Positions 1-56,870 of a stretch of 56,870 nt of DNA are shown one piece after another. A model generated the notes under the pieces. That model did no database searches. It worked only from the letters and a program-made list of their open reading frames with translations, and was not told the origin of the DNA. Within the stretch, counting starts at the first letter, position 1; each line of letters opens with the position of its first letter. The stretch spans positions 1 through 56,870 of the forward strand of contig JAJRXD010000014.1 in the NCBI GenBank assembly GCA_024276465.1. The letters are read 5' to 3'. Both the position numbers and the translations under genes were made by a program. Source of the DNA: Deltaproteobacteria bacterium (GTDB lineage: Bacteria > Desulfobacterota > WTBG01 > CAIYCZ01 > CAIRTM01).

Positions 1-487
1 AAAGGAAAAATCTTGTGCAAAATGACCGCTTTTTGTATGCTCTGTTACATGACTGATGCTTGTTAAATTTAAGGTCTCTGAATGAAATGATTTTGGTCAC
101 TTTAAATGGGATTCGTCGGTCATTTTCGTGGGATTAGGCAACAAAACAAGTGAACCTCTCCCCAAAAGCAGATGTTGCAACATTTTTTAATATAGGTGTG
201 TAGGATGGGAAAAGTTTGCTTGCAGGTGTTAAGTCAAAGATTAATAAAAGATTAATTTTAATAATTGTGCAAAAATGGAAAAAACTCAATAAACAGAAGG
301 GGTTGCGGTTGAGATTAAAAGATTAACGAAAAAACCAGAACTTTTTAAATTATATTTATATTTTATTATTTTTTTTAAAATAGTTTAAAAGGATGAAAGG
401 GGACAGGCAAATAATACTTGATAGACTTTACAACCTGGTTTATGGTTATTCTTAAATTGTTTAATACTCAAACGCAGGAGATAAAAC
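1..487. other. Intergenic region, possible IS21-like end remnant
   Basis: I recognise no gene here. Positions 95-117 and 118-140 form an imperfect tandem repeat of about 23 bp; each unit starts GGTCA-TTT and contains GGGATT. Such repeated termini are known from IS21-family ends, but no transposase of that family is visible, so this is only a weak suggestion. The stretch from 330 to 400 is very AT-rich. The ribosome binding site of the following transposase, GCAGGAG, lies at the end of the region. Confidence 0.3.
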
Positions 488-1423
488 ATGGCCCGTACAC
501 CACGATTTATTATTCCGGATGAGCAGGCGGTTTATCATGTGATGTCCCGCACGGCCCTGGAGGGCTGTCCGATGGGTGATGTAGAGAAAGACTATTTATT
601 AAGTATTATTAAGAAGTTAAGTCGTCTGTACTTTGTCGAAGTGATCGGGTTTTGCTGCATGGGAAATCACTTCCACCTGCTGGTGCGCATGTTTCCCTAT
701 GATCATCTTGCAGATAAGGAGATAAAAAAGCGCCATGTTGATTTTTACGGAGATGAACGAAAGTTTTGTGAAGGACACTTGCCTTTTTACCGGCAGAAAT
801 GGGCTAATCTATCGGAATTCATAAAGGAAATAAAACAGAGCTTTTCACGCTTTTACAACAAGCGCCATGGTCGCAGGGGATTTTTCTGGGGCGAGCGGTT
901 TAAAAGCGTTATTGTTGAAAACGGCGATACCCTGATAAACTGCCTGGCCTATATTGACCTGAACCCGGTACGGGCCGGAATCGTTAAAAAACCGGAAGAC
1001 TACCGCTGGAACAGCCTGGGCTATCACGCGCAGACCGTAAACAAAGACGGATTTCTATCACTTGATTTTGGTCTCAGACATTTCGGAAAGATGACGGACA
1101 GGCAACGGCTGAGGAAATACCGAGAGTTTGTGTATGAGACCGGTGTCATGGATACCGGAACGAGGACAAAGATCGAACAGGCGGTGCTGGAAAAAGAGCA
1201 GGCAAAGGACTTTGAGCTGACCCGCACGGATCGCTTTGCTTACCGGACCCGCTATTTTACCGATTCGGGGATTATCGGGACCAAAAAGTTTGTACAGAAG
1301 AACATGCAGCGGTTTAATTGGTTGTTTGAACCTACAAAAGCAAAGGTCCCCAAGCGGGTTGGAGGACTCGATGGTATTTATTCTTTGAAGAGATTATCTG
1401 AAAAGGGTAATAATAACGGATAG
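488..1423 (+). CDS. REP-associated tyrosine transposase (Y1/HUH family)
   Basis: A 311-aa single-domain HUH transposase of the RAYT (Y1_Tnp/IS200-like) group. The metal-binding HUH pair is in GNHFHLL (H61, H63). The likely nucleophile is Y155 in AYIDLNPVRAG, a hallmark string of the family. Family members nick and join single-stranded DNA at REP palindromes. The ATG follows GCAGGAGATAAAAC, a good ribosome binding site. About 100 residues after the core are lysine/arginine-rich and probably bind DNA. REP palindromes are present in this window, but only from 32 to 49 kb, and a second intact RAYT lies at 29.2 kb. Nothing in this gene looks broken. Confidence 0.9.
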   Translation: MARTPRFIIPDEQAVYHVMSRTALEGCPMGDVEKDYLLSIIKKLSRLYFVEVIGFCCMGNHFHLLVRMFPYDHLADKEIKKRHVDFYGDERKFCEGHLPFYRQKWANLSEFIKEIKQSFSRFYNKRHGRRGFFWGERFKSVIVENGDTLINCLAYIDLNPVRAGIVKKPEDYRWNSLGYHAQTVNKDGFLSLDFGLRHFGKMTDRQRLRKYREFVYETGVMDTGTRTKIEQAVLEKEQAKDFELTRTDRFAYRTRYFTDSGIIGTKKFVQKNMQRFNWLFEPTKAKVPKRVGGLDGIYSLKRLSEKGNNNG

Positions 1424-1490
1424 AACAGAATCTCTCGTTGAAATTATATTTTTATGTTATTAATATGTAGAGTCAATTATGTAAGGAGAA

Positions 1491-1784
1491 ATGATGAATC
1501 GAGAAATAATCATCGATTATCTAAAAAAATTCAAAGAAGAAAATAAAAGTAAATATCATATTGAAAGTCTTGGGATTTTTGGATCTGTTGCAAAAAATAA
1601 TGAGATCGAGAACAGTGATATTGATGTTGTCGTTAAGCTAACAAAACAGGACTTGTTTGAAATAATCGGCATCAAGCAGGAACTGGAGGAAAAACTGCAG
1701 ACCTCGGTAGATGTTGTTAGTTACAGAGAAAAAATGAATGCCTTTTTGAAAAAGCGAATTGATGCGGAGGCTTTTTATGTATGA
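1491..1784 (+). CDS. MntA-type nucleotidyltransferase antitoxin
   Basis: A 97-aa minimal nucleotidyltransferase. It carries the signature GSVAKNNEIENSDIDVVV at about residues 31-48, that is GS followed ten residues later by D-x-D, the metal-binding motif of MNT proteins. In type VII toxin-antitoxin pairs MntA AMPylates and silences the HEPN toxin HepT. Here it overlaps the HepT-like reading frame by 8 bp, which supports a two-gene operon. It is preceded by AAGGAG. The antitoxin appears intact while its partner carries an internal stop, so the pair may no longer work as an addiction module. Confidence 0.85.
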   Translation: MMNREIIIDYLKKFKEENKSKYHIESLGIFGSVAKNNEIENSDIDVVVKLTKQDLFEIIGIKQELEEKLQTSVDVVSYREKMNAFLKKRIDAEAFYV

Positions 1785-2148
1785 CAAAGAGCTCGCCCGA
1801 GAAATATTAAATCAAATTTATAATGCAGTAGATATAATTGCTAAACGGTTTGAGCCTGTGAATAGTGTAGATGATTTCACAAACAGTTTTGCCGGGAAAG
1901 AAAAGCTCGACGCAATTTGCATGCAGCTGATTGTAATTGGTGAGAGCTTGAAAAATTTTGATAAAGTTACAGAAAACAGGATACTACAACAATACCCCCA
2001 AATAGAGTAGAAGAAAGCGAAAGGACTAAGGGATATTATATCTCATCACTATGCAGATGTGAATGCGGAAGCAATCTATGATATCTGTGAAAACAAAATT
2101 AAATCATTAGCCAAAACAATTCAGGTGATTTTGAAAGATATTAGCTGA
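1777..2148 (+). pseudogene. HepT-like HEPN toxin interrupted by TAG
   Basis: The reading frame begins with MYDKELAREIL at 1777 (GGAGG just upstream) and stops at TAG 2008-2010. The same frame then stays open for 45 codons to TGA at 2146-2148. The downstream part holds the catalytic HEPN motif R-x4-H-x-Y (RDIISHHY), so the truncated 77-aa product would lack the RNase active site. In HepT relatives the position of the stop is commonly tryptophan, one base from TAG. Either this is a real loss-of-function mutation or a base error. The start at 1777 is preferred because it gives the usual HepT N terminus and coupling to the antitoxin gene. Confidence 0.8.
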
Positions 2149-2308
2149 ATTAAAATTGACGGTTTCCATTCCATCAAGTCGGAACGAAAAGCATTCGGGA
2201 TTTCTATGTATTGCACTCAGGATGAACCTTTCGGCAAACTCAAGCCAGGCTCACCTTCCGACTTTGTTGATTTTGCTAAGGGTTCGATCCCCATCAAGTT
2301 CCAGATAT

Positions 2309-2357
2309 AAAAACAGAAAAGGGTCCGATCACATGAGCGGACCTTTTCCTGTTTTTA
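2309..2357 (-). terminator. Hairpin terminator downstream of tRNA-Ala
   Basis: A long inverted repeat pairs 2310-2327 with 2338-2355, with GGTCCG/CGGACC at its centre. Its arms end in A and T runs, so it can work in both directions. On the minus strand it lies immediately after the CCA end of the tRNA and ends in a U run, as expected for its intrinsic terminator. Confidence 0.8.
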
Positions 2358-2433
2358 TGGTGGAGCTGAACGGGATCGAACCGTCGACCTCATGACTGCC
2401 AGTCATGCGCTCTCCCAGCTGAGCTACAGCCCC
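2358..2433 (-). tRNA. tRNA-Ala (GGC anticodon)
   Basis: Read on the minus strand this is a 76-nt cloverleaf with an encoded CCA tail. The acceptor stem GGGGCTG pairs with CAGCTCC. The D arm contains AGCTCAGCTGGGAGAGC. The anticodon stem is CATGA/TCATG with loop CTGGCAG, giving anticodon GGC for alanine. The T arm has the consensus GGTTCGATCCC. It is followed by a strong hairpin terminator. No integrase or duplicated tRNA 3' end is next to it. Confidence 0.95.
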
Positions 2434-2707
2434 ACTTATGCAGATAAGAGCCTAATGCTGACAAAAGAAAGACTCTTGTATACCAAACAGAGTAAGCTTT
2501 TATATATACCAGAAAAGGGGCTTTTGTCAAAAGGAAAATCAGGGGTAAAGGACTTAAAAAGCCTTGTCTATTTAATATGGTTCGCTATAATCAGAACTTG
2601 AACGGCTGATATTATCTTGAATGCCTGCCGCTCCCATATCTATACAATGGATACAGGGGAGGTGGAAAAAGAAAATATCGGAAAATCAAATTTAAAGGAA
2701 ACAGCCT

Positions 2708-3769
2708 TTGCAAAAAACAGGGATTGTTCGTGACGCCAGGTATCTGAACCACAAGACAGGGGTACATCATTTTGAGACACCGCAACGTCTTGAAACAATT
2801 TACAACATGATCGACAGAGAGGGTTTGAACAAAAGGCTTACACTTATTCCACCCCGCTTTGCAACTCTTGAAGAGCTTGAGATGATCCATACTCCGGATT
2901 ATATAGAAAAAATCATGGATACTGCGGGAGAACCCCTGCGCTATCTTGACCCGGATACAGTAACTTCAGAACAGACCTGGGAAGCAGCGTTCCTGGCAGC
3001 TGGTGGTGCATTTGAAGCAGTAAAGGCCGTGATGACAGGCAAGCTTGATAATGCTTTTGCCCTGGTCCGGCCTCCCGGACATCATGCTGAGCGAAACAGA
3101 CAGATGGGTTTCTGTATTTTCAACAATACAGCCCTTGCAGCAGAATATGCCCGCAGGCAGTTTGGTCTTAACCGCATCCTGATTGTTGACTGGGATCTCC
3201 ATCATCCCAACGGAACCCAGCATATTTTTGAAAAAACAAAAGAAGTATTGCTTTTTTCTACTCACAGGTTTCCCTTTTTCCCCGGAACAGGAGCTATTGA
3301 CGAAATTGGCATTAAAGAGGGGAGAGGTTTTACGATAAATGTTCCTCTTTCACCTCAGAAAAATGACAGTGATTTTTATGAGATTTACAAAAAAATTCTC
3401 AAGCCGGTTGCTCTTGAATTTAAGCCACAGGTTGTTCTTGTATCAGCAGGATTTGACACACATTATGATGACCCGATCGGCGGAATGAGGGCTACGGAAT
3501 ACGGATATGCTTTTCTAAGCGATATGGTTCTTGAAATCGCAGACAAAACCTGTGATGGAAAAGCTGTGTTTCTGCTTGAGGGAGGCTATGATCAGGGAGC
3601 CATGAGAAAATCCGCAAAAGCAGTTCTTGAGACCATGAGCTCAAGCATTCCACAGGATTTAAAAATAACAATAAAAAAAAGGGGGGGCGACAAAACACAC
3701 GTGTCTGAAATTATACGGAAAGTAATTGATGTAATTAAACCTTTCTGGAAATGCTTTAACAATGTTTGA
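2708..3769 (+). CDS. Histone deacetylase family / AcuC-like deacetylase
   Basis: A 353-aa arginase-fold, zinc-dependent amide hydrolase of the class II HDAC/acetoin-utilisation family. Visible motifs are RPPGHHAERN (H125, H126), the zinc ligands in DWDLHHPNG (D163, H165), SAGFDTHYDDPIGG with the third zinc Asp, and LEGGYD near the end with the conserved Tyr. Bacterial members deacetylate lysines or polyamines; the substrate here is unknown. It starts with TTG after AAAGGAAA. It overlaps the following acyl-CoA ligase by 8 bp, an arrangement that recalls acetoin/acetyl-CoA synthetase control, where AcuC activates an acetyl-CoA synthetase. That functional link is inference. Confidence 0.9.
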   Translation: MQKTGIVRDARYLNHKTGVHHFETPQRLETIYNMIDREGLNKRLTLIPPRFATLEELEMIHTPDYIEKIMDTAGEPLRYLDPDTVTSEQTWEAAFLAAGGAFEAVKAVMTGKLDNAFALVRPPGHHAERNRQMGFCIFNNTALAAEYARRQFGLNRILIVDWDLHHPNGTQHIFEKTKEVLLFSTHRFPFFPGTGAIDEIGIKEGRGFTINVPLSPQKNDSDFYEIYKKILKPVALEFKPQVVLVSAGFDTHYDDPIGGMRATEYGYAFLSDMVLEIADKTCDGKAVFLLEGGYDQGAMRKSAKAVLETMSSSIPQDLKITIKKRGGDKTHVSEIIRKVIDVIKPFWKCFNNV

Positions 3770-5486
3770 AAACAAGATAAATCCCCGGCCTGAAAATGCC
3801 AACCTGAAAAATTATGAAGAGGCATATAAGAGCTTTTCATGGGAAAAAGTAAACAGAGAGTTTTCATGGTCAACCACCCACAAACTGAACATAGCCTACG
3901 AGGCCATTGACCGGCACGCTGAAAACCCTGAGAAAGCCGGGCTTAACTGCATTATTTATTCATACAGAAACAGGAGGGAAAATATCACCTACAGGCAGAT
4001 GAAAACCCTTTCCAATAAGTTTGGAAATTTTCTCCGCACACTTGGTGTTGAGAAGGGAGACAGGGTTTTCATGTTTCTGCCAAGGATCCCTGAGCTGTAT
4101 GTAGCCATGGCAGGATGTGCTAAAATCGGAGCAATAATTGCCCCGCTTTACAGTGATTACAGGGAGGGGGCAGTAAAGGACAGAATGCTTAACGGACAGG
4201 GAAAGGTTCTGATAACAACCCCAAGGCACAAGGCACGCGTTCCCGCAGAAGAGCTCCCGGATCTGGAAAATATTATTATCATTGGCAATGATGGGTCCGG
4301 GCTGGAAGAGGGTGAAGTTTTATGGGACGCGGGCATGGCTGATGCTTCAGAGGAGCTTGAAATTGAGTGGGTGGATAAAGATCATCCCCTGTTTTTAATA
4401 TACACATCAGGACAGGGCGGCAGCCCCATAGGACTCCTGCATCCCCATGACTCCATGCGTGGATATCTTATGACTTCCAGATGGGTTCTTGATTTGAAGG
4501 ATGGGGACGTAATGTGGACCCAGGCCCGACCTGGATGGCTTATGAATGTTGTTTACAGTGCTTTTGCACCATGGCTTTGCGGAATTGAAAATTTTGTAAC
4601 AAGCAAGCTCAACAGTATGGAGGAAATTTATCAGCATATCGAAGAAAATCGTATTTCAGTATTATACACAGTGCCTGAAGTTTATAAAATGTTCATAGAT
4701 GCAGGGGAGGAAACTGCGGAAAAGTTTGACCTCAGGAGCCTCAGGCATATGTTAAGTGTTCTTGAGCCTCTGTTCCCTAATGTCATATATGGCATAATGC
4801 GAATATTCGGACTGCCTGTTTATGATACCTGGTGGACTGCAGAAACCGGCATGATTACCATAGCCAACTTCCTGTGCCTGCCTCTGAAGCCAGGATACCT
4901 CGGAAAGCCTGTGCCCGGGATGAAAGCTGCAATACTTGATCAGGAAGGCAGAGAGGTTTCCCCGTTTACCATGGGTGCAGTTGCCTTGAAGGCTGGCTGG
5001 CCTTCCATGGCACGGGGAATATGGGGCGAAAACGAATTGTATCAGCAGTATTTCCGCAGGCAGTCATGGTTTATGACAGACGATACTGCTTTTGTTGATC
5101 AGGATAATTATTTCTTTTATCAGGGCCGTTCCGATGATGTTATTATAATGTCAGCCGGCAGGATAGCCATAGCTGAAGTGGAAAATATTCTTGAGCTGCA
5201 CCCTGCCGTAGCTTAAGCAGGTGTTGTCAGAGTTCCTGATCTGGATAAAGCAAAAAAAATAAAGGCCTTTATCTCTTTAAAATCCAGTTACAAACCAAGC
5301 GAGCTTCTTAAAAAGAAAATTTTAGCCTATGTCCGGAACAATCTCTCTCCTGACACTGTTCCAGGGGACATAGACTTCTGTGAAAGCCTGCCCAAAGGCA
5401 AAGATGGCAAGATTCTTCGAAGAGTCTTGAAAGCATGGGAGTTAGGACTTCCCACCGGGAACATCTCGGCACTTTCCAGTAATTGA
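3762..5486 (+). pseudogene. Acyl-CoA (acetate-CoA) ligase interrupted by TAA
   Basis: An AMP-forming acyl-CoA synthetase of the AcsA type. TAA at 5214-5216 ends the product after 484 residues, but the frame continues for 89 codons to TGA at 5484-5486. The read-through segment holds the C-terminal domain with the catalytic lysine motif PKGKDGKILRR. Sequence around the stop (HPAVA, stop, AGVVRVPD) suggests a lost GAA glutamate codon. The adenylate-forming motif DTWWTAETG is present. The P-loop normally reading YTSGTTGKPKG is YTSGQGGSPIG, lacking the usual Thr and Lys. The enzyme may therefore have been impaired before the stop arose. It overlaps the HDAC-like gene by 8 bp. Confidence 0.85.
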
Positions 5487-5612
5487 CTTGCCCCCACCCT
5501 GCATTGCGGTGTGCCTTGAACAAACAAATTCCATGTGCTATATTTTCTCTATCTTGCAAGGACTGAAACGCCCTGTCCTGTTTAATATTTTTATTTTGAA
5601 GCTTGTGAAAAC

Positions 5613-7241
5613 ATGAAAAAATCATTAAATGCTGAAGACCTTGTCAGGGAAAGAAATGCCTGCAGAAAAACCCTTTCGGACATTAATACAAAATACATTG
5701 AAAAAATCGAGGAGCTTTCTCTTATCAGGCGCATAGGAGATGCACTTAAGGACATAACGGATTTTTCTTCTGTCTGTAAGTCAATTGTTGCAATAATTCA
5801 GCAGGAGCTTGACCCTGACAACTGTTCTCTCATGATTGTTAATGAGGAAATGGGCAGCCTTGTATTAAAAGCAGCAAAAGGCCCCTATGATAAAGAAACA
5901 AAATTCATAGATAACGCATCTGAAACACCCGGTTTCAGGATCGGTGAATCAGTTGCCGGCCACGTGGCACGGTACGGGAAATCAATCCTTGTGCAGGACG
6001 TGCTCTGCGAGGAGCGCTTTTTATCCAACAACAATTCCACTGTCGAAATAAGATCTCTTATGAGCATTCCCCTTATTGTCGGAGAAAGGGTCATTGCAGT
6101 GCTTAACCTCAGCCACAGCATCCCTGACTCATTTAATGCTGACAAGGAAAGAATACTTTCTATTATAGCAAATTCATCCGCTGCTGCCCTTGAAAACACC
6201 AGGCTTTACGAGAAACTGCGGGAGGCCAAAGACAGGCTTGCAATGGAAAATGCAAACCTGAAAAAGGAACTTATAGAAAAATTTTCTCCTGCCCGCATTA
6301 TCGGCTTAAGCAAAAATTTTACGGATGTTCTGAAAAAAGTGGAAAAAGTTGCGGGCGTTGAAGTAAATGTGCTTATAACAGGCGAAAGCGGAACAGGGAA
6401 AGAGCTTATAGCCCGCACCCTTCATTACAGCAGTCAGCGTTCAGACGGACCTTTTGTTACTGTTAATTGTGCTGCCCTGCCAGACACCCTTCTTGAAAGC
6501 GAGCTGTTTGGAATTGAAAAGGGTGTGGCAACAGGGGTTGAAAAAAGGGCAGGCAAATTTGAGCTTGCCAATGGCGGAACAATTTTTTTAGATGAAATAG
6601 GTGACATGGCCATCACAACACAGGCAAAGATACTGCGCATTCTGCAGGAAAGAGAATTTCAAAGAGTTGGAGGCAGCAAGACGATAAAGCTTGATGTAAG
6701 GGTGGTCTCAGCAACAAACAAAAAACTTGAAGAGGAGATTAAAAAGGCTACATTCAGGGAGGATATTTATTACAGGCTGAAGGTAGTCGAAATAAAACTG
6801 CCCCCGCTAAGACAGCGCCGGGAAGACATTCCTCTTCTTTCAAATTATTTTTTAAAGATTTACCGCAAAAAACACGATGCTGGAGAAAAGTGGTTTTCAA
6901 GGGATGCCCTTGATTTTCTTATTGATGCGCCCTGGAAGGGAAATGTACGGGAACTGGAAAATATTGTAGAGCAGGCAGTAATTCTTTCCACCGGTGAGAT
7001 AATAGGCCCTGACGATCTTTCCATGGCAGGGGATGAGGCCGCGTCAGAATTAAAAGTTTTCATACCTGAAAACAGCCTGAATTATAAAAAAACCATGAAA
7101 GAAGTTTCGGAAAAAACCGAAAACAGGCTCATACAGAGGGCGCTGAAAGAAGCAAAAAACAACAAGTCAAAAGCAGCCAGGCTGCTTGGTATAGGAAGAA
7201 GAACGCTTCTTTACAAACTGGAAAAAATTGACAGTAAATGA
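5613..7241 (+). CDS. GAF-domain sigma-54-dependent transcriptional activator
   Basis: A 542-aa bacterial enhancer-binding protein. An N-terminal GAF sensor domain lies at about residues 45-190, followed by a short coiled-coil linker. An AAA+ domain follows at about 220-455, with Walker A GESGTGKE, Walker B GGTIFLDEIGD and the R-finger region LRQRREDIP. A C-terminal Fis-type helix-turn-helix (NKSKAARLLGIGRRTLLYKL) ends the protein. The sigma-54-contacting loop, usually GAFTGA, reads GVATGV here. This variant may alter or abolish sigma-54 contact. The gene stands alone after the broken acyl-CoA ligase; its regulon cannot be told from this window. Confidence 0.9.
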   Translation: MKKSLNAEDLVRERNACRKTLSDINTKYIEKIEELSLIRRIGDALKDITDFSSVCKSIVAIIQQELDPDNCSLMIVNEEMGSLVLKAAKGPYDKETKFIDNASETPGFRIGESVAGHVARYGKSILVQDVLCEERFLSNNNSTVEIRSLMSIPLIVGERVIAVLNLSHSIPDSFNADKERILSIIANSSAAALENTRLYEKLREAKDRLAMENANLKKELIEKFSPARIIGLSKNFTDVLKKVEKVAGVEVNVLITGESGTGKELIARTLHYSSQRSDGPFVTVNCAALPDTLLESELFGIEKGVATGVEKRAGKFELANGGTIFLDEIGDMAITTQAKILRILQEREFQRVGGSKTIKLDVRVVSATNKKLEEEIKKATFREDIYYRLKVVEIKLPPLRQRREDIPLLSNYFLKIYRKKHDAGEKWFSRDALDFLIDAPWKGNVRELENIVEQAVILSTGEIIGPDDLSMAGDEAASELKVFIPENSLNYKKTMKEVSEKTENRLIQRALKEAKNNKSKAARLLGIGRRTLLYKLEKIDSK

Positions 7242-7274
7242 TTTTAAATCGATCGGCACTTACAGGGAAAAACA

Positions 7275-7877
7275 TTGATTATCCGTATCTACGAAAAAAA
7301 CCCTCAACCCAGAATCATAAAACAGGCGGTTGAGGTAATAACATCCGGTGATTTGATTGTATATCCAACAGACACTCTCTATGGTCTGGGCTGTGATCTT
7401 CACAATAAAAAAGCACTTGAAAAACTCTACCGGATAAAAAAAATGGATAAAAAAACCCCTCTGAGTTTCATATCCCCGGATTTAAATGAAGTCTCATACT
7501 ATTCAAAAGTTTCAAACAGGGCATATCGTCTCATGAACAAATATCTGCCAGGGCCTTATACATTTATTCTTCCTGCAAAAAAAGAGGTGAACAAGTTCAT
7601 GCTTTACAACCGTAAAGAGATTGGGATACGGGTTCCTGACAGCAATATCTGCAAAGCACTGACAGAGGAACTGGGCAATCCGCTCATTTCTACCAGCGTT
7701 CCTCTGTGGCAGGACACAATTTTGAATTCAGGGGAGGCTATTCACGATTATTTCGGAAAGGAGATCAGCCTTGTCCTGGACACAGGAATTCTGGTCTCAG
7801 AACCATCTACAATTGTTGATTTGACAGGTAATGAATTTCAAATTCTCAGGCATGGAAAAGGGGAAATCAAAATTTAA
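7275..7877 (+). CDS. Sua5/YciO/YrdC-family threonylcarbamoyl-AMP synthase-like protein
   Basis: A 200-aa single YrdC domain protein. It shows YPTDTLYGLGCDLHN, KKMDKKTPLSF and STSVP, the family's nucleotide and substrate-binding strings. YrdC/TsaC proteins make L-threonylcarbamoyl-AMP for tRNA t6A modification. The YciO subfamily is similar in size and lacks proven activity, so the exact subgroup is not certain. Translation starts at TTG 7275 after an AGGGA-containing site. It is convergent with selB, with only 13 bp between their ends. Confidence 0.85.
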   Translation: MIIRIYEKNPQPRIIKQAVEVITSGDLIVYPTDTLYGLGCDLHNKKALEKLYRIKKMDKKTPLSFISPDLNEVSYYSKVSNRAYRLMNKYLPGPYTFILPAKKEVNKFMLYNRKEIGIRVPDSNICKALTEELGNPLISTSVPLWQDTILNSGEAIHDYFGKEISLVLDTGILVSEPSTIVDLTGNEFQILRHGKGEIKI

Positions 7878-7890
7878 TCATCCGTTTTTT

Positions 7891-9798
7891 CTATTTCCGC
7901 AAAACCCTTTTATCTCCCATTCTGAGGGTAATTTTTGACCTGTCAAGATACTCAAAAACAGGTATCATAAATTTACGTGACAGGCCTGTCACATCCTTGC
8001 AGTCTTTAATTGTAATTTCACCGTTTTTTTCCATCTGATCTTTAATCTCCCCCACAAGCCGGTTCAGTTCTCCAGCCTCGTAAAAAATCTCCTCATTAAG
8101 TTTCACAAGACCACCCTCTCGCACAAGGATGCCAAGGATGCTGTCAGCTGCCTTTGACTGAACTTTCAGCTTTTCAATCAGCTCCTTTCTGGTCGGAGGG
8201 GTACGACCGCCATTTTTATATAGTAAAAAAATATTGTCCCTGAGATTTTTCTGGCTGTCTTTTAAAACAGGTTTATGCTCCGGCAGGGACAGAAACTCCC
8301 TGGTTATATTAATCATGTTTTTTTTCACAAGCTCTTCAATTATAAAGGAATAAAGCCTGGGGTTCATCTCCTTTGGAAGTTTTATCCTGAGTTCTTCTTT
8401 CAAAAGACCCTGCTTAAGGGGATGTCTGGCATGATGGGCTTTCAGCTGACTTAACAACTCCTGCTTGAGTTTTTTTATAACACCGGGAATGGAAATCTGG
8501 CGGGGCTTTTTGCTGAACATAACAATAAGCCCGCGGGAAATCATACTGTCCATGAGTCCAGCAAGTTTTTTTTCTTCAAGCCCGCAACGGGCAAGTATCT
8601 GACTGAACTCAAGCCCCTGTGGTCCTGCCTCATTACAGAAAAGAAGCAGGGCTTGCGTGACATCTCCGCTTTTAAGAATTTCAAAGCGGTGAATGGTACT
8701 GTCAGAGAACCTCTTTTGTTTTGGAGAAAGGTTGTCCAGTATTTCTCCCCCCCCTACAGTATCAACAGGAGAGTAGCTCCTGAGAACATAACGGTCGTGG
8801 GGAAGAATCACTGCCGGTGTTTCTAAAACAAGATGTATGAATCCGCTTTGTCCGGGAAGAATCTCATTGCTGTTCGGCAATATAACTCTGCAGAAAATTT
8901 CTGATGTTCCTGAATGAAAGCGTACCCTGGTTCGGTTTTTTAAAGGCCTTGAAGCACTTTTCAGGTGGTTAAACCATGCGTCAACTCTCCTGGTTGGCAC
9001 TATTGTTCCCGGAAAGGAGACAACATCTCCGCGGTTTAACAACTTTTTTTCAAGGCCCTGAAAATTCAAGGCTGTTCTAAGGCCGGCTGATACTGATTCA
9101 GCCAGCTGGTTGTGAACCTGAACACCGCGAACTTTACTCCTGATTTTTCCAGGCAGGATTTCAACATCATCTCCCACCTTTATTTTTCCAGCTAAAAGCG
9201 TTCCGGTAATTACCGTTCCAAAACCCTTCATGGAAAAAACACGGTCAACCGGCAGACGCATTATTCCTGACGAGGGTCTTTCACTGATATCAGAGACCAG
9301 GTGTTCAAGCTCGTCCAGCAGGTTTTTAAATCCTGACATGGTAACAGATGACACGGGTATGACAGGAGCATCTTCAAGAAAATTGTCCTTTACAGTGCTG
9401 CGGATCTCCTCCGTCACAAGTTCTATCCAGTCGTCATCAACAAGATCAGCCTTTGTAAGGGCAATAATTCCCATTTTGATGGAAAGAAGGTTGCATATAT
9501 CCAGGTGTTCCCGTGTCTGGGGCATTACACCCTCGTCAGCAGCAATCACCATTATAACAGCATCTATGCCCCCCACACCTGCCACCATGTTTTTCACAAA
9601 TTTTTCATGACCGGGAACATCAACAATCCCTGCCTTGTGACCATTGGGAAGTGTGAGCGATGTAAAACCAAGTTCGATGGTAATACCGCGCTCTTTTTCT
9701 TCCTTCAGCCGGTCACAATCAGTGCCGGTTAAGGCCTTTATAAGTGTTGTTTTTCCATGGTCAATATGCCCGGCAGTCCCAAGAATAATTTTCTTCAT
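7891..9798 (-). CDS. selB: Selenocysteine-specific elongation factor SelB
   Basis: A 635-aa translational GTPase that delivers Sec-tRNA to in-frame UGA codons with a SECIS hairpin. The G1 motif GHIDHGKTT is at residues 10-18, DVPGHEKF and the TKAD motif follow, then EF-Tu-like domains 2 and 3. The C terminus contains several winged-helix repeats, which bind SECIS RNA. The start at 9798 ([16 protein letters not shown]) is chosen over an upstream in-frame ATG because family proteins begin just before the P-loop. Its presence means the host probably makes selenoproteins, a point to remember when judging the internal TGA of the primase-polymerase gene at 45.6 kb. Confidence 0.95.
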
Positions 9799-9909
9799 GA
9801 GGGTCTGGTTAAAGAGGTTAAAATGCCATGCAGTATTAGCATTGACATGCACAGCAACATAAATTATCTTTATTTTTATTCCGTGTAAAGAAAATACTGC
9901 ATTCTCAAA

Positions 9910-10656
9910 ATGGATATTAATAAAAACATCATGACAGACATTGAACTGAACGAGCTTTTTGAAGGAAAAGTCAGGGTGTTTCAGAAAAAGCAGGGCTACC
10001 GCTTTTCCATTGATTCAATTCTGTTAGGCTGGTTTGCCATTAAAAGAGCCGCAGGAACAGTTGTTGATCTTGGAACCGGAAGCGGGATCCTTCCTGTTGT
10101 GTTAGCCAGGCATGAAAAATTCTTTGAAATAACAGGTGTGGAAATCCAGAAAGATCTTGCAGAACTGGCAGGAAAGAATCTTCTGTATAATGACTGCACG
10201 GACAGAGTAAAAATTGTTCATGCTGATATAAAAAAAATCTCAACCTGTTTTTCTCCTGAAAGCTTTGATACTGTTATAACAAACCCGCCTTTTTACCCGG
10301 CCGGGTCAGGAAGGATCAACCCTGACAGACAGAGTGCAATAGCACGCCATGAACTGCATGGAACGCTTCGTGACTTCATATCAGCTGCAGCTTTTCTATT
10401 AAGACAAGCCGGAAAATTTATTGCTGTATATACATCCTCCAGAATCGTGGATCTGATTGTAGAGATGAGATGCAAAAACATTGAACCAAAAACGCTTCAG
10501 TTTGTTCATTCAAAAACTGGCAGTCATGCTGCCATGATACTTGTGGAAGGAGTTAAGGCCGCCGGAACAGAAGCAAAAACAGTTCCGCCCATGGTATTGT
10601 ATAATACAGATGGAAGCTATACAGAACAGGCTGAAGCTGTTTTCAGGGAAATTTAA
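9910..10656 (+). CDS. TrmN6-like tRNA (adenine-N6)-methyltransferase
   Basis: A 248-aa class I SAM-dependent methyltransferase. Motif I is VVDLGTGSGILPVVLA and the catalytic motif is NPPFYP, typical of N6-adenine methylases. It resembles the YfiC/TrmN6 group that methylates A37 of tRNA1(Val). N-terminal QKKQGYRFSIDSILLGWF is a typical family start region. It is divergent from selB and is followed after 16 bp by a pseudouridine synthase, so both RNA-modification genes may be co-transcribed. ATG at 9910 or a second ATG at 9940 could both serve as start. Confidence 0.85.
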   Translation: MDINKNIMTDIELNELFEGKVRVFQKKQGYRFSIDSILLGWFAIKRAAGTVVDLGTGSGILPVVLARHEKFFEITGVEIQKDLAELAGKNLLYNDCTDRVKIVHADIKKISTCFSPESFDTVITNPPFYPAGSGRINPDRQSAIARHELHGTLRDFISAAAFLLRQAGKFIAVYTSSRIVDLIVEMRCKNIEPKTLQFVHSKTGSHAAMILVEGVKAAGTEAKTVPPMVLYNTDGSYTEQAEAVFREI

Positions 10657-10672
10657 ACTGTAAAATTAATTC

Positions 10673-11356
10673 ATGAAACTTGATCTGCTTTATCTTGACA
10701 ATCACCTGCTTGTTGCAAATAAAAGCCCTGGTCTCCTTGCACAGGGGGATGAAACCGGAGATGCTGACCTTCTTTCTCTGGCCAGGGATTTTTTAAAAAA
10801 GAAATTCAGCAAGCCCGGCAATGTATACCTGGGGCTTGTTCACAGGCTTGACCGCCCTGTTTCCGGGATAATGGTACTTGCCAGAACCTCAAAAGCTGCA
10901 GCCAGGCTGTCCACACAGTTTCGGATCAACACTGTACACAAAAAATACATTGCGCTGGTTGAAGGCACCTGTCAGGGGCACGGCCTGTGTGCAGATCATA
11001 TTTTAAAGGAAAACCGAATTGTCCGTATTGTAGGCCAGTCCCACCCAAAGGCCCTTTGCGCAGAGATGTCCTGGAAATCAGTGGCACAAAAAAACAATGT
11101 CAGCCTGCTGGATGTTACACTGAAAACCGGAAGGCCGCACCAGATTCGTATTCAGCTGGCGCATATGGGCTTCCCGGTGCTGGGTGATCTTAGATATGGT
11201 GCAAAGGAGCAGTTTGACGGTAAAAACATTGCTCTGCACTGCTATTGTCTGGGGCTGGAACATCCGGTTAAAAAAGAGCCAATGAACTGGCTTGTTAAAC
11301 CACCCCCTGCCTGGAATGGAATATTTGAAAAGGAAACAAGCAGGTTGATTCGATAA
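10673..11356 (+). CDS. RluA-family pseudouridine synthase
   Basis: A 227-aa RNA pseudouridine synthase. The catalytic aspartate lies in VHRLDRPVSGIMVLA at about residues 60-74, and the C-terminal motif GRPHQIRIQLAHMGFPVLGD is present. There is no S4 domain, so this is a short RluA/TruC-type enzyme whose rRNA or tRNA target cannot be deduced. It follows the methyltransferase by 16 bp and converges on the HAD gene. Confidence 0.9.
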   Translation: MKLDLLYLDNHLLVANKSPGLLAQGDETGDADLLSLARDFLKKKFSKPGNVYLGLVHRLDRPVSGIMVLARTSKAAARLSTQFRINTVHKKYIALVEGTCQGHGLCADHILKENRIVRIVGQSHPKALCAEMSWKSVAQKNNVSLLDVTLKTGRPHQIRIQLAHMGFPVLGDLRYGAKEQFDGKNIALHCYCLGLEHPVKKEPMNWLVKPPPAWNGIFEKETSRLIR

Positions 11357-11382
11357 TGAAACCAAAAGGCAGTTATAAGCCC

Positions 11383-12033
11383 CTATCTGTGTTGCAGCCA
11401 TGGGAAAAAACAGGCAAAATCTTGTTCAAATGTCTTTCTGTCAATAAAAAAAATGGTGTTAAGACCCCTCTGTTTTGCCCTTTCAATATGGCCTTTGTTG
11501 TCGTCAATAAAAAGTGCTCTGTGGGCAGGGGTATTCATGACAGCGAGCAGATCATCAAAAATTGATGGGTCCTGTTTACCCTTTCCCAAGTGGTAACTGT
11601 TAAAGACCCTGTCAAAATATCTGAAAAAATCATGCTTCGCATTCAGTTCATCGAGCCAGTTAGTCTGATCGCTTAATATTGCTCTGCATATGTTATGCTT
11701 TTTCAGCTCTTTGACAGCATCAATCATCCATTGCCGTATTTCAAAGCGCTTGAGCAGTTCCGTTCGAAGATACTCATCAGAACCTTTTATCCCAAACAGA
11801 TCACGCAGTGTCTGCCAGAATGTTTTTTCGTCTGAAGTTCCGGTCAGGTAACCATTTTCAGAAATAATATCAACCACTTTTTTGTAAAATTCCCGGGGCG
11901 GAAGGCCGTTCAATTCTGCAATTGCAACCATTCCATTCCTGAAGCCCTCCTCTGCCAGAACTCCTCCAAAATCAAAAAATACAAGTTCCGGGTTTGGCCT
12001 GCTGGTTCCTGAATTACATGATATGTCTGTCAT
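11383..12033 (-). CDS. HAD-superfamily (class IA) hydrolase
   Basis: A 216-aa phosphatase-like protein. Motif I is FFDFGGVLAE, motif II ILSDQT, motif III lies around GKGKQDPSIF, and motif IV is LFIDDNKGHI. The DFGGVL form, with Gly in place of the second Asp, is common in YihX-like sugar phosphatases and epoxide-hydrolase N-terminal phosphatases. Substrate unknown. The gene runs toward the RluA gene with a 26-bp gap. Confidence 0.85.
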   Translation of the reverse strand: MTDISCNSGTSRPNPELVFFDFGGVLAEEGFRNGMVAIAELNGLPPREFYKKVVDIISENGYLTGTSDEKTFWQTLRDLFGIKGSDEYLRTELLKRFEIRQWMIDAVKELKKHNICRAILSDQTNWLDELNAKHDFFRYFDRVFNSYHLGKGKQDPSIFDDLLAVMNTPAHRALFIDDNKGHIERAKQRGLNTIFFIDRKTFEQDFACFFPWLQHR

Positions 12034-12333
12034 AAAAAATTTTTATCTGCCGGATTTATTTATCGAAGACCTGGGATCATATCCTGACGGTCTGTTGCCC
12101 AAAGCATGTACAGTTAATTTTTTTCAATGTAAACTATTAGAGACAATCAAAATACTGTTGTTTTGTTCAATATCGAGACCAAAACATGTCACTCCCGCCC
12201 CGATAGATCGGAATAAATTACAACGGGAGTCCATTTTCCTGGGCAAGAAAAGGGTCAAGTCTCCGTTTGACTTATATAGTTGTATGCAAAGGCCAAACGG
12301 TGACCCTTTTCAACTATCTATGCTGACCGAATA
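12034..12333. other. Intergenic region with inverted repeats
   Basis: No gene is visible. It holds an inverted repeat ACTCCCG (12191-12197) / CGGGAGT (12224-12230) and, further on, a hairpin-forming block containing the left copy of a 36-bp direct repeat. The region separates conserved genes from the AT-rich island that follows. Confidence 0.5.
12263..12298. repeat. 36-bp direct repeat, left copy
   Basis: This block (starting CCGTTTGACTTATATAG, ending AAAGGCCAAAC) is repeated exactly at 15426-15461. Its ends CCGTTTG and CAAAC, with the flanks GGGTCA and TGACCC, can fold into an imperfect hairpin. The two copies bracket the 3.1-kb island with the DUF2961 lipoprotein and a membrane protein. 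Confidence 0.85.
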
Positions 12334-14004
12334 TTAATACGGAGTCTCATACCCATAACGTTCTTCAACAGGGACAGGCAGATGGGGGTCCATGCCACCA
12401 GGTGACAAATACCAGTAAACCATGCAGGAGTATTGCGTGGGCCACTCGTTTGGCCAATACTTTTCGATGTATCCATCAAAATTTTCCTGAAAGGGAATGT
12501 TGTCGGAAATATGCCATCGGCAAAGGGTTATGTATCCTTTATTATCGACGGATGTCCTTGACTGGCTGTGAAAGGCTTTTTCAAAAAAGGCTGGCATACC
12601 CCAAGCATATCCAAAATAATCTTCAGTGCCAGTTCCGAAAAGTGAAGGGAAATTTTCTCCGTCTATAAAAAATTTTTCATCACCCTCTCCCCACCAGGCG
12701 CCGCCTTCACCACATGTTCCGTCCATGCAGGAACCAGCTCTGGGATTCCATACGTTCAACATCATACCAACGAATCTGCCTTTTCCCTGCGTTTTCAGTA
12801 ACGTCCAGTCCGGCCAGCGGGAGATGTCCTCTATCGGAAAGACATCACGATGCCATTTAGCATGAAATTGTCCGAGGGTTTTAATTGGCTGATTGATTTC
12901 GCCATAAATAATTTCAAATTCCAAGGTATGGGCTTGATCGTCTTCATTAATGATTTCAAGCTGAGCACTTTCACTGAAAGGCATATACCAGTAGCAGTAA
13001 AATTCCTCATGAGTCATTCCCGCAGGTAACGTACGGTATGTGTTAATCCCTGGTGCTGTTCCAAAGAAATCTCCGAGCGGGGCCCACACACTCGGGTCTG
13101 TCTCTCCATCCCACTTGATTTGCAGTACGAGCTTCCGCAATATGCGCTCCTGATCCTTTGTTACATTTTCGTTAGAAATCGTTTTTATCTTTATCGCTTT
13201 GATAGCATATTGACCATAAATAGCAGCTAAGGAGACGGTTTGCCCGGTTTCGATTAATATTTTGTTTGTAATGCTTACATCCTCGTCTTGTTTTTGATAA
13301 GGGCTCTCCCCCATTTGTTGGTCAAAAAAGTTGTTTGCTTTTTCTAAGCTGCCAAGCTCTTCATGACCAAGATTCATTTGAAAGGTTGGAATTTTTGTTC
13401 CTGCCGGATAGCTGGTATAGTTAATGTGATAATAGAGACCCCATTGCGGTTCAGCTACAATCTTGCAGGATTTTTGATAGGGAATTGGCACATAGTTGTT
13501 CGCCCCTTCAGCTGAAGTGTAAACAAGCTGAGGAAAATTGAAAGAGGATTGGGAGCCGTCAAAATATTCAGAAAATGGCAAGTCTACGGCGGGTTTAAGT
13601 TTACCGTCCAAGTAAATTTTAACATGCCCATCTCCGGGAAATGCTGACCAGATACGCTTTATACAGCCCGGGCCTTTCATTTCCGCAATAACAAAGCCAT
13701 TACCTTCTTTGCGAATATAGCCAAGTCCGTCTATGTTGTGGCTCCAGTTCTTATATTCTCCCGACGTATCATCATATAAACTTGCTCGGGAGTAGCTTGA
13801 CCACATTTCAGTCTTTTCCCCAAGGTTGGGCAAAATGGCAAGCGCAGCTAAATCCGTAAAGCTATCTGCCAAATCAACGTACGAAATCACCCTGGTTGTA
13901 TCTTCGGGCATAGCGACGTCGTCACAGCCAATACCACCAACGGCAAAAAAGCCAATAACCATAAGCAATTTCAAAGTTTGAAAACATATTGTTTTTGTTT
14001 GCAT
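12334..14004 (-). CDS. DUF2961 (GH172-like) lipoprotein
   Basis: A 556-aa protein from the start at 14004, chosen because AGAGGAAAC precedes it and it directly yields a lipoprotein signal peptide (hydrophobic segment, then VGGIGC, with C27 about to be lipidated). The body is DUF2961, now glycoside hydrolase family 172. Visible strings are WSSYSRASLYDDTSGEYKNW, GPGCIKRIWSAFPG, the acidic FIDGENFPSLFGTGTEDYFG and the C-terminal HWHISD-like region. Known GH172 enzymes act on fructofuranose or arabinofuranose glycans. It is expected at the cell envelope facing the periplasm or the outside. It sits in the repeat-bounded island, suggesting horizontal gain. An ATG 105 bp upstream is less likely. Confidence 0.85.
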   Translation of the reverse strand: MQTKTICFQTLKLLMVIGFFAVGGIGCDDVAMPEDTTRVISYVDLADSFTDLAALAILPNLGEKTEMWSSYSRASLYDDTSGEYKNWSHNIDGLGYIRKEGNGFVIAEMKGPGCIKRIWSAFPGDGHVKIYLDGKLKPAVDLPFSEYFDGSQSSFNFPQLVYTSAEGANNYVPIPYQKSCKIVAEPQWGLYYHINYTSYPAGTKIPTFQMNLGHEELGSLEKANNFFDQQMGESPYQKQDEDVSITNKILIETGQTVSLAAIYGQYAIKAIKIKTISNENVTKDQERILRKLVLQIKWDGETDPSVWAPLGDFFGTAPGINTYRTLPAGMTHEEFYCYWYMPFSESAQLEIINEDDQAHTLEFEIIYGEINQPIKTLGQFHAKWHRDVFPIEDISRWPDWTLLKTQGKGRFVGMMLNVWNPRAGSCMDGTCGEGGAWWGEGDEKFFIDGENFPSLFGTGTEDYFGYAWGMPAFFEKAFHSQSRTSVDNKGYITLCRWHISDNIPFQENFDGYIEKYWPNEWPTQYSCMVYWYLSPGGMDPHLPVPVEERYGYETPY

Positions 14005-14160
14005 GTTTCCTCTTATCAATGAATGAACCCTTGTATAAGTCAAGTCATTGTACAGGATGGGTTTAAATGAGTCAACCAAGGTAGGTTTGGGGGTCATTAT
14101 GTTGCCCACTTATATTGCCTCAATTTGAAAACCCGACCAGATTTGCGATTGGCAACCAAG

Positions 14161-15168
14161 TCAGATTTTCGATTTTTCAGGCTGGATGGATGTGAATGTT
14201 AGATTCTCTTTGGATATTATTAAGAAAACAATAAACGGTATTAATATAATATATGTTCTGGTTTCGTTAATTAGGCCAAATATTAAAATATTAGTGACAA
14301 TTACACAATATATTAACAGTGCCTTGATCTGCGAATCTACGTATGACTTAATAGAATACATAAAATAGATAATTGAGCCCAAAATAAATGCTGAGTTTAT
14401 GATGTTTACAGTAAATATATTGTTGTAAAACAACTCCTCAATATTTTTTGAAAAGTATATATGATTATCCATTAGTTCGTGATGTTTAACTGAAAAAGCA
14501 TCCGGATTGCCTATAAACAAGAAGTCACGGATAGCTTTTGTATAAATTATTCCAAATAATATTAAACAGCCTCCTGTAATTAGTTTTTTAGTAGATATTA
14601 GATAGAATTTCGTTATAGACTTAAAATGAAAGGAGTCTATTGCTATATACAAAGCAATAAATAATGCAGTTTCTCTATTCAAGATTCCTACACAGAAGAG
14701 AATTACAAAATAACACATTGGTTTAGATTTAAAAATACCGTACGTAAATAAAGTAAAGATGATTGCATCGATATTATCCCATGTGTAAAACCACCGATGC
14801 TGAACTAAAATAAAAAAAAATGAATAAATGATCACCCATGCCAATGAATTGCCTAACGATGTTCTTGTTTTTTGTATTAATGAAAAAAACAAAATATTTT
14901 GCAAAATTATCATTAATAAAATATATATTTTCATTGCAGATGAATATGATATGCCCATCATAGATATAAAATAAACACAATACGGGCCTAATATACGATT
15001 TTGATACGCCTTCCAGTGAGGTTTTCCATCAAGCACACCATGTGCCGCGCCAGATAGTAATTCAAAATTAACTGCATGTATCTGCATTAAAACTTTATAT
15101 ACTGCTATCGAAATAAAAATAATTAATATGGTGTAAGTAATCAGTAATTTCCGGTTAGGTTTTTGCAT
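14161..15168 (-). CDS. Polytopic membrane protein of unknown function
   Basis: A 335-aa protein with about eight to nine hydrophobic segments, beginning with LLITYTILIIFISIAVYKVL near the N terminus. Between segments are the strings WKAYQNRILGPY, HRWFYTWDNIDAIIF and LNRETALFIALYIAID. R, D and E residues next to membrane segments are reminiscent of GT-C-type glycosyltransferases or EpsG-like polymer proteins, but no family can be assigned with confidence. The gene is much more AT-rich than its neighbours and lies in the repeat-bounded island, consistent with transfer. Confidence 0.6.
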   Translation of the reverse strand: MQKPNRKLLITYTILIIFISIAVYKVLMQIHAVNFELLSGAAHGVLDGKPHWKAYQNRILGPYCVYFISMMGISYSSAMKIYILLMIILQNILFFSLIQKTRTSLGNSLAWVIIYSFFFILVQHRWFYTWDNIDAIIFTLFTYGIFKSKPMCYFVILFCVGILNRETALFIALYIAIDSFHFKSITKFYLISTKKLITGGCLILFGIIYTKAIRDFLFIGNPDAFSVKHHELMDNHIYFSKNIEELFYNNIFTVNIINSAFILGSIIYFMYSIKSYVDSQIKALLIYCVIVTNILIFGLINETRTYIILIPFIVFLIISKENLTFTSIQPEKSKI

Positions 15169-15188
15169 ATGATTCCGCGCTATAGCCG

Positions 15189-15380
15189 TTATTTTACTGT
15201 CTTCCTCGGTCTGTCGTGGGTACGTGGCTTCAGTCGACGTCTGAACTTTTTCTCAAAACGTTCTATAAACCCGTCATTCCCACAGGGCCTCCCCGTCAGC
15301 GCATTTTTCATGATCGTTTCTATCAGGGTCTTGTCCTCAGTTTTCCTTAAATATTTGCGCCAGTCAACTGTTTTCTCCAA
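15189..15380 (-). pseudogene. C-terminal remnant of a RAYT transposase
   Basis: About 60 codons resemble only the end of REP-associated tyrosine transposases: TGRPCGNDGFIERFEKKFRRRLKPRTHDRP. The intact RAYT at 29.2 kb ends similarly (TGRPLGKDSFIEKVELLLNRKLKP). The HUH and catalytic Tyr parts are missing, so this is a dead fragment. It lies just inside the right copy of the 36-bp repeat. Confidence 0.75.
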
Positions 15381-15425
15381 CAGGTAACATCTGCGAATTG
15401 ACTCATAGATAAAAGAAAAGAGTCA

Positions 15426-15461
15426 CCGTTTGACTTATATAGTTGTATGCAAAGGCCAAAC
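15426..15461. repeat. 36-bp direct repeat, right copy
   Basis: Exact copy of 12263-12298 in the same orientation. Its flanks (GTCA before, AGAGAC after) differ from those of the left copy but resemble them in reverse complement, as expected for a near-palindromic element. It ends the AT-rich island. Confidence 0.85.
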
Positions 15462-15635
15462 AGAGACTTGATGAGCAACAATTAAAATTCCCGCCCGTGT
15501 TGACGTCAGTCAACTTGACCCTCGTATTGCCTCACGAGAAAATCTTACCATAAGCGCATTATTGCCCTGTTTTCACCCCAAATTAGCATGCCGGGACACA
15601 AATAGAAGACCAACCATGAGTTTCCCGGTTTTTAC

Positions 15636-15663
15636 TTGACATTTTGCATTTTAAATGCATAAT
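15636..15663 (+). promoter_or_regulatory. Sigma-70-type promoter with palindromic operator
   Basis: TTGACA at 15636-15641 and CATAAT at 15658-15663 are separated by 16 bp. The start codon of the ATPase follows 20 bp later. Between and overlapping the two boxes is an inverted repeat, TGCATT-TTA-AATGCA, which could be an operator for a repressor. Confidence 0.6.
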
Positions 15664-15683
15664 TTTCATTAGAGAGATTAATC

Positions 15684-16907
15684 ATGCGTTCAACTTATAT
15701 AAAAAGATCGCTGGAGCTGGTCCTGAAAAAAGCTGCCTCTGAATTTCCAGCTGTGGTACTGACAGGGCCGCGCCAATCCGGCAAAACAACGCTTTTGCAG
15801 CATCTATTCGGAAAGCGTTACCGGTACGTTTCCCTGGAGTCACCGGATGTCCGGGTATCTGCCAGGGAGGACCCACGCGGCTTCCTTGAAATGTACCCGC
15901 CTCCAGTTATATTCGATGAGGTACAGTACGCCCCCGACCTGCTTCCCTACATAAAAGAGAAGATCGACGCTGACCGGCACAAGAACGGGCAATTCCTGTT
16001 GACAGGTTCACAGAACCTTTTGCTCATGGAGAAGGTGACCGAGTCACTGGCAGGTCGTGCCGCAATGCTTCGTCTCTTGCCCCTTTCAAGGCGGGAGGCA
16101 GAGGGAAGACCACAGAACTCTCTGCCATGGGAGTCCAAGCGCCGGTCCCCTCCGGAAAAATTCTATACATTTCGTGAGCTTTGGGAAAAATTCCTGAGAG
16201 GCGGATACCCGGAACTTGTCGCACAACCCAAGAGGGATGCAAACCTGTGGTATGCCAGCTATGTACAAACATATCTCGAACGGGACGTGCGTACACTCAG
16301 GCAGGTCGGAGACCTGTCCCAGTTCCAGGCTTTCCTCCGGGTCCTGGCAGCGAGAAGCGCCCAACTCCTGAATTTGACCGATGTCGCACGGGATCTCGGC
16401 GTAGCGGTCAATACGACAAAGGCATGGCTCTCCGTGCTTGAAGCAACTTACCAGGTGATCGTATTGCACCCATACTTCGCCAATGTCGGCAAACGGCTCG
16501 TTAAAACACCAAAAGTTTATTTTACGGATGTAGGCATACTATGCTACCTCGCTGGCCTGAAGGATCCCGAACATGCAGCTTCCGGTCCCATGGGAGGCGC
16601 TATCATGGAAACGGCTGTACTCTCTGAAATAGTGAAGACCCTTACGCATCGTGGTATCGACCCGCACGTCTACTTCTGGCGAACCATTGCAGGAACGGAA
16701 GTTGATACCTTGGTAGAGACGGGCGGAAAGCTTGTACCCATCGAAGTAAAGCTGTCAGCCACTCCACGCCCGGCCATGGCTTCAGCAATCAAAACATTCC
16801 AGAAGGACTTGGGAGACAGGGTAATGCCAGGGTACGTAGTACATCCAGGCAATATAACTCTTCCTCTTGGCTCTGACGTAATGGCCCTTCCATTCGCAAA
16901 CCTTTAG
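15684..16907 (+). CDS. AAA ATPase with DUF4143 domain
   Basis: A 407-aa ATP-binding protein of the AAA_14/DUF4143 family. Walker A is TGPRQSGKTT (K34) and Walker B VIFDEVQ. LLTGSQNLLLMEKVTESLAGR is the usual sensor region. The C-terminal DUF4143 part ends in a PD-(D/E)xK-like fold with EVDTLVE and PIEVKLS. The family is widespread, often mobile, and of unclear function. It has its own promoter and no partner gene. Its GC content is higher than that of the surrounding DNA. Confidence 0.85.
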   Translation: MRSTYIKRSLELVLKKAASEFPAVVLTGPRQSGKTTLLQHLFGKRYRYVSLESPDVRVSAREDPRGFLEMYPPPVIFDEVQYAPDLLPYIKEKIDADRHKNGQFLLTGSQNLLLMEKVTESLAGRAAMLRLLPLSRREAEGRPQNSLPWESKRRSPPEKFYTFRELWEKFLRGGYPELVAQPKRDANLWYASYVQTYLERDVRTLRQVGDLSQFQAFLRVLAARSAQLLNLTDVARDLGVAVNTTKAWLSVLEATYQVIVLHPYFANVGKRLVKTPKVYFTDVGILCYLAGLKDPEHAASGPMGGAIMETAVLSEIVKTLTHRGIDPHVYFWRTIAGTEVDTLVETGGKLVPIEVKLSATPRPAMASAIKTFQKDLGDRVMPGYVVHPGNITLPLGSDVMALPFANL

Positions 16908-17315
16908 CCGTTTCTCAGTAACAGTCCCTTTGGAAAGGCATGGAGGCATATCTTGAATATATCCTTAATTTTATTATATCTCATTTTCAGATGTTTGTCT
17001 TTCAAAAATCCCGGTTGAAGCAGGAGTTATTGTCAAATGTTGTGTTTAGGAGTTTAGGCGGCGATCCTTTCAACTCCATCCACAAACTGCAGAATAACTC
17101 AGTCCAAACAACTCCCCAATCTCGACTCCTTTGTCTTTCAACCCCTTTTCTCTTTAAAAAAATGTTGAATCAAAACTTGAAATCATATTTAATACCCTTT
17201 GCGAACCTTCTCTATGACACAGGGCTTCTTTCTTAATATCCCCCCACCTCGGTTACCTTTAATTATGAGTCAACGAATATTTAACTGAAAAATTGTTACA
17301 GGAAAAGATTCTGCC
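16908..17315. other. Intergenic region, no recognised gene
   Basis: A 98-codon open frame at 16940-17236 has no recognisable domain, low-complexity composition and no ribosome binding site, and I judge it to be chance. I see no RNA gene, terminator or repeat that I can support. Confidence 0.5.
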
Positions 17316-18227
17316 ATGAAACGAAAAAAAATGTTATTTAAATTTTCAGATCAATACAAAAATGTTTTAATGATAGGAAACGGACACATTCCCGCATTTT
17401 TATACTGCAGCAGAAAGCCTGTTCTTATCGACCCCGGGGTGTCAGCTTTTGGCCCCCTTTACCTGAAAAAAGTAAAAGGCCATTTTCAAAACCTGGAATC
17501 GCTGTTAATAGTACTTACCCACGCCCACTTTGACCATTGTGGTGCAACTCCATATCTGATTAGAAATATACAGGGGGTAAAGGTTGCTGCCAGCTTACAG
17601 GCAGCCCATATCCTTAAAAGGCCAAATGCCATAGCCCTGATAAAACGTTTGAATGCTGAGTATGAACAGGAGATGAAGGATGACCTGAAGGGAGAGGATG
17701 TCAGTTTTGAAGCCATTTGTGTTGATATTGAACTTGATGATGCTGATACCCTTGAACTGGGTGACAGGGAATTTTTTAAAGTCATGTCAACCCCCGGACA
17801 CACAAGGGACTGTCTCAGCTATTATCTGCCTGATGACGGCATAGTGTTCACCGGTGAATCCGCAGGTGTTTTTGAAGATGGGTTCATGCACAGTCCGTTT
17901 TTGACAAGTTATGAAGACTATGTAAGCTCCCTGAAAAAAATTATCGGCCTTAAACCCCGTGCCCTGGCTGTTGCACACAATGGAATTTTAACAGGTGAAG
18001 ATGCTGAAATATTTTTGGCAGAGTCATTAAAGGCAGCAGAAGATTATAAAAACATGATTGCAGACTGCCTTACAGAATATAACGGGGACAGTAAAAGAGT
18101 GGTTGAAAAAATTACTGCTGACGAATATGATTCACAGCCAAACCATATACAGAAAAGGGCACCCTTTATTTTGAATCTTGAGGCAAAGGTAGGAGCTGTT
18201 GCCAGGCTTATGGAAAACAAAGATTGA
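17316..18227 (+). CDS. Metallo-beta-lactamase-fold hydrolase
   Basis: A 303-aa MBL-fold enzyme. Motif THAHFDHCG supplies H69, H71, D73 and H74. STPGHTRDCLSYYL carries the next zinc histidine, and FTGESAG the bridging acidic residue. The C terminus has a helical extension (about 220-303) of the kind found in hydroxyacylglutathione hydrolase and LACTB2-like proteins. Substrate unknown. It converges on the M29 peptidase gene. Confidence 0.85.
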   Translation: MKRKKMLFKFSDQYKNVLMIGNGHIPAFLYCSRKPVLIDPGVSAFGPLYLKKVKGHFQNLESLLIVLTHAHFDHCGATPYLIRNIQGVKVAASLQAAHILKRPNAIALIKRLNAEYEQEMKDDLKGEDVSFEAICVDIELDDADTLELGDREFFKVMSTPGHTRDCLSYYLPDDGIVFTGESAGVFEDGFMHSPFLTSYEDYVSSLKKIIGLKPRALAVAHNGILTGEDAEIFLAESLKAAEDYKNMIADCLTEYNGDSKRVVEKITADEYDSQPNHIQKRAPFILNLEAKVGAVARLMENKD

Positions 18228-18247
18228 TAAAACAGGGGCCGGCCATT

Positions 18248-19447
18248 TCAACACTTAAACTTTCCGTTCTCATAAATAATCATTTTTTTTCCGCTTGTCA
18301 GATATGCGGTTACGGTTTTCTTCTCTGTATTTACCAGGTCCCAGTGTAGTGCTGAATCATTAAAACCCAGCCTTTGCTTCAGCTTTTTTGTCAATCCTGC
18401 GGGATTTTCGCTGTATGTATCCGAATAGGAAGCACCCACGGCAATATGGCAGTTACCGTACCTGCCTCCGAAATTTTCATCAAACAGTGTGTCAGCCATG
18501 AAAGTATCAATTGCTGAAAACCTTTTGTCTGTTAATGAAAACTCTCCCAGTTTGTTTGCCCCCCTGTCCATGGCAAGCTGTTTTTCAACAAACCTTCTGC
18601 CTTTTTCTGCATCAATTTTAACAACAGAGCCTTTTTTAAATTCAAGTTTTACACCCTTTACATAATTGCCGTTTCTGTAAGATGGCATGTCGGCAAAATA
18701 CACACCTTCTGTTTTTCGCCAGTCCGGAGAAATGAAAAGTTCAAAGCTTGTAATATTATGTCCTGAAATTCCTACCCACTTTCTTTTTCTGCCATGAGAC
18801 ACCTTCAGATCAATATTTTCTGATTCAACATGGTAGTGGCTAATGCTGAGACTGTTGAGCCATTTTTTTATTGACTTTGCGTTTTGAAAAGTATCCTCCC
18901 ACTCATTTACAGGGTCTGGTTTGTTCAGATAACATGCCTTTACCACCTGGCTGGTGTACTGCTTCAGGGAAATCCCGGCATGCTTTGCCATGGGAGGTGT
19001 GGGGCAGGAGCAAAGGGTCCACCCGAACCTGCCCTCTTCTTCACGTTTTGACAATATATCCCGCAAAGGTTTTCTAACTAATGCTGTTTTTGCAATTTTT
19101 GCAGGATCTATGTTCTGCAAATGTGTTAGAGATTCCGGAGCATGAAGAAATATATTTCCATTAAGATTTTTATAAAAAATTCTTTCACCCGGCGGCTCAA
19201 AAACCAGTTGTTTATTGTCAGCATGTTCAAAAAAGGTTTTTTCCATAACTGAAGTTGACAGAAGGCGCACAACAGGATTCAGCCCCATATCCAGAAGCTT
19301 TGCCTGCAGAGTCTCAGCAAGTTTCAATGCCGGCAGGTTATAGCGAACCATGACAATATCCTGTTTTTTATACTTCCCTGAACGTGCTTTTCTTAATCCC
19401 CAGATTAAAACATCAGCATATTTATTAAGCTGTTTCTCAGTAAACAT
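18248..19447 (-). CDS. M29-family aminopeptidase
   Basis: A 399-aa protein matching thermophilic-type M29 aminopeptidases (AmpS, PepS). Metal-ligand regions are visible near the C terminus: GEFSLTDKR (Glu), GNCHIAVGASYSDTY (His and catalytic Tyr) and NDSALHWDLVN (His, Asp). These enzymes use two divalent metals to remove N-terminal residues in the cytoplasm. Length fits the family. It is upstream of nothing on its strand and is separated from the FmdB-like gene by about 50 bp. Confidence 0.85.
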   Translation of the reverse strand: MFTEKQLNKYADVLIWGLRKARSGKYKKQDIVMVRYNLPALKLAETLQAKLLDMGLNPVVRLLSTSVMEKTFFEHADNKQLVFEPPGERIFYKNLNGNIFLHAPESLTHLQNIDPAKIAKTALVRKPLRDILSKREEEGRFGWTLCSCPTPPMAKHAGISLKQYTSQVVKACYLNKPDPVNEWEDTFQNAKSIKKWLNSLSISHYHVESENIDLKVSHGRKRKWVGISGHNITSFELFISPDWRKTEGVYFADMPSYRNGNYVKGVKLEFKKGSVVKIDAEKGRRFVEKQLAMDRGANKLGEFSLTDKRFSAIDTFMADTLFDENFGGRYGNCHIAVGASYSDTYSENPAGLTKKLKQRLGFNDSALHWDLVNTEKKTVTAYLTSGKKMIIYENGKFKC

Positions 19448-19495
19448 AAATCAGTTCTCCACAAAAGTTTCTTCTGGATTTATTTAAAGGCGGGC

Positions 19496-19978
19496 TTATA
19501 GCTCATACAGGGTTTCATCCCTGATGGGGATTTTTCCCCTGGTTTTTGCTTTTGTTCCGGAGGTCAAAAAAGGCTCCTCACTTTCCAGGAGATCTCCCAT
19601 TTCAGCTTCAATCTTTTCAGGATCCTCACCTGCTTCCATCCTTTTCAGTGCCTCCTGCATCCCGTCTCCAAGCTTAACTCCTGTCATGTCCGAAAATTTT
19701 CGCATAAAATCTGCTGCCTGCCGGGGATCTTCTCCGCTCATATTTTCTGCTTCCGCTGCAAGACTGCTCATGGCTTTCTCAAGCTTTCTCTCGTCTATGG
19801 GAATATCCCCGGTACTGGCTTCTTTTCCGGATCTCTCGATGGTGGAAAACAGGGACACCTGTCGCTTTAATTCTCCTTTGCAGCGCGGGCAGGAGGGGTG
19901 CTTTTTTGTGTTAACTTTTTTTGAAAAAAAATTAAAGATTGTGTTGCAGTTTTTGCAGTAGAATTCATAAATCGGCAT
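19496..19978 (-). CDS. FmdB-type zinc-ribbon protein
   Basis: A 160-aa protein whose first 45 residues form the FmdB/CxxC zinc ribbon: MPIYEFYCKNC and CPRCKGEL provide two CxxC pairs. The rest is helical and acidic, with no known domain. FmdB-like proteins are called putative regulators, but their role is unknown. It lies 15 bp downstream of fliA on the same strand, so the two are probably co-transcribed. Confidence 0.8.
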   Translation of the reverse strand: MPIYEFYCKNCNTIFNFFSKKVNTKKHPSCPRCKGELKRQVSLFSTIERSGKEASTGDIPIDERKLEKAMSSLAAEAENMSGEDPRQAADFMRKFSDMTGVKLGDGMQEALKRMEAGEDPEKIEAEMGDLLESEEPFLTSGTKAKTRGKIPIRDETLYEL

Positions 19979-19993
19979 GATACTGTACCAATA

Positions 19994-20764
19994 CTACGCA
20001 TAATAAGACTTCTTCAGTTTGCCCCGAAGCCTTAAAACAGCTTTTGTATGTATTTGGGAGACCCTTGATTCAGTAAGGTTCATAATTTCCCCGATTTTTT
20101 TCATTGTAAGTTCCTTAAAGTAGTAAAGGGATACCACACGTTTTTCTTTCTCAGGCAGGAGTTCAATGTTGTCTGCCAGAACGCTTTTCAGTTCCTCTGT
20201 ATCAAGTCTTTCAAAAGGAGTCGAACTTTCTTCACTGATAATTTTGTCAAGAAGGGATATTTTTGAATCATCATTCCTTGAGTCCCGCTCCAGACTGATT
20301 ACAGAAACTTTGCTTACCCTGTTAACTAATTTATGCAGCTTCTCAACCCCGATATCCATGGCTTTTGCAACTTCTTCATCAGTTGCCGGTCTTCCAAGCT
20401 TCTTTTCCAGGTCCATGTTGATCTGTTCCAGCATGGTAGCTACTTTTCGGACAGAACGGGGCACCCAGTCCATGGCTCTGAGATTGTCCAGGATTGCACC
20501 CTTTATTCGATATTCTGCATATGTTTCAAATTTTACACCCTTTTCAGGATCAAACTTTTCCAGGGCATCCATCAAACCCAGCACCCCGGAGTTAATCAGA
20601 TCCTGAGCATCCAGACGCAACGGCAGACGTGCTGCTATCCGGTTGGCAATGTACTTAATAAGGGGTGCGTACTTCAGGATAACTTCTTCTTGAGGTTTGG
20701 AATGCATTTTCCTGGGTTGATCTGCTGCTTCCGGGGGGCCTGGTACTATCCCAACCTTTTGCAT
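19994..20764 (-). CDS. fliA: RNA polymerase sigma-28 factor FliA
   Basis: A flagellar-type sigma-70 family protein of about 256 aa. Region 2 contains DLINSGVLGLMDALEKFDPEKGVKFETYAEYRIKGAI-like sequence (abbreviated here as DLINSG...FETYAEYRI), followed by DWVPRSVR. Region 3 has LGRPATDEEVA. Region 4 has LPEKEKRVVSLYYFKELTMK and LTESRVSQIHTKAV. It directs late flagellar and chemotaxis genes. The start at 20764 is favoured because GAGGATTTGGTT precedes it; an ATG 36 bp further upstream has no ribosome binding site. Its presence indicates a motile host. No anti-sigma FlgM is next to it. Confidence 0.92.
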   Translation of the reverse strand: MQKVGIVPGPPEAADQPRKMHSKPQEEVILKYAPLIKYIANRIAARLPLRLDAQDLINSGVLGLMDALEKFDPEKGVKFETYAEYRIKGAILDNLRAMDWVPRSVRKVATMLEQINMDLEKKLGRPATDEEVAKAMDIGVEKLHKLVNRVSKVSVISLERDSRNDDSKISLLDKIISEESSTPFERLDTEELKSVLADNIELLPEKEKRVVSLYYFKELTMKKIGEIMNLTESRVSQIHTKAVLRLRGKLKKSYYA

Positions 20765-21163
20765 AACCAAATCCTCATTTCCATGTTTATTGTATGACAT
20801 TTGGTTGCTACATTAAATAATGAGTTCAGATTATTGAAGCACGGTCTGTTTCTGTTCCAACAACAACAATACTTTATAATTATTTAAATTATATTTATTT
20901 TAGATCAAATTGCAAGCAAAAAAAAGCAGTTTTTTCATTTTATTGATAATCAACTTCAAGAAAATGCCCATATCACCCAGAATTAACATATAATTCTGCT
21001 TTTTAATCTTTGCAAAAAGCCCCTGGCGCTTTAAAGTGCGCTCTTGCTGAAACCTGTCTGCATATCTATTAAATTAATAGCAGTGCAAGCCTTTATTCTG
21101 TCTGTGTCGCTACAATTAACATCATCCACTTGCCTCTGAAAAAACTTCTCAGCCTGATCCAAA
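20765..21163. other. Intergenic region upstream of fliA
   Basis: Very AT-rich around 20860-20940, which probably includes the fliA promoter, although no clear -35/-10 pair can be defended. No gene or RNA was recognised. Confidence 0.4.
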
Positions 21164-21203
21164 AAAAGCCCGAAGCAATAAAACTACTGCAATGGGCTTT
21201 TTA
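21164..21203 (-). terminator. Intrinsic terminator of the SnoaL-like gene
   Basis: Inverted repeat AAAAAGCCC ... GGGCTTTTT encloses about 22 nt. On the minus strand it follows the stop codon of the SnoaL-like gene by about 25 bp and ends in a U run. It could also act on the plus strand. Confidence 0.8.
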
Positions 21204-21226
21204 AACTGGCTGTTAATAACACATTG

Positions 21227-21706
21227 TTATTCAAGACCGCTTTTCTTGTTATCTTTCCAGCCCTGCTTGAGATCAGCAGCATAAAACAGCTCCAGCACCA
21301 TATGGCTCATTTTCCACACACCATTTTCCTTGCGGTATTTGTCATACTCTTTTCCCGCAAGCAGGATATCCTTGCCGCTTACCATCGTGCTTGTCTGCCA
21401 TAGATAAAAAATCCCTTCAGCTTCGGTTTCGCTCAGTATTTTTATACGGGGCTGCAGAAAAAAATGGACGCCAAATTTCAAGCTGTCCTTAGCGCCTGCA
21501 AAAAATCCACAGACTTCATCCAGACCAACATACTTTCCGAAACCTTCTTTTTCACCATCCCAGACTGCATCTTCCGTAAAAAGATCTCTCATGCGGTCCG
21601 GGTTGTACATATCATCACAGGCATCAGCATATTCAGCCTTCAGCTGTTTAATAGCCTCTATGTCCTCCAGAGCCTGAACCCGTTTCGCAAGTTCATTAAT
21701 GTCCAT
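21227..21706 (-). CDS. SnoaL-like (NTF2-fold) protein
   Basis: A 159-aa protein with the SnoaL_4 pattern: a coiled N-terminal helix (LAKRVQALEDIEAIKQLKA), YADACDDMYNPDRMRDLFTEDAVWDG, and HFFLQPRIKI. These cone-shaped folds include dehydratases, isomerases and hydroxylase-like proteins; no reaction can be assigned. It has a perfect AAAGGAGG ribosome binding site and its own terminator, so it is a single-gene unit. Confidence 0.75.
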   Translation of the reverse strand: MDINELAKRVQALEDIEAIKQLKAEYADACDDMYNPDRMRDLFTEDAVWDGEKEGFGKYVGLDEVCGFFAGAKDSLKFGVHFFLQPRIKILSETEAEGIFYLWQTSTMVSGKDILLAGKEYDKYRKENGVWKMSHMVLELFYAADLKQGWKDNKKSGLE

Positions 21707-21895
21707 GATAATCCTCCTTTGCCTTTGCGTTGTTCTTATAAGTATTGACTATGAAAATGTCTTTGCTATTATGAATGGCATTTCAAAACAATTTACTTTT
21801 ACATTATATGATTGTCAATAAAAATTTGTTCAATAAAATCCGGATTTTGCAGTAGAGGTCGTAGCAAATTCCAGATTAAATAACGAACTTCTGCA

Positions 21896-22978
21896 ATGTT
21901 GTCAGAAAATTTTGAAAAAAGATTGATAAAGCTATGGAAGCTTGTTGACCGGGCACTGGATGGAATGCTCATTACAAGCCCGGAGAATGTCCGCTATCTC
22001 AGCGGGTTTTCCGGAACCGAAGGCACACTTGTCCTCACCAGAAGCACAGGTTTTTTTCTCACTGACGGCAGGTATGCAACACAGGCAAAAGAACAGGTTA
22101 ACGGTTTTTCAGTCATTACCTTCCGGGATAAATTCAGGGAGCTTGGCCGGTTGATAAAGAAGCTTAAAATCAGGTCACTTGGATTTGAATCCGGGAATTT
22201 AACAGTTGCCAAAATGTCAGATCTTGAAAAAAATGTGGGGTCTGTGGCACTTAAGCCTTATGCCGGAAAACTTGACTCTTTCAGAACTGTTAAGGATGCA
22301 GAGGAGGTCAGAGTGCTTAAAAAAGCAGCTTTTATAGCTTCTGAGAGCCTGAGGGAAGTTGTTCCGTTTATTAAACCCGGTGTTCGGGAGATAGAGATCG
22401 CTGCTGAGCTTGAGTACAGCATGAGGCAGAAGGGGGGGGACGACACAGCATTCCGGACAATAGTGGCATCAGGCTACCGGTCCGCGCTTCCTCACGGCAT
22501 ATCCTCAACAAAGAAGATTGAAAAAGGGGATTTTGTGCTTATTGATTACGGTGTTGTTTACCAGGGATACTGCTCTGATGAAACCTGTACTTTTGTAGTG
22601 GGCAAACCAACAGCAAAGCAGAAACGAATTTATGGAATTGTAAAGAAGGCCCATGATCTGGCAATAAAAGCAGTGAAAAGCGGAAAATTCCTGAAAGAGG
22701 TAGATGATATGGCACGCAATCACATAGGAAAGATGGGATATAAAAGATACTTTAACCACAGCACTGGTCATGGCATCGGCCTTTGTGTTCACGAACAGCC
22801 ACTGGTTTCATTTCGTTCAAAAGGAAAAATACAAAGGGGCATGGTTTTTACTATTGAGCCCGGCATCTATCTGCCGAAATGGGGGGGGGTAAGAATAGAA
22901 GATACAGTCATTGCAAAATCCAGTGGAAGTGAAATAATAACCAGAAGTGATAAAACCCTGATATCTGTCGGCCTTTAA
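21896..22978 (+). CDS. M24-family Xaa-Pro aminopeptidase
   Basis: A 360-aa creatinase/prolidase-type peptidase. The N-terminal domain contains NVRYLSGFSGTEGTLV. The pita-bread catalytic domain has the five metal ligands in LIDYGVVYQGYCSDET (two Asp), HSTGHGIGLCVHE (His), FTIEPGIYL (Glu) and GGVRIEDT (Glu). It cleaves N-terminal residues that precede proline. It lies 64 bp upstream of lepA on the same strand. Confidence 0.9.
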   Translation: MLSENFEKRLIKLWKLVDRALDGMLITSPENVRYLSGFSGTEGTLVLTRSTGFFLTDGRYATQAKEQVNGFSVITFRDKFRELGRLIKKLKIRSLGFESGNLTVAKMSDLEKNVGSVALKPYAGKLDSFRTVKDAEEVRVLKKAAFIASESLREVVPFIKPGVREIEIAAELEYSMRQKGGDDTAFRTIVASGYRSALPHGISSTKKIEKGDFVLIDYGVVYQGYCSDETCTFVVGKPTAKQKRIYGIVKKAHDLAIKAVKSGKFLKEVDDMARNHIGKMGYKRYFNHSTGHGIGLCVHEQPLVSFRSKGKIQRGMVFTIEPGIYLPKWGGVRIEDTVIAKSSGSEIITRSDKTLISVGL

Positions 22979-23042
22979 CCCGGATTTTGAAGGGACAGAT
23001 TCAGGCAGATACCGGGAATAACATATAACCAGCAATCAAATC

Positions 23043-24839
23043 ATGGAACATATAAGAAATTTCAGCATTATTGCACATATTGATCACGGCAAGTCAACCC
23101 TTGCGGACAGGCTGATTCAGCATGCAGGGCTTATAAACAAAAGAGAGTTTCGCGATCAAATCCTTGACAGCATGGACATTGAACGCGAGCGGGGAATCAC
23201 CATTAAAAGCCAGACAGTAACCCTGCCATATAAAAATGACAGGGGGGAGGATTTCGAGCTTAATCTCATAGATACTCCGGGGCATGTTGATTTTTCATAT
23301 GAGGTTTCCAGGGCTCTTGCCTCCTGTGAGGGTGTACTGCTTTTGATTGACGCTGCCCAGGGAGTTGAGGCACAGACCATGGCCAATCTTTACGCAGCAA
23401 TGGAGCATGACCTTGAAATAATCCCTGTAATCAATAAAATAGACCTTCCGGCAGCAGATATTGAACGGGTTCGGGAGGAAATAGAGATAGAACTCGGGCT
23501 TGACTCAGATGCTGCCATACTGTGTTCAGCCAAGGCAGGAACAGGGATAGAAGAGGTATTTAAGGCAATAACCGAAAGGATCCCCCCACCAAAGGGAACC
23601 ACAAAAAAGCCCCTTTCAGCACTTATTTTTGATGCTCAGTATGATTCTTTTCGCGGGACTATTATCAGCTGCCGTGTCTTTGACGGCAGTATCCGCAACG
23701 GTGACACAATACGGTTTGTTTCCAACAGCGCCACACACAGGGTTGAAGAGGTTGGGGTGTTCCGGCTGAAACTGGAGCGAAGAAAAGAGCTCTCAGCCGG
23801 TGAGGTAGGTTATTTAATAGCAGGCATTAAAACTGTAAGCGATACCAGTGTCGGGGATACCATAACCCTTGAATCCAACCCCTCAGCAGTTCTGCTTCCC
23901 GGGTTCAAAGAGCCAAAGCCCATGGTTTTTTCCTCTGTATATCCTATTGCAGCTGATGACTATCTGTCCCTGGCTGAATCGCTGGACAAGTACAAGCTTA
24001 ATGATGCTGCACTGGTCTATCAGAAAGACTCCTCTGCTGCACTTGGACAGGGCTTTCGCTGCGGCTTTCTTGGTCTTCTTCACCTGGAAATAGTGCAGGA
24101 ACGCCTTGAAAGGGAATTTGGTCAGTTTATATTAATGACTGCGCCAAGCGTCAAGTACAAGTTCCTGCTTAAATCCGGAGAAAAGGTTACTGTTGATAAT
24201 CCTCACTACTATCCCGACCCTGGCGAAATAGAAAAATCAGAGGAACCGTTTGTCAGGATTGCCATCATCATCCCGGAGCGTTACATGGGAGCTGTAATGC
24301 AGCTTTGCATGGAACGGCGCGGTGTCAATTCAAAGTTTAATTACCCCACCCACGGTCGCATTGAAATAAATTTTGATCTTCCTCTGGCTGAGGTGATCTA
24401 TGATTTTTATGACCGGCTGAAAACCATAACACAGGGATACGGGTCATTTGACTATGAGTTTCTTGATTACCGTGAGAGCTCTCTTGTCAAGGTGGACATG
24501 CTGGTAAATCACGAAAAGGTTGATGCCCTCTCCCTTATAGTCCATCAGAACAATTCACGCAAACGCGCCCTGAACATATGCGAACGCCTGAAAGAGGAAA
24601 TTCCGAGGCAGATGTTTAAAATAATCATACAGGGCGCCATAGGCGGAAACATTATTGCCCGCTCCACAATCAACCCGTACAGAAAAGATGTCACTGCCAA
24701 ATGTTATGGGGGAGACATTACAAGGAAACGTAAGCTGCTGGAAAAGCAGAGGAAGGGTAAATCGAGAATGAAAATGGTGGGTGCTGTGGAAATTCCGCAA
24801 AAGGCATTTATTTCAATTCTTAAAACTGATGACAGCTGA
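23043..24839 (+). CDS. lepA: Elongation factor 4 (LepA)
   Basis: A 598-aa translational GTPase of full family length. The G1 motif is IAHIDHGKST, followed by ERERGITIKSQTV, DTPGHVDF and NKIDLP. The C-terminal LepA-specific domain ends in GGDITRKRKLLEKQRKGKSRMK, a strongly conserved string. LepA helps back-translocate or assemble ribosomes under ionic stress. It often neighbours hemW in bacteria, as here. Confidence 0.97.
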   Translation: MEHIRNFSIIAHIDHGKSTLADRLIQHAGLINKREFRDQILDSMDIERERGITIKSQTVTLPYKNDRGEDFELNLIDTPGHVDFSYEVSRALASCEGVLLLIDAAQGVEAQTMANLYAAMEHDLEIIPVINKIDLPAADIERVREEIEIELGLDSDAAILCSAKAGTGIEEVFKAITERIPPPKGTTKKPLSALIFDAQYDSFRGTIISCRVFDGSIRNGDTIRFVSNSATHRVEEVGVFRLKLERRKELSAGEVGYLIAGIKTVSDTSVGDTITLESNPSAVLLPGFKEPKPMVFSSVYPIAADDYLSLAESLDKYKLNDAALVYQKDSSAALGQGFRCGFLGLLHLEIVQERLEREFGQFILMTAPSVKYKFLLKSGEKVTVDNPHYYPDPGEIEKSEEPFVRIAIIIPERYMGAVMQLCMERRGVNSKFNYPTHGRIEINFDLPLAEVIYDFYDRLKTITQGYGSFDYEFLDYRESSLVKVDMLVNHEKVDALSLIVHQNNSRKRALNICERLKEEIPRQMFKIIIQGAIGGNIIARSTINPYRKDVTAKCYGGDITRKRKLLEKQRKGKSRMKMVGAVEIPQKAFISILKTDDS

Positions 24840-24911
24840 TTTGTCTGACAAACCCGGCCGGAAAATGTACAGCAGTACAATTCCGGTTGAATAAGTTAAG
24901 AATAAATTTTT

Positions 24912-26036
24912 ATGGCTGCTGAAATCAAACTAAAACCCGGTCTTTATATCCATATACCTTTCTGCATTAAAAAGTGTCCCTATTGCGACTTTTACTCAAC
25001 AGCTGACAGCCGGCTCATCCCTGCATGGCTTGATGCAGTCAAAAGGGAAATTCTTCTTTACAGAGAGTACTCCAGCAGTTTTTCCACACTCTATTTTGGA
25101 GGAGGAACACCTACTGTCATTAATGAACATGCCATGAGAGAATTAGTGGGCTTTCTCCATGAAAATTTTACTTTCCTGCCAGGGGCTGAAAAAACAATAG
25201 AGGCAAACCCCAACGACCTGTCACGTGAAAACCTGAAAATGCTCCGTGATCTGGGTTTTAACAGAATAAGCCTTGGAGTCCAGTCCTTTGACAGAGAACT
25301 TCTGGAGTTTCTTGAAAGAAGGCATACGGTTTATGAGGCAGAACAGGCAATCGAATTGATCAGGGAAGCCGGATTTTCAAATTTAAACATTGATATTATG
25401 TATGCAATCCCGGGCCAGACCAGAGACAAGTGGATAAGCACTTTGAGCCGGGCTGTTTCTTTCAAGCCGGAGCATGTTTCCTGCTATCAGCTGACATTAA
25501 AAGAGGGCACCCCTTTCTGGAATCTCAGGAAAAACAGCACAATATGTATGCCGGAGGAGACTGATGAAGAGGCTTTTTTCCTTGAAACCGCCAAATTTCT
25601 CAAACACAGGGGCTATCTCCACTATGAGGTATCAAATTTTGCACGTGACATGAAATATGTTTCAGTCCATAACAGCCTGTACTGGAAGCATCACCCTTAT
25701 CTTGGTCTTGGACCGGCTGCCCACTCGTTTTTTAACAATACCAGATGGTGGAACTGCAAATCCGTTAAGCAGTATCTCAAATCTTTTGAAGATGGCAATA
25801 CTCCTGTTGAAGGCAGGGAAGAACTGACAGATGACCAGTTAAGGCTTGAGTCGCTTTTCCTGAACTTCAGAACAACAGGCGGCATGGACATTGAATCTTT
25901 TCAAACCTTTAAAAGGGTCGGGACAGTGCTTCCAATCCTTGAAAAGTCAAACCTTGTGAAAATTAAAGATGGCAGGGTTGTCCCCACAACAAAGGGGCTC
26001 CTTGTTGCTGACAGTATACCCTGTTTGTTTCTGTAG
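24912..26036 (+). CDS. hemW: HemW-like radical SAM protein
   Basis: A 374-aa radical SAM protein of the coproporphyrinogen dehydrogenase-like group. The cluster motif CIKKCPYCDF (CxxxCxxC) is at residues 18-25 and the SAM-binding strings LYFGGGTPT and EANPNDL follow. A C-terminal HemN-like domain is present. The usual length and the position after lepA match HemW, a heme chaperone rather than a decarboxylase; the absence of the extra HemN N-terminal part agrees. Confidence 0.9.
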   Translation: MAAEIKLKPGLYIHIPFCIKKCPYCDFYSTADSRLIPAWLDAVKREILLYREYSSSFSTLYFGGGTPTVINEHAMRELVGFLHENFTFLPGAEKTIEANPNDLSRENLKMLRDLGFNRISLGVQSFDRELLEFLERRHTVYEAEQAIELIREAGFSNLNIDIMYAIPGQTRDKWISTLSRAVSFKPEHVSCYQLTLKEGTPFWNLRKNSTICMPEETDEEAFFLETAKFLKHRGYLHYEVSNFARDMKYVSVHNSLYWKHHPYLGLGPAAHSFFNNTRWWNCKSVKQYLKSFEDGNTPVEGREELTDDQLRLESLFLNFRTTGGMDIESFQTFKRVGTVLPILEKSNLVKIKDGRVVPTTKGLLVADSIPCLFL

Positions 26037-26059
26037 CAGTTCTGCCAGGACTGAAAAAA

Positions 26060-26662
26060 ATGACTGTTAAACGTATTTTTGATGTTTTTATAAGCCTTTC
26101 ATGCCTTGTTCTGGCACTGCCGGTGATTGTTTCTGTTTCCTGTGCTGTTTTTTTCACCATGGGCAGGCCGGTCTTTTTCCGGCAGCAGCGCCCCGGCCTC
26201 AATGGAGCACTGTTTTACCTTGTCAAGTTTCGCACAATGCGGGCTCCCTGCAGACACGAGCACAGCTCTGATTTTGATTCTGTAAGAATTACACGGCTGG
26301 GCAGATTTTTACGCACAACCAGCCTTGATGAACTGCCGACTCTCTGGAATGTTCTGAAGGGTGATATGAGCCTTGTGGGACCACGGCCACTACTCACACA
26401 GTACCTGAACAGGTACACACCGGAACAGGCACGCAGGCATGAGGTGAAACCGGGAATAACAGGCTGGGCTCAGGTTAATGGACGAAATGCCATAACCTGG
26501 GAGAAAAAATTCAGCTTTGATGTATGGTACGTGGATAACCGCTCTTTATGGCTCGACCTGAAAATACTTGCTTTGACAGCACTTAAGGTATTAAAAAGAG
26601 AGGGTATAGGTCACGGTGATGAGATAACAATGCCCGAGTTCAGGGGAACAGATAAAAATTGA
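26060..26662 (+). CDS. Bacterial sugar transferase (monotopic phosphoglycosyl transferase)
   Basis: A 200-aa WcaJ/PglC-type enzyme that starts polysaccharide synthesis by moving a sugar phosphate to undecaprenyl phosphate. One N-terminal re-entrant hydrophobic helix is followed by FRQQRPGLNG, LVKFRTMR, TRLGRFLRTTSLDELPTLWN with the catalytic Asp-Glu dyad, DMSLVGPRPLL, and KPGITGWAQVNGRN. It lacks the long N-terminal part of WcaJ, so it is a compact PglC-like form. No glycan cluster is next to it. Confidence 0.9.
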   Translation: MTVKRIFDVFISLSCLVLALPVIVSVSCAVFFTMGRPVFFRQQRPGLNGALFYLVKFRTMRAPCRHEHSSDFDSVRITRLGRFLRTTSLDELPTLWNVLKGDMSLVGPRPLLTQYLNRYTPEQARRHEVKPGITGWAQVNGRNAITWEKKFSFDVWYVDNRSLWLDLKILALTALKVLKREGIGHGDEITMPEFRGTDKN

Positions 26663-26723
26663 CAGGTTACACCCTGTCTTGCTGCGAAAATATGGGGTAA
26701 TGCCTGTTGTTTCAAATCATGCA

Positions 26724-27545
26724 TCAGGTATAAATCAGCTGGGATATATGAACTGTTACAATGCCTGAATCTTTGATTTCCTTCAGAAATTTTTTTAAAA
26801 CAGATACTGTCTCAGGTCTGGGATGTCCGATCCCGATGGCTTTGCCATATCTGAGAGCTATGCTTTTCAGCTTGGAAAGCTGTTCTGCAATGAATTTTTC
26901 ATCCCTGTCCGGATCTATGAAAATATCCCTGAATGCTGATGGCATATGAAGTTTTTTTGCTGTATTGTAGGCCACAGAATTGCTGGTTGTGATACTGTCA
27001 ACAAAGAAGAACTCTCCTTCCATAAAAACCTTCAGTGCTTCATCCACCTTTTCCCTTGATTCTGTAAAAAGCGAACCCATATGATTGTTCGCGCCAACAG
27101 CAAAGGGAAAACTCGCCATATTTTCCTTTATTATGCTGTATCTCTCATTTGAACTCTGGGACAGATAAAGAGCACCAGGCCCCGGGTCAATACTTGAGCT
27201 GTGAGGTTCCATTGGCTGGTGAAGCATTACCTCATGGCCTTCTGAGTGAATCAGCTCTGCTAATTTCCGGGAATAGGTAATGCGGGGCAGAATTGAAAAG
27301 GTAATTGGTACCCCAAGCTCCAAAAACGGAAGGACCCTGGAATAATTATAGCCCACATCGTCAATAATGATGGAAATTTGAGGGTTTTTATCTGAAATTT
27401 GTTCAGGTTTCCTGTTCTGGTCAGCAGGAAAAGCCAGAGCAGAGGTTTTTGAAAACAGATTGGTTCCTGTCAGTGTTCCAGCTGTAAGAAGGGATGTTTT
27501 AACAATAAAATCCCGTCTTGAAAGATCTTTCCAATGTTCAGACAT
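26724..27545 (-). CDS. Divergent polysaccharide deacetylase with Tat-type signal
   Basis: A 273-aa protein. Residues 9-40 form a probable twin-arginine signal (SRRDFIVK followed by a hydrophobic stretch and an ALA site), so export to the periplasm is likely. The mature part is the divergent polysaccharide deacetylase (DUF610/YibQ) domain: ISIIIDDVGYNYSRVLPFLELG, ITFSILPRI, EVMLHQPMEP, NNHMGSLFT, FVDSITT and IGIGHPRP. Family members are thought to act on peptidoglycan or oligosaccharides. It is a single-gene unit. Confidence 0.88.
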   Translation of the reverse strand: MSEHWKDLSRRDFIVKTSLLTAGTLTGTNLFSKTSALAFPADQNRKPEQISDKNPQISIIIDDVGYNYSRVLPFLELGVPITFSILPRITYSRKLAELIHSEGHEVMLHQPMEPHSSSIDPGPGALYLSQSSNERYSIIKENMASFPFAVGANNHMGSLFTESREKVDEALKVFMEGEFFFVDSITTSNSVAYNTAKKLHMPSAFRDIFIDPDRDEKFIAEQLSKLKSIALRYGKAIGIGHPRPETVSVLKKFLKEIKDSGIVTVHISQLIYT

Positions 27546-27722
27546 TTGACATACCAGTAAAGATTTCTCCTCCCGACTCTGTTCAGTCAGGTGTCAAAGT
27601 GACAGAAAAAGGACTTTCCGTTCAGACTGATTATAATTGATATTATCAAGGATACCGTTAACAGGTTCTCCAGTCAACAATATACCACATCCTGCATAAG
27701 CCTGCCTGATTTATATAGGCTG

Positions 27723-29030
27723 TTATGCAAACAACTTCATCTGTTTCGGCTGTTCTTTTCTTTTCTTGTGAGTTTTTTTCAGAACCGGATCAGAAACCCT
27801 GACCATACCATATTCCCCGTCATATCCCTGACTGACAGAAACCCTGCCTTCACGCATATTACCAAGGGCTTCTGAAAGCAGATGATAGCCGGCCTGCTTA
27901 ATCGTGTTAAGGGGGCAGCTTCTGAGAATGCTCAGTTCATTTCCAAACCGTTCAAGAAGGCTGAAGTATTCACGGGTTACCCTTTTGCTCGCAACCCCGA
28001 CACCGGTCAGTTCGGAAAGAATCTCCACAAGGGGCACAAGGCTTTAAAATCCAAAGGCTCTTTCAGGCCTGCAGTCCTGATCCCTGTCAGAAAGCACCTT
28101 TACTCTGTGCATGACACCCACAGTTACCTTCTTGCCGCACTCAGGACATTTCCCGTCAAGGGAGATGGTCTCATCCGGTCCCATTCTCACCTTGCATGAC
28201 CTGTGCCCGTCATAATGATATTTGCCCTCCTCCGGGAAAAATTCAAGTGTTCCTTTAAAACCATTTTCATCCTTTTTCCTGAGGGCCTTCATCATGTCAA
28301 AGTATGAAAGAGCACACGCAAAAATATTTGCCTCTCTGGCAAGTTTTGATGGAGAGTGTGCATCAGAATTTGAGACAAGAACAAAATTGTCAAGATTTGA
28401 AAGCATCCAGTTCATGCGCGGATCTGAGGAAAGACCGGTTTCAAGGGCAAAAACGCAGGCAGTTAAATCCTCAAAACATTCCTCAATACTGTCAAAACCG
28501 CTTGCAGCACCTAAAACAGAAAAATGGGGTGTCCAGATATGTGCTGGTATCAGAGTGTTTTCAGGAGATGCATCAAGGCTCATCTGCAGAAGCCTCTTGC
28601 AGTCCATGCCGATTATGGGTCTGCCGTCAGACTTGATGTTACCGATTTCCTGAAGGGCTGCATTCAGGCGGCCTGCTGCAAGAAAGTCAGGGGAAAGAAT
28701 AAGGCTGTGAACCTTTCTTGTTCTATCCTGTTTTTTATAGATTGTACTTATCTCAACACTCAGCAGAAACCTGACAGGTGCACGGCAGGAATCCGGAACC
28801 TGCCTGTCGATCTATGAACAGTATTCATCCTTTAGCCTGAAAAGGCCGGGCTCTGCCGGCTCAAGCTTTTCCTGCAGTTCGGCAAACCATTCAGGGTGGG
28901 TAAAATCCCCGGTTCCAACCACTGCTATACCCTTTATCTGGGCCCATTTATATATATTTTCAAGGTTCATCTGCGGGCTTGTGGCCCTGGAAAGATAGGA
29001 ATGAATATGAAAGTCAGCTATAAAACACAT
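27723..29030 (-). pseudogene. EndoQ-like PHP-domain endonuclease with two internal stops
   Basis: One continuous minus-strand frame of about 435 codons is interrupted only by TAG (28812-28814) and TAA (28044-28046); the frame never shifts. The start MCFIADFHIHSYLSRAT is that of PHP-domain proteins, followed by VGTGDFTHP, CRAPVRFLLSVEIST, HIWTPHFSVLG, SNSDAHSPSKLAREAN and a zinc-ribbon pair CPECGKKVTVGVMHRV. This order matches endonuclease Q, which nicks DNA 5' of deaminated bases. The second stop sits in GF-stop-SLVPLVEI, probably a former AAA lysine codon. An in-frame TTG start at 29060 is possible. As read, only a short N-terminal fragment would be made. Confidence 0.8.
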
Positions 29031-29153
29031 GGGGCATGGGCTCTGTTTTGATTTGCACAATACGCGATGGGACTGTTTTTGATAAGAAAAGTATAGGGTA
29101 TGGAGGACAGATGTGTCAACTTAAAACTTGAATATTTTCCGGGGACACCTTAC

Positions 29154-29804
29154 TTATCTTCTTTTGGGTCCAGGTTTTTGAGGTTTTAGTTTTCTGTTTA
29201 AAAGCAATTCTACTTTTTCAATAAACGAATCTTTACCCAAAGGTCGTCCGGTTCGTTCGTGTTTCCTTAATAACTTAATTTCCTCTTCCTGTACATCAAC
29301 AGATAAAAATTCTTTCCAGTCCATACCAGCCATTTCTCTTAATGGTTCTGTTTTTACAATAAGATCATTTTTGCCGCTCTTATGTGCATTCGTACTGCTC
29401 CAGGGCCACTCCTCAGGTTTTTTGACAAAACCTGCCCGAACAGGATTCAGCTCTACATATCTCGTGCATGCCAAAAGGTATTCCTCGTTCATGATAAATG
29501 ATGAAAACCGGCCCTGCCATAAATGACCTCGCCAGCCTTCACGAAAATTAATCCGTCTGGTGTAGCGTCTATGTGCTTCTCCAATCGCAAGATTTAAACC
29601 ATCCTTTGTTTTCGGTACAGCTATCAGGTGAACATGGTTGGGCATCAGACAATATGCCCAGATATCAACATGATATTTCCCACACCATTCAGACATTAAC
29701 TCCAGATAAGCATGGTAATCATCATCAATAAAAAATGTTTGTTGCCTCCGGTTTCCGCGTTGTGTCACATGATGTGGAATCCCGGGTGCTACTGCTCTTG
29801 CCAT
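29154..29804 (-). CDS. REP-associated tyrosine transposase (Y1/HUH family)
   Basis: A 216-aa RAYT. The N terminus MARAVAPGIPHHVTQRGNRR is typical. The HUH motif is in MPNHVHLI (H57, H59) and the likely nucleophile Y116 is in RYVELNPVRAG. It ends TGRPLGKDSFIEKVELLLNR, the family tail. It is intact, shorter than the 311-aa relative at 0.5 kb, and carried between perfect inverted repeats. A small inverted-repeat element begins only 2 bp upstream of its ATG and has removed any recognisable ribosome binding site, so expression may be weak. Confidence 0.92.
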   Translation of the reverse strand: MARAVAPGIPHHVTQRGNRRQQTFFIDDDYHAYLELMSEWCGKYHVDIWAYCLMPNHVHLIAVPKTKDGLNLAIGEAHRRYTRRINFREGWRGHLWQGRFSSFIMNEEYLLACTRYVELNPVRAGFVKKPEEWPWSSTNAHKSGKNDLIVKTEPLREMAGMDWKEFLSVDVQEEEIKLLRKHERTGRPLGKDSFIEKVELLLNRKLKPQKPGPKRR

Positions 29805-29805
29805 T

Positions 29806-29971
29806 CTAGTGTCGTGTCAACAATATAAAGTCGCATGTCATTGCGAGCTTAGCAAAGCAATCTTGTGCTTTTTGCCAAAAAGATTGCCGCGGCTGGAGCC
29901 TGTCCCGATTTATCGTGGATCCTCGCAATGACTATCTTTGTTACGCCGTTACAGGTTTGACACAACACTAG
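29806..29971. mobile_element. MITE-like element, 166 bp, terminal inverted repeats
   Basis: The ends CTAGTGTCGTGTCAA (29806-29820) and TTGACACAACACTAG (29957-29971) are inverted repeats matching at 14 of 15 bases. Inside is a second nested inverted repeat, GTCATTGCGAG ... CCTCGCAATGAC (29837-29932), related to the element at 42.7 kb. There is no coding capacity. It lies inside the RAYT cassette. Confidence 0.75.
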
Positions 29972-30044
29972 CCATATGCAGACAATAAGCAATTCTTAAC
30001 TTTTAGTCAACAATTAAGTAAGGTGTCCCCGGAATTCGCAAAAA

Positions 30045-30064
30045 AGACTTGCCCCCCTGACTCC
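30045..30064. repeat. C-rich direct repeat, left copy
   Basis: AGACTTGCCCCCCTGACTC recurs at 31124-31153, where it has an internal TTGCCCCCC duplication. The two copies bracket the MntA/HepT-like pair. Confidence 0.6.
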
Positions 30065-30088
30065 TCAATTTTTTTGAAGATTTTTATA

Positions 30089-30117
30089 TTGACCCACAAC
30101 TTCAGATTTCCTATAAT
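30089..30117 (+). promoter_or_regulatory. Sigma-70-type promoter of the MntA/HepT-like pair
   Basis: TTGACC (30089-30094), a 17-bp spacer and a perfect TATAAT (30112-30117). The first gene starts about 107 bp downstream, leaving a leader of roughly 100 nt. Confidence 0.7.
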
Positions 30118-30224
30118 TTTACATACAGAAAGCATACTAAAGTTTTTGCCTGTCAAAGATCACATCTTGTGTGAAAGGCAAGAATTTTACTCCTCGAGCA
30201 AAACAACAGAGAGGTTGCTCAAAA

Positions 30225-30494
30225 ATGGCAGTCAGTCAAGAACAAATTGATATAATTGTTTCTGTAGCCAAGGCTTACGGTGCAACACGGGTGATTTTGT
30301 TTGGCAGTTCTGTAAGCTCCCCTCAGAAAGCAAGGGATATTGATATTGCCTGTGACGGGGTGCAGGGATGGAAACTCTATGAATTTGCCTCTCGGCTTGA
30401 GGAAATGTTGCATACTCCATTAGATATTGTCTCTTTAACTCCGCCAACCCGTTTTTCCCGCCGCATTCAAACCCAGGGGAAAATATTGTTATGA
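30225..30494 (+). CDS. MntA-like nucleotidyltransferase (antitoxin)
   Basis: An 89-aa minimal nucleotidyltransferase with GSSVSSPQKARDIDIAC at about residues 25-41, the GS-x-DxD signature. The start at 30225 is preferred because GAGAGG lies upstream and the N terminus fits. It overlaps the HEPN gene by 4 bp (ATGA), indicating translational coupling. By family precedent it modifies and silences the HEPN partner. Unlike the pair at 1.5 kb, both members here are intact. Confidence 0.85.
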   Translation: MAVSQEQIDIIVSVAKAYGATRVILFGSSVSSPQKARDIDIACDGVQGWKLYEFASRLEEMLHTPLDIVSLTPPTRFSRRIQTQGKILL

Positions 30495-30949
30495 CCCGGG
30501 ATGATCTCCGCGAAGAAGTCAGCATTGAATTAGAATGTATGAAAACCGTATTGCAGGAATTAGCTGAATTGCACAATGATACTAAGGGGAAAGCGCCCTC
30601 TGTTCGTGAAAAAACCGCCGCAGCTGCATTTTTAGCACAATTTTATGGGGGAGTGGAAAATATTCTCAAGCGTGTCAGCAGATTTCATGATGTTGATTTG
30701 CCTGTTGGAAATACCTGGCACATTGAATTGTTTAAGAGATTCTGTTCTCCTTCTTATCAGGTATTACCTGAATTATTTGACAACTCTCTTTCTCTTGCTA
30801 TTGGGCCATTTAGAAAATTCAGGCACGTTGTTTATCATGGTTATGGTCATCAACTGGACTGGGATAGAATGTGCGAAGGTATAGAAACTGTTGACAAAGT
30901 TTTTTTGAAATTCAACAAGAAGCTGAATGAGTATTTGGAAAAACTGTAA
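30491..30949 (+). CDS. HepT-like HEPN toxin
   Basis: A 152-aa all-helical HEPN-family protein with an intact catalytic motif R-x4-H-x-Y (RHVVYHGY) near residues 116-123. It is predicted to be an RNase toxin neutralised by the upstream nucleotidyltransferase. It differs from the shorter HepT at 1.8 kb and may belong to the HepT-like subgroup with a longer N terminus. It is the last gene before the CRISPR locus and could protect the neighbourhood from deletion or act in defence. Confidence 0.8.
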   Translation: MTRDDLREEVSIELECMKTVLQELAELHNDTKGKAPSVREKTAAAAFLAQFYGGVENILKRVSRFHDVDLPVGNTWHIELFKRFCSPSYQVLPELFDNSLSLAIGPFRKFRHVVYHGYGHQLDWDRMCEGIETVDKVFLKFNKKLNEYLEKL

Positions 30950-31123
30950 ATCATATAATATGTTAATGGGCATGATGTTAAAGAAATACAAAAAACTACA
31001 GGGATTACCCTTCGAGTACTGCGATTTATTTGTGTGCATGAAAGAACAAATCAAGGCAGACAAGAATCTGCAAAACATGTCATGTTAATCAGCATAGAGC
31101 AAATGTTAACATGAGTCAAAAGG

Positions 31124-31153
31124 AGACTTGCCCCCCCTTGCCCCCCCTGACTC
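31124..31153. repeat. C-rich direct repeat, right copy
   Basis: Second copy of the AGACTTGCCCCCC...CTGACTC repeat. If translation began at the upstream ATG (31111) the repeat would encode a proline/leucine-rich tail, which argues that cas6 starts later, at 31174. Confidence 0.6.
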
Positions 31154-31173
31154 TCTCTTTAAAAAAATCAGCT

Positions 31174-32106
31174 ATGGACTTCTTTGTAATAGCACAGCTC
31201 AGGTTTGAGCTTGAGGCTGTGGACTCAGTACAACTGCCTGGGTTCAGAGGGACAGCATTCAGAAAAGTTCTTGCCAGAGCGTTCAGGCAGGTTGCCTGTG
31301 CCCTGAAAAGTGCTGAGTGTAATGACTGCCCCCTTTCATCCAGTTGTGTTTATGCATACCTTTTTGAAACACAGGTAACTGAAGATTTTATCGAAACAGA
31401 AAAACAGAGAGCTGTCCCACATCCTTTTGTTTTATGTCCGCCATTTGAAGAAAGGCACTATTACCGTCCTGGTGAGCAGTTTGTTTTTATGCTTACCCTG
31501 ACAGGCAAAGCAGAAAAATATATTCCCTATTTTATATATGCTTTTTCTGAAATCGGGAAACGGGGAACTGGAAAAGGAAGGGGCAGATTCAGAGTTTACA
31601 GGGTTATTAACTGTCAGACAGACACGGATATTTATAATAACAATGGTAAAATAGATTGCCGGGCATGCCAGGCTGTATCGTGGAGGGATATTGTTTCCAA
31701 AGCAGGAGATTTGAATGCAGGAGATCTTACTATGCGGTTTTCCACACCCACACGCATAAAACACAGGGGGGCTTTTGTACGTAATCCTGAGTTTCATGTT
31801 CTTATGCAAAACCTTCTGCGAAGAATATCAGAGCTTTCATATTTCCATTGCAGTCATGAGATTAACCTTGACTTTAAGGGTTTGATAAAGAAAGCTGATA
31901 ATGTAAATGTAAAAGAGAGGAAGCTTTCCTGGGAAAGCTGGGGGTATTCTGATGCTGAAAAGTCCATGATGAAACTTGAGGGCTTTACAGGAGAGATAAC
32001 TTTTACAGGAGATTTTACGGATTTTCTCCCCTTTATAATACTTGGGCAGTATATACATGTCGGCAAAGGCACAAGCTTTGGCCTTGGAAGGTATGAGATA
32101 GTGTAG
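31174..32106 (+). CDS. cas6: Cas6-family pre-crRNA endoribonuclease (copy 1)
   Basis: A 310-aa RAMP of the Cas6 superfamily, expected to cut CRISPR transcripts in the repeat. The N-terminal part has LPGFRGTAFRKVLARAFR and a cysteine cluster CNDCPLSSSCVYAYLFE typical of the Cas6-like group with a zinc or Fe-S site. The C terminus ends in the glycine-rich LGQYIHVGKGTSFGLGRYEIV. The start at 31174 (MDFFVIAQLRFEL) aligns with the second Cas6 at 41.6 kb; a start at 31111 would translate a mobile repeat. Its stop codon TAG lies within a REP palindrome. It is followed by a toxin-antitoxin pair on the other strand, then cas10. Confidence 0.85.
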   Translation: MDFFVIAQLRFELEAVDSVQLPGFRGTAFRKVLARAFRQVACALKSAECNDCPLSSSCVYAYLFETQVTEDFIETEKQRAVPHPFVLCPPFEERHYYRPGEQFVFMLTLTGKAEKYIPYFIYAFSEIGKRGTGKGRGRFRVYRVINCQTDTDIYNNNGKIDCRACQAVSWRDIVSKAGDLNAGDLTMRFSTPTRIKHRGAFVRNPEFHVLMQNLLRRISELSYFHCSHEINLDFKGLIKKADNVNVKERKLSWESWGYSDAEKSMMKLEGFTGEITFTGDFTDFLPFIILGQYIHVGKGTSFGLGRYEIV

Positions 32107-32125
32107 GAGCGCGTTCACGCGCGAA
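32103..32125 (+). repeat. REP palindrome 1
   Basis: GTAGGAGCGCGTTCACGCGC followed by GAA. It has the GTAGGAG head and GC-rich hairpin of the REP class mobilised by RAYT proteins. An identical 23-bp copy lies at 32809-32831, on the far side of the toxin-antitoxin pair. Confidence 0.8.
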
Positions 32126-32147
32126 AATATCTTGTCAGGGCTGAGTG

Positions 32148-32408
32148 TTAATAAACATGTTTACGGTGCTTAATGGTGAGGATATAAATAAGGTTTCTTG
32201 TATGGTCAGACTGATAGACAATTCGGTAACTGCCCAACCTAAGGGAAAATTCCCCGGCATGGTTTCCTGTAAGCGGCTTGCCTTCTGCCGGATGATTTTC
32301 AAGAAATTCTATCTTTTTCATTATCCTTGCAAACAGCTTCCTGTCAGAATGCCAGACAAGGTCAATATCAGCCTCTGCCTCCCTTGTAAATCGTATGGAA
32401 CATTTCAT
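32148..32408 (-). CDS. RelE/ParE-family toxin
   Basis: An 86-aa RelE-fold toxin: FTREAEADIDLVWHSDRKLF, FLENHPAEGKPLTG, FSLRLGSYRIVYQ and ILTIKHRKHVY are typical of YafQ/RelE-like mRNA interferases. It overlaps the antitoxin gene by 4 bp. Its own Arg/His-rich C terminus retains the residues expected for activity. It is encoded against the direction of the cas operon. Confidence 0.88.
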   Translation of the reverse strand: MKCSIRFTREAEADIDLVWHSDRKLFARIMKKIEFLENHPAEGKPLTGNHAGEFSLRLGSYRIVYQSDHTRNLIYILTIKHRKHVY

Positions 32409-32677
32409 TTAAGACCATACCTGTTTTTTATGTTTTTAAATGAAACTGTCTGGCGTTTTTTGACCTGGGCCTTTGCCCTGGCAATTGCATCTCTTTCTTC
32501 TTTGCTCGTTAATATGTCAAGTGTTTCCATTAGACCGTCAAATTCATCTCTGCTAAGCATTACAGCTTTGCTCACACCATTTTTGGTAATAGTGTATCTG
32601 TCATATTTCTCATCTATGTCTCTAATAAGAGAAGAAAGATTTTTCTTGGCTTCTGCCAGTGGAATTGTTTTAATCAT
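32405..32677 (-). CDS. Phd/YefM-family antitoxin
   Basis: A 90-aa antitoxin with the N-terminal Phd/YefM DNA-binding part (PLAEAKKNLSSLIRDIDE, YTITKNGVSKAVMLSRDEFDGL) and a charged C-terminal toxin-binding tail. A perfect 26-bp palindrome overlaps its promoter, as expected for autorepression by the toxin-antitoxin complex. The ribosome binding site is AAAGGAGA. Confidence 0.88.
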   Translation of the reverse strand: MIKTIPLAEAKKNLSSLIRDIDEKYDRYTITKNGVSKAVMLSRDEFDGLMETLDILTSKEERDAIARAKAQVKKRQTVSFKNIKNRYGLK

Positions 32678-32700
32678 TGCCAGTCTCCTTTACATGTCTT

Positions 32701-32741
32701 ATACAGACTATAATTATAGTCTGTATGTAAACGAAGGTCAA
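32701..32741 (-). promoter_or_regulatory. Promoter and 26-bp palindromic operator of the toxin-antitoxin pair
   Basis: On the minus strand TTGACC (plus coordinates 32736-32741), a 17-bp spacer and TATAAT (32713-32718) form a strong promoter. The -10 box lies in a perfect palindrome at 32701-32726 (arms ATACAGACTATAA), a probable binding site for the antitoxin. Confidence 0.8.
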
Positions 32742-32808
32742 ATAAAACTGCTGGGGCGTGGAAACAAATAATTTGTAAGAAACAACATAGCTTCTTAGTA
32801 TAATAATT

Positions 32809-32831
32809 GTAGGAGCGCGTTCACGCGCGAA
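32809..32831 (+). repeat. REP palindrome 2
   Basis: Identical in 23 bases to REP 1 and in the same orientation. The pair brackets the toxin-antitoxin module, and this copy sits 46 bp before cas10. Confidence 0.8.
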
Positions 32832-32877
32832 GTTGTAACACTGGGAAACAGAAACTGTTTAAATCAGGGGGAAAAAC

Positions 32878-35475
32878 ATGGATGATACTGTTTACAAAAT
32901 TGCAATAGCAGGCTTGCTGCATGATATCGGGAAGTTTGCTGAGAGAGGTAGTATGCAAGTCAGCGATGAATTTCTGAACAACAATGCCGGCCTTTATCAG
33001 CCGTACTACAACAGCCATTATTCACATAAACATGCAGTTTACACTGCTGCTTTTATTGACCATATTGAGAAGTTTTTACCTGAGGAGTTTAACAGGGGGG
33101 GCTGGGGAATAGATGATCCATTTATAAACCTTGCAGCCGGTCATCACAAACCAGAGACGCCTTTACAATGGATAATTACTATGGCTGACAGAGTTAGCAG
33201 TGGTTTTGATCGAAATGAATTTGAAAACTATAACAGGGGAATAGGCTACAGGGATTATAAAAAAACCCGTATGCTAACAATCTTTGAGGGAATATCAACA
33301 GATGAGAAGTGGACAAAAAACAGCCTTGATGCTTTTAATTACAGATATCCACTAAAGGAACTGTCCCCAAATAATATTTTTCCTGCAAAAAGAGAGGAAC
33401 TGGATAGAAAGCAAGCTGATGATGAATACAGACAGCTTTTTGATGGTTTTTTAAGTGATCTTGAAAAACTTGCCCATAAGAAAAATATACCTCTGTGGTT
33501 TGAGCATTTTGACAGCCTGTTTATGATTTACGCATCACACATACCGGCTGCAACAGTTGGAAAGGTAATACCAGATGTATCTCTTTATGATCATTCAAAG
33601 ATGACAGCAGCCCTTGCTTCAGCTATTTATCAGTTTCACAATTATAACAACAGTCTTGAAACTAAACAGATAGACAACTATGAGGACAACAAATTTCTGA
33701 TTGTTAATGGTGATTTTTATGGAATACAGAAATTCATATTTGCAGAAGGAGGCAACACAAACAAAGCTTCTGCAAAACTGCTTCGTGGCAGATCATTTGC
33801 AGTGTCTCTTTTATCTGAACTTGCTGCTGACATGTTGTGCAGGGAAATGGGTTTACCTCAGACATCGGTTGTCTTGAACGCAGCTGGAAAGTTCACAGTT
33901 GTTGCACCGAGTACTGATGAAACACGAAAAAAACTTGTTAATGTTGAAGATAAAATTAATGGGTGGCTCATTAAAAACTTTCTCGGTGAGGTTTCAATAG
34001 GTATATCTTTTGTTGCTGCATCCTGTAGAGATTTTGTTTCAGACAGGTTTGGAAGTCTCTGGGACAGGCTGTCAAAAGAGTCTGAGAAAAGGAAATTCAG
34101 AAAAATAGATTTAAACAAATATGGAGGAGCAGTTGAGGGATATCTTGATGGGTTTAACAATGATCTGCAGGACAGTTTGTGTCCTTACTGCGGGAAAAGA
34201 CCGTCAGACCGTTTTGTTGAAGAAAAGGATACTGTCTTGAAAGAAAAAGGCTCTGCGTGCAAAATATGCAGGGATCATATATATTTTGGGACTACTCTGG
34301 TAAAAGCTGACCGAATTGCTGTTACAACTGTTGATGCAAATATATTCAGCAATAAACTTATGGAACCATTGTTTGGACAATATCAGGTAAGCCTTGATGT
34401 TGGGGGAGAACTTTCACAGTTGGCAGATGAAGGTAAACTGCTAAGATATTGGGACATATCAGGATCAGGTAAAGATAAAATTGCAGGGAACATTACAGTT
34501 AAGTTCATCAATGGTTATGTACCAGTATATAATGAAGATGACAACACAGATGAATCTATTGATCGCCTCCTTCATGGACAAAAATCTGAAGAAAAAAAGA
34601 CTGAACTTTTTGATATGATTCGAGATGGTGTTCCAAGAACATTTCACCATATATCAAAATGGGCTTTAAACAAACAAGATGATGGAAAGTATTGTGGGAT
34701 TGAGGCTCTCGGTGTTTTAAAGGCTGATGTTGATAACCTTGGACTTGTCTTTGCGTGTGGTTTAAAACATAACAGTTTATCAAGATTTGCTACATTAAGC
34801 AGACAGATGAACTATTTTTTTTCAATTTATCTCCCCTTTGTGCTTAAAACAAAAAAGGAATATAACAACATCTACACTGTTTTTGCGGGTGGTGATGATC
34901 TGTTCCTAATTGGCCCATGGAACAGGGTTATTGATTTTGCCCTTGATTTAAAAAATTCATTCACAAAATATGTTTGTTCTAATCCCGATATGAGCATATC
35001 TGCAGGAATCAGTATTAACCGACCCGGAGAACCTGTTCCACAAATAGATGAACGAGCTGAAACTGCACTGCATAGTTCCAAAACCAATGAAAAGAATTCC
35101 CTGACAGTTTTTGGTGAAACAGTTAATTGGAGCGACTATGAGAAATTAGAAAAAATTAAAAACACCCTGAAATCATGGTTTGAAATGGAATATTTCAGTA
35201 AAGCAATGTTTTACAGGCTGAATCATTTTACTGACATGGCAACGATGGAAAAAACACTGCTTGAGGAAAAATCTGAAATCAGTATGGATGATCTGTCCTG
35301 TTTGAAGTGGAGATCCCAGTTCAAATATAACCTTGCAAGGAATGTTGCAAAAAATTTAAAGGCCGAAGAAAAAAAGAGGGTTTTAAATGAAGTTGAAGAA
35401 ACTGCTGTCTGGTTCAGCCAGTATGGCGGTGCAATGAAAATACCACTTTGGCAAATTTTATATAATCAAAGATAG
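32878..35475 (+). CDS. cas10: Type III-A Cas10/Csm1, HD nuclease and cyclase motifs intact
   Basis: The 865-aa large subunit of the Csm complex. The N-terminal HD domain has LLHDIGKF with H15-D16, then HYSHKHAVYTAAF, so ssDNA cleavage looks possible. A central zinc finger uses C435, C438, C461 and C464. The palm domain carries FAGGDDLF with GGDD at 671-674, the catalytic site for cyclic oligoadenylate synthesis. Both activities are therefore predicted. It starts at an ATG after AGGGGGAAAAAC and leads csm2-csm3-csm4-csm5. Making cyclic oligoadenylate implies a receptor; the only CARF protein seen is damaged (40.4 kb). Confidence 0.97.
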   Translation: MDDTVYKIAIAGLLHDIGKFAERGSMQVSDEFLNNNAGLYQPYYNSHYSHKHAVYTAAFIDHIEKFLPEEFNRGGWGIDDPFINLAAGHHKPETPLQWIITMADRVSSGFDRNEFENYNRGIGYRDYKKTRMLTIFEGISTDEKWTKNSLDAFNYRYPLKELSPNNIFPAKREELDRKQADDEYRQLFDGFLSDLEKLAHKKNIPLWFEHFDSLFMIYASHIPAATVGKVIPDVSLYDHSKMTAALASAIYQFHNYNNSLETKQIDNYEDNKFLIVNGDFYGIQKFIFAEGGNTNKASAKLLRGRSFAVSLLSELAADMLCREMGLPQTSVVLNAAGKFTVVAPSTDETRKKLVNVEDKINGWLIKNFLGEVSIGISFVAASCRDFVSDRFGSLWDRLSKESEKRKFRKIDLNKYGGAVEGYLDGFNNDLQDSLCPYCGKRPSDRFVEEKDTVLKEKGSACKICRDHIYFGTTLVKADRIAVTTVDANIFSNKLMEPLFGQYQVSLDVGGELSQLADEGKLLRYWDISGSGKDKIAGNITVKFINGYVPVYNEDDNTDESIDRLLHGQKSEEKKTELFDMIRDGVPRTFHHISKWALNKQDDGKYCGIEALGVLKADVDNLGLVFACGLKHNSLSRFATLSRQMNYFFSIYLPFVLKTKKEYNNIYTVFAGGDDLFLIGPWNRVIDFALDLKNSFTKYVCSNPDMSISAGISINRPGEPVPQIDERAETALHSSKTNEKNSLTVFGETVNWSDYEKLEKIKNTLKSWFEMEYFSKAMFYRLNHFTDMATMEKTLLEEKSEISMDDLSCLKWRSQFKYNLARNVAKNLKAEEKKRVLNEVEETAVWFSQYGGAMKIPLWQILYNQR

Positions 35476-35488
35476 AGGAGGGTGTAAA

Positions 35489-35908
35489 ATGGAAATAAAG
35501 TTATGGAAGGATAAAAACAAAAATTTGGTTGACCCGGAGCTGTTTTCATCAAAAGCTGAAACACTGGCAAAAAAAATATTTAATGAAAAAACTAACAAAA
35601 CTAACAAAACAACACAAATTAGAAAATTCTATGAGGAGGTTTTGAGGTTTGACAGTATTACTAAATCAAACCCTTCAGAATTTGGAAGCGTGCTTCCTTA
35701 TCTGAAGATGATCAATGCAAAAGCAGCCTATGCTGTTGGGCGAGATCTTATTTCTCCAGGTTTTAAAGATTTTATTTCAGGATCATTAAATCAAGTTAAT
35801 GACAGGAAGGATTTTGAAATATTTGCTAATCTGTTTGAATCTTTCATTGGTTACTATAAATTCTATTATGAAAAGAATGAAACTACAGTCAGGGGAGGCA
35901 GAAGATGA
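35489..35908 (+). CDS. csm2: Csm2 small subunit
   Basis: A 139-aa helical protein, the small subunit of the III-A effector that lines the crRNA-target duplex. TTQIRKFYEEVLRFD and SVLPYLKMINAKAAYAVGR match the family. It has a GGAGG site 13 bp after cas10 and overlaps csm3 by 4 bp. Confidence 0.9.
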   Translation: MEIKLWKDKNKNLVDPELFSSKAETLAKKIFNEKTNKTNKTTQIRKFYEEVLRFDSITKSNPSEFGSVLPYLKMINAKAAYAVGRDLISPGFKDFISGSLNQVNDRKDFEIFANLFESFIGYYKFYYEKNETTVRGGRR

Positions 35909-36618
35909 AACTTACCAAAGTTAAAAAACTTGAAGGTACTATAAAGTTAAAAAGCGGTTTGCATATTGGTTCAGGTAATATGGAAATGCATATTGGGGGT
36001 ACTGATAGTCCTGTAATAAAACATCCACACACATTTGAACCTTACATTCCAGGTTCCTCAATAAAGGGTAAGGTAAGATCACTTTTGGAAATGGAAAGTG
36101 GATTGATGGTGCATACCGAAGGAAAGGTAGTCTCCATGAAAACGCTTAAAGAAGTCAATGGTGATAAAAAAGCTAAATGTGAAGCCATCCTCAAAATATT
36201 TGGTTCAAGCGGAGCGGATGAAGATGAATCAAATCTCGGGCCAACACGGGTATCATTTTCCGACTGTTATCTTGATGACAAATGGAAAGAATCAGCCAGG
36301 AATAACCGGTGGCTTTTTACAGAGGAAAAGTCTGAAAATGTCATAAACAGAATTAAAGGCACCGCAGAAAATCCACGTTTTATTGAGCGGGTACCTGAAG
36401 GAACAGAATTCAAGTTCCTTGCAACATTCAAAATCCTTCAGGACGGAGACGAGGATCTTTTTAATAGTGTACTTTTGAAGGGGTTGAAACTTCTTGAAAT
36501 GGATGCTCTTGGCGGAAGCGGCAGCAGGGGATATGGAAGAATATCCTTTGAGTTTACAGATAAACAGTTTGATGACAAGTTTAAATCAATAGATCCTTTT
36601 GCTGGAGGTGAAAATTGA
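35905..36618 (+). CDS. csm3: Csm3 backbone RAMP (target RNA cleavage)
   Basis: A 237-aa Cas7-family subunit. The region SGLHIGSG ... GGTDSPVIKHP contains D34, matching the Asp (D33 in characterised Csm3) needed for cutting target RNA every 6 nt. YIPGSSIKGKVRSLLE and GGSGSRGYGRISFE are further hallmarks. The single copy would oligomerise along the crRNA. It overlaps both neighbours by 4 bp, so the subunits are translated as a coupled set. Confidence 0.95.
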   Translation: MKLTKVKKLEGTIKLKSGLHIGSGNMEMHIGGTDSPVIKHPHTFEPYIPGSSIKGKVRSLLEMESGLMVHTEGKVVSMKTLKEVNGDKKAKCEAILKIFGSSGADEDESNLGPTRVSFSDCYLDDKWKESARNNRWLFTEEKSENVINRIKGTAENPRFIERVPEGTEFKFLATFKILQDGDEDLFNSVLLKGLKLLEMDALGGSGSRGYGRISFEFTDKQFDDKFKSIDPFAGGEN

Positions 36619-37658
36619 AGGTTTATGACATAACCATAAAACCGGTTTCCGGTTTTGGCACACCACTGAAGGGGGATACAATTTTTGGTCATTTTTGCTG
36701 GCAGATAGCACATGACGAATCTCTTGCTGAAAAACCTCTTTCTGATTTAATTTCACAATATTCTGAAAAGCCTTTTGCTGTTTTTTCATCAGCTTTCCCA
36801 AAGCTCTGTTTTGGCAGTAAATATCTTTATGCTTTTAAATCTCCATCTCTTCCCCCTGACAAACTGTTTAATATTCCGGGAAACAAAAAGGAGAGGATTG
36901 AGAAACGCAAGGAGTATAAGGCAAAGATATGGATGATGATTGAGGAGGGACAAAAATTATTCTCATTTAAAGATAAAGGCATTGACTTTCTAACTGATAA
37001 AGAATTGCTGATAAAAGCAGAAAGCATATTGAGTGAGAAAACAAAAAAGGATTTGCAAAAAGCAAGCATGAAAGGTCTTACCACAGGTTTTACTCAGCCT
37101 CATAATACCATTAACAGGCTGACTGCTACAACCGGCGGGGATGCTTTTGCTCCATATGCTGTTGATCAGCAGGTTTTTCTGCCGGAAACAGAACTTGCGC
37201 TTTTTGTGGGAATTGATGATGAGCTTATAACCATTGAGCAGGTAAAAGAAGGCATTGAGAAAATTGGTGCTTTTGGATTTGGCAAGGATGCATCCACTGG
37301 GCTTGGAAAATTTGAATTAGGAGAGGACACAGAAATTGATCTTGCTGAAATGGGAAGCGACAACCCTGATGCCTGCTATACACTTGCTCCTTGTGTTCCT
37401 GAGAGAGATATTTTTGAAGAAACATTTTTCACTTCTTTTACAAGGTTTGGACGCCATGGGGACAGATTGGCAAATTCAGCCAATCCTTTCAAAAATCCCG
37501 TTATCATGGCAGATGAGGGAGCTGTTTTTAAGCCAAAAGAATCCAGTATTTTCAACAAACCATACATTGGCAGAGCAGTGTCCGGTGTTTCAAAAATTCA
37601 GCAAAAAGCTGTGACCCAGGGGTATTCACTTTTTATCCCTGTGAATTTGGAGGTTTAA
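36615..37658 (+). CDS. csm4: Csm4 (Cas5-type, crRNA 5' end binding)
   Basis: A 347-aa Cas5-group RAMP. KPVSGFGTPLKGDTIFGHFC is the conserved N terminus, and FGKDASTGLGKFELG supplies the glycine-rich loop. It binds the 5' handle of the crRNA and contacts Cas10. Translation begins at TTG 36615 overlapping the csm3 stop, with GGAGGTG just upstream; no ATG gives the conserved N terminus. Confidence 0.93.
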   Translation: MKVYDITIKPVSGFGTPLKGDTIFGHFCWQIAHDESLAEKPLSDLISQYSEKPFAVFSSAFPKLCFGSKYLYAFKSPSLPPDKLFNIPGNKKERIEKRKEYKAKIWMMIEEGQKLFSFKDKGIDFLTDKELLIKAESILSEKTKKDLQKASMKGLTTGFTQPHNTINRLTATTGGDAFAPYAVDQQVFLPETELALFVGIDDELITIEQVKEGIEKIGAFGFGKDASTGLGKFELGEDTEIDLAEMGSDNPDACYTLAPCVPERDIFEETFFTSFTRFGRHGDRLANSANPFKNPVIMADEGAVFKPKESSIFNKPYIGRAVSGVSKIQQKAVTQGYSLFIPVNLEV

Positions 37659-37663
37659 AATAT

Positions 37664-38980
37664 ATGGAAAATTTGCTGTATATAAAACTTCATATAATGT
37701 CGCCTGTTCATATAGGCTGTGATGATGTGTATGAGCCGACAGGGTTCAAGTTTGATGCAAACAGCAAAAAACTTATTGCTTTTGATCCTCTTGTTTTTAT
37801 TGAGAGTCTTTCTGATTCTGATCGCGACAAATTTGCTTCGATATGTATGAAGGGTACAATAGAGTCAATTATTGAACTTTACAGATTTATTTCTTCCAAA
37901 ACCATATCAGGCAGAGAGGTTGATGTTTCTGATGATATGATCAGCCATTATAAGAAGGTAAAAAATATTTCGGGTAACAGAATTCAACAGGAACTTAACA
38001 AATTTACAATTAGCAGAACAGCTTACACACCTTATATTCCAGGATCATCTTTAAAGGGCTCATTGCGGACAGCTTATTTGAGCATGCTGGCAAAGGAGAA
38101 AAAAATCAATAATTGGAAGCGCAAAGCAAAAGAGCTGGAATTTGAGTTGTTGGGGGGCAAATTTGAAACTGATCCATTCAGAATGATTAAGGTTTCCGAT
38201 TTTCTGCCTGTTGAAAATGTAAAAACAAAAATAATCTATGCTGTTAATAAAAAGAAGGGTTCTATGACAGATGCAAAAGGGCCTTTTCAAATTCTTGAAG
38301 TGATTCAGCCCGGGTCAGTTTTTGGTGGTGTTATAAATATTCAAGAGCCAGATACATCTTCAGACATTACAAATCCTATTAAAAAGGAGAAATTTTTACT
38401 GTCACTAAGGAGCTTTTATGGATCTGGTGTTAACAGCAAAATCATAAAGCAGTTTAATGGGGCAGATATTTCCCCAGTTCGTCTGGGAAGACATTCAGGA
38501 GCAGAATTTGTAACCATTGAAGGAAACAGAGATATAAAAATTAATCTGGGTAAGGGAAAATCAAAATGTCTTGATCATGCAACAACTATTTGGCTTGCAT
38601 CTGAGAGCAGAAAACCAGGGTCTAATAATGGCTTGCAGCCTTTTGGCTGGGCAGTAATGGAACTTGTGGACAAACCTGTTGCAACTATTGATCCCATGAA
38701 ATTTGTTGTGTTGAAATCAGCAATATCACCTGATACAAAACAGAATCCTGAACCTTTACCTCCTCCACCTCCGGAACCACTCATAAATAAGTTGATAAAA
38801 AAAATCAAGGTTTTGAAGCCTACGGATGCCGGAATTATCTCTACAGTTATAAGGGATGCTCTTGAACATCTTGAAACCGAAGAGGATAAGAAAAAATTTG
38901 CCCTTGCAGTAAAAGAGCATATGGGCAAGACATTCAAAAAATCCAAAGCAAAAAAGAGACTCGATCTGTTTATTGAATAA
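37664..38980 (+). CDS. csm5: Csm5 with C-terminal helical extension
   Basis: A 438-aa RAMP that caps the 3' end of the complex. HIMSPVHIGCDDVYEPTGF and YIPGSSLKGSLRTAYLS are the expected motifs. After about residue 360 there is a proline linker (PEPLPPPPPEP) and a lysine-rich helical tail of about 65 residues that is not part of the usual Csm5 core. This tail could be a docking site for an extra partner; that is inference. Confidence 0.93.
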   Translation: MENLLYIKLHIMSPVHIGCDDVYEPTGFKFDANSKKLIAFDPLVFIESLSDSDRDKFASICMKGTIESIIELYRFISSKTISGREVDVSDDMISHYKKVKNISGNRIQQELNKFTISRTAYTPYIPGSSLKGSLRTAYLSMLAKEKKINNWKRKAKELEFELLGGKFETDPFRMIKVSDFLPVENVKTKIIYAVNKKKGSMTDAKGPFQILEVIQPGSVFGGVINIQEPDTSSDITNPIKKEKFLLSLRSFYGSGVNSKIIKQFNGADISPVRLGRHSGAEFVTIEGNRDIKINLGKGKSKCLDHATTIWLASESRKPGSNNGLQPFGWAVMELVDKPVATIDPMKFVVLKSAISPDTKQNPEPLPPPPPEPLINKLIKKIKVLKPTDAGIISTVIRDALEHLETEEDKKKFALAVKEHMGKTFKKSKAKKRLDLFIE

Positions 38981-39006
38981 AATAATAATCGTAAAAGATA
39001 TTTTAC

Positions 39007-39483
39007 ATGAAAAAAGACCACTGGCAGAAAGAAATAACCGTAACCTACCCTCGCGAACAGAGGGATTTATATAAACATGATGATCCCTGTTGCATTTACG
39101 AACAATGGCCGGGTCGTGTTGGAATTCATAAAGCAGGCAGAAACTTTCCAGCCATGGTTGCAAAAAAGCATTTTATGGATAAAGGCTATTCTGTATTAAA
39201 ACAGTATTTTTTAATGCGCTGCCCCCGACAACGTGAGTATAATGAGGGCTTCGCAATGCTGTGTAAAATATTTGGAGAACCTGCGGTAAGACAGCTTATA
39301 AAAAACGCCCTGCCACTTAAAGGTGGTGATCCTGATCTGTTTGTTTACAAGCCTGATTTAACAGAAAAGTTTTTTGTGGAAGTGAAAGAAAATGATGAGC
39401 TGACTTCCAACCAGCTGCAACTTTTCCCTCTAATTGTCAAACATCTTTGTCCAGTTTATGTTGTGAGGGTAAAGCCGCAATAG
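39007..39483 (+). CDS. VRR-NUC-like PD-(D/E)xK nuclease in the csm operon
   Basis: A 158-aa protein. The C-terminal half has a VRR-NUC/restriction-like active site: GGDPDLFVYKP (Asp) and FFVEVKENDELTSNQLQLFP (E-x-K, followed by Q). An N-terminal part with charged and aromatic residues precedes it, and no CARF or SAVED sensor is present. It follows csm5 by 26 bp on the same strand, so it is likely made with the effector. Possible roles are degradation of foreign DNA or help in spacer capture. It is not a standard core cas gene. Confidence 0.7.
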   Translation: MKKDHWQKEITVTYPREQRDLYKHDDPCCIYEQWPGRVGIHKAGRNFPAMVAKKHFMDKGYSVLKQYFLMRCPRQREYNEGFAMLCKIFGEPAVRQLIKNALPLKGGDPDLFVYKPDLTEKFFVEVKENDELTSNQLQLFPLIVKHLCPVYVVRVKPQ

Positions 39484-39563
39484 ATTGAAAGTCCATGGGG
39501 AATGAGCTTTTGCAGTAAAAAGAGGCTTGAGTCTTTTCTTTAAATTTTAATAGATTTATTTAT

Positions 39564-39631
39564 GCAGGAGCGGCTTTAGCCGCGATTGAAATCGGTTCAT
39601 ATTAAACAATCGCGCATAAATGCGCTCCTAC
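39564..39631. repeat. Inverted pair of REP palindromes (3 and 4)
   Basis: REP 3 (GCAGGAGCGGCTTTAGCCGC, 39564-39585) on the plus strand faces REP 4 (39610-39631) on the minus strand. Convergent pairs of this kind are the BIME form moved by RAYT proteins. It lies between the nuclease gene and a broken nucleotidyltransferase. Confidence 0.8.
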
Positions 39632-39681
39632 AGTAATATGCCAAACTGTTTACTTAACCGCTAACAGCAGGACTTTCCTTT

Positions 39682-40078
39682 GTGGATTTTAAACTTGTCA
39701 TAGGAAAACTTTTATCATCCTTTAAAGATAATAACGTAAGCTATACCCTTATTGGCGGGTTTGCGCTTGGTGTCTGGAAAGTTCCAAGAGCTACGGTTGA
39801 TGTTGATTTTCTCATATCCAGACAGGATCTGGAGAAAAAAGATATTAAGTGAAACCCTGACCATTAAAGTACTAAGGGTGGAAGATCTTATTGGACTAAA
39901 GGTTCAGGCAATGGCAAATGATGAGTCGAGGAAAACTGTTGACTATTCGGATATTGAAGCAGTTATGAAACTGCATGGAAAAGAACTTAACTGGTCGGAC
40001 ATTGAAGAATATTTCAGCATGTTTGGTTTTCACAATATGTTCAGCAAACTGAAGGGAAATCACAGTGGGGATGAATGA
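39682..40078 (+). pseudogene. Degraded nucleotidyltransferase (AbiEii-like)
   Basis: The frame from GTG 39682 encodes YTLIGGFALGVWKVPRATVDVDFLI, the start of an AbiEii/MNT-like nucleotidyltransferase with its G-G and D-x-D motifs, and stops at 39852. The continuing homology (LRVEDLIGLKVQAMANDESR, then ADDIEAVMKLHG-like sequence to 40078) lies in another frame. About 50 residues expected between these parts are missing. Both a deletion and a frameshift are implied, so the gene is dead. Confidence 0.75.
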
Positions 40079-40288
40079 AAATCAGAAAGATGATCTGCTG
40101 CAGTCTGCGCAGTCAGAATCACTTAAAATGACATGCGCTATCTTTCAGGGCACAGGCATAACCCTTTGCTGGTAAACGGCAAAGTAGATATGGACAGGTG
40201 GATCGCTTTCCTGACTGAGTACAATGAATTTATAAACCACAGTCCAAAACCCTTCAGGCAAATAATTGACAGTGTAATGAAGCTGTAA
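40071..40288 (+). pseudogene. Small partner of the nucleotidyltransferase, frameshifted
   Basis: ATG 40071 overlaps the nucleotidyltransferase end. A one-base loss near 40125 (SESLK then DMRYLSGHRHNPLL) shifts the frame; the rest reads NGKVDMDRWIAFLTEYNEFI and ends MKL at 40288. The phrase resembles small proteins paired with such nucleotidyltransferases. Function unknown. It is decayed together with its partner. Confidence 0.6.
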
Positions 40289-40411
40289 AGCTTAAAAAAA
40301 TTTAACTATACCCATGGCTTTGAGTAAAATTACTCATGGTATTGAGTAATTTGAGTATGAATGTGCCTCTGAGAAAAACAGTAAGCCTTTAAACTTAAAG
40401 GATTTCGCATA

Positions 40412-41656
40412 ATGAAAGCCATTATTATCACAGTAGGAACAGGAAGCAGGCCTGATATTGATATTACAAAACCTCTTGTAAAAACTATAAAGAACAGTCA
40501 TCCAGATTTCACTGCTTTTATTGTTTCAGAAGGCAGCCGTCAATATGCATGTAAGATTGCTAATGAACTTTCTTTTGACAATTCAAAACATGAGATATTT
40601 GAATTGTCAACTGCTGAAGATTTACAACAGATCTTCAAGGAAATTAACAATGCCTTCCGTGCTTTGTATAAAAGGGGCTTTAAATCTGATGAAATTGAAG
40701 CCGATTATACAAGCGGGACAAAGGCGATGACTGGCGGGCTTGTTCTATCGGCTATTTTTAATTCCTGCGCTTCCTTGAAATATATTACAGGTGATAGAAA
40801 AAATGGTATTGTTCAGGACGGTACAGAGCGGTTTCTTGCTGTTCCTCCTGAAGGCATATTTTCCCGCAGGGAATTGCAGTTCGGACTCAGACTTATGGAT
40901 GAAATGCGTTTTGTATCTGCACTTGAAATTTTTAAAAATATCAACAACTCACTTCTTGACAATTACGATAAGGATCTTATTTACAATGTAATGCCCCTTG
41001 CCCAGGCGTTTATAAGCTGGGACAGGTTTGACCATTTCAGGTTTTTCAGCGAATATGATAAAATTAAATTTGACTATAATGAAATCGAGAAATTCAGGAT
41101 TAATAAATCAGCACAGGAAAATATACTGAAAATTGGGAAGACAATAAAAAGTGGTTGTATCACTCAGGATGTTATTATTGATATTTACAACAATGCTGCC
41201 AGAAGGTTTATTGAGGGAAAATTTGATGATACGCTTGCTCGATTATATCGTGTGGCAGAGATGTTGGCTCAGTTAGTATTGAAGAAAGAGTTTCAGATTG
41301 AAACAGGAGACGTAAAAATTGATAAAATTCCCAAGGATAAAAGAGGGAATATTGAGTCATACAGTGATGATCGTAGTGGTAAAATAAAAATAGGTCTAAA
41401 AAGGTCCTTTGTTTTACTGAATTAACTTGGTTCTAAAACTGGCAAAGCCTTTGAAGGAAATGACAGGCTTCAGGGCATTTTGAATGAAAGAAACAATTCG
41501 ATTCTTGCCCACGGAACAAAACCTATAGAAAAGAAACTATGCGAATCTCTTTTTAAAGAAATTGACAGTTTGCTTTGCTTGTTAATACCTGATTTTAAAT
41601 TAAAATCTGATGAACTACAATTCCCCTGGATAAAAAAAAATCACAATCGTGTCTGA
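40412..41656 (+). pseudogene. CARF-HEPN (Csm6/Csx1-like) ribonuclease interrupted by TAA
   Basis: The N-terminal CARF domain (TVGTGSRPDID, then EADYTSGTKAMTGGLVLSAI) should bind cyclic oligoadenylate. TAA at 41423-41425 ends the product at 337 aa. The frame stays open for 76 more codons to TGA 41654-41656, and this tail contains ERNNSILAHG, the R-x6-H catalytic motif of the HEPN domain. The full frame overlaps the GTG start of the next cas6 by 8 bp, which supports it as the ancestral length. A GAA glutamate codon before LG was probably lost. The short product would keep the sensor but not the RNase, and could only soak up signal or degrade it in the CARF ring. Confidence 0.82.
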
Positions 41657-42575
41657 CTTCACCCTTTCACGTTTCAAATTCACCATACAGCTTCAAAAAA
41701 GCGGTCGCCTTCCGCCATACAAGGGCTCGACTATTCGCGGTGCTGTTGGCCATGCTCTCAGGGATATTTCCTGCAAAAAACCATCCTGCAACTGCCGGGG
41801 CTGTGAATATGTGAAGGCATGTTTGTTTGTAAAGCTTTTCAAACCAGACCAGGAAACCGGCAAAAGCATTCCAGCCTCCTATGTGATTGACCCTCCGGCA
41901 CTCAAAGAGACTGATTTTTCATCTGGCTATGAGATATCCTTTTTCCTGACACTTTTTGGATGGGCAGATCAATATTTCAAGACATGGATTGAGGCTGTGA
42001 AACTCTGTGGTGAAAAGTATGGTCTTGGTACAGCAAGAATTCCTTTTACTCTCAGACTTGTTCAGTGTATCCCGTTTAATACAGAACCGGTTGTAATGTA
42101 CACTGAAGGCAGCTTCGCAGACATTAATGTCAGGAAAATAACTTTTTCACAGATGAAAGAAAAAAACACTCTGCCTTCATCTGCCCTGCAGAAGGTTTCA
42201 ATATGTCTGCTGACCCCTTTAAAGCTCAAGCAGCAGGGTGCTGTAAGCAGCAAAGTAACAGCCGGGCTTTTCATCAATGCAATTTTGCGCAGGCTCAGGG
42301 CTCTGTCGCAGTTTTATCAGACCGGTAGTTTCCCGGACAATGATTACCGCAGTATTGCTGAACAGGTTACTGCGACAGATCATGCCCTTAAATGGGTTAC
42401 ACTTGAGAGGCAATCTGTCAGTCAGCCTTCACACATAAACCTTGGCGGTTTAACAGGGCGTTTTATCCTGAACAACCTGCCTTCCCGTCTTTATCCCCTT
42501 CTCAGGCTTGGTGAATTTGTCCATATTGGCAAAAACACTGTCTATGGCTGCGGAAAGTATAAAACAGTTATATAA
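41649..42575 (+). CDS. cas6: Cas6-family pre-crRNA endoribonuclease (copy 2)
   Basis: A 308-aa Cas6-like RAMP, paralogous to the protein at 31.2 kb. LPPYKGSTIRGAVGHALRD is followed by a cysteine-rich segment CKKPSCNCRGCEYVKACLF, and the C terminus has RLGEFVHIGKNTVYGCGKY. It starts at GTG 41649 inside the end of the CARF-HEPN frame, indicating translational coupling. Only one repeat type is visible in the array, so it is not obvious why two Cas6 proteins are kept. One may be specialised for a second array elsewhere. Confidence 0.85.
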   Translation: MSDFTLSRFKFTIQLQKSGRLPPYKGSTIRGAVGHALRDISCKKPSCNCRGCEYVKACLFVKLFKPDQETGKSIPASYVIDPPALKETDFSSGYEISFFLTLFGWADQYFKTWIEAVKLCGEKYGLGTARIPFTLRLVQCIPFNTEPVVMYTEGSFADINVRKITFSQMKEKNTLPSSALQKVSICLLTPLKLKQQGAVSSKVTAGLFINAILRRLRALSQFYQTGSFPDNDYRSIAEQVTATDHALKWVTLERQSVSQPSHINLGGLTGRFILNNLPSRLYPLLRLGEFVHIGKNTVYGCGKYKTVI

Positions 42576-42682
42576 ATTGCACATTACCTGTTTTGGGACA
42601 TGAAATATAGGATCTGTGCAATCGCAAATTACAAAATCATATAATGTCAAATGAAGCTCAAAAAAGGAAATGTCAAAAAACT

Positions 42683-42762
42683 GTCATTGCGAACGAAGTG
42701 AAGCAATCTTTTTTCATTGCATGAGATTGCCGTCCCGCCATAGCAGGACTCCTCGCAATGAC
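42683..42762. repeat. Inverted-repeat element of the GTCATTGCGA type
   Basis: GTCATTGCGAACGAAG at the left and CCTCGCAATGAC at the right form an imperfect hairpin with GCAATC/GATTGC inside. A related element lies at 29837-29932. It is non-coding and probably a small dispersed repeat. Confidence 0.7.
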
Positions 42763-42866
42763 GACTTTGTGATTTGAATTTTTTTATTTGACATTTCTTT
42801 TCCCCTTGTACTAACGCAGACTAAAGTCTTCGGCTACCAACTACTTTGTCCCTTTGCACAAATCCT

Positions 42867-42889
42867 TTCGCGCATGAATGCGCTCCTAC
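42867..42889 (-). repeat. REP palindrome 5
   Basis: TTCGCGCATGAATGCGCTCC followed by TAC is the reverse complement form of the REP class. It lies in the 418-bp gap between the second cas6 and the TPR gene that begins the adaptation operon. Confidence 0.75.
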
Positions 42890-42993
42890 CTCTCTTTTTC
42901 ATTTTGCTTTTATCCCTTTTTTACCTCTTCTGTAAGAAAACAGCAGTCTCCCTGTATATAAATATAGAATGCAATCAAAAAAGGGAGATTAAT

Positions 42994-44367
42994 ATGACAT
43001 ACCCGGCGACAACAGAAATACCGGAACAGACCCCGGAAAAAGCTGTTCAGAGCATTAACAGCCTGATTGCTCAGGTGCATGAATTGAAGAGCAAAAATGC
43101 CTGGACACATATTGTAGCAGCGTTTCATCCTCTTGCTGAAAAACATCCACAGGCTGCTGCAGAGTCAGATGCACACAGGATGCTTGCTGAAATTGCATTT
43201 GCCCTGTCACAGCTTAACCGTTTCCAGGAGGCGATAGAAATACTGAAAAACTGTATCAGCGCCAGCCCAGGGTACTACCGCTATCTTTCAGCGCTTGCAT
43301 TTAATTACTATAATGCCCTTATGTTTGATAAGGGACGACAGATTAGTCTTGGTGAAAACCGGAAACATTATTTTGAGCAGGCAGAGGCAGCCTTTGCAGA
43401 ATCTCAAAAAGCCTTTCCTGATGGTGTTGTTGATTATTACCGGCAGGGAATGCTTTATCATCATATTGCCAGCACCAGAGACAGAAAGGCTGTTCCATAT
43501 TTTCTGAAAGCAATAGAAAACTGGGAAGCCATGGGCAGTGAAGCAAAGCAGGCACGACACAAAGATCATAAAAACTATGTAAAGGCACTTTATCATCTGT
43601 CAAAATCCTATATCAGGCTTGGTGATGGCGAGAAAGCTTTTGATGCCATTGAAGTCTGTATTCGTGAAGATGAAGAAACAAACCATGAGGAGCAGGTTCA
43701 TAAATTTTACCTTGCAGGCAGAGCTCATATGGAGATGGATAATTATGATGATGCTGTAAAGTTTCTCAGGGTAGCAGCCAACAAGCGCACCCGAAGGCCT
43801 AAAGACTACATTTATGAGACTCTTGCCCGATGTCTGATGTATCTGAATAAATACGGAGCAGCTGTGGAATGGATTGAGAAAATACCAGCGAAATACAGAA
43901 AACCATACGTGACAAGACTTTACGGAATGATTCTGGCCAGGTCAGGGGATGTGAAAAAAGCCGAAGAGCAGTTTGGCGAGGCATTAAGGCGGGACCGGAT
44001 GGGAAAACATAAAACACTTCTGGCATGGGGGCTTTTGTATTTTGAAAAAAATGATTTCCAGAAAGCTCTCGATTATTTTAACCGGGCAAATAGTGCAAGA
44101 AGGAAAAACTTTACCAGTGAGTATACAGATGCACTTTTTTATTCCGGCAGGTGCCACATGGAAACTGGAAACAGAGAAAAAGCAGTTGAAGCTTTCAGGA
44201 AAGTACTTTCCCTTGATGACAGGCATCACAGGGCTGCAAAAGCACTGCGAGTTCTTCTGGGACATGAAGAAGATATGCATAAAGATGAATATCCAATACC
44301 CAGTCATGAAGAAAAAAAGATGCAACGCGAAATAATTGAGCACAGAGGGGCAAAGCAGAGGAGTTAA
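42994..44367 (+). CDS. TPR-repeat protein of the adaptation operon
   Basis: A 457-aa protein made almost entirely of tetratricopeptide-like helices, for example RMLAEIAFALSQLNRFQEAI, HKFYLAGRAHMEMDNYDDAV and AKYRKPYVTRLYGMILARSG. The start at 42994 is chosen because AAGGGAGA precedes it and the upstream frame is repeat-derived. No enzymatic motif is seen. It lies before a TPR-fused primase-polymerase, cas1 and cas2, and so may scaffold the spacer-acquisition proteins. The neighbouring gene also starts with TPR-like helices, suggesting that they arose together. Confidence 0.8.
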   Translation: MTYPATTEIPEQTPEKAVQSINSLIAQVHELKSKNAWTHIVAAFHPLAEKHPQAAAESDAHRMLAEIAFALSQLNRFQEAIEILKNCISASPGYYRYLSALAFNYYNALMFDKGRQISLGENRKHYFEQAEAAFAESQKAFPDGVVDYYRQGMLYHHIASTRDRKAVPYFLKAIENWEAMGSEAKQARHKDHKNYVKALYHLSKSYIRLGDGEKAFDAIEVCIREDEETNHEEQVHKFYLAGRAHMEMDNYDDAVKFLRVAANKRTRRPKDYIYETLARCLMYLNKYGAAVEWIEKIPAKYRKPYVTRLYGMILARSGDVKKAEEQFGEALRRDRMGKHKTLLAWGLLYFEKNDFQKALDYFNRANSARRKNFTSEYTDALFYSGRCHMETGNREKAVEAFRKVLSLDDRHHRAAKALRVLLGHEEDMHKDEYPIPSHEEKKMQREIIEHRGAKQRS

Positions 44368-44506
44368 CCTGTAAAGGTTTCATAAAAATAAAAGGCTCAG
44401 GCCTTAACTCCAGGATTAAAATCATGGAATTGTGAGGCCACAAAGGTATGAGGCAAAATTCAGAATACTGAATAAAAACCCTGAACCCGTAACCCGTGTA
44501 ACTGCT

Positions 44507-46219
44507 ATGATTAAAGAGACTCAAATTGTAAAAAACTGTTCGAGCAGCAGTCATGACAGTGGTAACCTTGAACTGCTTATGCGCCTTATCGAAAAATGTG
44601 TAAGCGAAGGGCGGGAGAATGAGGCAAAACGTATATTTGATTCAGCAGGAAACATATCATTTGTTTCGGGTAATGAGGCACTCGGATGGGGCATGATTGC
44701 GGAGATGCTTGGAAAAACATCCACAGCATGCAGGGTATATAAAAATGCGATTGAAGATTCTGGAACTGCCCCTGAGGCATTTATGAGACTGGGGCAAATA
44801 TGCCTGGAAAGAGGTGACACAGAAAAGGCAGAATCTTTTTTTAAAGAAGCCGGGCGCAGGGGCCTTCCCCCTGTTATGCAGCATGAGATTATGCTTGACA
44901 AACAGTCGGCAGTATCTGCTGAGCCTGATTTTGTTCCTTTGCCGCTGCGTGATATCCGCATACAGCAGGCAGCAGATCGGTTTTTACAGCTTTTCCGTGG
45001 CAGGCAGGGACTGTATGCCAGGCAGTGGTATGACAGTTCTAAAAATATTAGCGGTTATGCACCAATACATTCACTGTTTACGCATGATGTTGCAGTAAAG
45101 CATCTTTCCGGTGCATTTACTGTCGGAGTTTATCCTCTAACTGAGGAGAGTACGGTTTTCTTTTCCGCGCTTGACATAGATGTCAGGAAAAGCTGTCTTG
45201 TGCTAATGAAGGAAGATGCTTTGTTCAGGAAAAAAGTAGACAGCAAGATTAAAGAACTTATCAAAAGAATATATGAGTGGTCATTGTCAAAAGAATTGAC
45301 AGTTGTTTTTGAAGACAGTGGCTGCAAGGGTGTGCATGCATGGTATTTTTTTAAAAAGGCTGTGCCGGCAGCATTTGCCATGGACATTCTCAATACATGT
45401 GTTGAATCACTTGCAGAAATACCTGAAGAAATCAATATGGAAGTTTTCCCCCGTCAGGCAGTATCAGGAGGAAAAGGATATGGCAATCTGATAAAGCTTC
45501 CTTTAGGGATACACCGCAGGTCAGGCAGAAAAAGTGTTTTTCTTGACCAGTACGGGAATCCTGCTGATGATCAGATCAAACATCTTCTCAACATAAGGAA
45601 GAATTCCACAGAGGTTTTGGACAGTTGATATGAAACATGGCTGAGTGACAGACAGAAAAAGAAAGTTTCAAATATTTTTGTGAAACAAAATACCAGCTCT
45701 GTGTCTTCAGGAAAAAACCTGGCTGATTCAGGGGGAAAGCTTGGCGAGAAATGTGCCATGTTAGCTTACCTGATAAATAAAGTCTCAGAACACCATCACC
45801 TGAGCTTTGCTGAAAGAAAGGTACTGTTAGGGGTTTTCGGCCATGTTGAAAACGGGAAAAAAGTGCTTCATGATGTTATCTCCAGATGTTCAGACTACAG
45901 TTCCCAGATTACTGATCATTACATCTCAAGGCTGAAAGGTACTCCTCTTGGATGCCGAAAAATACGCAGAATGCTTTTTTACCTTGAGGGAAGTATCCCC
46001 TGTGACTGCAGTTTCACTTCAGGCAAGTGGGAATATCCCACACCTTTGCTTCACCTGAACAGTCAGAAAACAGATTTGGCTGATACAGCTACTGGCAGGG
46101 ATGATCTAAGGAATGATGTTTGTATGCTGAAAAATGAAATTACAGAGCTTAAAAAAACAGTAGAGGATATAAAAAATGGAAACCGTGTACATTGTAGAAC
46201 AGGGCACACAGCTTCATAA
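44507..46219 (+). pseudogene. TPR-fused CRISPR-associated primase-polymerase (CAPP), interrupted by TGA
   Basis: N-terminal TPR-like helices are followed by an archaeo-eukaryotic primase domain. It has the metal-binding LDIDV (about D223 and D225), the nucleotide-binding SGCKGVHAW and IKLPLGIHRRSG. TGA at 45626-45628 stops the frame, which then remains open to 46219. The second part contains a PriL-like cysteine set: SRCSDY, LGCRKIRRML and IPCDCSF. CAPPs accompany Cas1-Cas2 in type III loci and may process or copy prespacers. The part before the stop still holds the catalytic core. GTG 44432 is an alternative start. Read-through, loss of function or base error are all possible. Confidence 0.82.
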
Positions 46220-47228
46220 GGATGGGTTTCGTCTTCTGGCCAAAAAAAACGGCAGGCTGATTGATGAAATAATGACAAGGGACCTTGAGCAGATAATATT
46301 GCTTGGCAATGTTTACATAACACCTCCTGTTATGGACCATCTGATTCAAGACAGGGTAGATACTGTTTTTTTAAGCCAGTCTGGCAGGTTCAGGGGCAGG
46401 CTGCTTACACAGTTTACCAAAAATGTGGAGTTGCGGCGTCAGCAGTATCTGCGATTTGATAATCAAAACACCACCCTTGATTTTGCCAGGGCAGTTGTAA
46501 GCGGAAAAATAAACAACCAGAGAATTTTTCTTATGCGCCACAACAGGTCTCTGAAAAATGATAAAATTGCTGCCTCGCTTGGAAGGATGAGGGCACTGCT
46601 GTCCACCCTGAAGAATGCTGATTCAACTGCAAGTCTGATGGGTAGTGAAGGAGCAGCAGGAAAGGCATATTTTTCAGCCTTTAACTATCTTATCAAGCGG
46701 GAAGATTTTATTTTCAGGGGAAGAAACAGAAGACCTCCGCGTGATCCGGTCAATGCACTGCTTTCCTTTGGATACACAATGCTTGCCAATGCTGTTGAAA
46801 CAGCAGTAAATATTGTAGGGCTTGATCCTTATTTAGGGGCATTTCACAGCATTGAGTATGGAAGGCCTTCCCTGGTATGCGACCTGATGGAAGAGTTCAG
46901 AGCATTTTTTATCGATTCTCTTATTATAACACTTATTAACAAACGTATTGTTAACCCTGATGATTTTATATACAGGGATGTTGCTGACATACAACTCAAA
47001 CAGTACGAAGAAGAACAGACTGATGACAAAATGCCTGTCTCGATGAAAAAAGAGGCTTTAAAGGGTATTGTGAGAATTTTTGAACAGAAGATGTCGAGCA
47101 CAGTTTTCTATCAGCCTACAGGGGAAAATATTACATACAGGCAGGTTATTTTAAATCAGGTCAGGCAATGTGCCAGGGTTATTCTTGGCAAAGAGGATCA
47201 GTACCAGCCTTTTACATGGAGCCACTGA
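46176..47228 (+). CDS. cas1: CRISPR integrase Cas1
   Basis: A 350-aa Cas1 of full length. The active-site Glu lies in MGSEGAAGKAYF, the His in AFHSIEYGRPSL and the Asp/Glu in VCDLMEEFR. The N-terminal beta-domain and the C-terminal helical domain are both complete. AGAGGATATAAAA precedes ATG 46176. It overlaps the CAPP frame by 44 bp and the cas2 start by 1 bp (TGATG). It integrates spacers at the leader end of the array located 700 bp downstream. Confidence 0.96.
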   Translation: METVYIVEQGTQLHKDGFRLLAKKNGRLIDEIMTRDLEQIILLGNVYITPPVMDHLIQDRVDTVFLSQSGRFRGRLLTQFTKNVELRRQQYLRFDNQNTTLDFARAVVSGKINNQRIFLMRHNRSLKNDKIAASLGRMRALLSTLKNADSTASLMGSEGAAGKAYFSAFNYLIKREDFIFRGRNRRPPRDPVNALLSFGYTMLANAVETAVNIVGLDPYLGAFHSIEYGRPSLVCDLMEEFRAFFIDSLIITLINKRIVNPDDFIYRDVADIQLKQYEEEQTDDKMPVSMKKEALKGIVRIFEQKMSSTVFYQPTGENITYRQVILNQVRQCARVILGKEDQYQPFTWSH

Positions 47229-47509
47229 TGTTTTGTCTTGTATGCTTTGATATTGCAGATCACAGGAAACGCTACAGGGTTGTTAAGGAGTTGAAAGGGC
47301 TGGCAGTGCGTGTTCAAAAATCAGTTTTTGAATGTGCTGATTTAAAGGAAAACCGTTTTCTTGAACTCAAAAAAAGACTTGAAAAAATAATCGACCTTTC
47401 AGAAGATACTGTGCGTTATTATTTTCTTTGTAAAGGATGTACCCCAAGAGTTGAATATTCAGGAAAAGGCGACAACCCTGTAACAGATGAAGGTTTTAAA
47501 ATAATTTAA
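47228..47509 (+). CDS. cas2: CRISPR adaptation protein Cas2
   Basis: A 93-aa ferredoxin-fold protein with CLVCFDIADHRKRYRVVKEL (the conserved Asp after strand 1), VQKSVFECADLKENRF and YFLCKGC. It dimerises and bridges Cas1 dimers. Its start shares one base with the cas1 stop; an upstream in-frame ATG at 47168 lies inside cas1 and is not credible. Confidence 0.94.
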   Translation: MFCLVCFDIADHRKRYRVVKELKGLAVRVQKSVFECADLKENRFLELKKRLEKIIDLSEDTVRYYFLCKGCTPRVEYSGKGDNPVTDEGFKII

Positions 47510-47933
47510 TCAAAGTCTGAATAATAAATTTTTGCAGGAGCTCATTTATGCGCAAAAAAAATCAGGTGCAATACCATGATCGATCAATAATCAAATTATT
47601 TGCCATTAAAAATTATTCTTGATAATATTGTTTGTATTGTATACCGGCAGACTGAACCTACCGGTTCATAAGCATTGGCAGTTCATTTTAGACTCATATT
47701 CATGCAACATGTATGAAAAGGGCTGATTCTGCGTAACAGCATGTTTTTGCTTTGTTTTAACAAACAGACCAGGGAGAGATGCATGTATAAGAGAAAAACA
47801 GCTTAAATCAATAACTTAGGCATTGATCAGAGGTTTTTGAACAGATGTTACAGGAGCAAGAAAATGAAAAATTACAGATGCCTGTATTTACACAGATCAC
47901 AGCCTTTATTTATGCATAGTTTAGAAGGGTGCG
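47510..47933 (+). promoter_or_regulatory. CRISPR leader region
   Basis: The 424-bp AT-rich stretch between cas2 and the first repeat is the expected leader, because repeats end in the typical crRNA 5' handle ATTGCGAC on the plus strand. It holds a degenerate REP at 47534-47553 and a possible promoter TTGATA (47619) / TATACC (47640). An unusual AGGAG plus ATG (47864) opens a 40-codon frame that runs through the first repeat into spacer 1. Confidence 0.65.
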
Positions 47934-48650
47934 GATTGAAAATAGCCCCGATACTTAAGGGGATTGCGACAAATATCCTCCTTTAACTGATAAAACTTTA
48001 CCTGTGATTGAAAATAGCCCCGATACTTAAGGGGATTGCGACGTTTTGGTTCAACATACTTATCACATTGCTTACAAGATTGAAAATAGCCCCGATACTT
48101 AAGGGGATTGCGACTATTTCCAGCACCAATCTGTAAGTGCTGGAGTCATCGATTGAAAATAGCCCCGATACTTAAGGGGATTGCGACTCTTGAATATGTT
48201 ACGAATTGCTGTGAGTAGAATTGTAGTTGATTGAAAATAGCCCCGATACTTAAGGGGATTGCGACTTTTCCCTTTCTATTTGTTTAAAACAATCTCATAG
48301 ATTGAAAATAGCCCCGATACTTAAGGGGATTGCGACTAAAAACGGTTGAGGGTTGGCTCATCCGTGGGCATGATTGAAAATAGCCCCGATACTTAAGGGG
48401 ATTGCGACAAAAGACGTTTGACATCCCTTGTTCCCAAATGCTTCGATTGAAAATAGCCCCGATACTTAAGGGCTGAACGAAAACCCTGTTTTTTGTTAGC
48501 GCGGCATACGTAGGAGCCGGCTTTAGCCGCGAAAAACAGACCTGTTGCTGCGTAATATCGCGCCTGAAGGCGCTCCTGCAGAAAATTATTGATCAGATTT
48601 TAACCTGAATCAGGACTTTTCGTTCAGACACTGCTTAAGGGGATTGCGAC
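47934..48650 (+). CRISPR. CRISPR array with 37-bp repeats, last repeat disrupted
   Basis: Seven intact identical repeats start at 47934, 48006, 48078, 48151, 48229, 48300 and 48372. The repeat begins GATTGAAAATAGCCCC, contains a CCCC...GGGG hairpin and ends GGGGATTGCGAC, giving the handle ATTGCGAC of type III crRNAs. Seven spacers measure 35, 35, 36, 41, 34, 35 and 36 bp. The eighth repeat begins at 48445, is cut at 48470 by a small element and resumes at about 48632-48650. Transcription is on the plus strand, so the element lies at the leader-distal end. Spacer 3 carries its own inverted repeat TCCAGCAC/GTGCTGGA. Confidence 0.97.
48471..48631. mobile_element. MITE-like element inside the terminal CRISPR repeat
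   Basis: About 160 bp with terminal inverted repeats GGCTGAACGAAAACCCTG and CAGGACTTTTCGTTCAG at its two ends. Direct flanks TACTTAAG (left) and TGCTTAAG (right) look like an 8-bp target duplication with one difference. Inside are two REP palindromes in inverted orientation (48510-48533 and 48557-48579). It has no coding capacity. Confidence 0.75.
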
Positions 48651-49126
48651 TGGGACAAAACTGTTAAGCTTTTAGAGAAAAGCATAATGACTGTTGCAAA
48701 AAAGCTGCAAAAAACAGAATTGCTTTAACTTCCTGTTTGATGACCGGGGAAGAAGTGCAGGAACTTAAGAAAACTTATCCCGACAGGATTTGATGCAATA
48801 ACTGTAAAAAATATTTTTAAACAGTAAATAACTTTTGCGGATTGATATGCTGTATAACAACACAATTTATAAACCTTTATTATAGTGTGGAGACCTGCTG
48901 ACTATAAATAAAATCTTCTTTATTAAAAAACGCTTTCCTGTTTTTATATTTTATCATTCTTCCCGCCCCTATGTTTATTGACCTGACCTGAATTATAAAA
49001 TAAAATATTTGTTTTCGGGGAATTCCTGTGTAATTAACTGTTGACAGTATGTGTCAAGATTATACTATCTGTATTCTATTATATTGAAGTATAAACAAGT
49101 ATATATAGAAACCTGAAAAAACTTAA
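48651..49126. other. Array trailer and upstream region of the sigma/CHAT operon
   Basis: No gene is recognised. The left part has no further repeat. The right part is AT-rich and contains the promoter and operator-like dyad described separately. No terminator is clear between the array and the operon, so transcription from the array could continue into it. Confidence 0.5.
49041..49068 (+). promoter_or_regulatory. Candidate promoter with dyad overlapping -35
   Basis: TTGACA (49041) with TACTAT (49063, 16-bp spacer) is a plausible sigma-70-type promoter 60 bp before the sigma gene. TTGACA-GTATG-TGTCAA (49041-49057) is a perfect inverted repeat, so a dimeric regulator could cover the -35 box. 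Confidence 0.55.
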
Positions 49127-49828
49127 ATGAACACAGCCATTCCCAAGACTTTTAATGAGTTTGCCCGGAAATACACTCCCAGAATAAGAAACTATATCCT
49201 TGCTCGAAATAAAGAAAATTCAGTAAAAATTGATCCGGACGAATTTGTCCAGGAATTTCTCATAAAGTTTAACAAAAAAAACACCCTTGAAAAGTACAAT
49301 CCGGAAAGGGGTGCATCTTTTGACACATGGCTTTACAGAATTCTTTACAATTCTTTCTGTACCTCCTTCAGGTTAAAGAAAGAAGAAAATGAAGAGGTTT
49401 TCAACCTGCCGGAAAATTATGAAAAATTTATAAGTGACCACAAGAAAGACAGTAACACTGAAAGGTATTTAAAAACCAGGGATGCTTTTATATGTATCAG
49501 TGAAGAAGATATTGAGCTGATTTTGAATTTTACAGAGGATATTTCAGATGTACGTGAGCGCCTGTCAATAAAACTGAAAGCTTACCCTTATATCGATTTA
49601 AATGATGAAGATCTGGATTTTATGGCACAAAAAACGGGTATTGAAAAAAAATATCTGCCAGATGAACTCAAAAAAATGTATGGAACAAAACCTGGTGAAA
49701 GAGCAGGCTTGAAGGATAAAGATATTGCAAGACTTCTTGGATTTTCAAGTTTTACAAATCAGCGTGACAGAGCAGTAAGAAAGTATATAATCCCACAGTA
49801 TAAATATATGAAAAGCAGAAAACAATGA
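49127..49828 (+). CDS. RpoE/CASP-sigma-like RNA polymerase sigma factor
   Basis: A 233-aa sigma-70 family protein. Region 2 lies at about residues 36-90: DPDEFVQEFLIKFNKKN, YNPERGASFDTWLYRILYNSF. A long acidic/charged linker follows, and region 4 with a helix-turn-helix (GLKDKDIARLLGFSSFTNQRDRAVRKYI) ends it. Sigma factors of this type accompany TPR-CHAT proteases in type III-E CRISPR loci. Its stop overlaps the next start by 4 bp. It heads a four-gene operon ending in a protease, which suggests release from an inhibitor by cleavage. Confidence 0.85.
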   Translation: MNTAIPKTFNEFARKYTPRIRNYILARNKENSVKIDPDEFVQEFLIKFNKKNTLEKYNPERGASFDTWLYRILYNSFCTSFRLKKEENEEVFNLPENYEKFISDHKKDSNTERYLKTRDAFICISEEDIELILNFTEDISDVRERLSIKLKAYPYIDLNDEDLDFMAQKTGIEKKYLPDELKKMYGTKPGERAGLKDKDIARLLGFSSFTNQRDRAVRKYIIPQYKYMKSRKQ

Positions 49829-50469
49829 TGTGTACTGTTGACAACAGAAAAATTTTCCTGAAATTCCCAGAGTATTCAAAAGGCTCTGGCAATAGTGTAA
49901 GTGCGTGGAAAATTTCTCATTTTGTTAAACATGTAATTTTTGAACAAGAGATGGATCTCTATCAGGTTTTGCAGATTGGTGATGAAAAAATCAAGATGTT
50001 TGATCTAAAACTCAAGAAGGAGTTTAACTGTGCTTTAAGGAGCAATAAAAATCTGAGAGATAATCAAAAGATTTCTGTTTGTTCATATTGCCCTTCCATA
50101 ACCAGATGTAAAGATGAGTTTAAAGAGTATGTTGAAGCTTATACAGAATATTCAAGAAATGTTGTAAGTCAGGATATCCACAAACCACGTCATATCTATT
50201 TTAAGACTGAACAGGAATCTGACAGCCTTGTATTTGTTGATGCTGCAGGTGTTATCGTAATTACAAAAAATTGCTATCCAAAGCTGATATTAAAATCATG
50301 TTTTCGCCCTTTCCACTACACTGCTCTGATTACACCTATGATGACATTACTTAAAACCGATTTTGCGGATAAATATTATCTCCTGCTTGCAAAAAAAACG
50401 ATCAGACAAAGAGTTGACAGGGGAAAATATTTCAGCACTGAATTTATATTAGAAAAGAACTGGCATTAA
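49825..50469 (+). CDS. Csx31-position protein of unknown fold
   Basis: A 214-aa protein with no domain I can name. It contains a cysteine group (ISVCSYCPSITRC) and several basic and aromatic stretches, with no signal peptide or membrane segment. By operon order and size it occupies the place of Csx31 next to the sigma factor. In the characterised type III-E locus Csx31 is a partner of the sigma-inhibitor complex. Homology to Csx31 cannot be proven here. Confidence 0.5.
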   Translation: MMCTVDNRKIFLKFPEYSKGSGNSVSAWKISHFVKHVIFEQEMDLYQVLQIGDEKIKMFDLKLKKEFNCALRSNKNLRDNQKISVCSYCPSITRCKDEFKEYVEAYTEYSRNVVSQDIHKPRHIYFKTEQESDSLVFVDAAGVIVITKNCYPKLILKSCFRPFHYTALITPMMTLLKTDFADKYYLLLAKKTIRQRVDRGKYFSTEFILEKNWH

Positions 50470-50470
50470 A

Positions 50471-51532
50471 ATGAAAATATCTACACCTGGTGAGAAATTA
50501 CATAGTATGTATCTTCGTGCTCTCAAGGACATCGAGCTGTTTTCAGAGGTCATGATAGAGGACAGTGATAATGGTGACCAGTCAATAGAGCTGCTGTTAA
50601 CAGAGGCGATGTATTCGATTGCCTGCTGTTCAAGGGCAGTCAGACAGATAAAACCAGGCCAGGGAATACAGGCTAAAGTCATTGATCTCAAGAACTGTCT
50701 TAATGAAGGCTTTCAGTTGATGAGTGGAGATGGAATTAAGCGGCTCAATATGTATCTTAGTGATTATTTCAGTGTGACAAGGATTGAAAGCAGGGTAAAT
50801 TCCCTGAAAAACAGGTTTGAGACTGCCTTTAATTCAAAAAAACTTTATGAACTAATAGAAGATGAAGAGGTCGAAGATCAGGTTTTTGATTACTTTCTTT
50901 TCATAGATCGTTATGCCTGTTTTAATAATCCCGAGGATTGTCCTGTTGGTGGTCTTGAAGATACCCTGGCTAAAGGCAGGAACAGTGTTGACTATGTCTG
51001 CACCAGACTCAAAGCAATCTTTAATATTTACTCAAAATCAATTGTTACATACAGATTAAACACTTTTATACCAGATGATTCAGTTTACAGTTTCTGGTTT
51101 GAGTTTCAGGAAGTTCCTGTTGAAGATTTTGTATATGCGTTTGAAAAAAAACTGTTTGAAACAGCTCCAGAGAGAATGGTTTTCAAGGCACTTCTGCAAA
51201 CCCTTCCCGAAATTATTTCAAGCAAAATAAAAAAAACAGGAATTGAAAAAAATCTAAAAAGCTTGACAGGCATTCTCGGCGACCAGGCACAAGAGGTTTT
51301 TGGACTGATTGCTGCTGTTGTGCAGTCCCCTGAGCTTGCTGTTGAGAAGTCATGGAGTAAAGATGGAGATGAGATTGAATTAATCCGTGCACACCATGCC
51401 GAAGATCTGCAGAAAGAAGCTTCGCGTCTGCAGAAAGAATTTGATGGAGTAGAAAAAAGAGACGTATTGATACTTGAATATCTCCTGGCAGGTGATGAGG
51501 ATAAGCTTGAAGACTTGTTGAAAGAATTATGA
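50471..51532 (+). CDS. Csx30-position protein, candidate protease substrate and sigma inhibitor
   Basis: A 353-aa, mostly helical, soluble, acidic protein. It ends in a charged segment (VEKRDVLILEYLLAGDEDKLEDLL). It lies immediately before the TPR-CHAT protease gene (4-bp gap) and 1 bp after the preceding gene. In Craspase systems Csx30 binds the sigma factor and is cut by Csx29. By position this protein is the best candidate for that role. It is shorter than the well-known Csx30, and no cleavage site can be predicted from sequence alone. Confidence 0.5.
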   Translation: MKISTPGEKLHSMYLRALKDIELFSEVMIEDSDNGDQSIELLLTEAMYSIACCSRAVRQIKPGQGIQAKVIDLKNCLNEGFQLMSGDGIKRLNMYLSDYFSVTRIESRVNSLKNRFETAFNSKKLYELIEDEEVEDQVFDYFLFIDRYACFNNPEDCPVGGLEDTLAKGRNSVDYVCTRLKAIFNIYSKSIVTYRLNTFIPDDSVYSFWFEFQEVPVEDFVYAFEKKLFETAPERMVFKALLQTLPEIISSKIKKTGIEKNLKSLTGILGDQAQEVFGLIAAVVQSPELAVEKSWSKDGDEIELIRAHHAEDLQKEASRLQKEFDGVEKRDVLILEYLLAGDEDKLEDLLKEL

Positions 51533-51536
51533 TCAA

Positions 51537-53606
51537 ATGGGATATGGTTTATTTAAAGAATATTTTGAAAAGGTTGAAAAAAATATTGATAAGGGTCTGC
51601 ATGAACAGGCTCTTGAGTTTTTGAAAAAAATCAGAAAAAATAATTTAGGCCATCAACAGAAAACATATTATAATATTTTATTTTCTGACATTCACAGTCA
51701 TCTTGGGCAATTTCACAGTGCCCTTACTCTCCAGTACAAAATCATAAATTCTCCCCTGCCGGAGCCTCTTTTAAGGTCCATAGCTTTTCAATCACATGCT
51801 TTTACATTGGGCTATACCGGCAGAATTAATGAAGCTCAAAAATACTTTGAGTTGTCTAAGGAAACAGCCTGCAGGCTCAAAAGAAAGTTTCTTTTTTATT
51901 CGTCAGAGATAGGAATGATTGACATTGAGTTTCATGATTATGAATATGACCGGTTTAACCCTGATCATAATGTCAGTCTTTTTAATAAAATAGGATCAGT
52001 TCTTCAAAATGTGTCAGCTGATGTTTTATTGCAAGAGGAAGATCCGTATAATAAAAAAATATTAGTATCCCTTCTGAATTTCAGAAAAGCTGTTTTATTG
52101 TGGTTGAACAGAGACTATACATCTGCAGAAAATGCTTTTGAGATAACAAACAAGTTTTCAGATAATTTTTTTAAGGTCTGGGCTTTGTTCGGACTTATAA
52201 ATTGTTCTCAAAAAAATAAAGACCAGCAAAACAGATGGAAACAGGAGCTTGAGAAAGCACTGAAAATAAAAGCATGGCGAAAAAATGCAATGAAATACTG
52301 GCCTGTTGCTCTGTTATTAGGAAAAACCTGGCAGTTGATGGGGCAGAATGAAAAGGCCCAATCTTTTTACAGGGATATTCTGTTGAAGGTCAGGGTTGGG
52401 TACACTGATCAGAAAATCGCATCAAATGATTACTCGGTTTTTATAACCAGGTATTTTTACCCTGTTTACAGGGAAGCAGCCACACATTATTTAGGGATTG
52501 ATTCCCAGCACAGTAAACCTCAATACAGGTATGCATTGAACCGTGCTGAAATGTTTCGGGCACGTTTTTTAAGTGAGGAATATAAAAAGCATCATAACAG
52601 GAAGAAAGTTGAAAATATTTTAACTTCAAATGTCCGAATAGATGAAACAGGCGCCTTGCTGTCCAACAGGTTCAAAAAGGACGTTTTTATACTCTACTGT
52701 TTTGATTTTAAAAACTCCGGATTGTTATTGCTTTCTAAAGACCTGTCAACAGATTACAGGAAAATTGAGATAAATACAGATGATTATAAAGTGCTGAAAA
52801 GTTTTTCCCGTAAACCTGTTTTTACAATCAGGGAAATTAATATATTCAGCAAGGTGTTTAAAGAACTTATTTGTAAAATCAACACAGGGCATCTTCTGAT
52901 TATTCCCCATGGGATATTTAACCACGTGCCCTTTCATGCCCTGAAAAAAGACAGTGGCCATCTTATAAAAAATACGCTGGTAAATTACTGGCCCTCTCTG
53001 CAAATGGCTGTACTGGGGGAACATGAGAAACAGATTAATAAAATAAAAATAACCTGTATTGGTACCAGGGATGACCCTGCATCCAGGGATGAAATTGATC
53101 AACTGGCAGCAAAAATAAAAAATTGCAGGGTTTTTTATGATCCAGAAATTCCTGTGATAAAAAAAGCGTTGAGTATTGGTGATAGCCTGCTTCATGTTGT
53201 TGCCCACGGTCAAATAAACAGCAGTAAAAATGATATTACTGTAATTAGAATCAATGGTAAAAACATTGAATTTGGTGAGATTGTAAAAAATATTGAGAAT
53301 CTTCCTGAAATCATTTTGCTTAATGTCTGTTATGGTGGGTATACTGGGCATACAGATGCTGATTTTATCCAGGGATTGCCAGTAACTTTTTTTCAGAAAG
53401 GGACAGAAGCTCTTATAGTATCCCGCCGCAGATTATCACAGCAGATCAGTACTGAATTTTCACAATGTTTTTACCATCATTTCAGCTCTGGTGACACACT
53501 GGGTAAAGCCTATCAGAAAGCCATTGTAAAACTGGTTGACAATAAAGACACTGTTGGAAACATACCATGCCTGATGGGTAACAGCATGATAAAAGTCTCT
53601 TTGTAA
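51537..53606 (+). CDS. TPR-CHAT caspase-like peptidase (Csx29-like)
   Basis: A 689-aa protein. Residues 1 to about 360 form TPR-like helices. Residues about 380-689 form a CHAT peptidase domain, with H557 in HVVAHG and C598 in LLNVCYGGY. The 41-residue spacing is close to that of the Csx29 His-Cys dyad. IPHGIFNHVPFHAL is the usual CHAT entry motif. It carries no CARF or SAVED sensor, so it should be activated by binding a partner. In type III-E that partner is Cas7-11, which is absent here; the Csm complex is the available alternative. Confidence 0.88.
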   Translation: MGYGLFKEYFEKVEKNIDKGLHEQALEFLKKIRKNNLGHQQKTYYNILFSDIHSHLGQFHSALTLQYKIINSPLPEPLLRSIAFQSHAFTLGYTGRINEAQKYFELSKETACRLKRKFLFYSSEIGMIDIEFHDYEYDRFNPDHNVSLFNKIGSVLQNVSADVLLQEEDPYNKKILVSLLNFRKAVLLWLNRDYTSAENAFEITNKFSDNFFKVWALFGLINCSQKNKDQQNRWKQELEKALKIKAWRKNAMKYWPVALLLGKTWQLMGQNEKAQSFYRDILLKVRVGYTDQKIASNDYSVFITRYFYPVYREAATHYLGIDSQHSKPQYRYALNRAEMFRARFLSEEYKKHHNRKKVENILTSNVRIDETGALLSNRFKKDVFILYCFDFKNSGLLLLSKDLSTDYRKIEINTDDYKVLKSFSRKPVFTIREINIFSKVFKELICKINTGHLLIIPHGIFNHVPFHALKKDSGHLIKNTLVNYWPSLQMAVLGEHEKQINKIKITCIGTRDDPASRDEIDQLAAKIKNCRVFYDPEIPVIKKALSIGDSLLHVVAHGQINSSKNDITVIRINGKNIEFGEIVKNIENLPEIILLNVCYGGYTGHTDADFIQGLPVTFFQKGTEALIVSRRRLSQQISTEFSQCFYHHFSSGDTLGKAYQKAIVKLVDNKDTVGNIPCLMGNSMIKVSL

Positions 53607-53877
53607 TAATCCGCATTTTTTCTTCTTTTTTATGGCCAGAAACATCAGACCTCTGCAGGAATATTATTTCAGGCCCGGTGAATATCTGCTTATTTTCCTG
53701 ATATCTAAAAAAAATTTTCAAACTGTGTAAGAAACTTTGATTATATCAGTATCTATATATTAGATTACAGTTTAGCTGATCAGGACAAAACACTTGATGC
53801 CTGCAGCAATTGAAAGGAATCTGGAGTGTGCAGCCGGCAAGAGAGTTTTAACTATGACATAGCAGGAGAAAGCACCT
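53607..53877. other. Intergenic region after the CHAT gene
   Basis: No gene or terminator can be supported. The stretch around 53620-53640 is T-rich, but I see no stem in front of it. Confidence 0.4.
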
Positions 53878-54036
53878 ATGGGAAAATTTTTATTAGTATT
53901 TGGCCCTGTATTGTTTATAGTTGGATTAATTATTCTTATTATTGTATGGAACCCATGGATAGTTGTAGCAGTACTTGTATGCGGGTTACTTGTTTTGTTT
54001 GATAAAATATTTGGAAGAAGTAATGTTGATTTGTAA
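53878..54036 (+). CDS. Small two-helix membrane protein
   Basis: A 52-aa open frame with a good AGGAGA ribosome binding site 8 bp upstream. It is composed almost entirely of two hydrophobic segments (FLLVFGPVLFIVGLIILIIV and WIVVAVLVCGLLVLF) separated by WNP, with a charged tail. No family is recognised. It lies 270 bp beyond the CHAT protease on the same strand and may be an independent gene. Confidence 0.55.
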   Translation: MGKFLLVFGPVLFIVGLIILIIVWNPWIVVAVLVCGLLVLFDKIFGRSNVDL

Positions 54037-54313
54037 AAAAAAGGGAGAGGGAATGGTTGTCTGTTTCCCAAACAAAACTTTATTGGGTCTTCCGGGTTTG
54101 TTGTGCGTAAATTCAACCAGTTTTCGGTTCTTTGAAGAACGTCCGGAGTGGGTGGAGAAACTGAAGGGATGGTGGAAGAATAGAGATGTGCTGTTACCTG
54201 TTATTTTACCTTGACAGTACAACCGTTTTGGTTAAAATCAGAGCATTATAGAATCTGTTTTGTCTGGACAGAAAAGGCTTTCTATCAACAGGAAAACACC
54301 TTTTACCATTTAA
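54037..54313. other. Gap between small membrane ORF and CNNM genes
   Basis: No recognised gene. A short open frame reaching 54214 ends ERPEWVEKLKGWWKNRDV but has no supporting features. Confidence 0.4.
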
Positions 54314-55357
54314 ATGGACTATTACGGCAAGTTTGTAGCCATTATTATTTTACTTCTTCTTTCAGGTTTCTTTTCCTCTTCTGAGACAGCCTTCTTTTCA
54401 CTTAACAAAGTAAAACTGCGAAGAAGAAAATTCAGAAAAGACCCGGGGTTTAAATATGTCGTAAAGCTGCTGAAAGTTCCTGGCACCTTTCTTACCACAG
54501 TGCTTATTGGAAATGAGATGGTTAACATATCCATTTCTGTTGTTGCGGCAACCCTGGTTTACTCTCTTGCCCGTGATCTGGTAGACGGAAGAATCCTTCC
54601 TTTCTGTTCAATGGCAGTAACTGTTCCTGTGCTTTTACTTTTTGGAGAGATAATACCAAAAACACTGGCTATAAAATTTCCGGAGAAGATAGCCCGTTTT
54701 AATTCCCGTCTGCTGTTTCAATTTTCAATTGCCACAACGCCCCTCAGATATATCCTCAATGCCGCAGCAAAAGTTTTTATCAGGCTGTTTGTGAAAAACA
54801 TGTCAAAATATCCTGTGGATTCAATAAATATTGATGAGGACATTTTCAAGTCAATGATTGAAATCGGGAGCAGAGAGGGGACAATAGAACCTGGCGAGCG
54901 TGATCTTATTCACAGGACATTTCATCTTGATGATATAAAAATTTCTCAGATAATGACCTCCAGGGATAATATTACTGCTCTGCCTGTGAATACCACTGAA
55001 GAGGAGTTTATGAAAATTATTGAGACAGAAAAGTTTTCCCGCTACCCGGTTTACGAAAAAACCATTGACAGTGTTTCCGGTTTTGTTCATGCAAAGGACC
55101 TTCTGAGGCTTAGAAATTCTGTCTGCAGGAAAAAGCACAATTCAGTGGGGTCAATAGTCAGGAAACCGACATTTGTGCTTGAAAGCAGAAATGCCCTCTC
55201 TGTTTTATTGCAGTTTCAGAAAAACAAGAGCCACATGAGCATAGTAACAGACAGTCAGGGGAAAACTGTTGGAATTGTAACTATGGAGGACATTCTTGAA
55301 GAACTTTTCGGGGAAATAAAGGATGAAACCGATATAGAGGATGACAGCAATGTTTGA
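54314..55357 (+). CDS. CNNM/CBS membrane protein (HlyC/CorC type), first copy
   Basis: A 347-aa protein with a four-helix CNNM membrane domain (SGFFSSSETAFFSLNKVKLR, LFGEIIPKTLA) followed by a CBS pair at about residues 205-335 (ISQIMTSRDNITALPV; KTVGIVTMEDILEELFGEI). It lacks the C-terminal CorC_HlyC domain that the next gene keeps. CNNM proteins export or balance magnesium and cobalt. It overlaps the next gene by 8 bp, so the pair is translated together and may form a heteromer. Confidence 0.88.
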   Translation: MDYYGKFVAIIILLLLSGFFSSSETAFFSLNKVKLRRRKFRKDPGFKYVVKLLKVPGTFLTTVLIGNEMVNISISVVAATLVYSLARDLVDGRILPFCSMAVTVPVLLLFGEIIPKTLAIKFPEKIARFNSRLLFQFSIATTPLRYILNAAAKVFIRLFVKNMSKYPVDSINIDEDIFKSMIEIGSREGTIEPGERDLIHRTFHLDDIKISQIMTSRDNITALPVNTTEEEFMKIIETEKFSRYPVYEKTIDSVSGFVHAKDLLRLRNSVCRKKHNSVGSIVRKPTFVLESRNALSVLLQFQKNKSHMSIVTDSQGKTVGIVTMEDILEELFGEIKDETDIEDDSNV

Positions 55358-56612
55358 AATTCTTTTCTGGGTATTTGTTGTTCTGGTATGCATAGCCTGT
55401 GAGGGATTCTTCTCTGGGTCTGAAACAGCCTTTGTTTCCATCGACCGTGTACGCATGAAAGCCCTGACAGATAAAGGCTCTAAAAGGACTGCCCTGACAG
55501 ATGCAGTGCTTGAAAATCCTGAGAAGTTTTTCTCCACTACACTTCTTGGAACCAATATGACTGTGGTCCTGAGCAATGTAATTGTCACCTTTCTGGTAAT
55601 AAAATATCTTGGAGAAAAGTATGAATATCTTCCGATCCTTATCATGACGCCGATTCTTCTTGTTTTTGGCGAGATTGTCCCAAAAACCGTTTTCAGATAT
55701 TATGCTGAAAAAATAGCCGAACATATTATTTTACCTGTAAAAATCATATCCATAATTTTCTATCCCTTTGTTTTAATCCTGTCGTGGCTGACTAAATTTT
55801 TTCTGAAAATTTTTTCTCTTCACGACACCAGATTAAAGCCTCTGACAACAAAAGAGGATCTTGAAAACTACCTGAACATGTGGAATATAAACAGCAACCT
55901 GAAAACAGCTGAAAAAAGGATCATTGAGCGAATATTTGATTTCTCTGAAACCTCTGTTGATGACATTATGATTCCTCTGGTTAATGTAAAAGCAGTTGAT
56001 GTGCGGGACGGAATTGAAAAAGCTGTCAGCCTTGCAAAAAAAACAGGGTTTTCAAGAATCCCGGTATATGCAGACAAATCCCATAATATAATCGGCATTG
56101 TTCATGCATTTGATCTCCTGACAGCACAGGGAAAATCTCAGCACCTTAAAAAAATTATGCGGCCTGCACGCTATGTTCCCGGGTCCATGCCTATTGATGA
56201 GCTTCTAAAGAAGATGAGAACAGAGGGCAACAGCATTGCAGTTGTTGTTGACGAATATGGCGGAACAACCGGCATTGTTACTATTGAGGATATACTTGAG
56301 GAGGTTGTCGGAGAGATATATGATGAATATGACAAGGAAGAACGTCTTGTTGTAAAAATCGGAAAGAACAAATATCTTGTGAATGCACGCATGGAAATAG
56401 ATGAATTAAATGATCAACTGAAACTGAAACTGCCCAGGGGCGATTACGAAACAGTTGCTGGTTTTCTCCTGAAAAGCATGGAAAGGATTCCTGAAACAGG
56501 TGAAACCTTTCAGGTTGACAATATAAAGTTCATAATAAGGCAATCCGACAAACGGTCAATAAAGGAGGTATTACTAATATTTTCTGATTCTCCTGAAAAA
56601 ACAGAGCAGTAA
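55350..56612 (+). CDS. CNNM/CBS/CorC_HlyC membrane protein, second copy
   Basis: A 420-aa paralogue of the preceding gene. CNNM domain ([31 protein letters not shown]), CBS pair ([35 protein letters not shown]), and the C-terminal CorC_HlyC domain ([16 protein letters not shown]). The start at 55350 is preferred because AGAGG precedes it at good distance; ATG at 55341 is also in frame. A weak hairpin follows the gene. Confidence 0.88.
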
Positions 56613-56655
56613 TGAAGAAGATAAAAATGTTGCTGTAGTATTACTATCCCCCCTT

Positions 56656-56683
56656 AAACTCCTGATGTTAAATACAGGAGTTT
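56656..56683 (+). terminator. Possible terminator after the CNNM pair
   Basis: AAACTCCTG and CAGGAGTTT form a 9-bp stem with a 10-nt loop. The trailing T run is short and followed by CCCC, so efficiency is uncertain. Confidence 0.45.
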
Positions 56684-56749
56684 CCCCAAAAATTTCATAA
56701 CAGATTAAAGATCAGTGATCCTGAGTATTTAAGGATGGTAGCAGATACG

Positions 56750-56780
56750 TACTTTTCTTTGCTTGCTCCAAAGAAAAGTA
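56750..56780. repeat. Palindromic start of a probable dispersed repeat
   Basis: TACTTTTCTTTG and CAAAGAAAAGTA are perfect inverted arms around CTTGCTC. The sequence continues to the window end with AAAGGCACCCTGCACCTTGG-type text that I recognise as a commonly dispersed bacterial repeat. The element runs off the window. Confidence 0.4.
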
Positions 56781-56870
56781 CCAAAAGAAAAGGCACCCTG
56801 CACCTTGGCCTGCGGCTTCCCGGCAAAGAGCATCTTCTGCAGCGGGTCCAAAAACTCGCCACGGCACAAA

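Follow-up and report, generated by a model that had tools for sequence, protein, structure and literature searches.

A four-gene operon with a sigma factor and a TPR-CHAT protease lies beside a type III-A CRISPR locus without Cas7-11

The analyzed window, a stretch of 56,870 nucleotides, is contig C162 of a 4.1-Mb metagenome-assembled genome (MAG) that is 95% complete. Its CRISPR locus contains cas10/csm1 (32878 to 35475, plus strand; TIGR02578, 1e-201) with intact HD and GGDD motifs, followed by csm2, csm3, csm4, and csm5 (35489 to 38980, plus strand), which were recognized by profile matches of 3e-15, 1e-64, 2e-26, and 3e-18, respectively. With Cas10 and Csm2 to Csm5 present, the locus is of type III-A and complete, as the preliminary description had stated. 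On the same strand follow a VRR-NUC gene, a gene for a CARF-HEPN (Csm6/Csx1-like) ribonuclease (40412 to 41425; TIGR02710, 5e-43; PADLOC CARF_HEPN, 6e-71), cas6 (41649 to 42575; Pfam, 6e-15; PADLOC, 7e-72), and TPR and PrimPol genes (TPR-PrimPol of the adaptation module, 44432 to 45628; AEP-TOTE, 9e-43; PADLOC PrimPol, 2e-64). The series ends with cas1 and cas2 (46176 to 47509), of which cas1 matched at 5e-92 and cas2 was assigned from size, position, and sequence. A second cas6-like gene (31111 to 32106, plus strand) was identified by alignment of the two cas6 sequences. The CRISPR array (47934 to 48494) consists of eight units with a 37-nt repeat, the last repeat being interrupted. Judging from its motifs, Cas10 is apparently active, and since GGDD is kept and a CARF-HEPN gene is present, a nucleotide is probably produced. 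Cas7-11 had been reported as missing from the locus, and its absence extends to the rest of the 95%-complete genome: the RAMP family PF03787 matched only Csm3 and Csm5, and in a positive control it did pick up the Cas7-11 fragments of a true III-E locus.

The operon (49127 to 53606) begins 0.6 kb past the array. It comprises four tightly spaced plus-strand genes arranged head to tail, with a 4-bp overlap between genes 1 and 2 and subsequent gaps of 1 bp and 4 bp; the coordinates and close packing described before were borne out by the list of open reading frames (ORFs). Gene 1 (49127 to 49828) encodes an ECF-like sigma factor of 233 aa, which matched Sigma70_r2 above the cut-off (Pfam, 4.5e-7), TIGR02937 (1.6e-10), and, below the cut-off, the III-E sigma model NF041236 (2.5e-4). 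It is followed by the genes for a 214-aa protein (49825 to 50469) and a 353-aa protein (50471 to 51532), neither of which had a Pfam match, and by the gene for a TPR-CHAT caspase-like protease of 689 aa (51537 to 53606). A promoter scan of the operon region yielded 24 sites versus 23.7 expected and was therefore given no weight.

The protease matched the CHAT domain above the Pfam cut-off (8.9e-17). The dyad proposed for it, H557 and C598, is intact: both residues are invariant in all three orthologues (3/3), and in an alignment they coincide with their His and Cys counterparts in a genuine Csx29. A CHAT domain with this His/Cys dyad marks the protein as a predicted CHAT peptidase. Apart from CHAT, Pfam and PADLOC returned only a marginal TPR match, and neither detected CARF or SAVED in any of the four operon proteins, in agreement with the view that no such sensor is fused to the protease. 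An assignment of gene 4 to Csx29 by sequence was rejected. The curated Csx29 model NF041237 (cut-off, 300 bits) scored 25.5 bits on the window protein, within the CHAT part only, and gave E values of 6e-6, 1e-4, and 1e-7 for the three TPR-CHAT proteins, again in the CHAT part; an ordinary CHAT protein of one of these genomes (G008) scored better (51.7 bits, 5e-14). A CHAT tree that placed Csx29 with the operon proteins (82/88) was set aside because long branches meet. Foldseek searches with a low-confidence structure model of the protease (pLDDT 58) ranked the Craspase TPR-CHAT chains 7y8t_B and 8d9f_A as the top two of 350,542 PDB chains, albeit with low TM-scores; below them came separase and DdvA, an anti-sigma factor that contains a CHAT domain. 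This modeled fold likeness to the Craspase TPR-CHAT is at most suggestive. A VIA-align comparison of the same model listed only TPR-containing proteins, Csx29 not among them, and tests little.

The 214-aa protein displays four conserved Cys residues, an H-x2-KH motif, and a PR motif in alignments. The Csx31 model NF041235 found no match in the window genome or in the two relatives with the operon and was positive in G130, a genome with a sigma-csx31-csx30 locus; homology of gene 2 to Csx31 was not found, either with three or with 15 sequences. A CxxC...C...YT similarity to Csx31, seen by eye, did not survive testing. The 353-aa protein was modeled by AlphaFold (pLDDT 79) as two all-helical domains without a convincing match to any solved structure. 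The Csx30 model NF041234, again positive in G130, had no match at E ≤ 10 in the three operon genomes (G000, G003, and G008), and comparison of the 353-aa protein with the G130 Csx30 gave nothing; the identification of gene 3 as Csx30 is not supported. Searching the PDB by sequence, with individual proteins as well as profiles, recovered neither Csx29 nor Csx30. The names Csx29, Csx30, and Csx31, which the preliminary description had given to genes 4, 3, and 2, are therefore unsupported.

Searching the class for the 353-aa protein uncovered its gene in two more genera belonging to the same family (G003 and G008, recorded as Deltaproteobacteria/Thermodesulfobacteriota MAGs). Each has all four operon genes in identical order, adjoining cas6 and cas10-csm, so that the association with Csm loci suspected at the outset holds in related genomes, and wherever the 353-aa gene was found (three of three cases) it belonged to this four-gene operon next to cas10-csm. 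Because two other genera have the whole four-gene set next to cas10-csm as well, its position is more than chance. Only the same two relatives turned up in a 395-genome sample of the phylum and among 84,980 species genomes, the latter screened with short exact peptide patterns that more divergent copies may escape. None of these searches found an operon copy without Csm; the operon sequences compared are three in number and come from MAG contigs. Viral and plasmid collections held no operon relatives, and the two plasmid matches were generic CHAT domains.

The proteins of the window are 44% and 36% (TPR-CHAT), 33% and 31% (353 aa), 32% and 34% (214 aa), and 33% and 32% (sigma) identical to those of the two relatives; over all genome pairs, identities were 32 to 37% for the sigma factor, 32 to 34% for the 214-aa protein, and 31 to 33% for the 353-aa protein. 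In every genome pair the operon proteins thus lie at roughly the same distance, incongruent with the divergence of the Csm proteins, which are 50 to 76% identical between the window and G003, whereas those of G008 are distant (23 to 39%). Given these equal distances and two Csm lineages, the operon either stayed with Csm across both or moved between them.

The 214-aa profile weakly matched a protein of G390 encoded beside a sigma gene, and an enlarged profile found good gene-2 members in 14 genomes of the class of G390. A fifteenth family match (7e-4) contains stop codons. The wider family scored 52.4 against the three operon proteins versus at most 19.2 for shuffled columns (hhalign, 4e-7), and by this profile similarity, the four Cys, and H-x2-KH the 214-aa protein is assigned to a wider sigma-associated family. 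Twelve fetched contexts gave a readable gene-2 member. In 11 of them an ORF of sigma size lies ahead on the same strand, and most of these clearly resemble sigma factors in profile matches or on inspection. The member is followed by a protein of about 500 aa, which in 10 of 12 cases has an HxxxCxxC zinc-associated anti-sigma (ZAS) motif; several of these proteins carry a membrane helix and DUF4384. Some trios or pairs neighbor protease-like genes: a C14 caspase gene overlaps the anti-sigma gene in G955, a TPR-CHAT gene lies near the trio on the same strand in G745 and facing it in G834, and a Lon-like protein adjoins the gene-2/ZAS pair of G998. With the exception of G790, no cas1, cas10, csm, or cas6 was seen within the 4 to 16 kb viewed around the trios; CRISPR genes may lie further off.

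In G790, a sigma factor, a 213-aa gene-2 member, and a 521-aa ZAS-motif anti-sigma factor are followed directly by Csx29 (NF041237, 1e-155, above the cut-off) and Cas7-11 (NF041225, 1e-136 and 2e-55, two ORFs at the contig end). By these matches G790 is a genuine III-E locus in which the trio stands where csx31 and csx30 usually stand. The 520-aa ZAS family had no match to Csx30. In G130, the only genome returned when its class was searched with Csx31 for III-E loci, a Lon-like protein follows sigma-csx31-csx30 and precedes RT-Cas1. It is 32% identical over 663 residues (7e-94) to the Lon-like protein of G998, the name resting on a marginal TIGR02902 match (E 0.06) and motifs seen by eye. Thus, the Csx31-Csx30 and gene-2-ZAS inhibitor cassettes each occur with Csx29 (the former in known III-E, the latter in G790) and with Lon-like proteins, two presumed protease families, and therefore look interchangeable, as would be expected for exchangeable components of a single type of switch. 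The III-A operon adds a third combination, in which the gene-2 family goes with the 353-aa protein and TPR-CHAT. Of the Craspase-like plan proposed for the operon, the layout stands, since a gene-2 member sits between the sigma factor and Csx29/Cas7-11 in G790; the gene-by-gene Csx identities do not.

The III-A operon shares with the ECF sigma/ZAS operons the sigma factor and the gene-2 family, and some of the latter likewise lie beside caspase-like genes. However, those operons have no cas genes nearby, and their anti-sigma factor is often membrane-anchored with DUF4384, whereas the zinc motif is absent from all three 353-aa orthologues. The 353-aa protein is also without a membrane helix. 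Its first 218 residues gave a weak collinear match to the N-terminal half of the ZAS family (hhalign, E 0.008; score 29.4, where 100 column shuffles reached no more than 23.3), and single-sequence comparisons stayed within background. Position and this weak match are suggestive of the 353-aa protein being the anti-sigma factor and the protease substrate. It could instead be a toxin or other effector freed by cleavage, the sigma factor merely driving the operon; the missing anti-sigma motif and the lack of any matched fold would fit such a role. We consider it improbable, as the protein occupies the syntenic position of the anti-sigma factor in G790 and in the cas-free operons, and its N-terminal domain resembles, weakly, the ZAS family.

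The many genomes in which relatives of genes 1 and 2 form cas-free operons with a zinc-motif anti-sigma factor raise the possibility that the operon works on its own, as a stress or abortive-infection switch that is located in a defence island and unresponsive to Csm. That reading appears unlikely to us, because all three copies adjoin cas10-csm, in three genera and two Csm lineages, and none without Csm was found. From the gene neighborhood, which is what links the operon to Csm, we favor (probability, about 0.6) that it is an accessory protease/sigma arm of the neighboring Cas10-Csm III-A system. Counting against this are the incongruent divergence of operon and Csm proteins, the missing HxxxCxxC motif and weak anti-sigma similarity of the 353-aa protein, and a Craspase docking place that Cas10 would fill. 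In type III-E, Csx30 binds and inhibits a sigma factor and is cleaved by Csx29 in response to target RNA (PMC10028731). On this model, recognition of foreign RNA by Csm would activate TPR-CHAT, which would cut the 353-aa protein, perhaps in a variable, low-confidence loop near residues 288 to 298. Cleavage of this putative inhibitor would then release the sigma factor and turn on defence genes.

Like the III-E Craspase operon, the one described here has the sigma factor first and TPR-CHAT last in a four-gene order, a CHAT His/Cys dyad, and a gene 2 whose homologue occupies the equivalent position in G790. It differs in that the effector is Cas10-Csm2-5 without Cas7-11, that Cas10 and a CARF nuclease are present, and that the operon genes have no match to curated Csx29, Csx30, or Csx31. 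In Craspase, TPR-CHAT has a location like the one that Cas10 takes in III-A (PMC9729208), and since an intact Cas10 is present here, the system does not simply reproduce Craspase, and its activation step could not be carried over as it stands. TPR-CHAT might nevertheless dock on Csm beside Cas10 and detect the target RNA at its 3′ end, in the manner of Csx29 on Cas7-11. Such contact is possible, although short of an even chance: the Craspase chains came first in Foldseek, the TPR and CHAT layout is similar, and the identities of TPR-CHAT track the Csm relationship most among the operon proteins (44% versus 36%), but the corresponding place is occupied by Cas10, the model is of low confidence, and Csx29 identity is absent by sequence.

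Alternatively, a cyclic oligoadenylate or other nucleotide made by Cas10 may activate TPR-CHAT through its TPR part or another operon protein. We hold this trigger and docking elsewhere on the complex about equal. The retained GGDD, the CARF-HEPN gene, and the filled Cas10 place fit the nucleotide route, and the equal distances of the operon proteins, set against Csm identities of 50 to 76% versus 23 to 39%, suit a diffusible signal. The route also resembles the SAVED-Lon (CalpL) and SAVED-CHAT pathways, though its sensor would be of an unrecognized kind. Known CRISPR protease-sigma systems are III-E Csx29/Csx30/sigma and CalpL/CalpT/CalpS, and a SAVED-CHAT cascade has been described as well (PMC11229360). 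With CalpL-CalpT-CalpS (SAVED-Lon, anti-sigma, and sigma; type III) the locus shares Cas10-type CRISPR, a protease, and a sigma factor; it differs in a TPR-CHAT protease without SAVED, and no relation between the substrate proteins was detected. The SAVED-CHAT cascade (type III-B) likewise ties a CHAT-type protease to a Cas10 system, whereas here there is TPR, SAVED was not found, and a sigma factor and two partner genes share one operon. Against the route, no operon protein contains a recognized CARF or SAVED sensor, and gene 2 is unlikely to be a CRISPR-special nucleotide sensor because its relatives occur in operons without cas genes.

The best reading is that a sigma/inhibitor/protease switch has been borrowed by CRISPR more than once, here presumably serving III-A. 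A fuller version, which we put forward tentatively at slightly less than even odds, is that a Cas10 III-A system drives a protease and a sigma factor without CARF or SAVED, either with TPR-CHAT docking on Csm alongside Cas10 or with TPR as a new nucleotide sensor, and that this operon and the accessory genes of Craspase were recruited separately from one older non-CRISPR sigma/anti-sigma/protease module. An open-access search, incomplete in coverage, yielded no description of TPR-CHAT with Csm, and in the 2025 classification (PMC12669027) CHAT appears only as an abbreviation in a legend, with no III-A form described in the passages searched.

In the literature examined, TPR-CHAT protease switches are described only with Cas7-11, the protease taking the place of Cas10. 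That such an arrangement also occurs next to an intact Cas10-Csm therefore makes the protease arm appear a transferable module and not a peculiarity of III-E, and raises the question whether nucleotide signaling and a protease can be operated simultaneously by one complex. Should Csm be able to control a site-specific protease, novel RNA sensors built on a multisubunit effector become conceivable. The gene-2 family, with its cas-free sigma/anti-sigma operons, some of them beside caspase-like proteases, represents a possible ancestor from which CRISPR may have borrowed.

The csm operon of the window is bracketed by two divergent cas6-like genes (31111-32106 and 41649-42575), whose products share 25% identity. 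The Cas6 proteins of G003 and G008, two other genera carrying the same four-gene operon beside cas10-csm, are 38% identical to each other, and either shows 21-25% identity to the two cas6-like proteins of the window; this pattern, in which G003 is nearer to G008 than to the window, differs from that of the Csm proteins. A gene with a VRR-NUC domain (39007-39483; VRR-NUC match, 3.6e-5) lies between csm5 and the CARF-HEPN gene. At 48465-48641, a MITE-like element of ~160 bp splits the final repeat of the CRISPR array; this element has perfect 11-bp inverted ends (CTGAACGAAAA/TTTTCGTTCAG) and is flanked on both sides by the 8-bp direct repeat CTTAAGGG.

The family of the 214-aa protein encoded by gene 2 of the operon (49825-50469) retains four cysteines together with H-x2-KH, PR, and TCY-like motifs, a pattern that may be reminiscent of small BECR-fold ribonuclease toxins. 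In genome G790, a family member occurs in a genuine III-E locus with Csx29 and Cas7-11, the latter split into two ORFs close to the contig end (L066:1-9004; G790:C50). The accessory genes there encode a sigma factor, the gene-2-family protein, and an anti-sigma factor with the zinc motif HxxxCxxC (ZAS), in place of csx30/csx31. A single operon of G955 comprises genes for a sigma factor, a gene-2-family protein, a membrane anti-sigma factor (DUF4384), and a C14 caspase (L067:7053-11817; G955:C110); no cas genes were found around it in the 16 kb analysed.

In G998, a gene-2-family protein and a ZAS anti-sigma factor are followed by a 734-aa Lon-like protein (L071:285-4723; G998:C483), which shares 32% identity with a 744-aa Lon-like protein of G130. 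The latter is encoded on a single contig in the order sigma factor, csx31, csx30, Lon-like protein, and RT-Cas1 (L014; G130:C19:1-10431). Csx29 was not found in the G130 genome, the Cmr-type loci of which lie on contigs other than C19. Csx30/Csx31 are paired in G130 with another presumed protease, the Lon-like protein.
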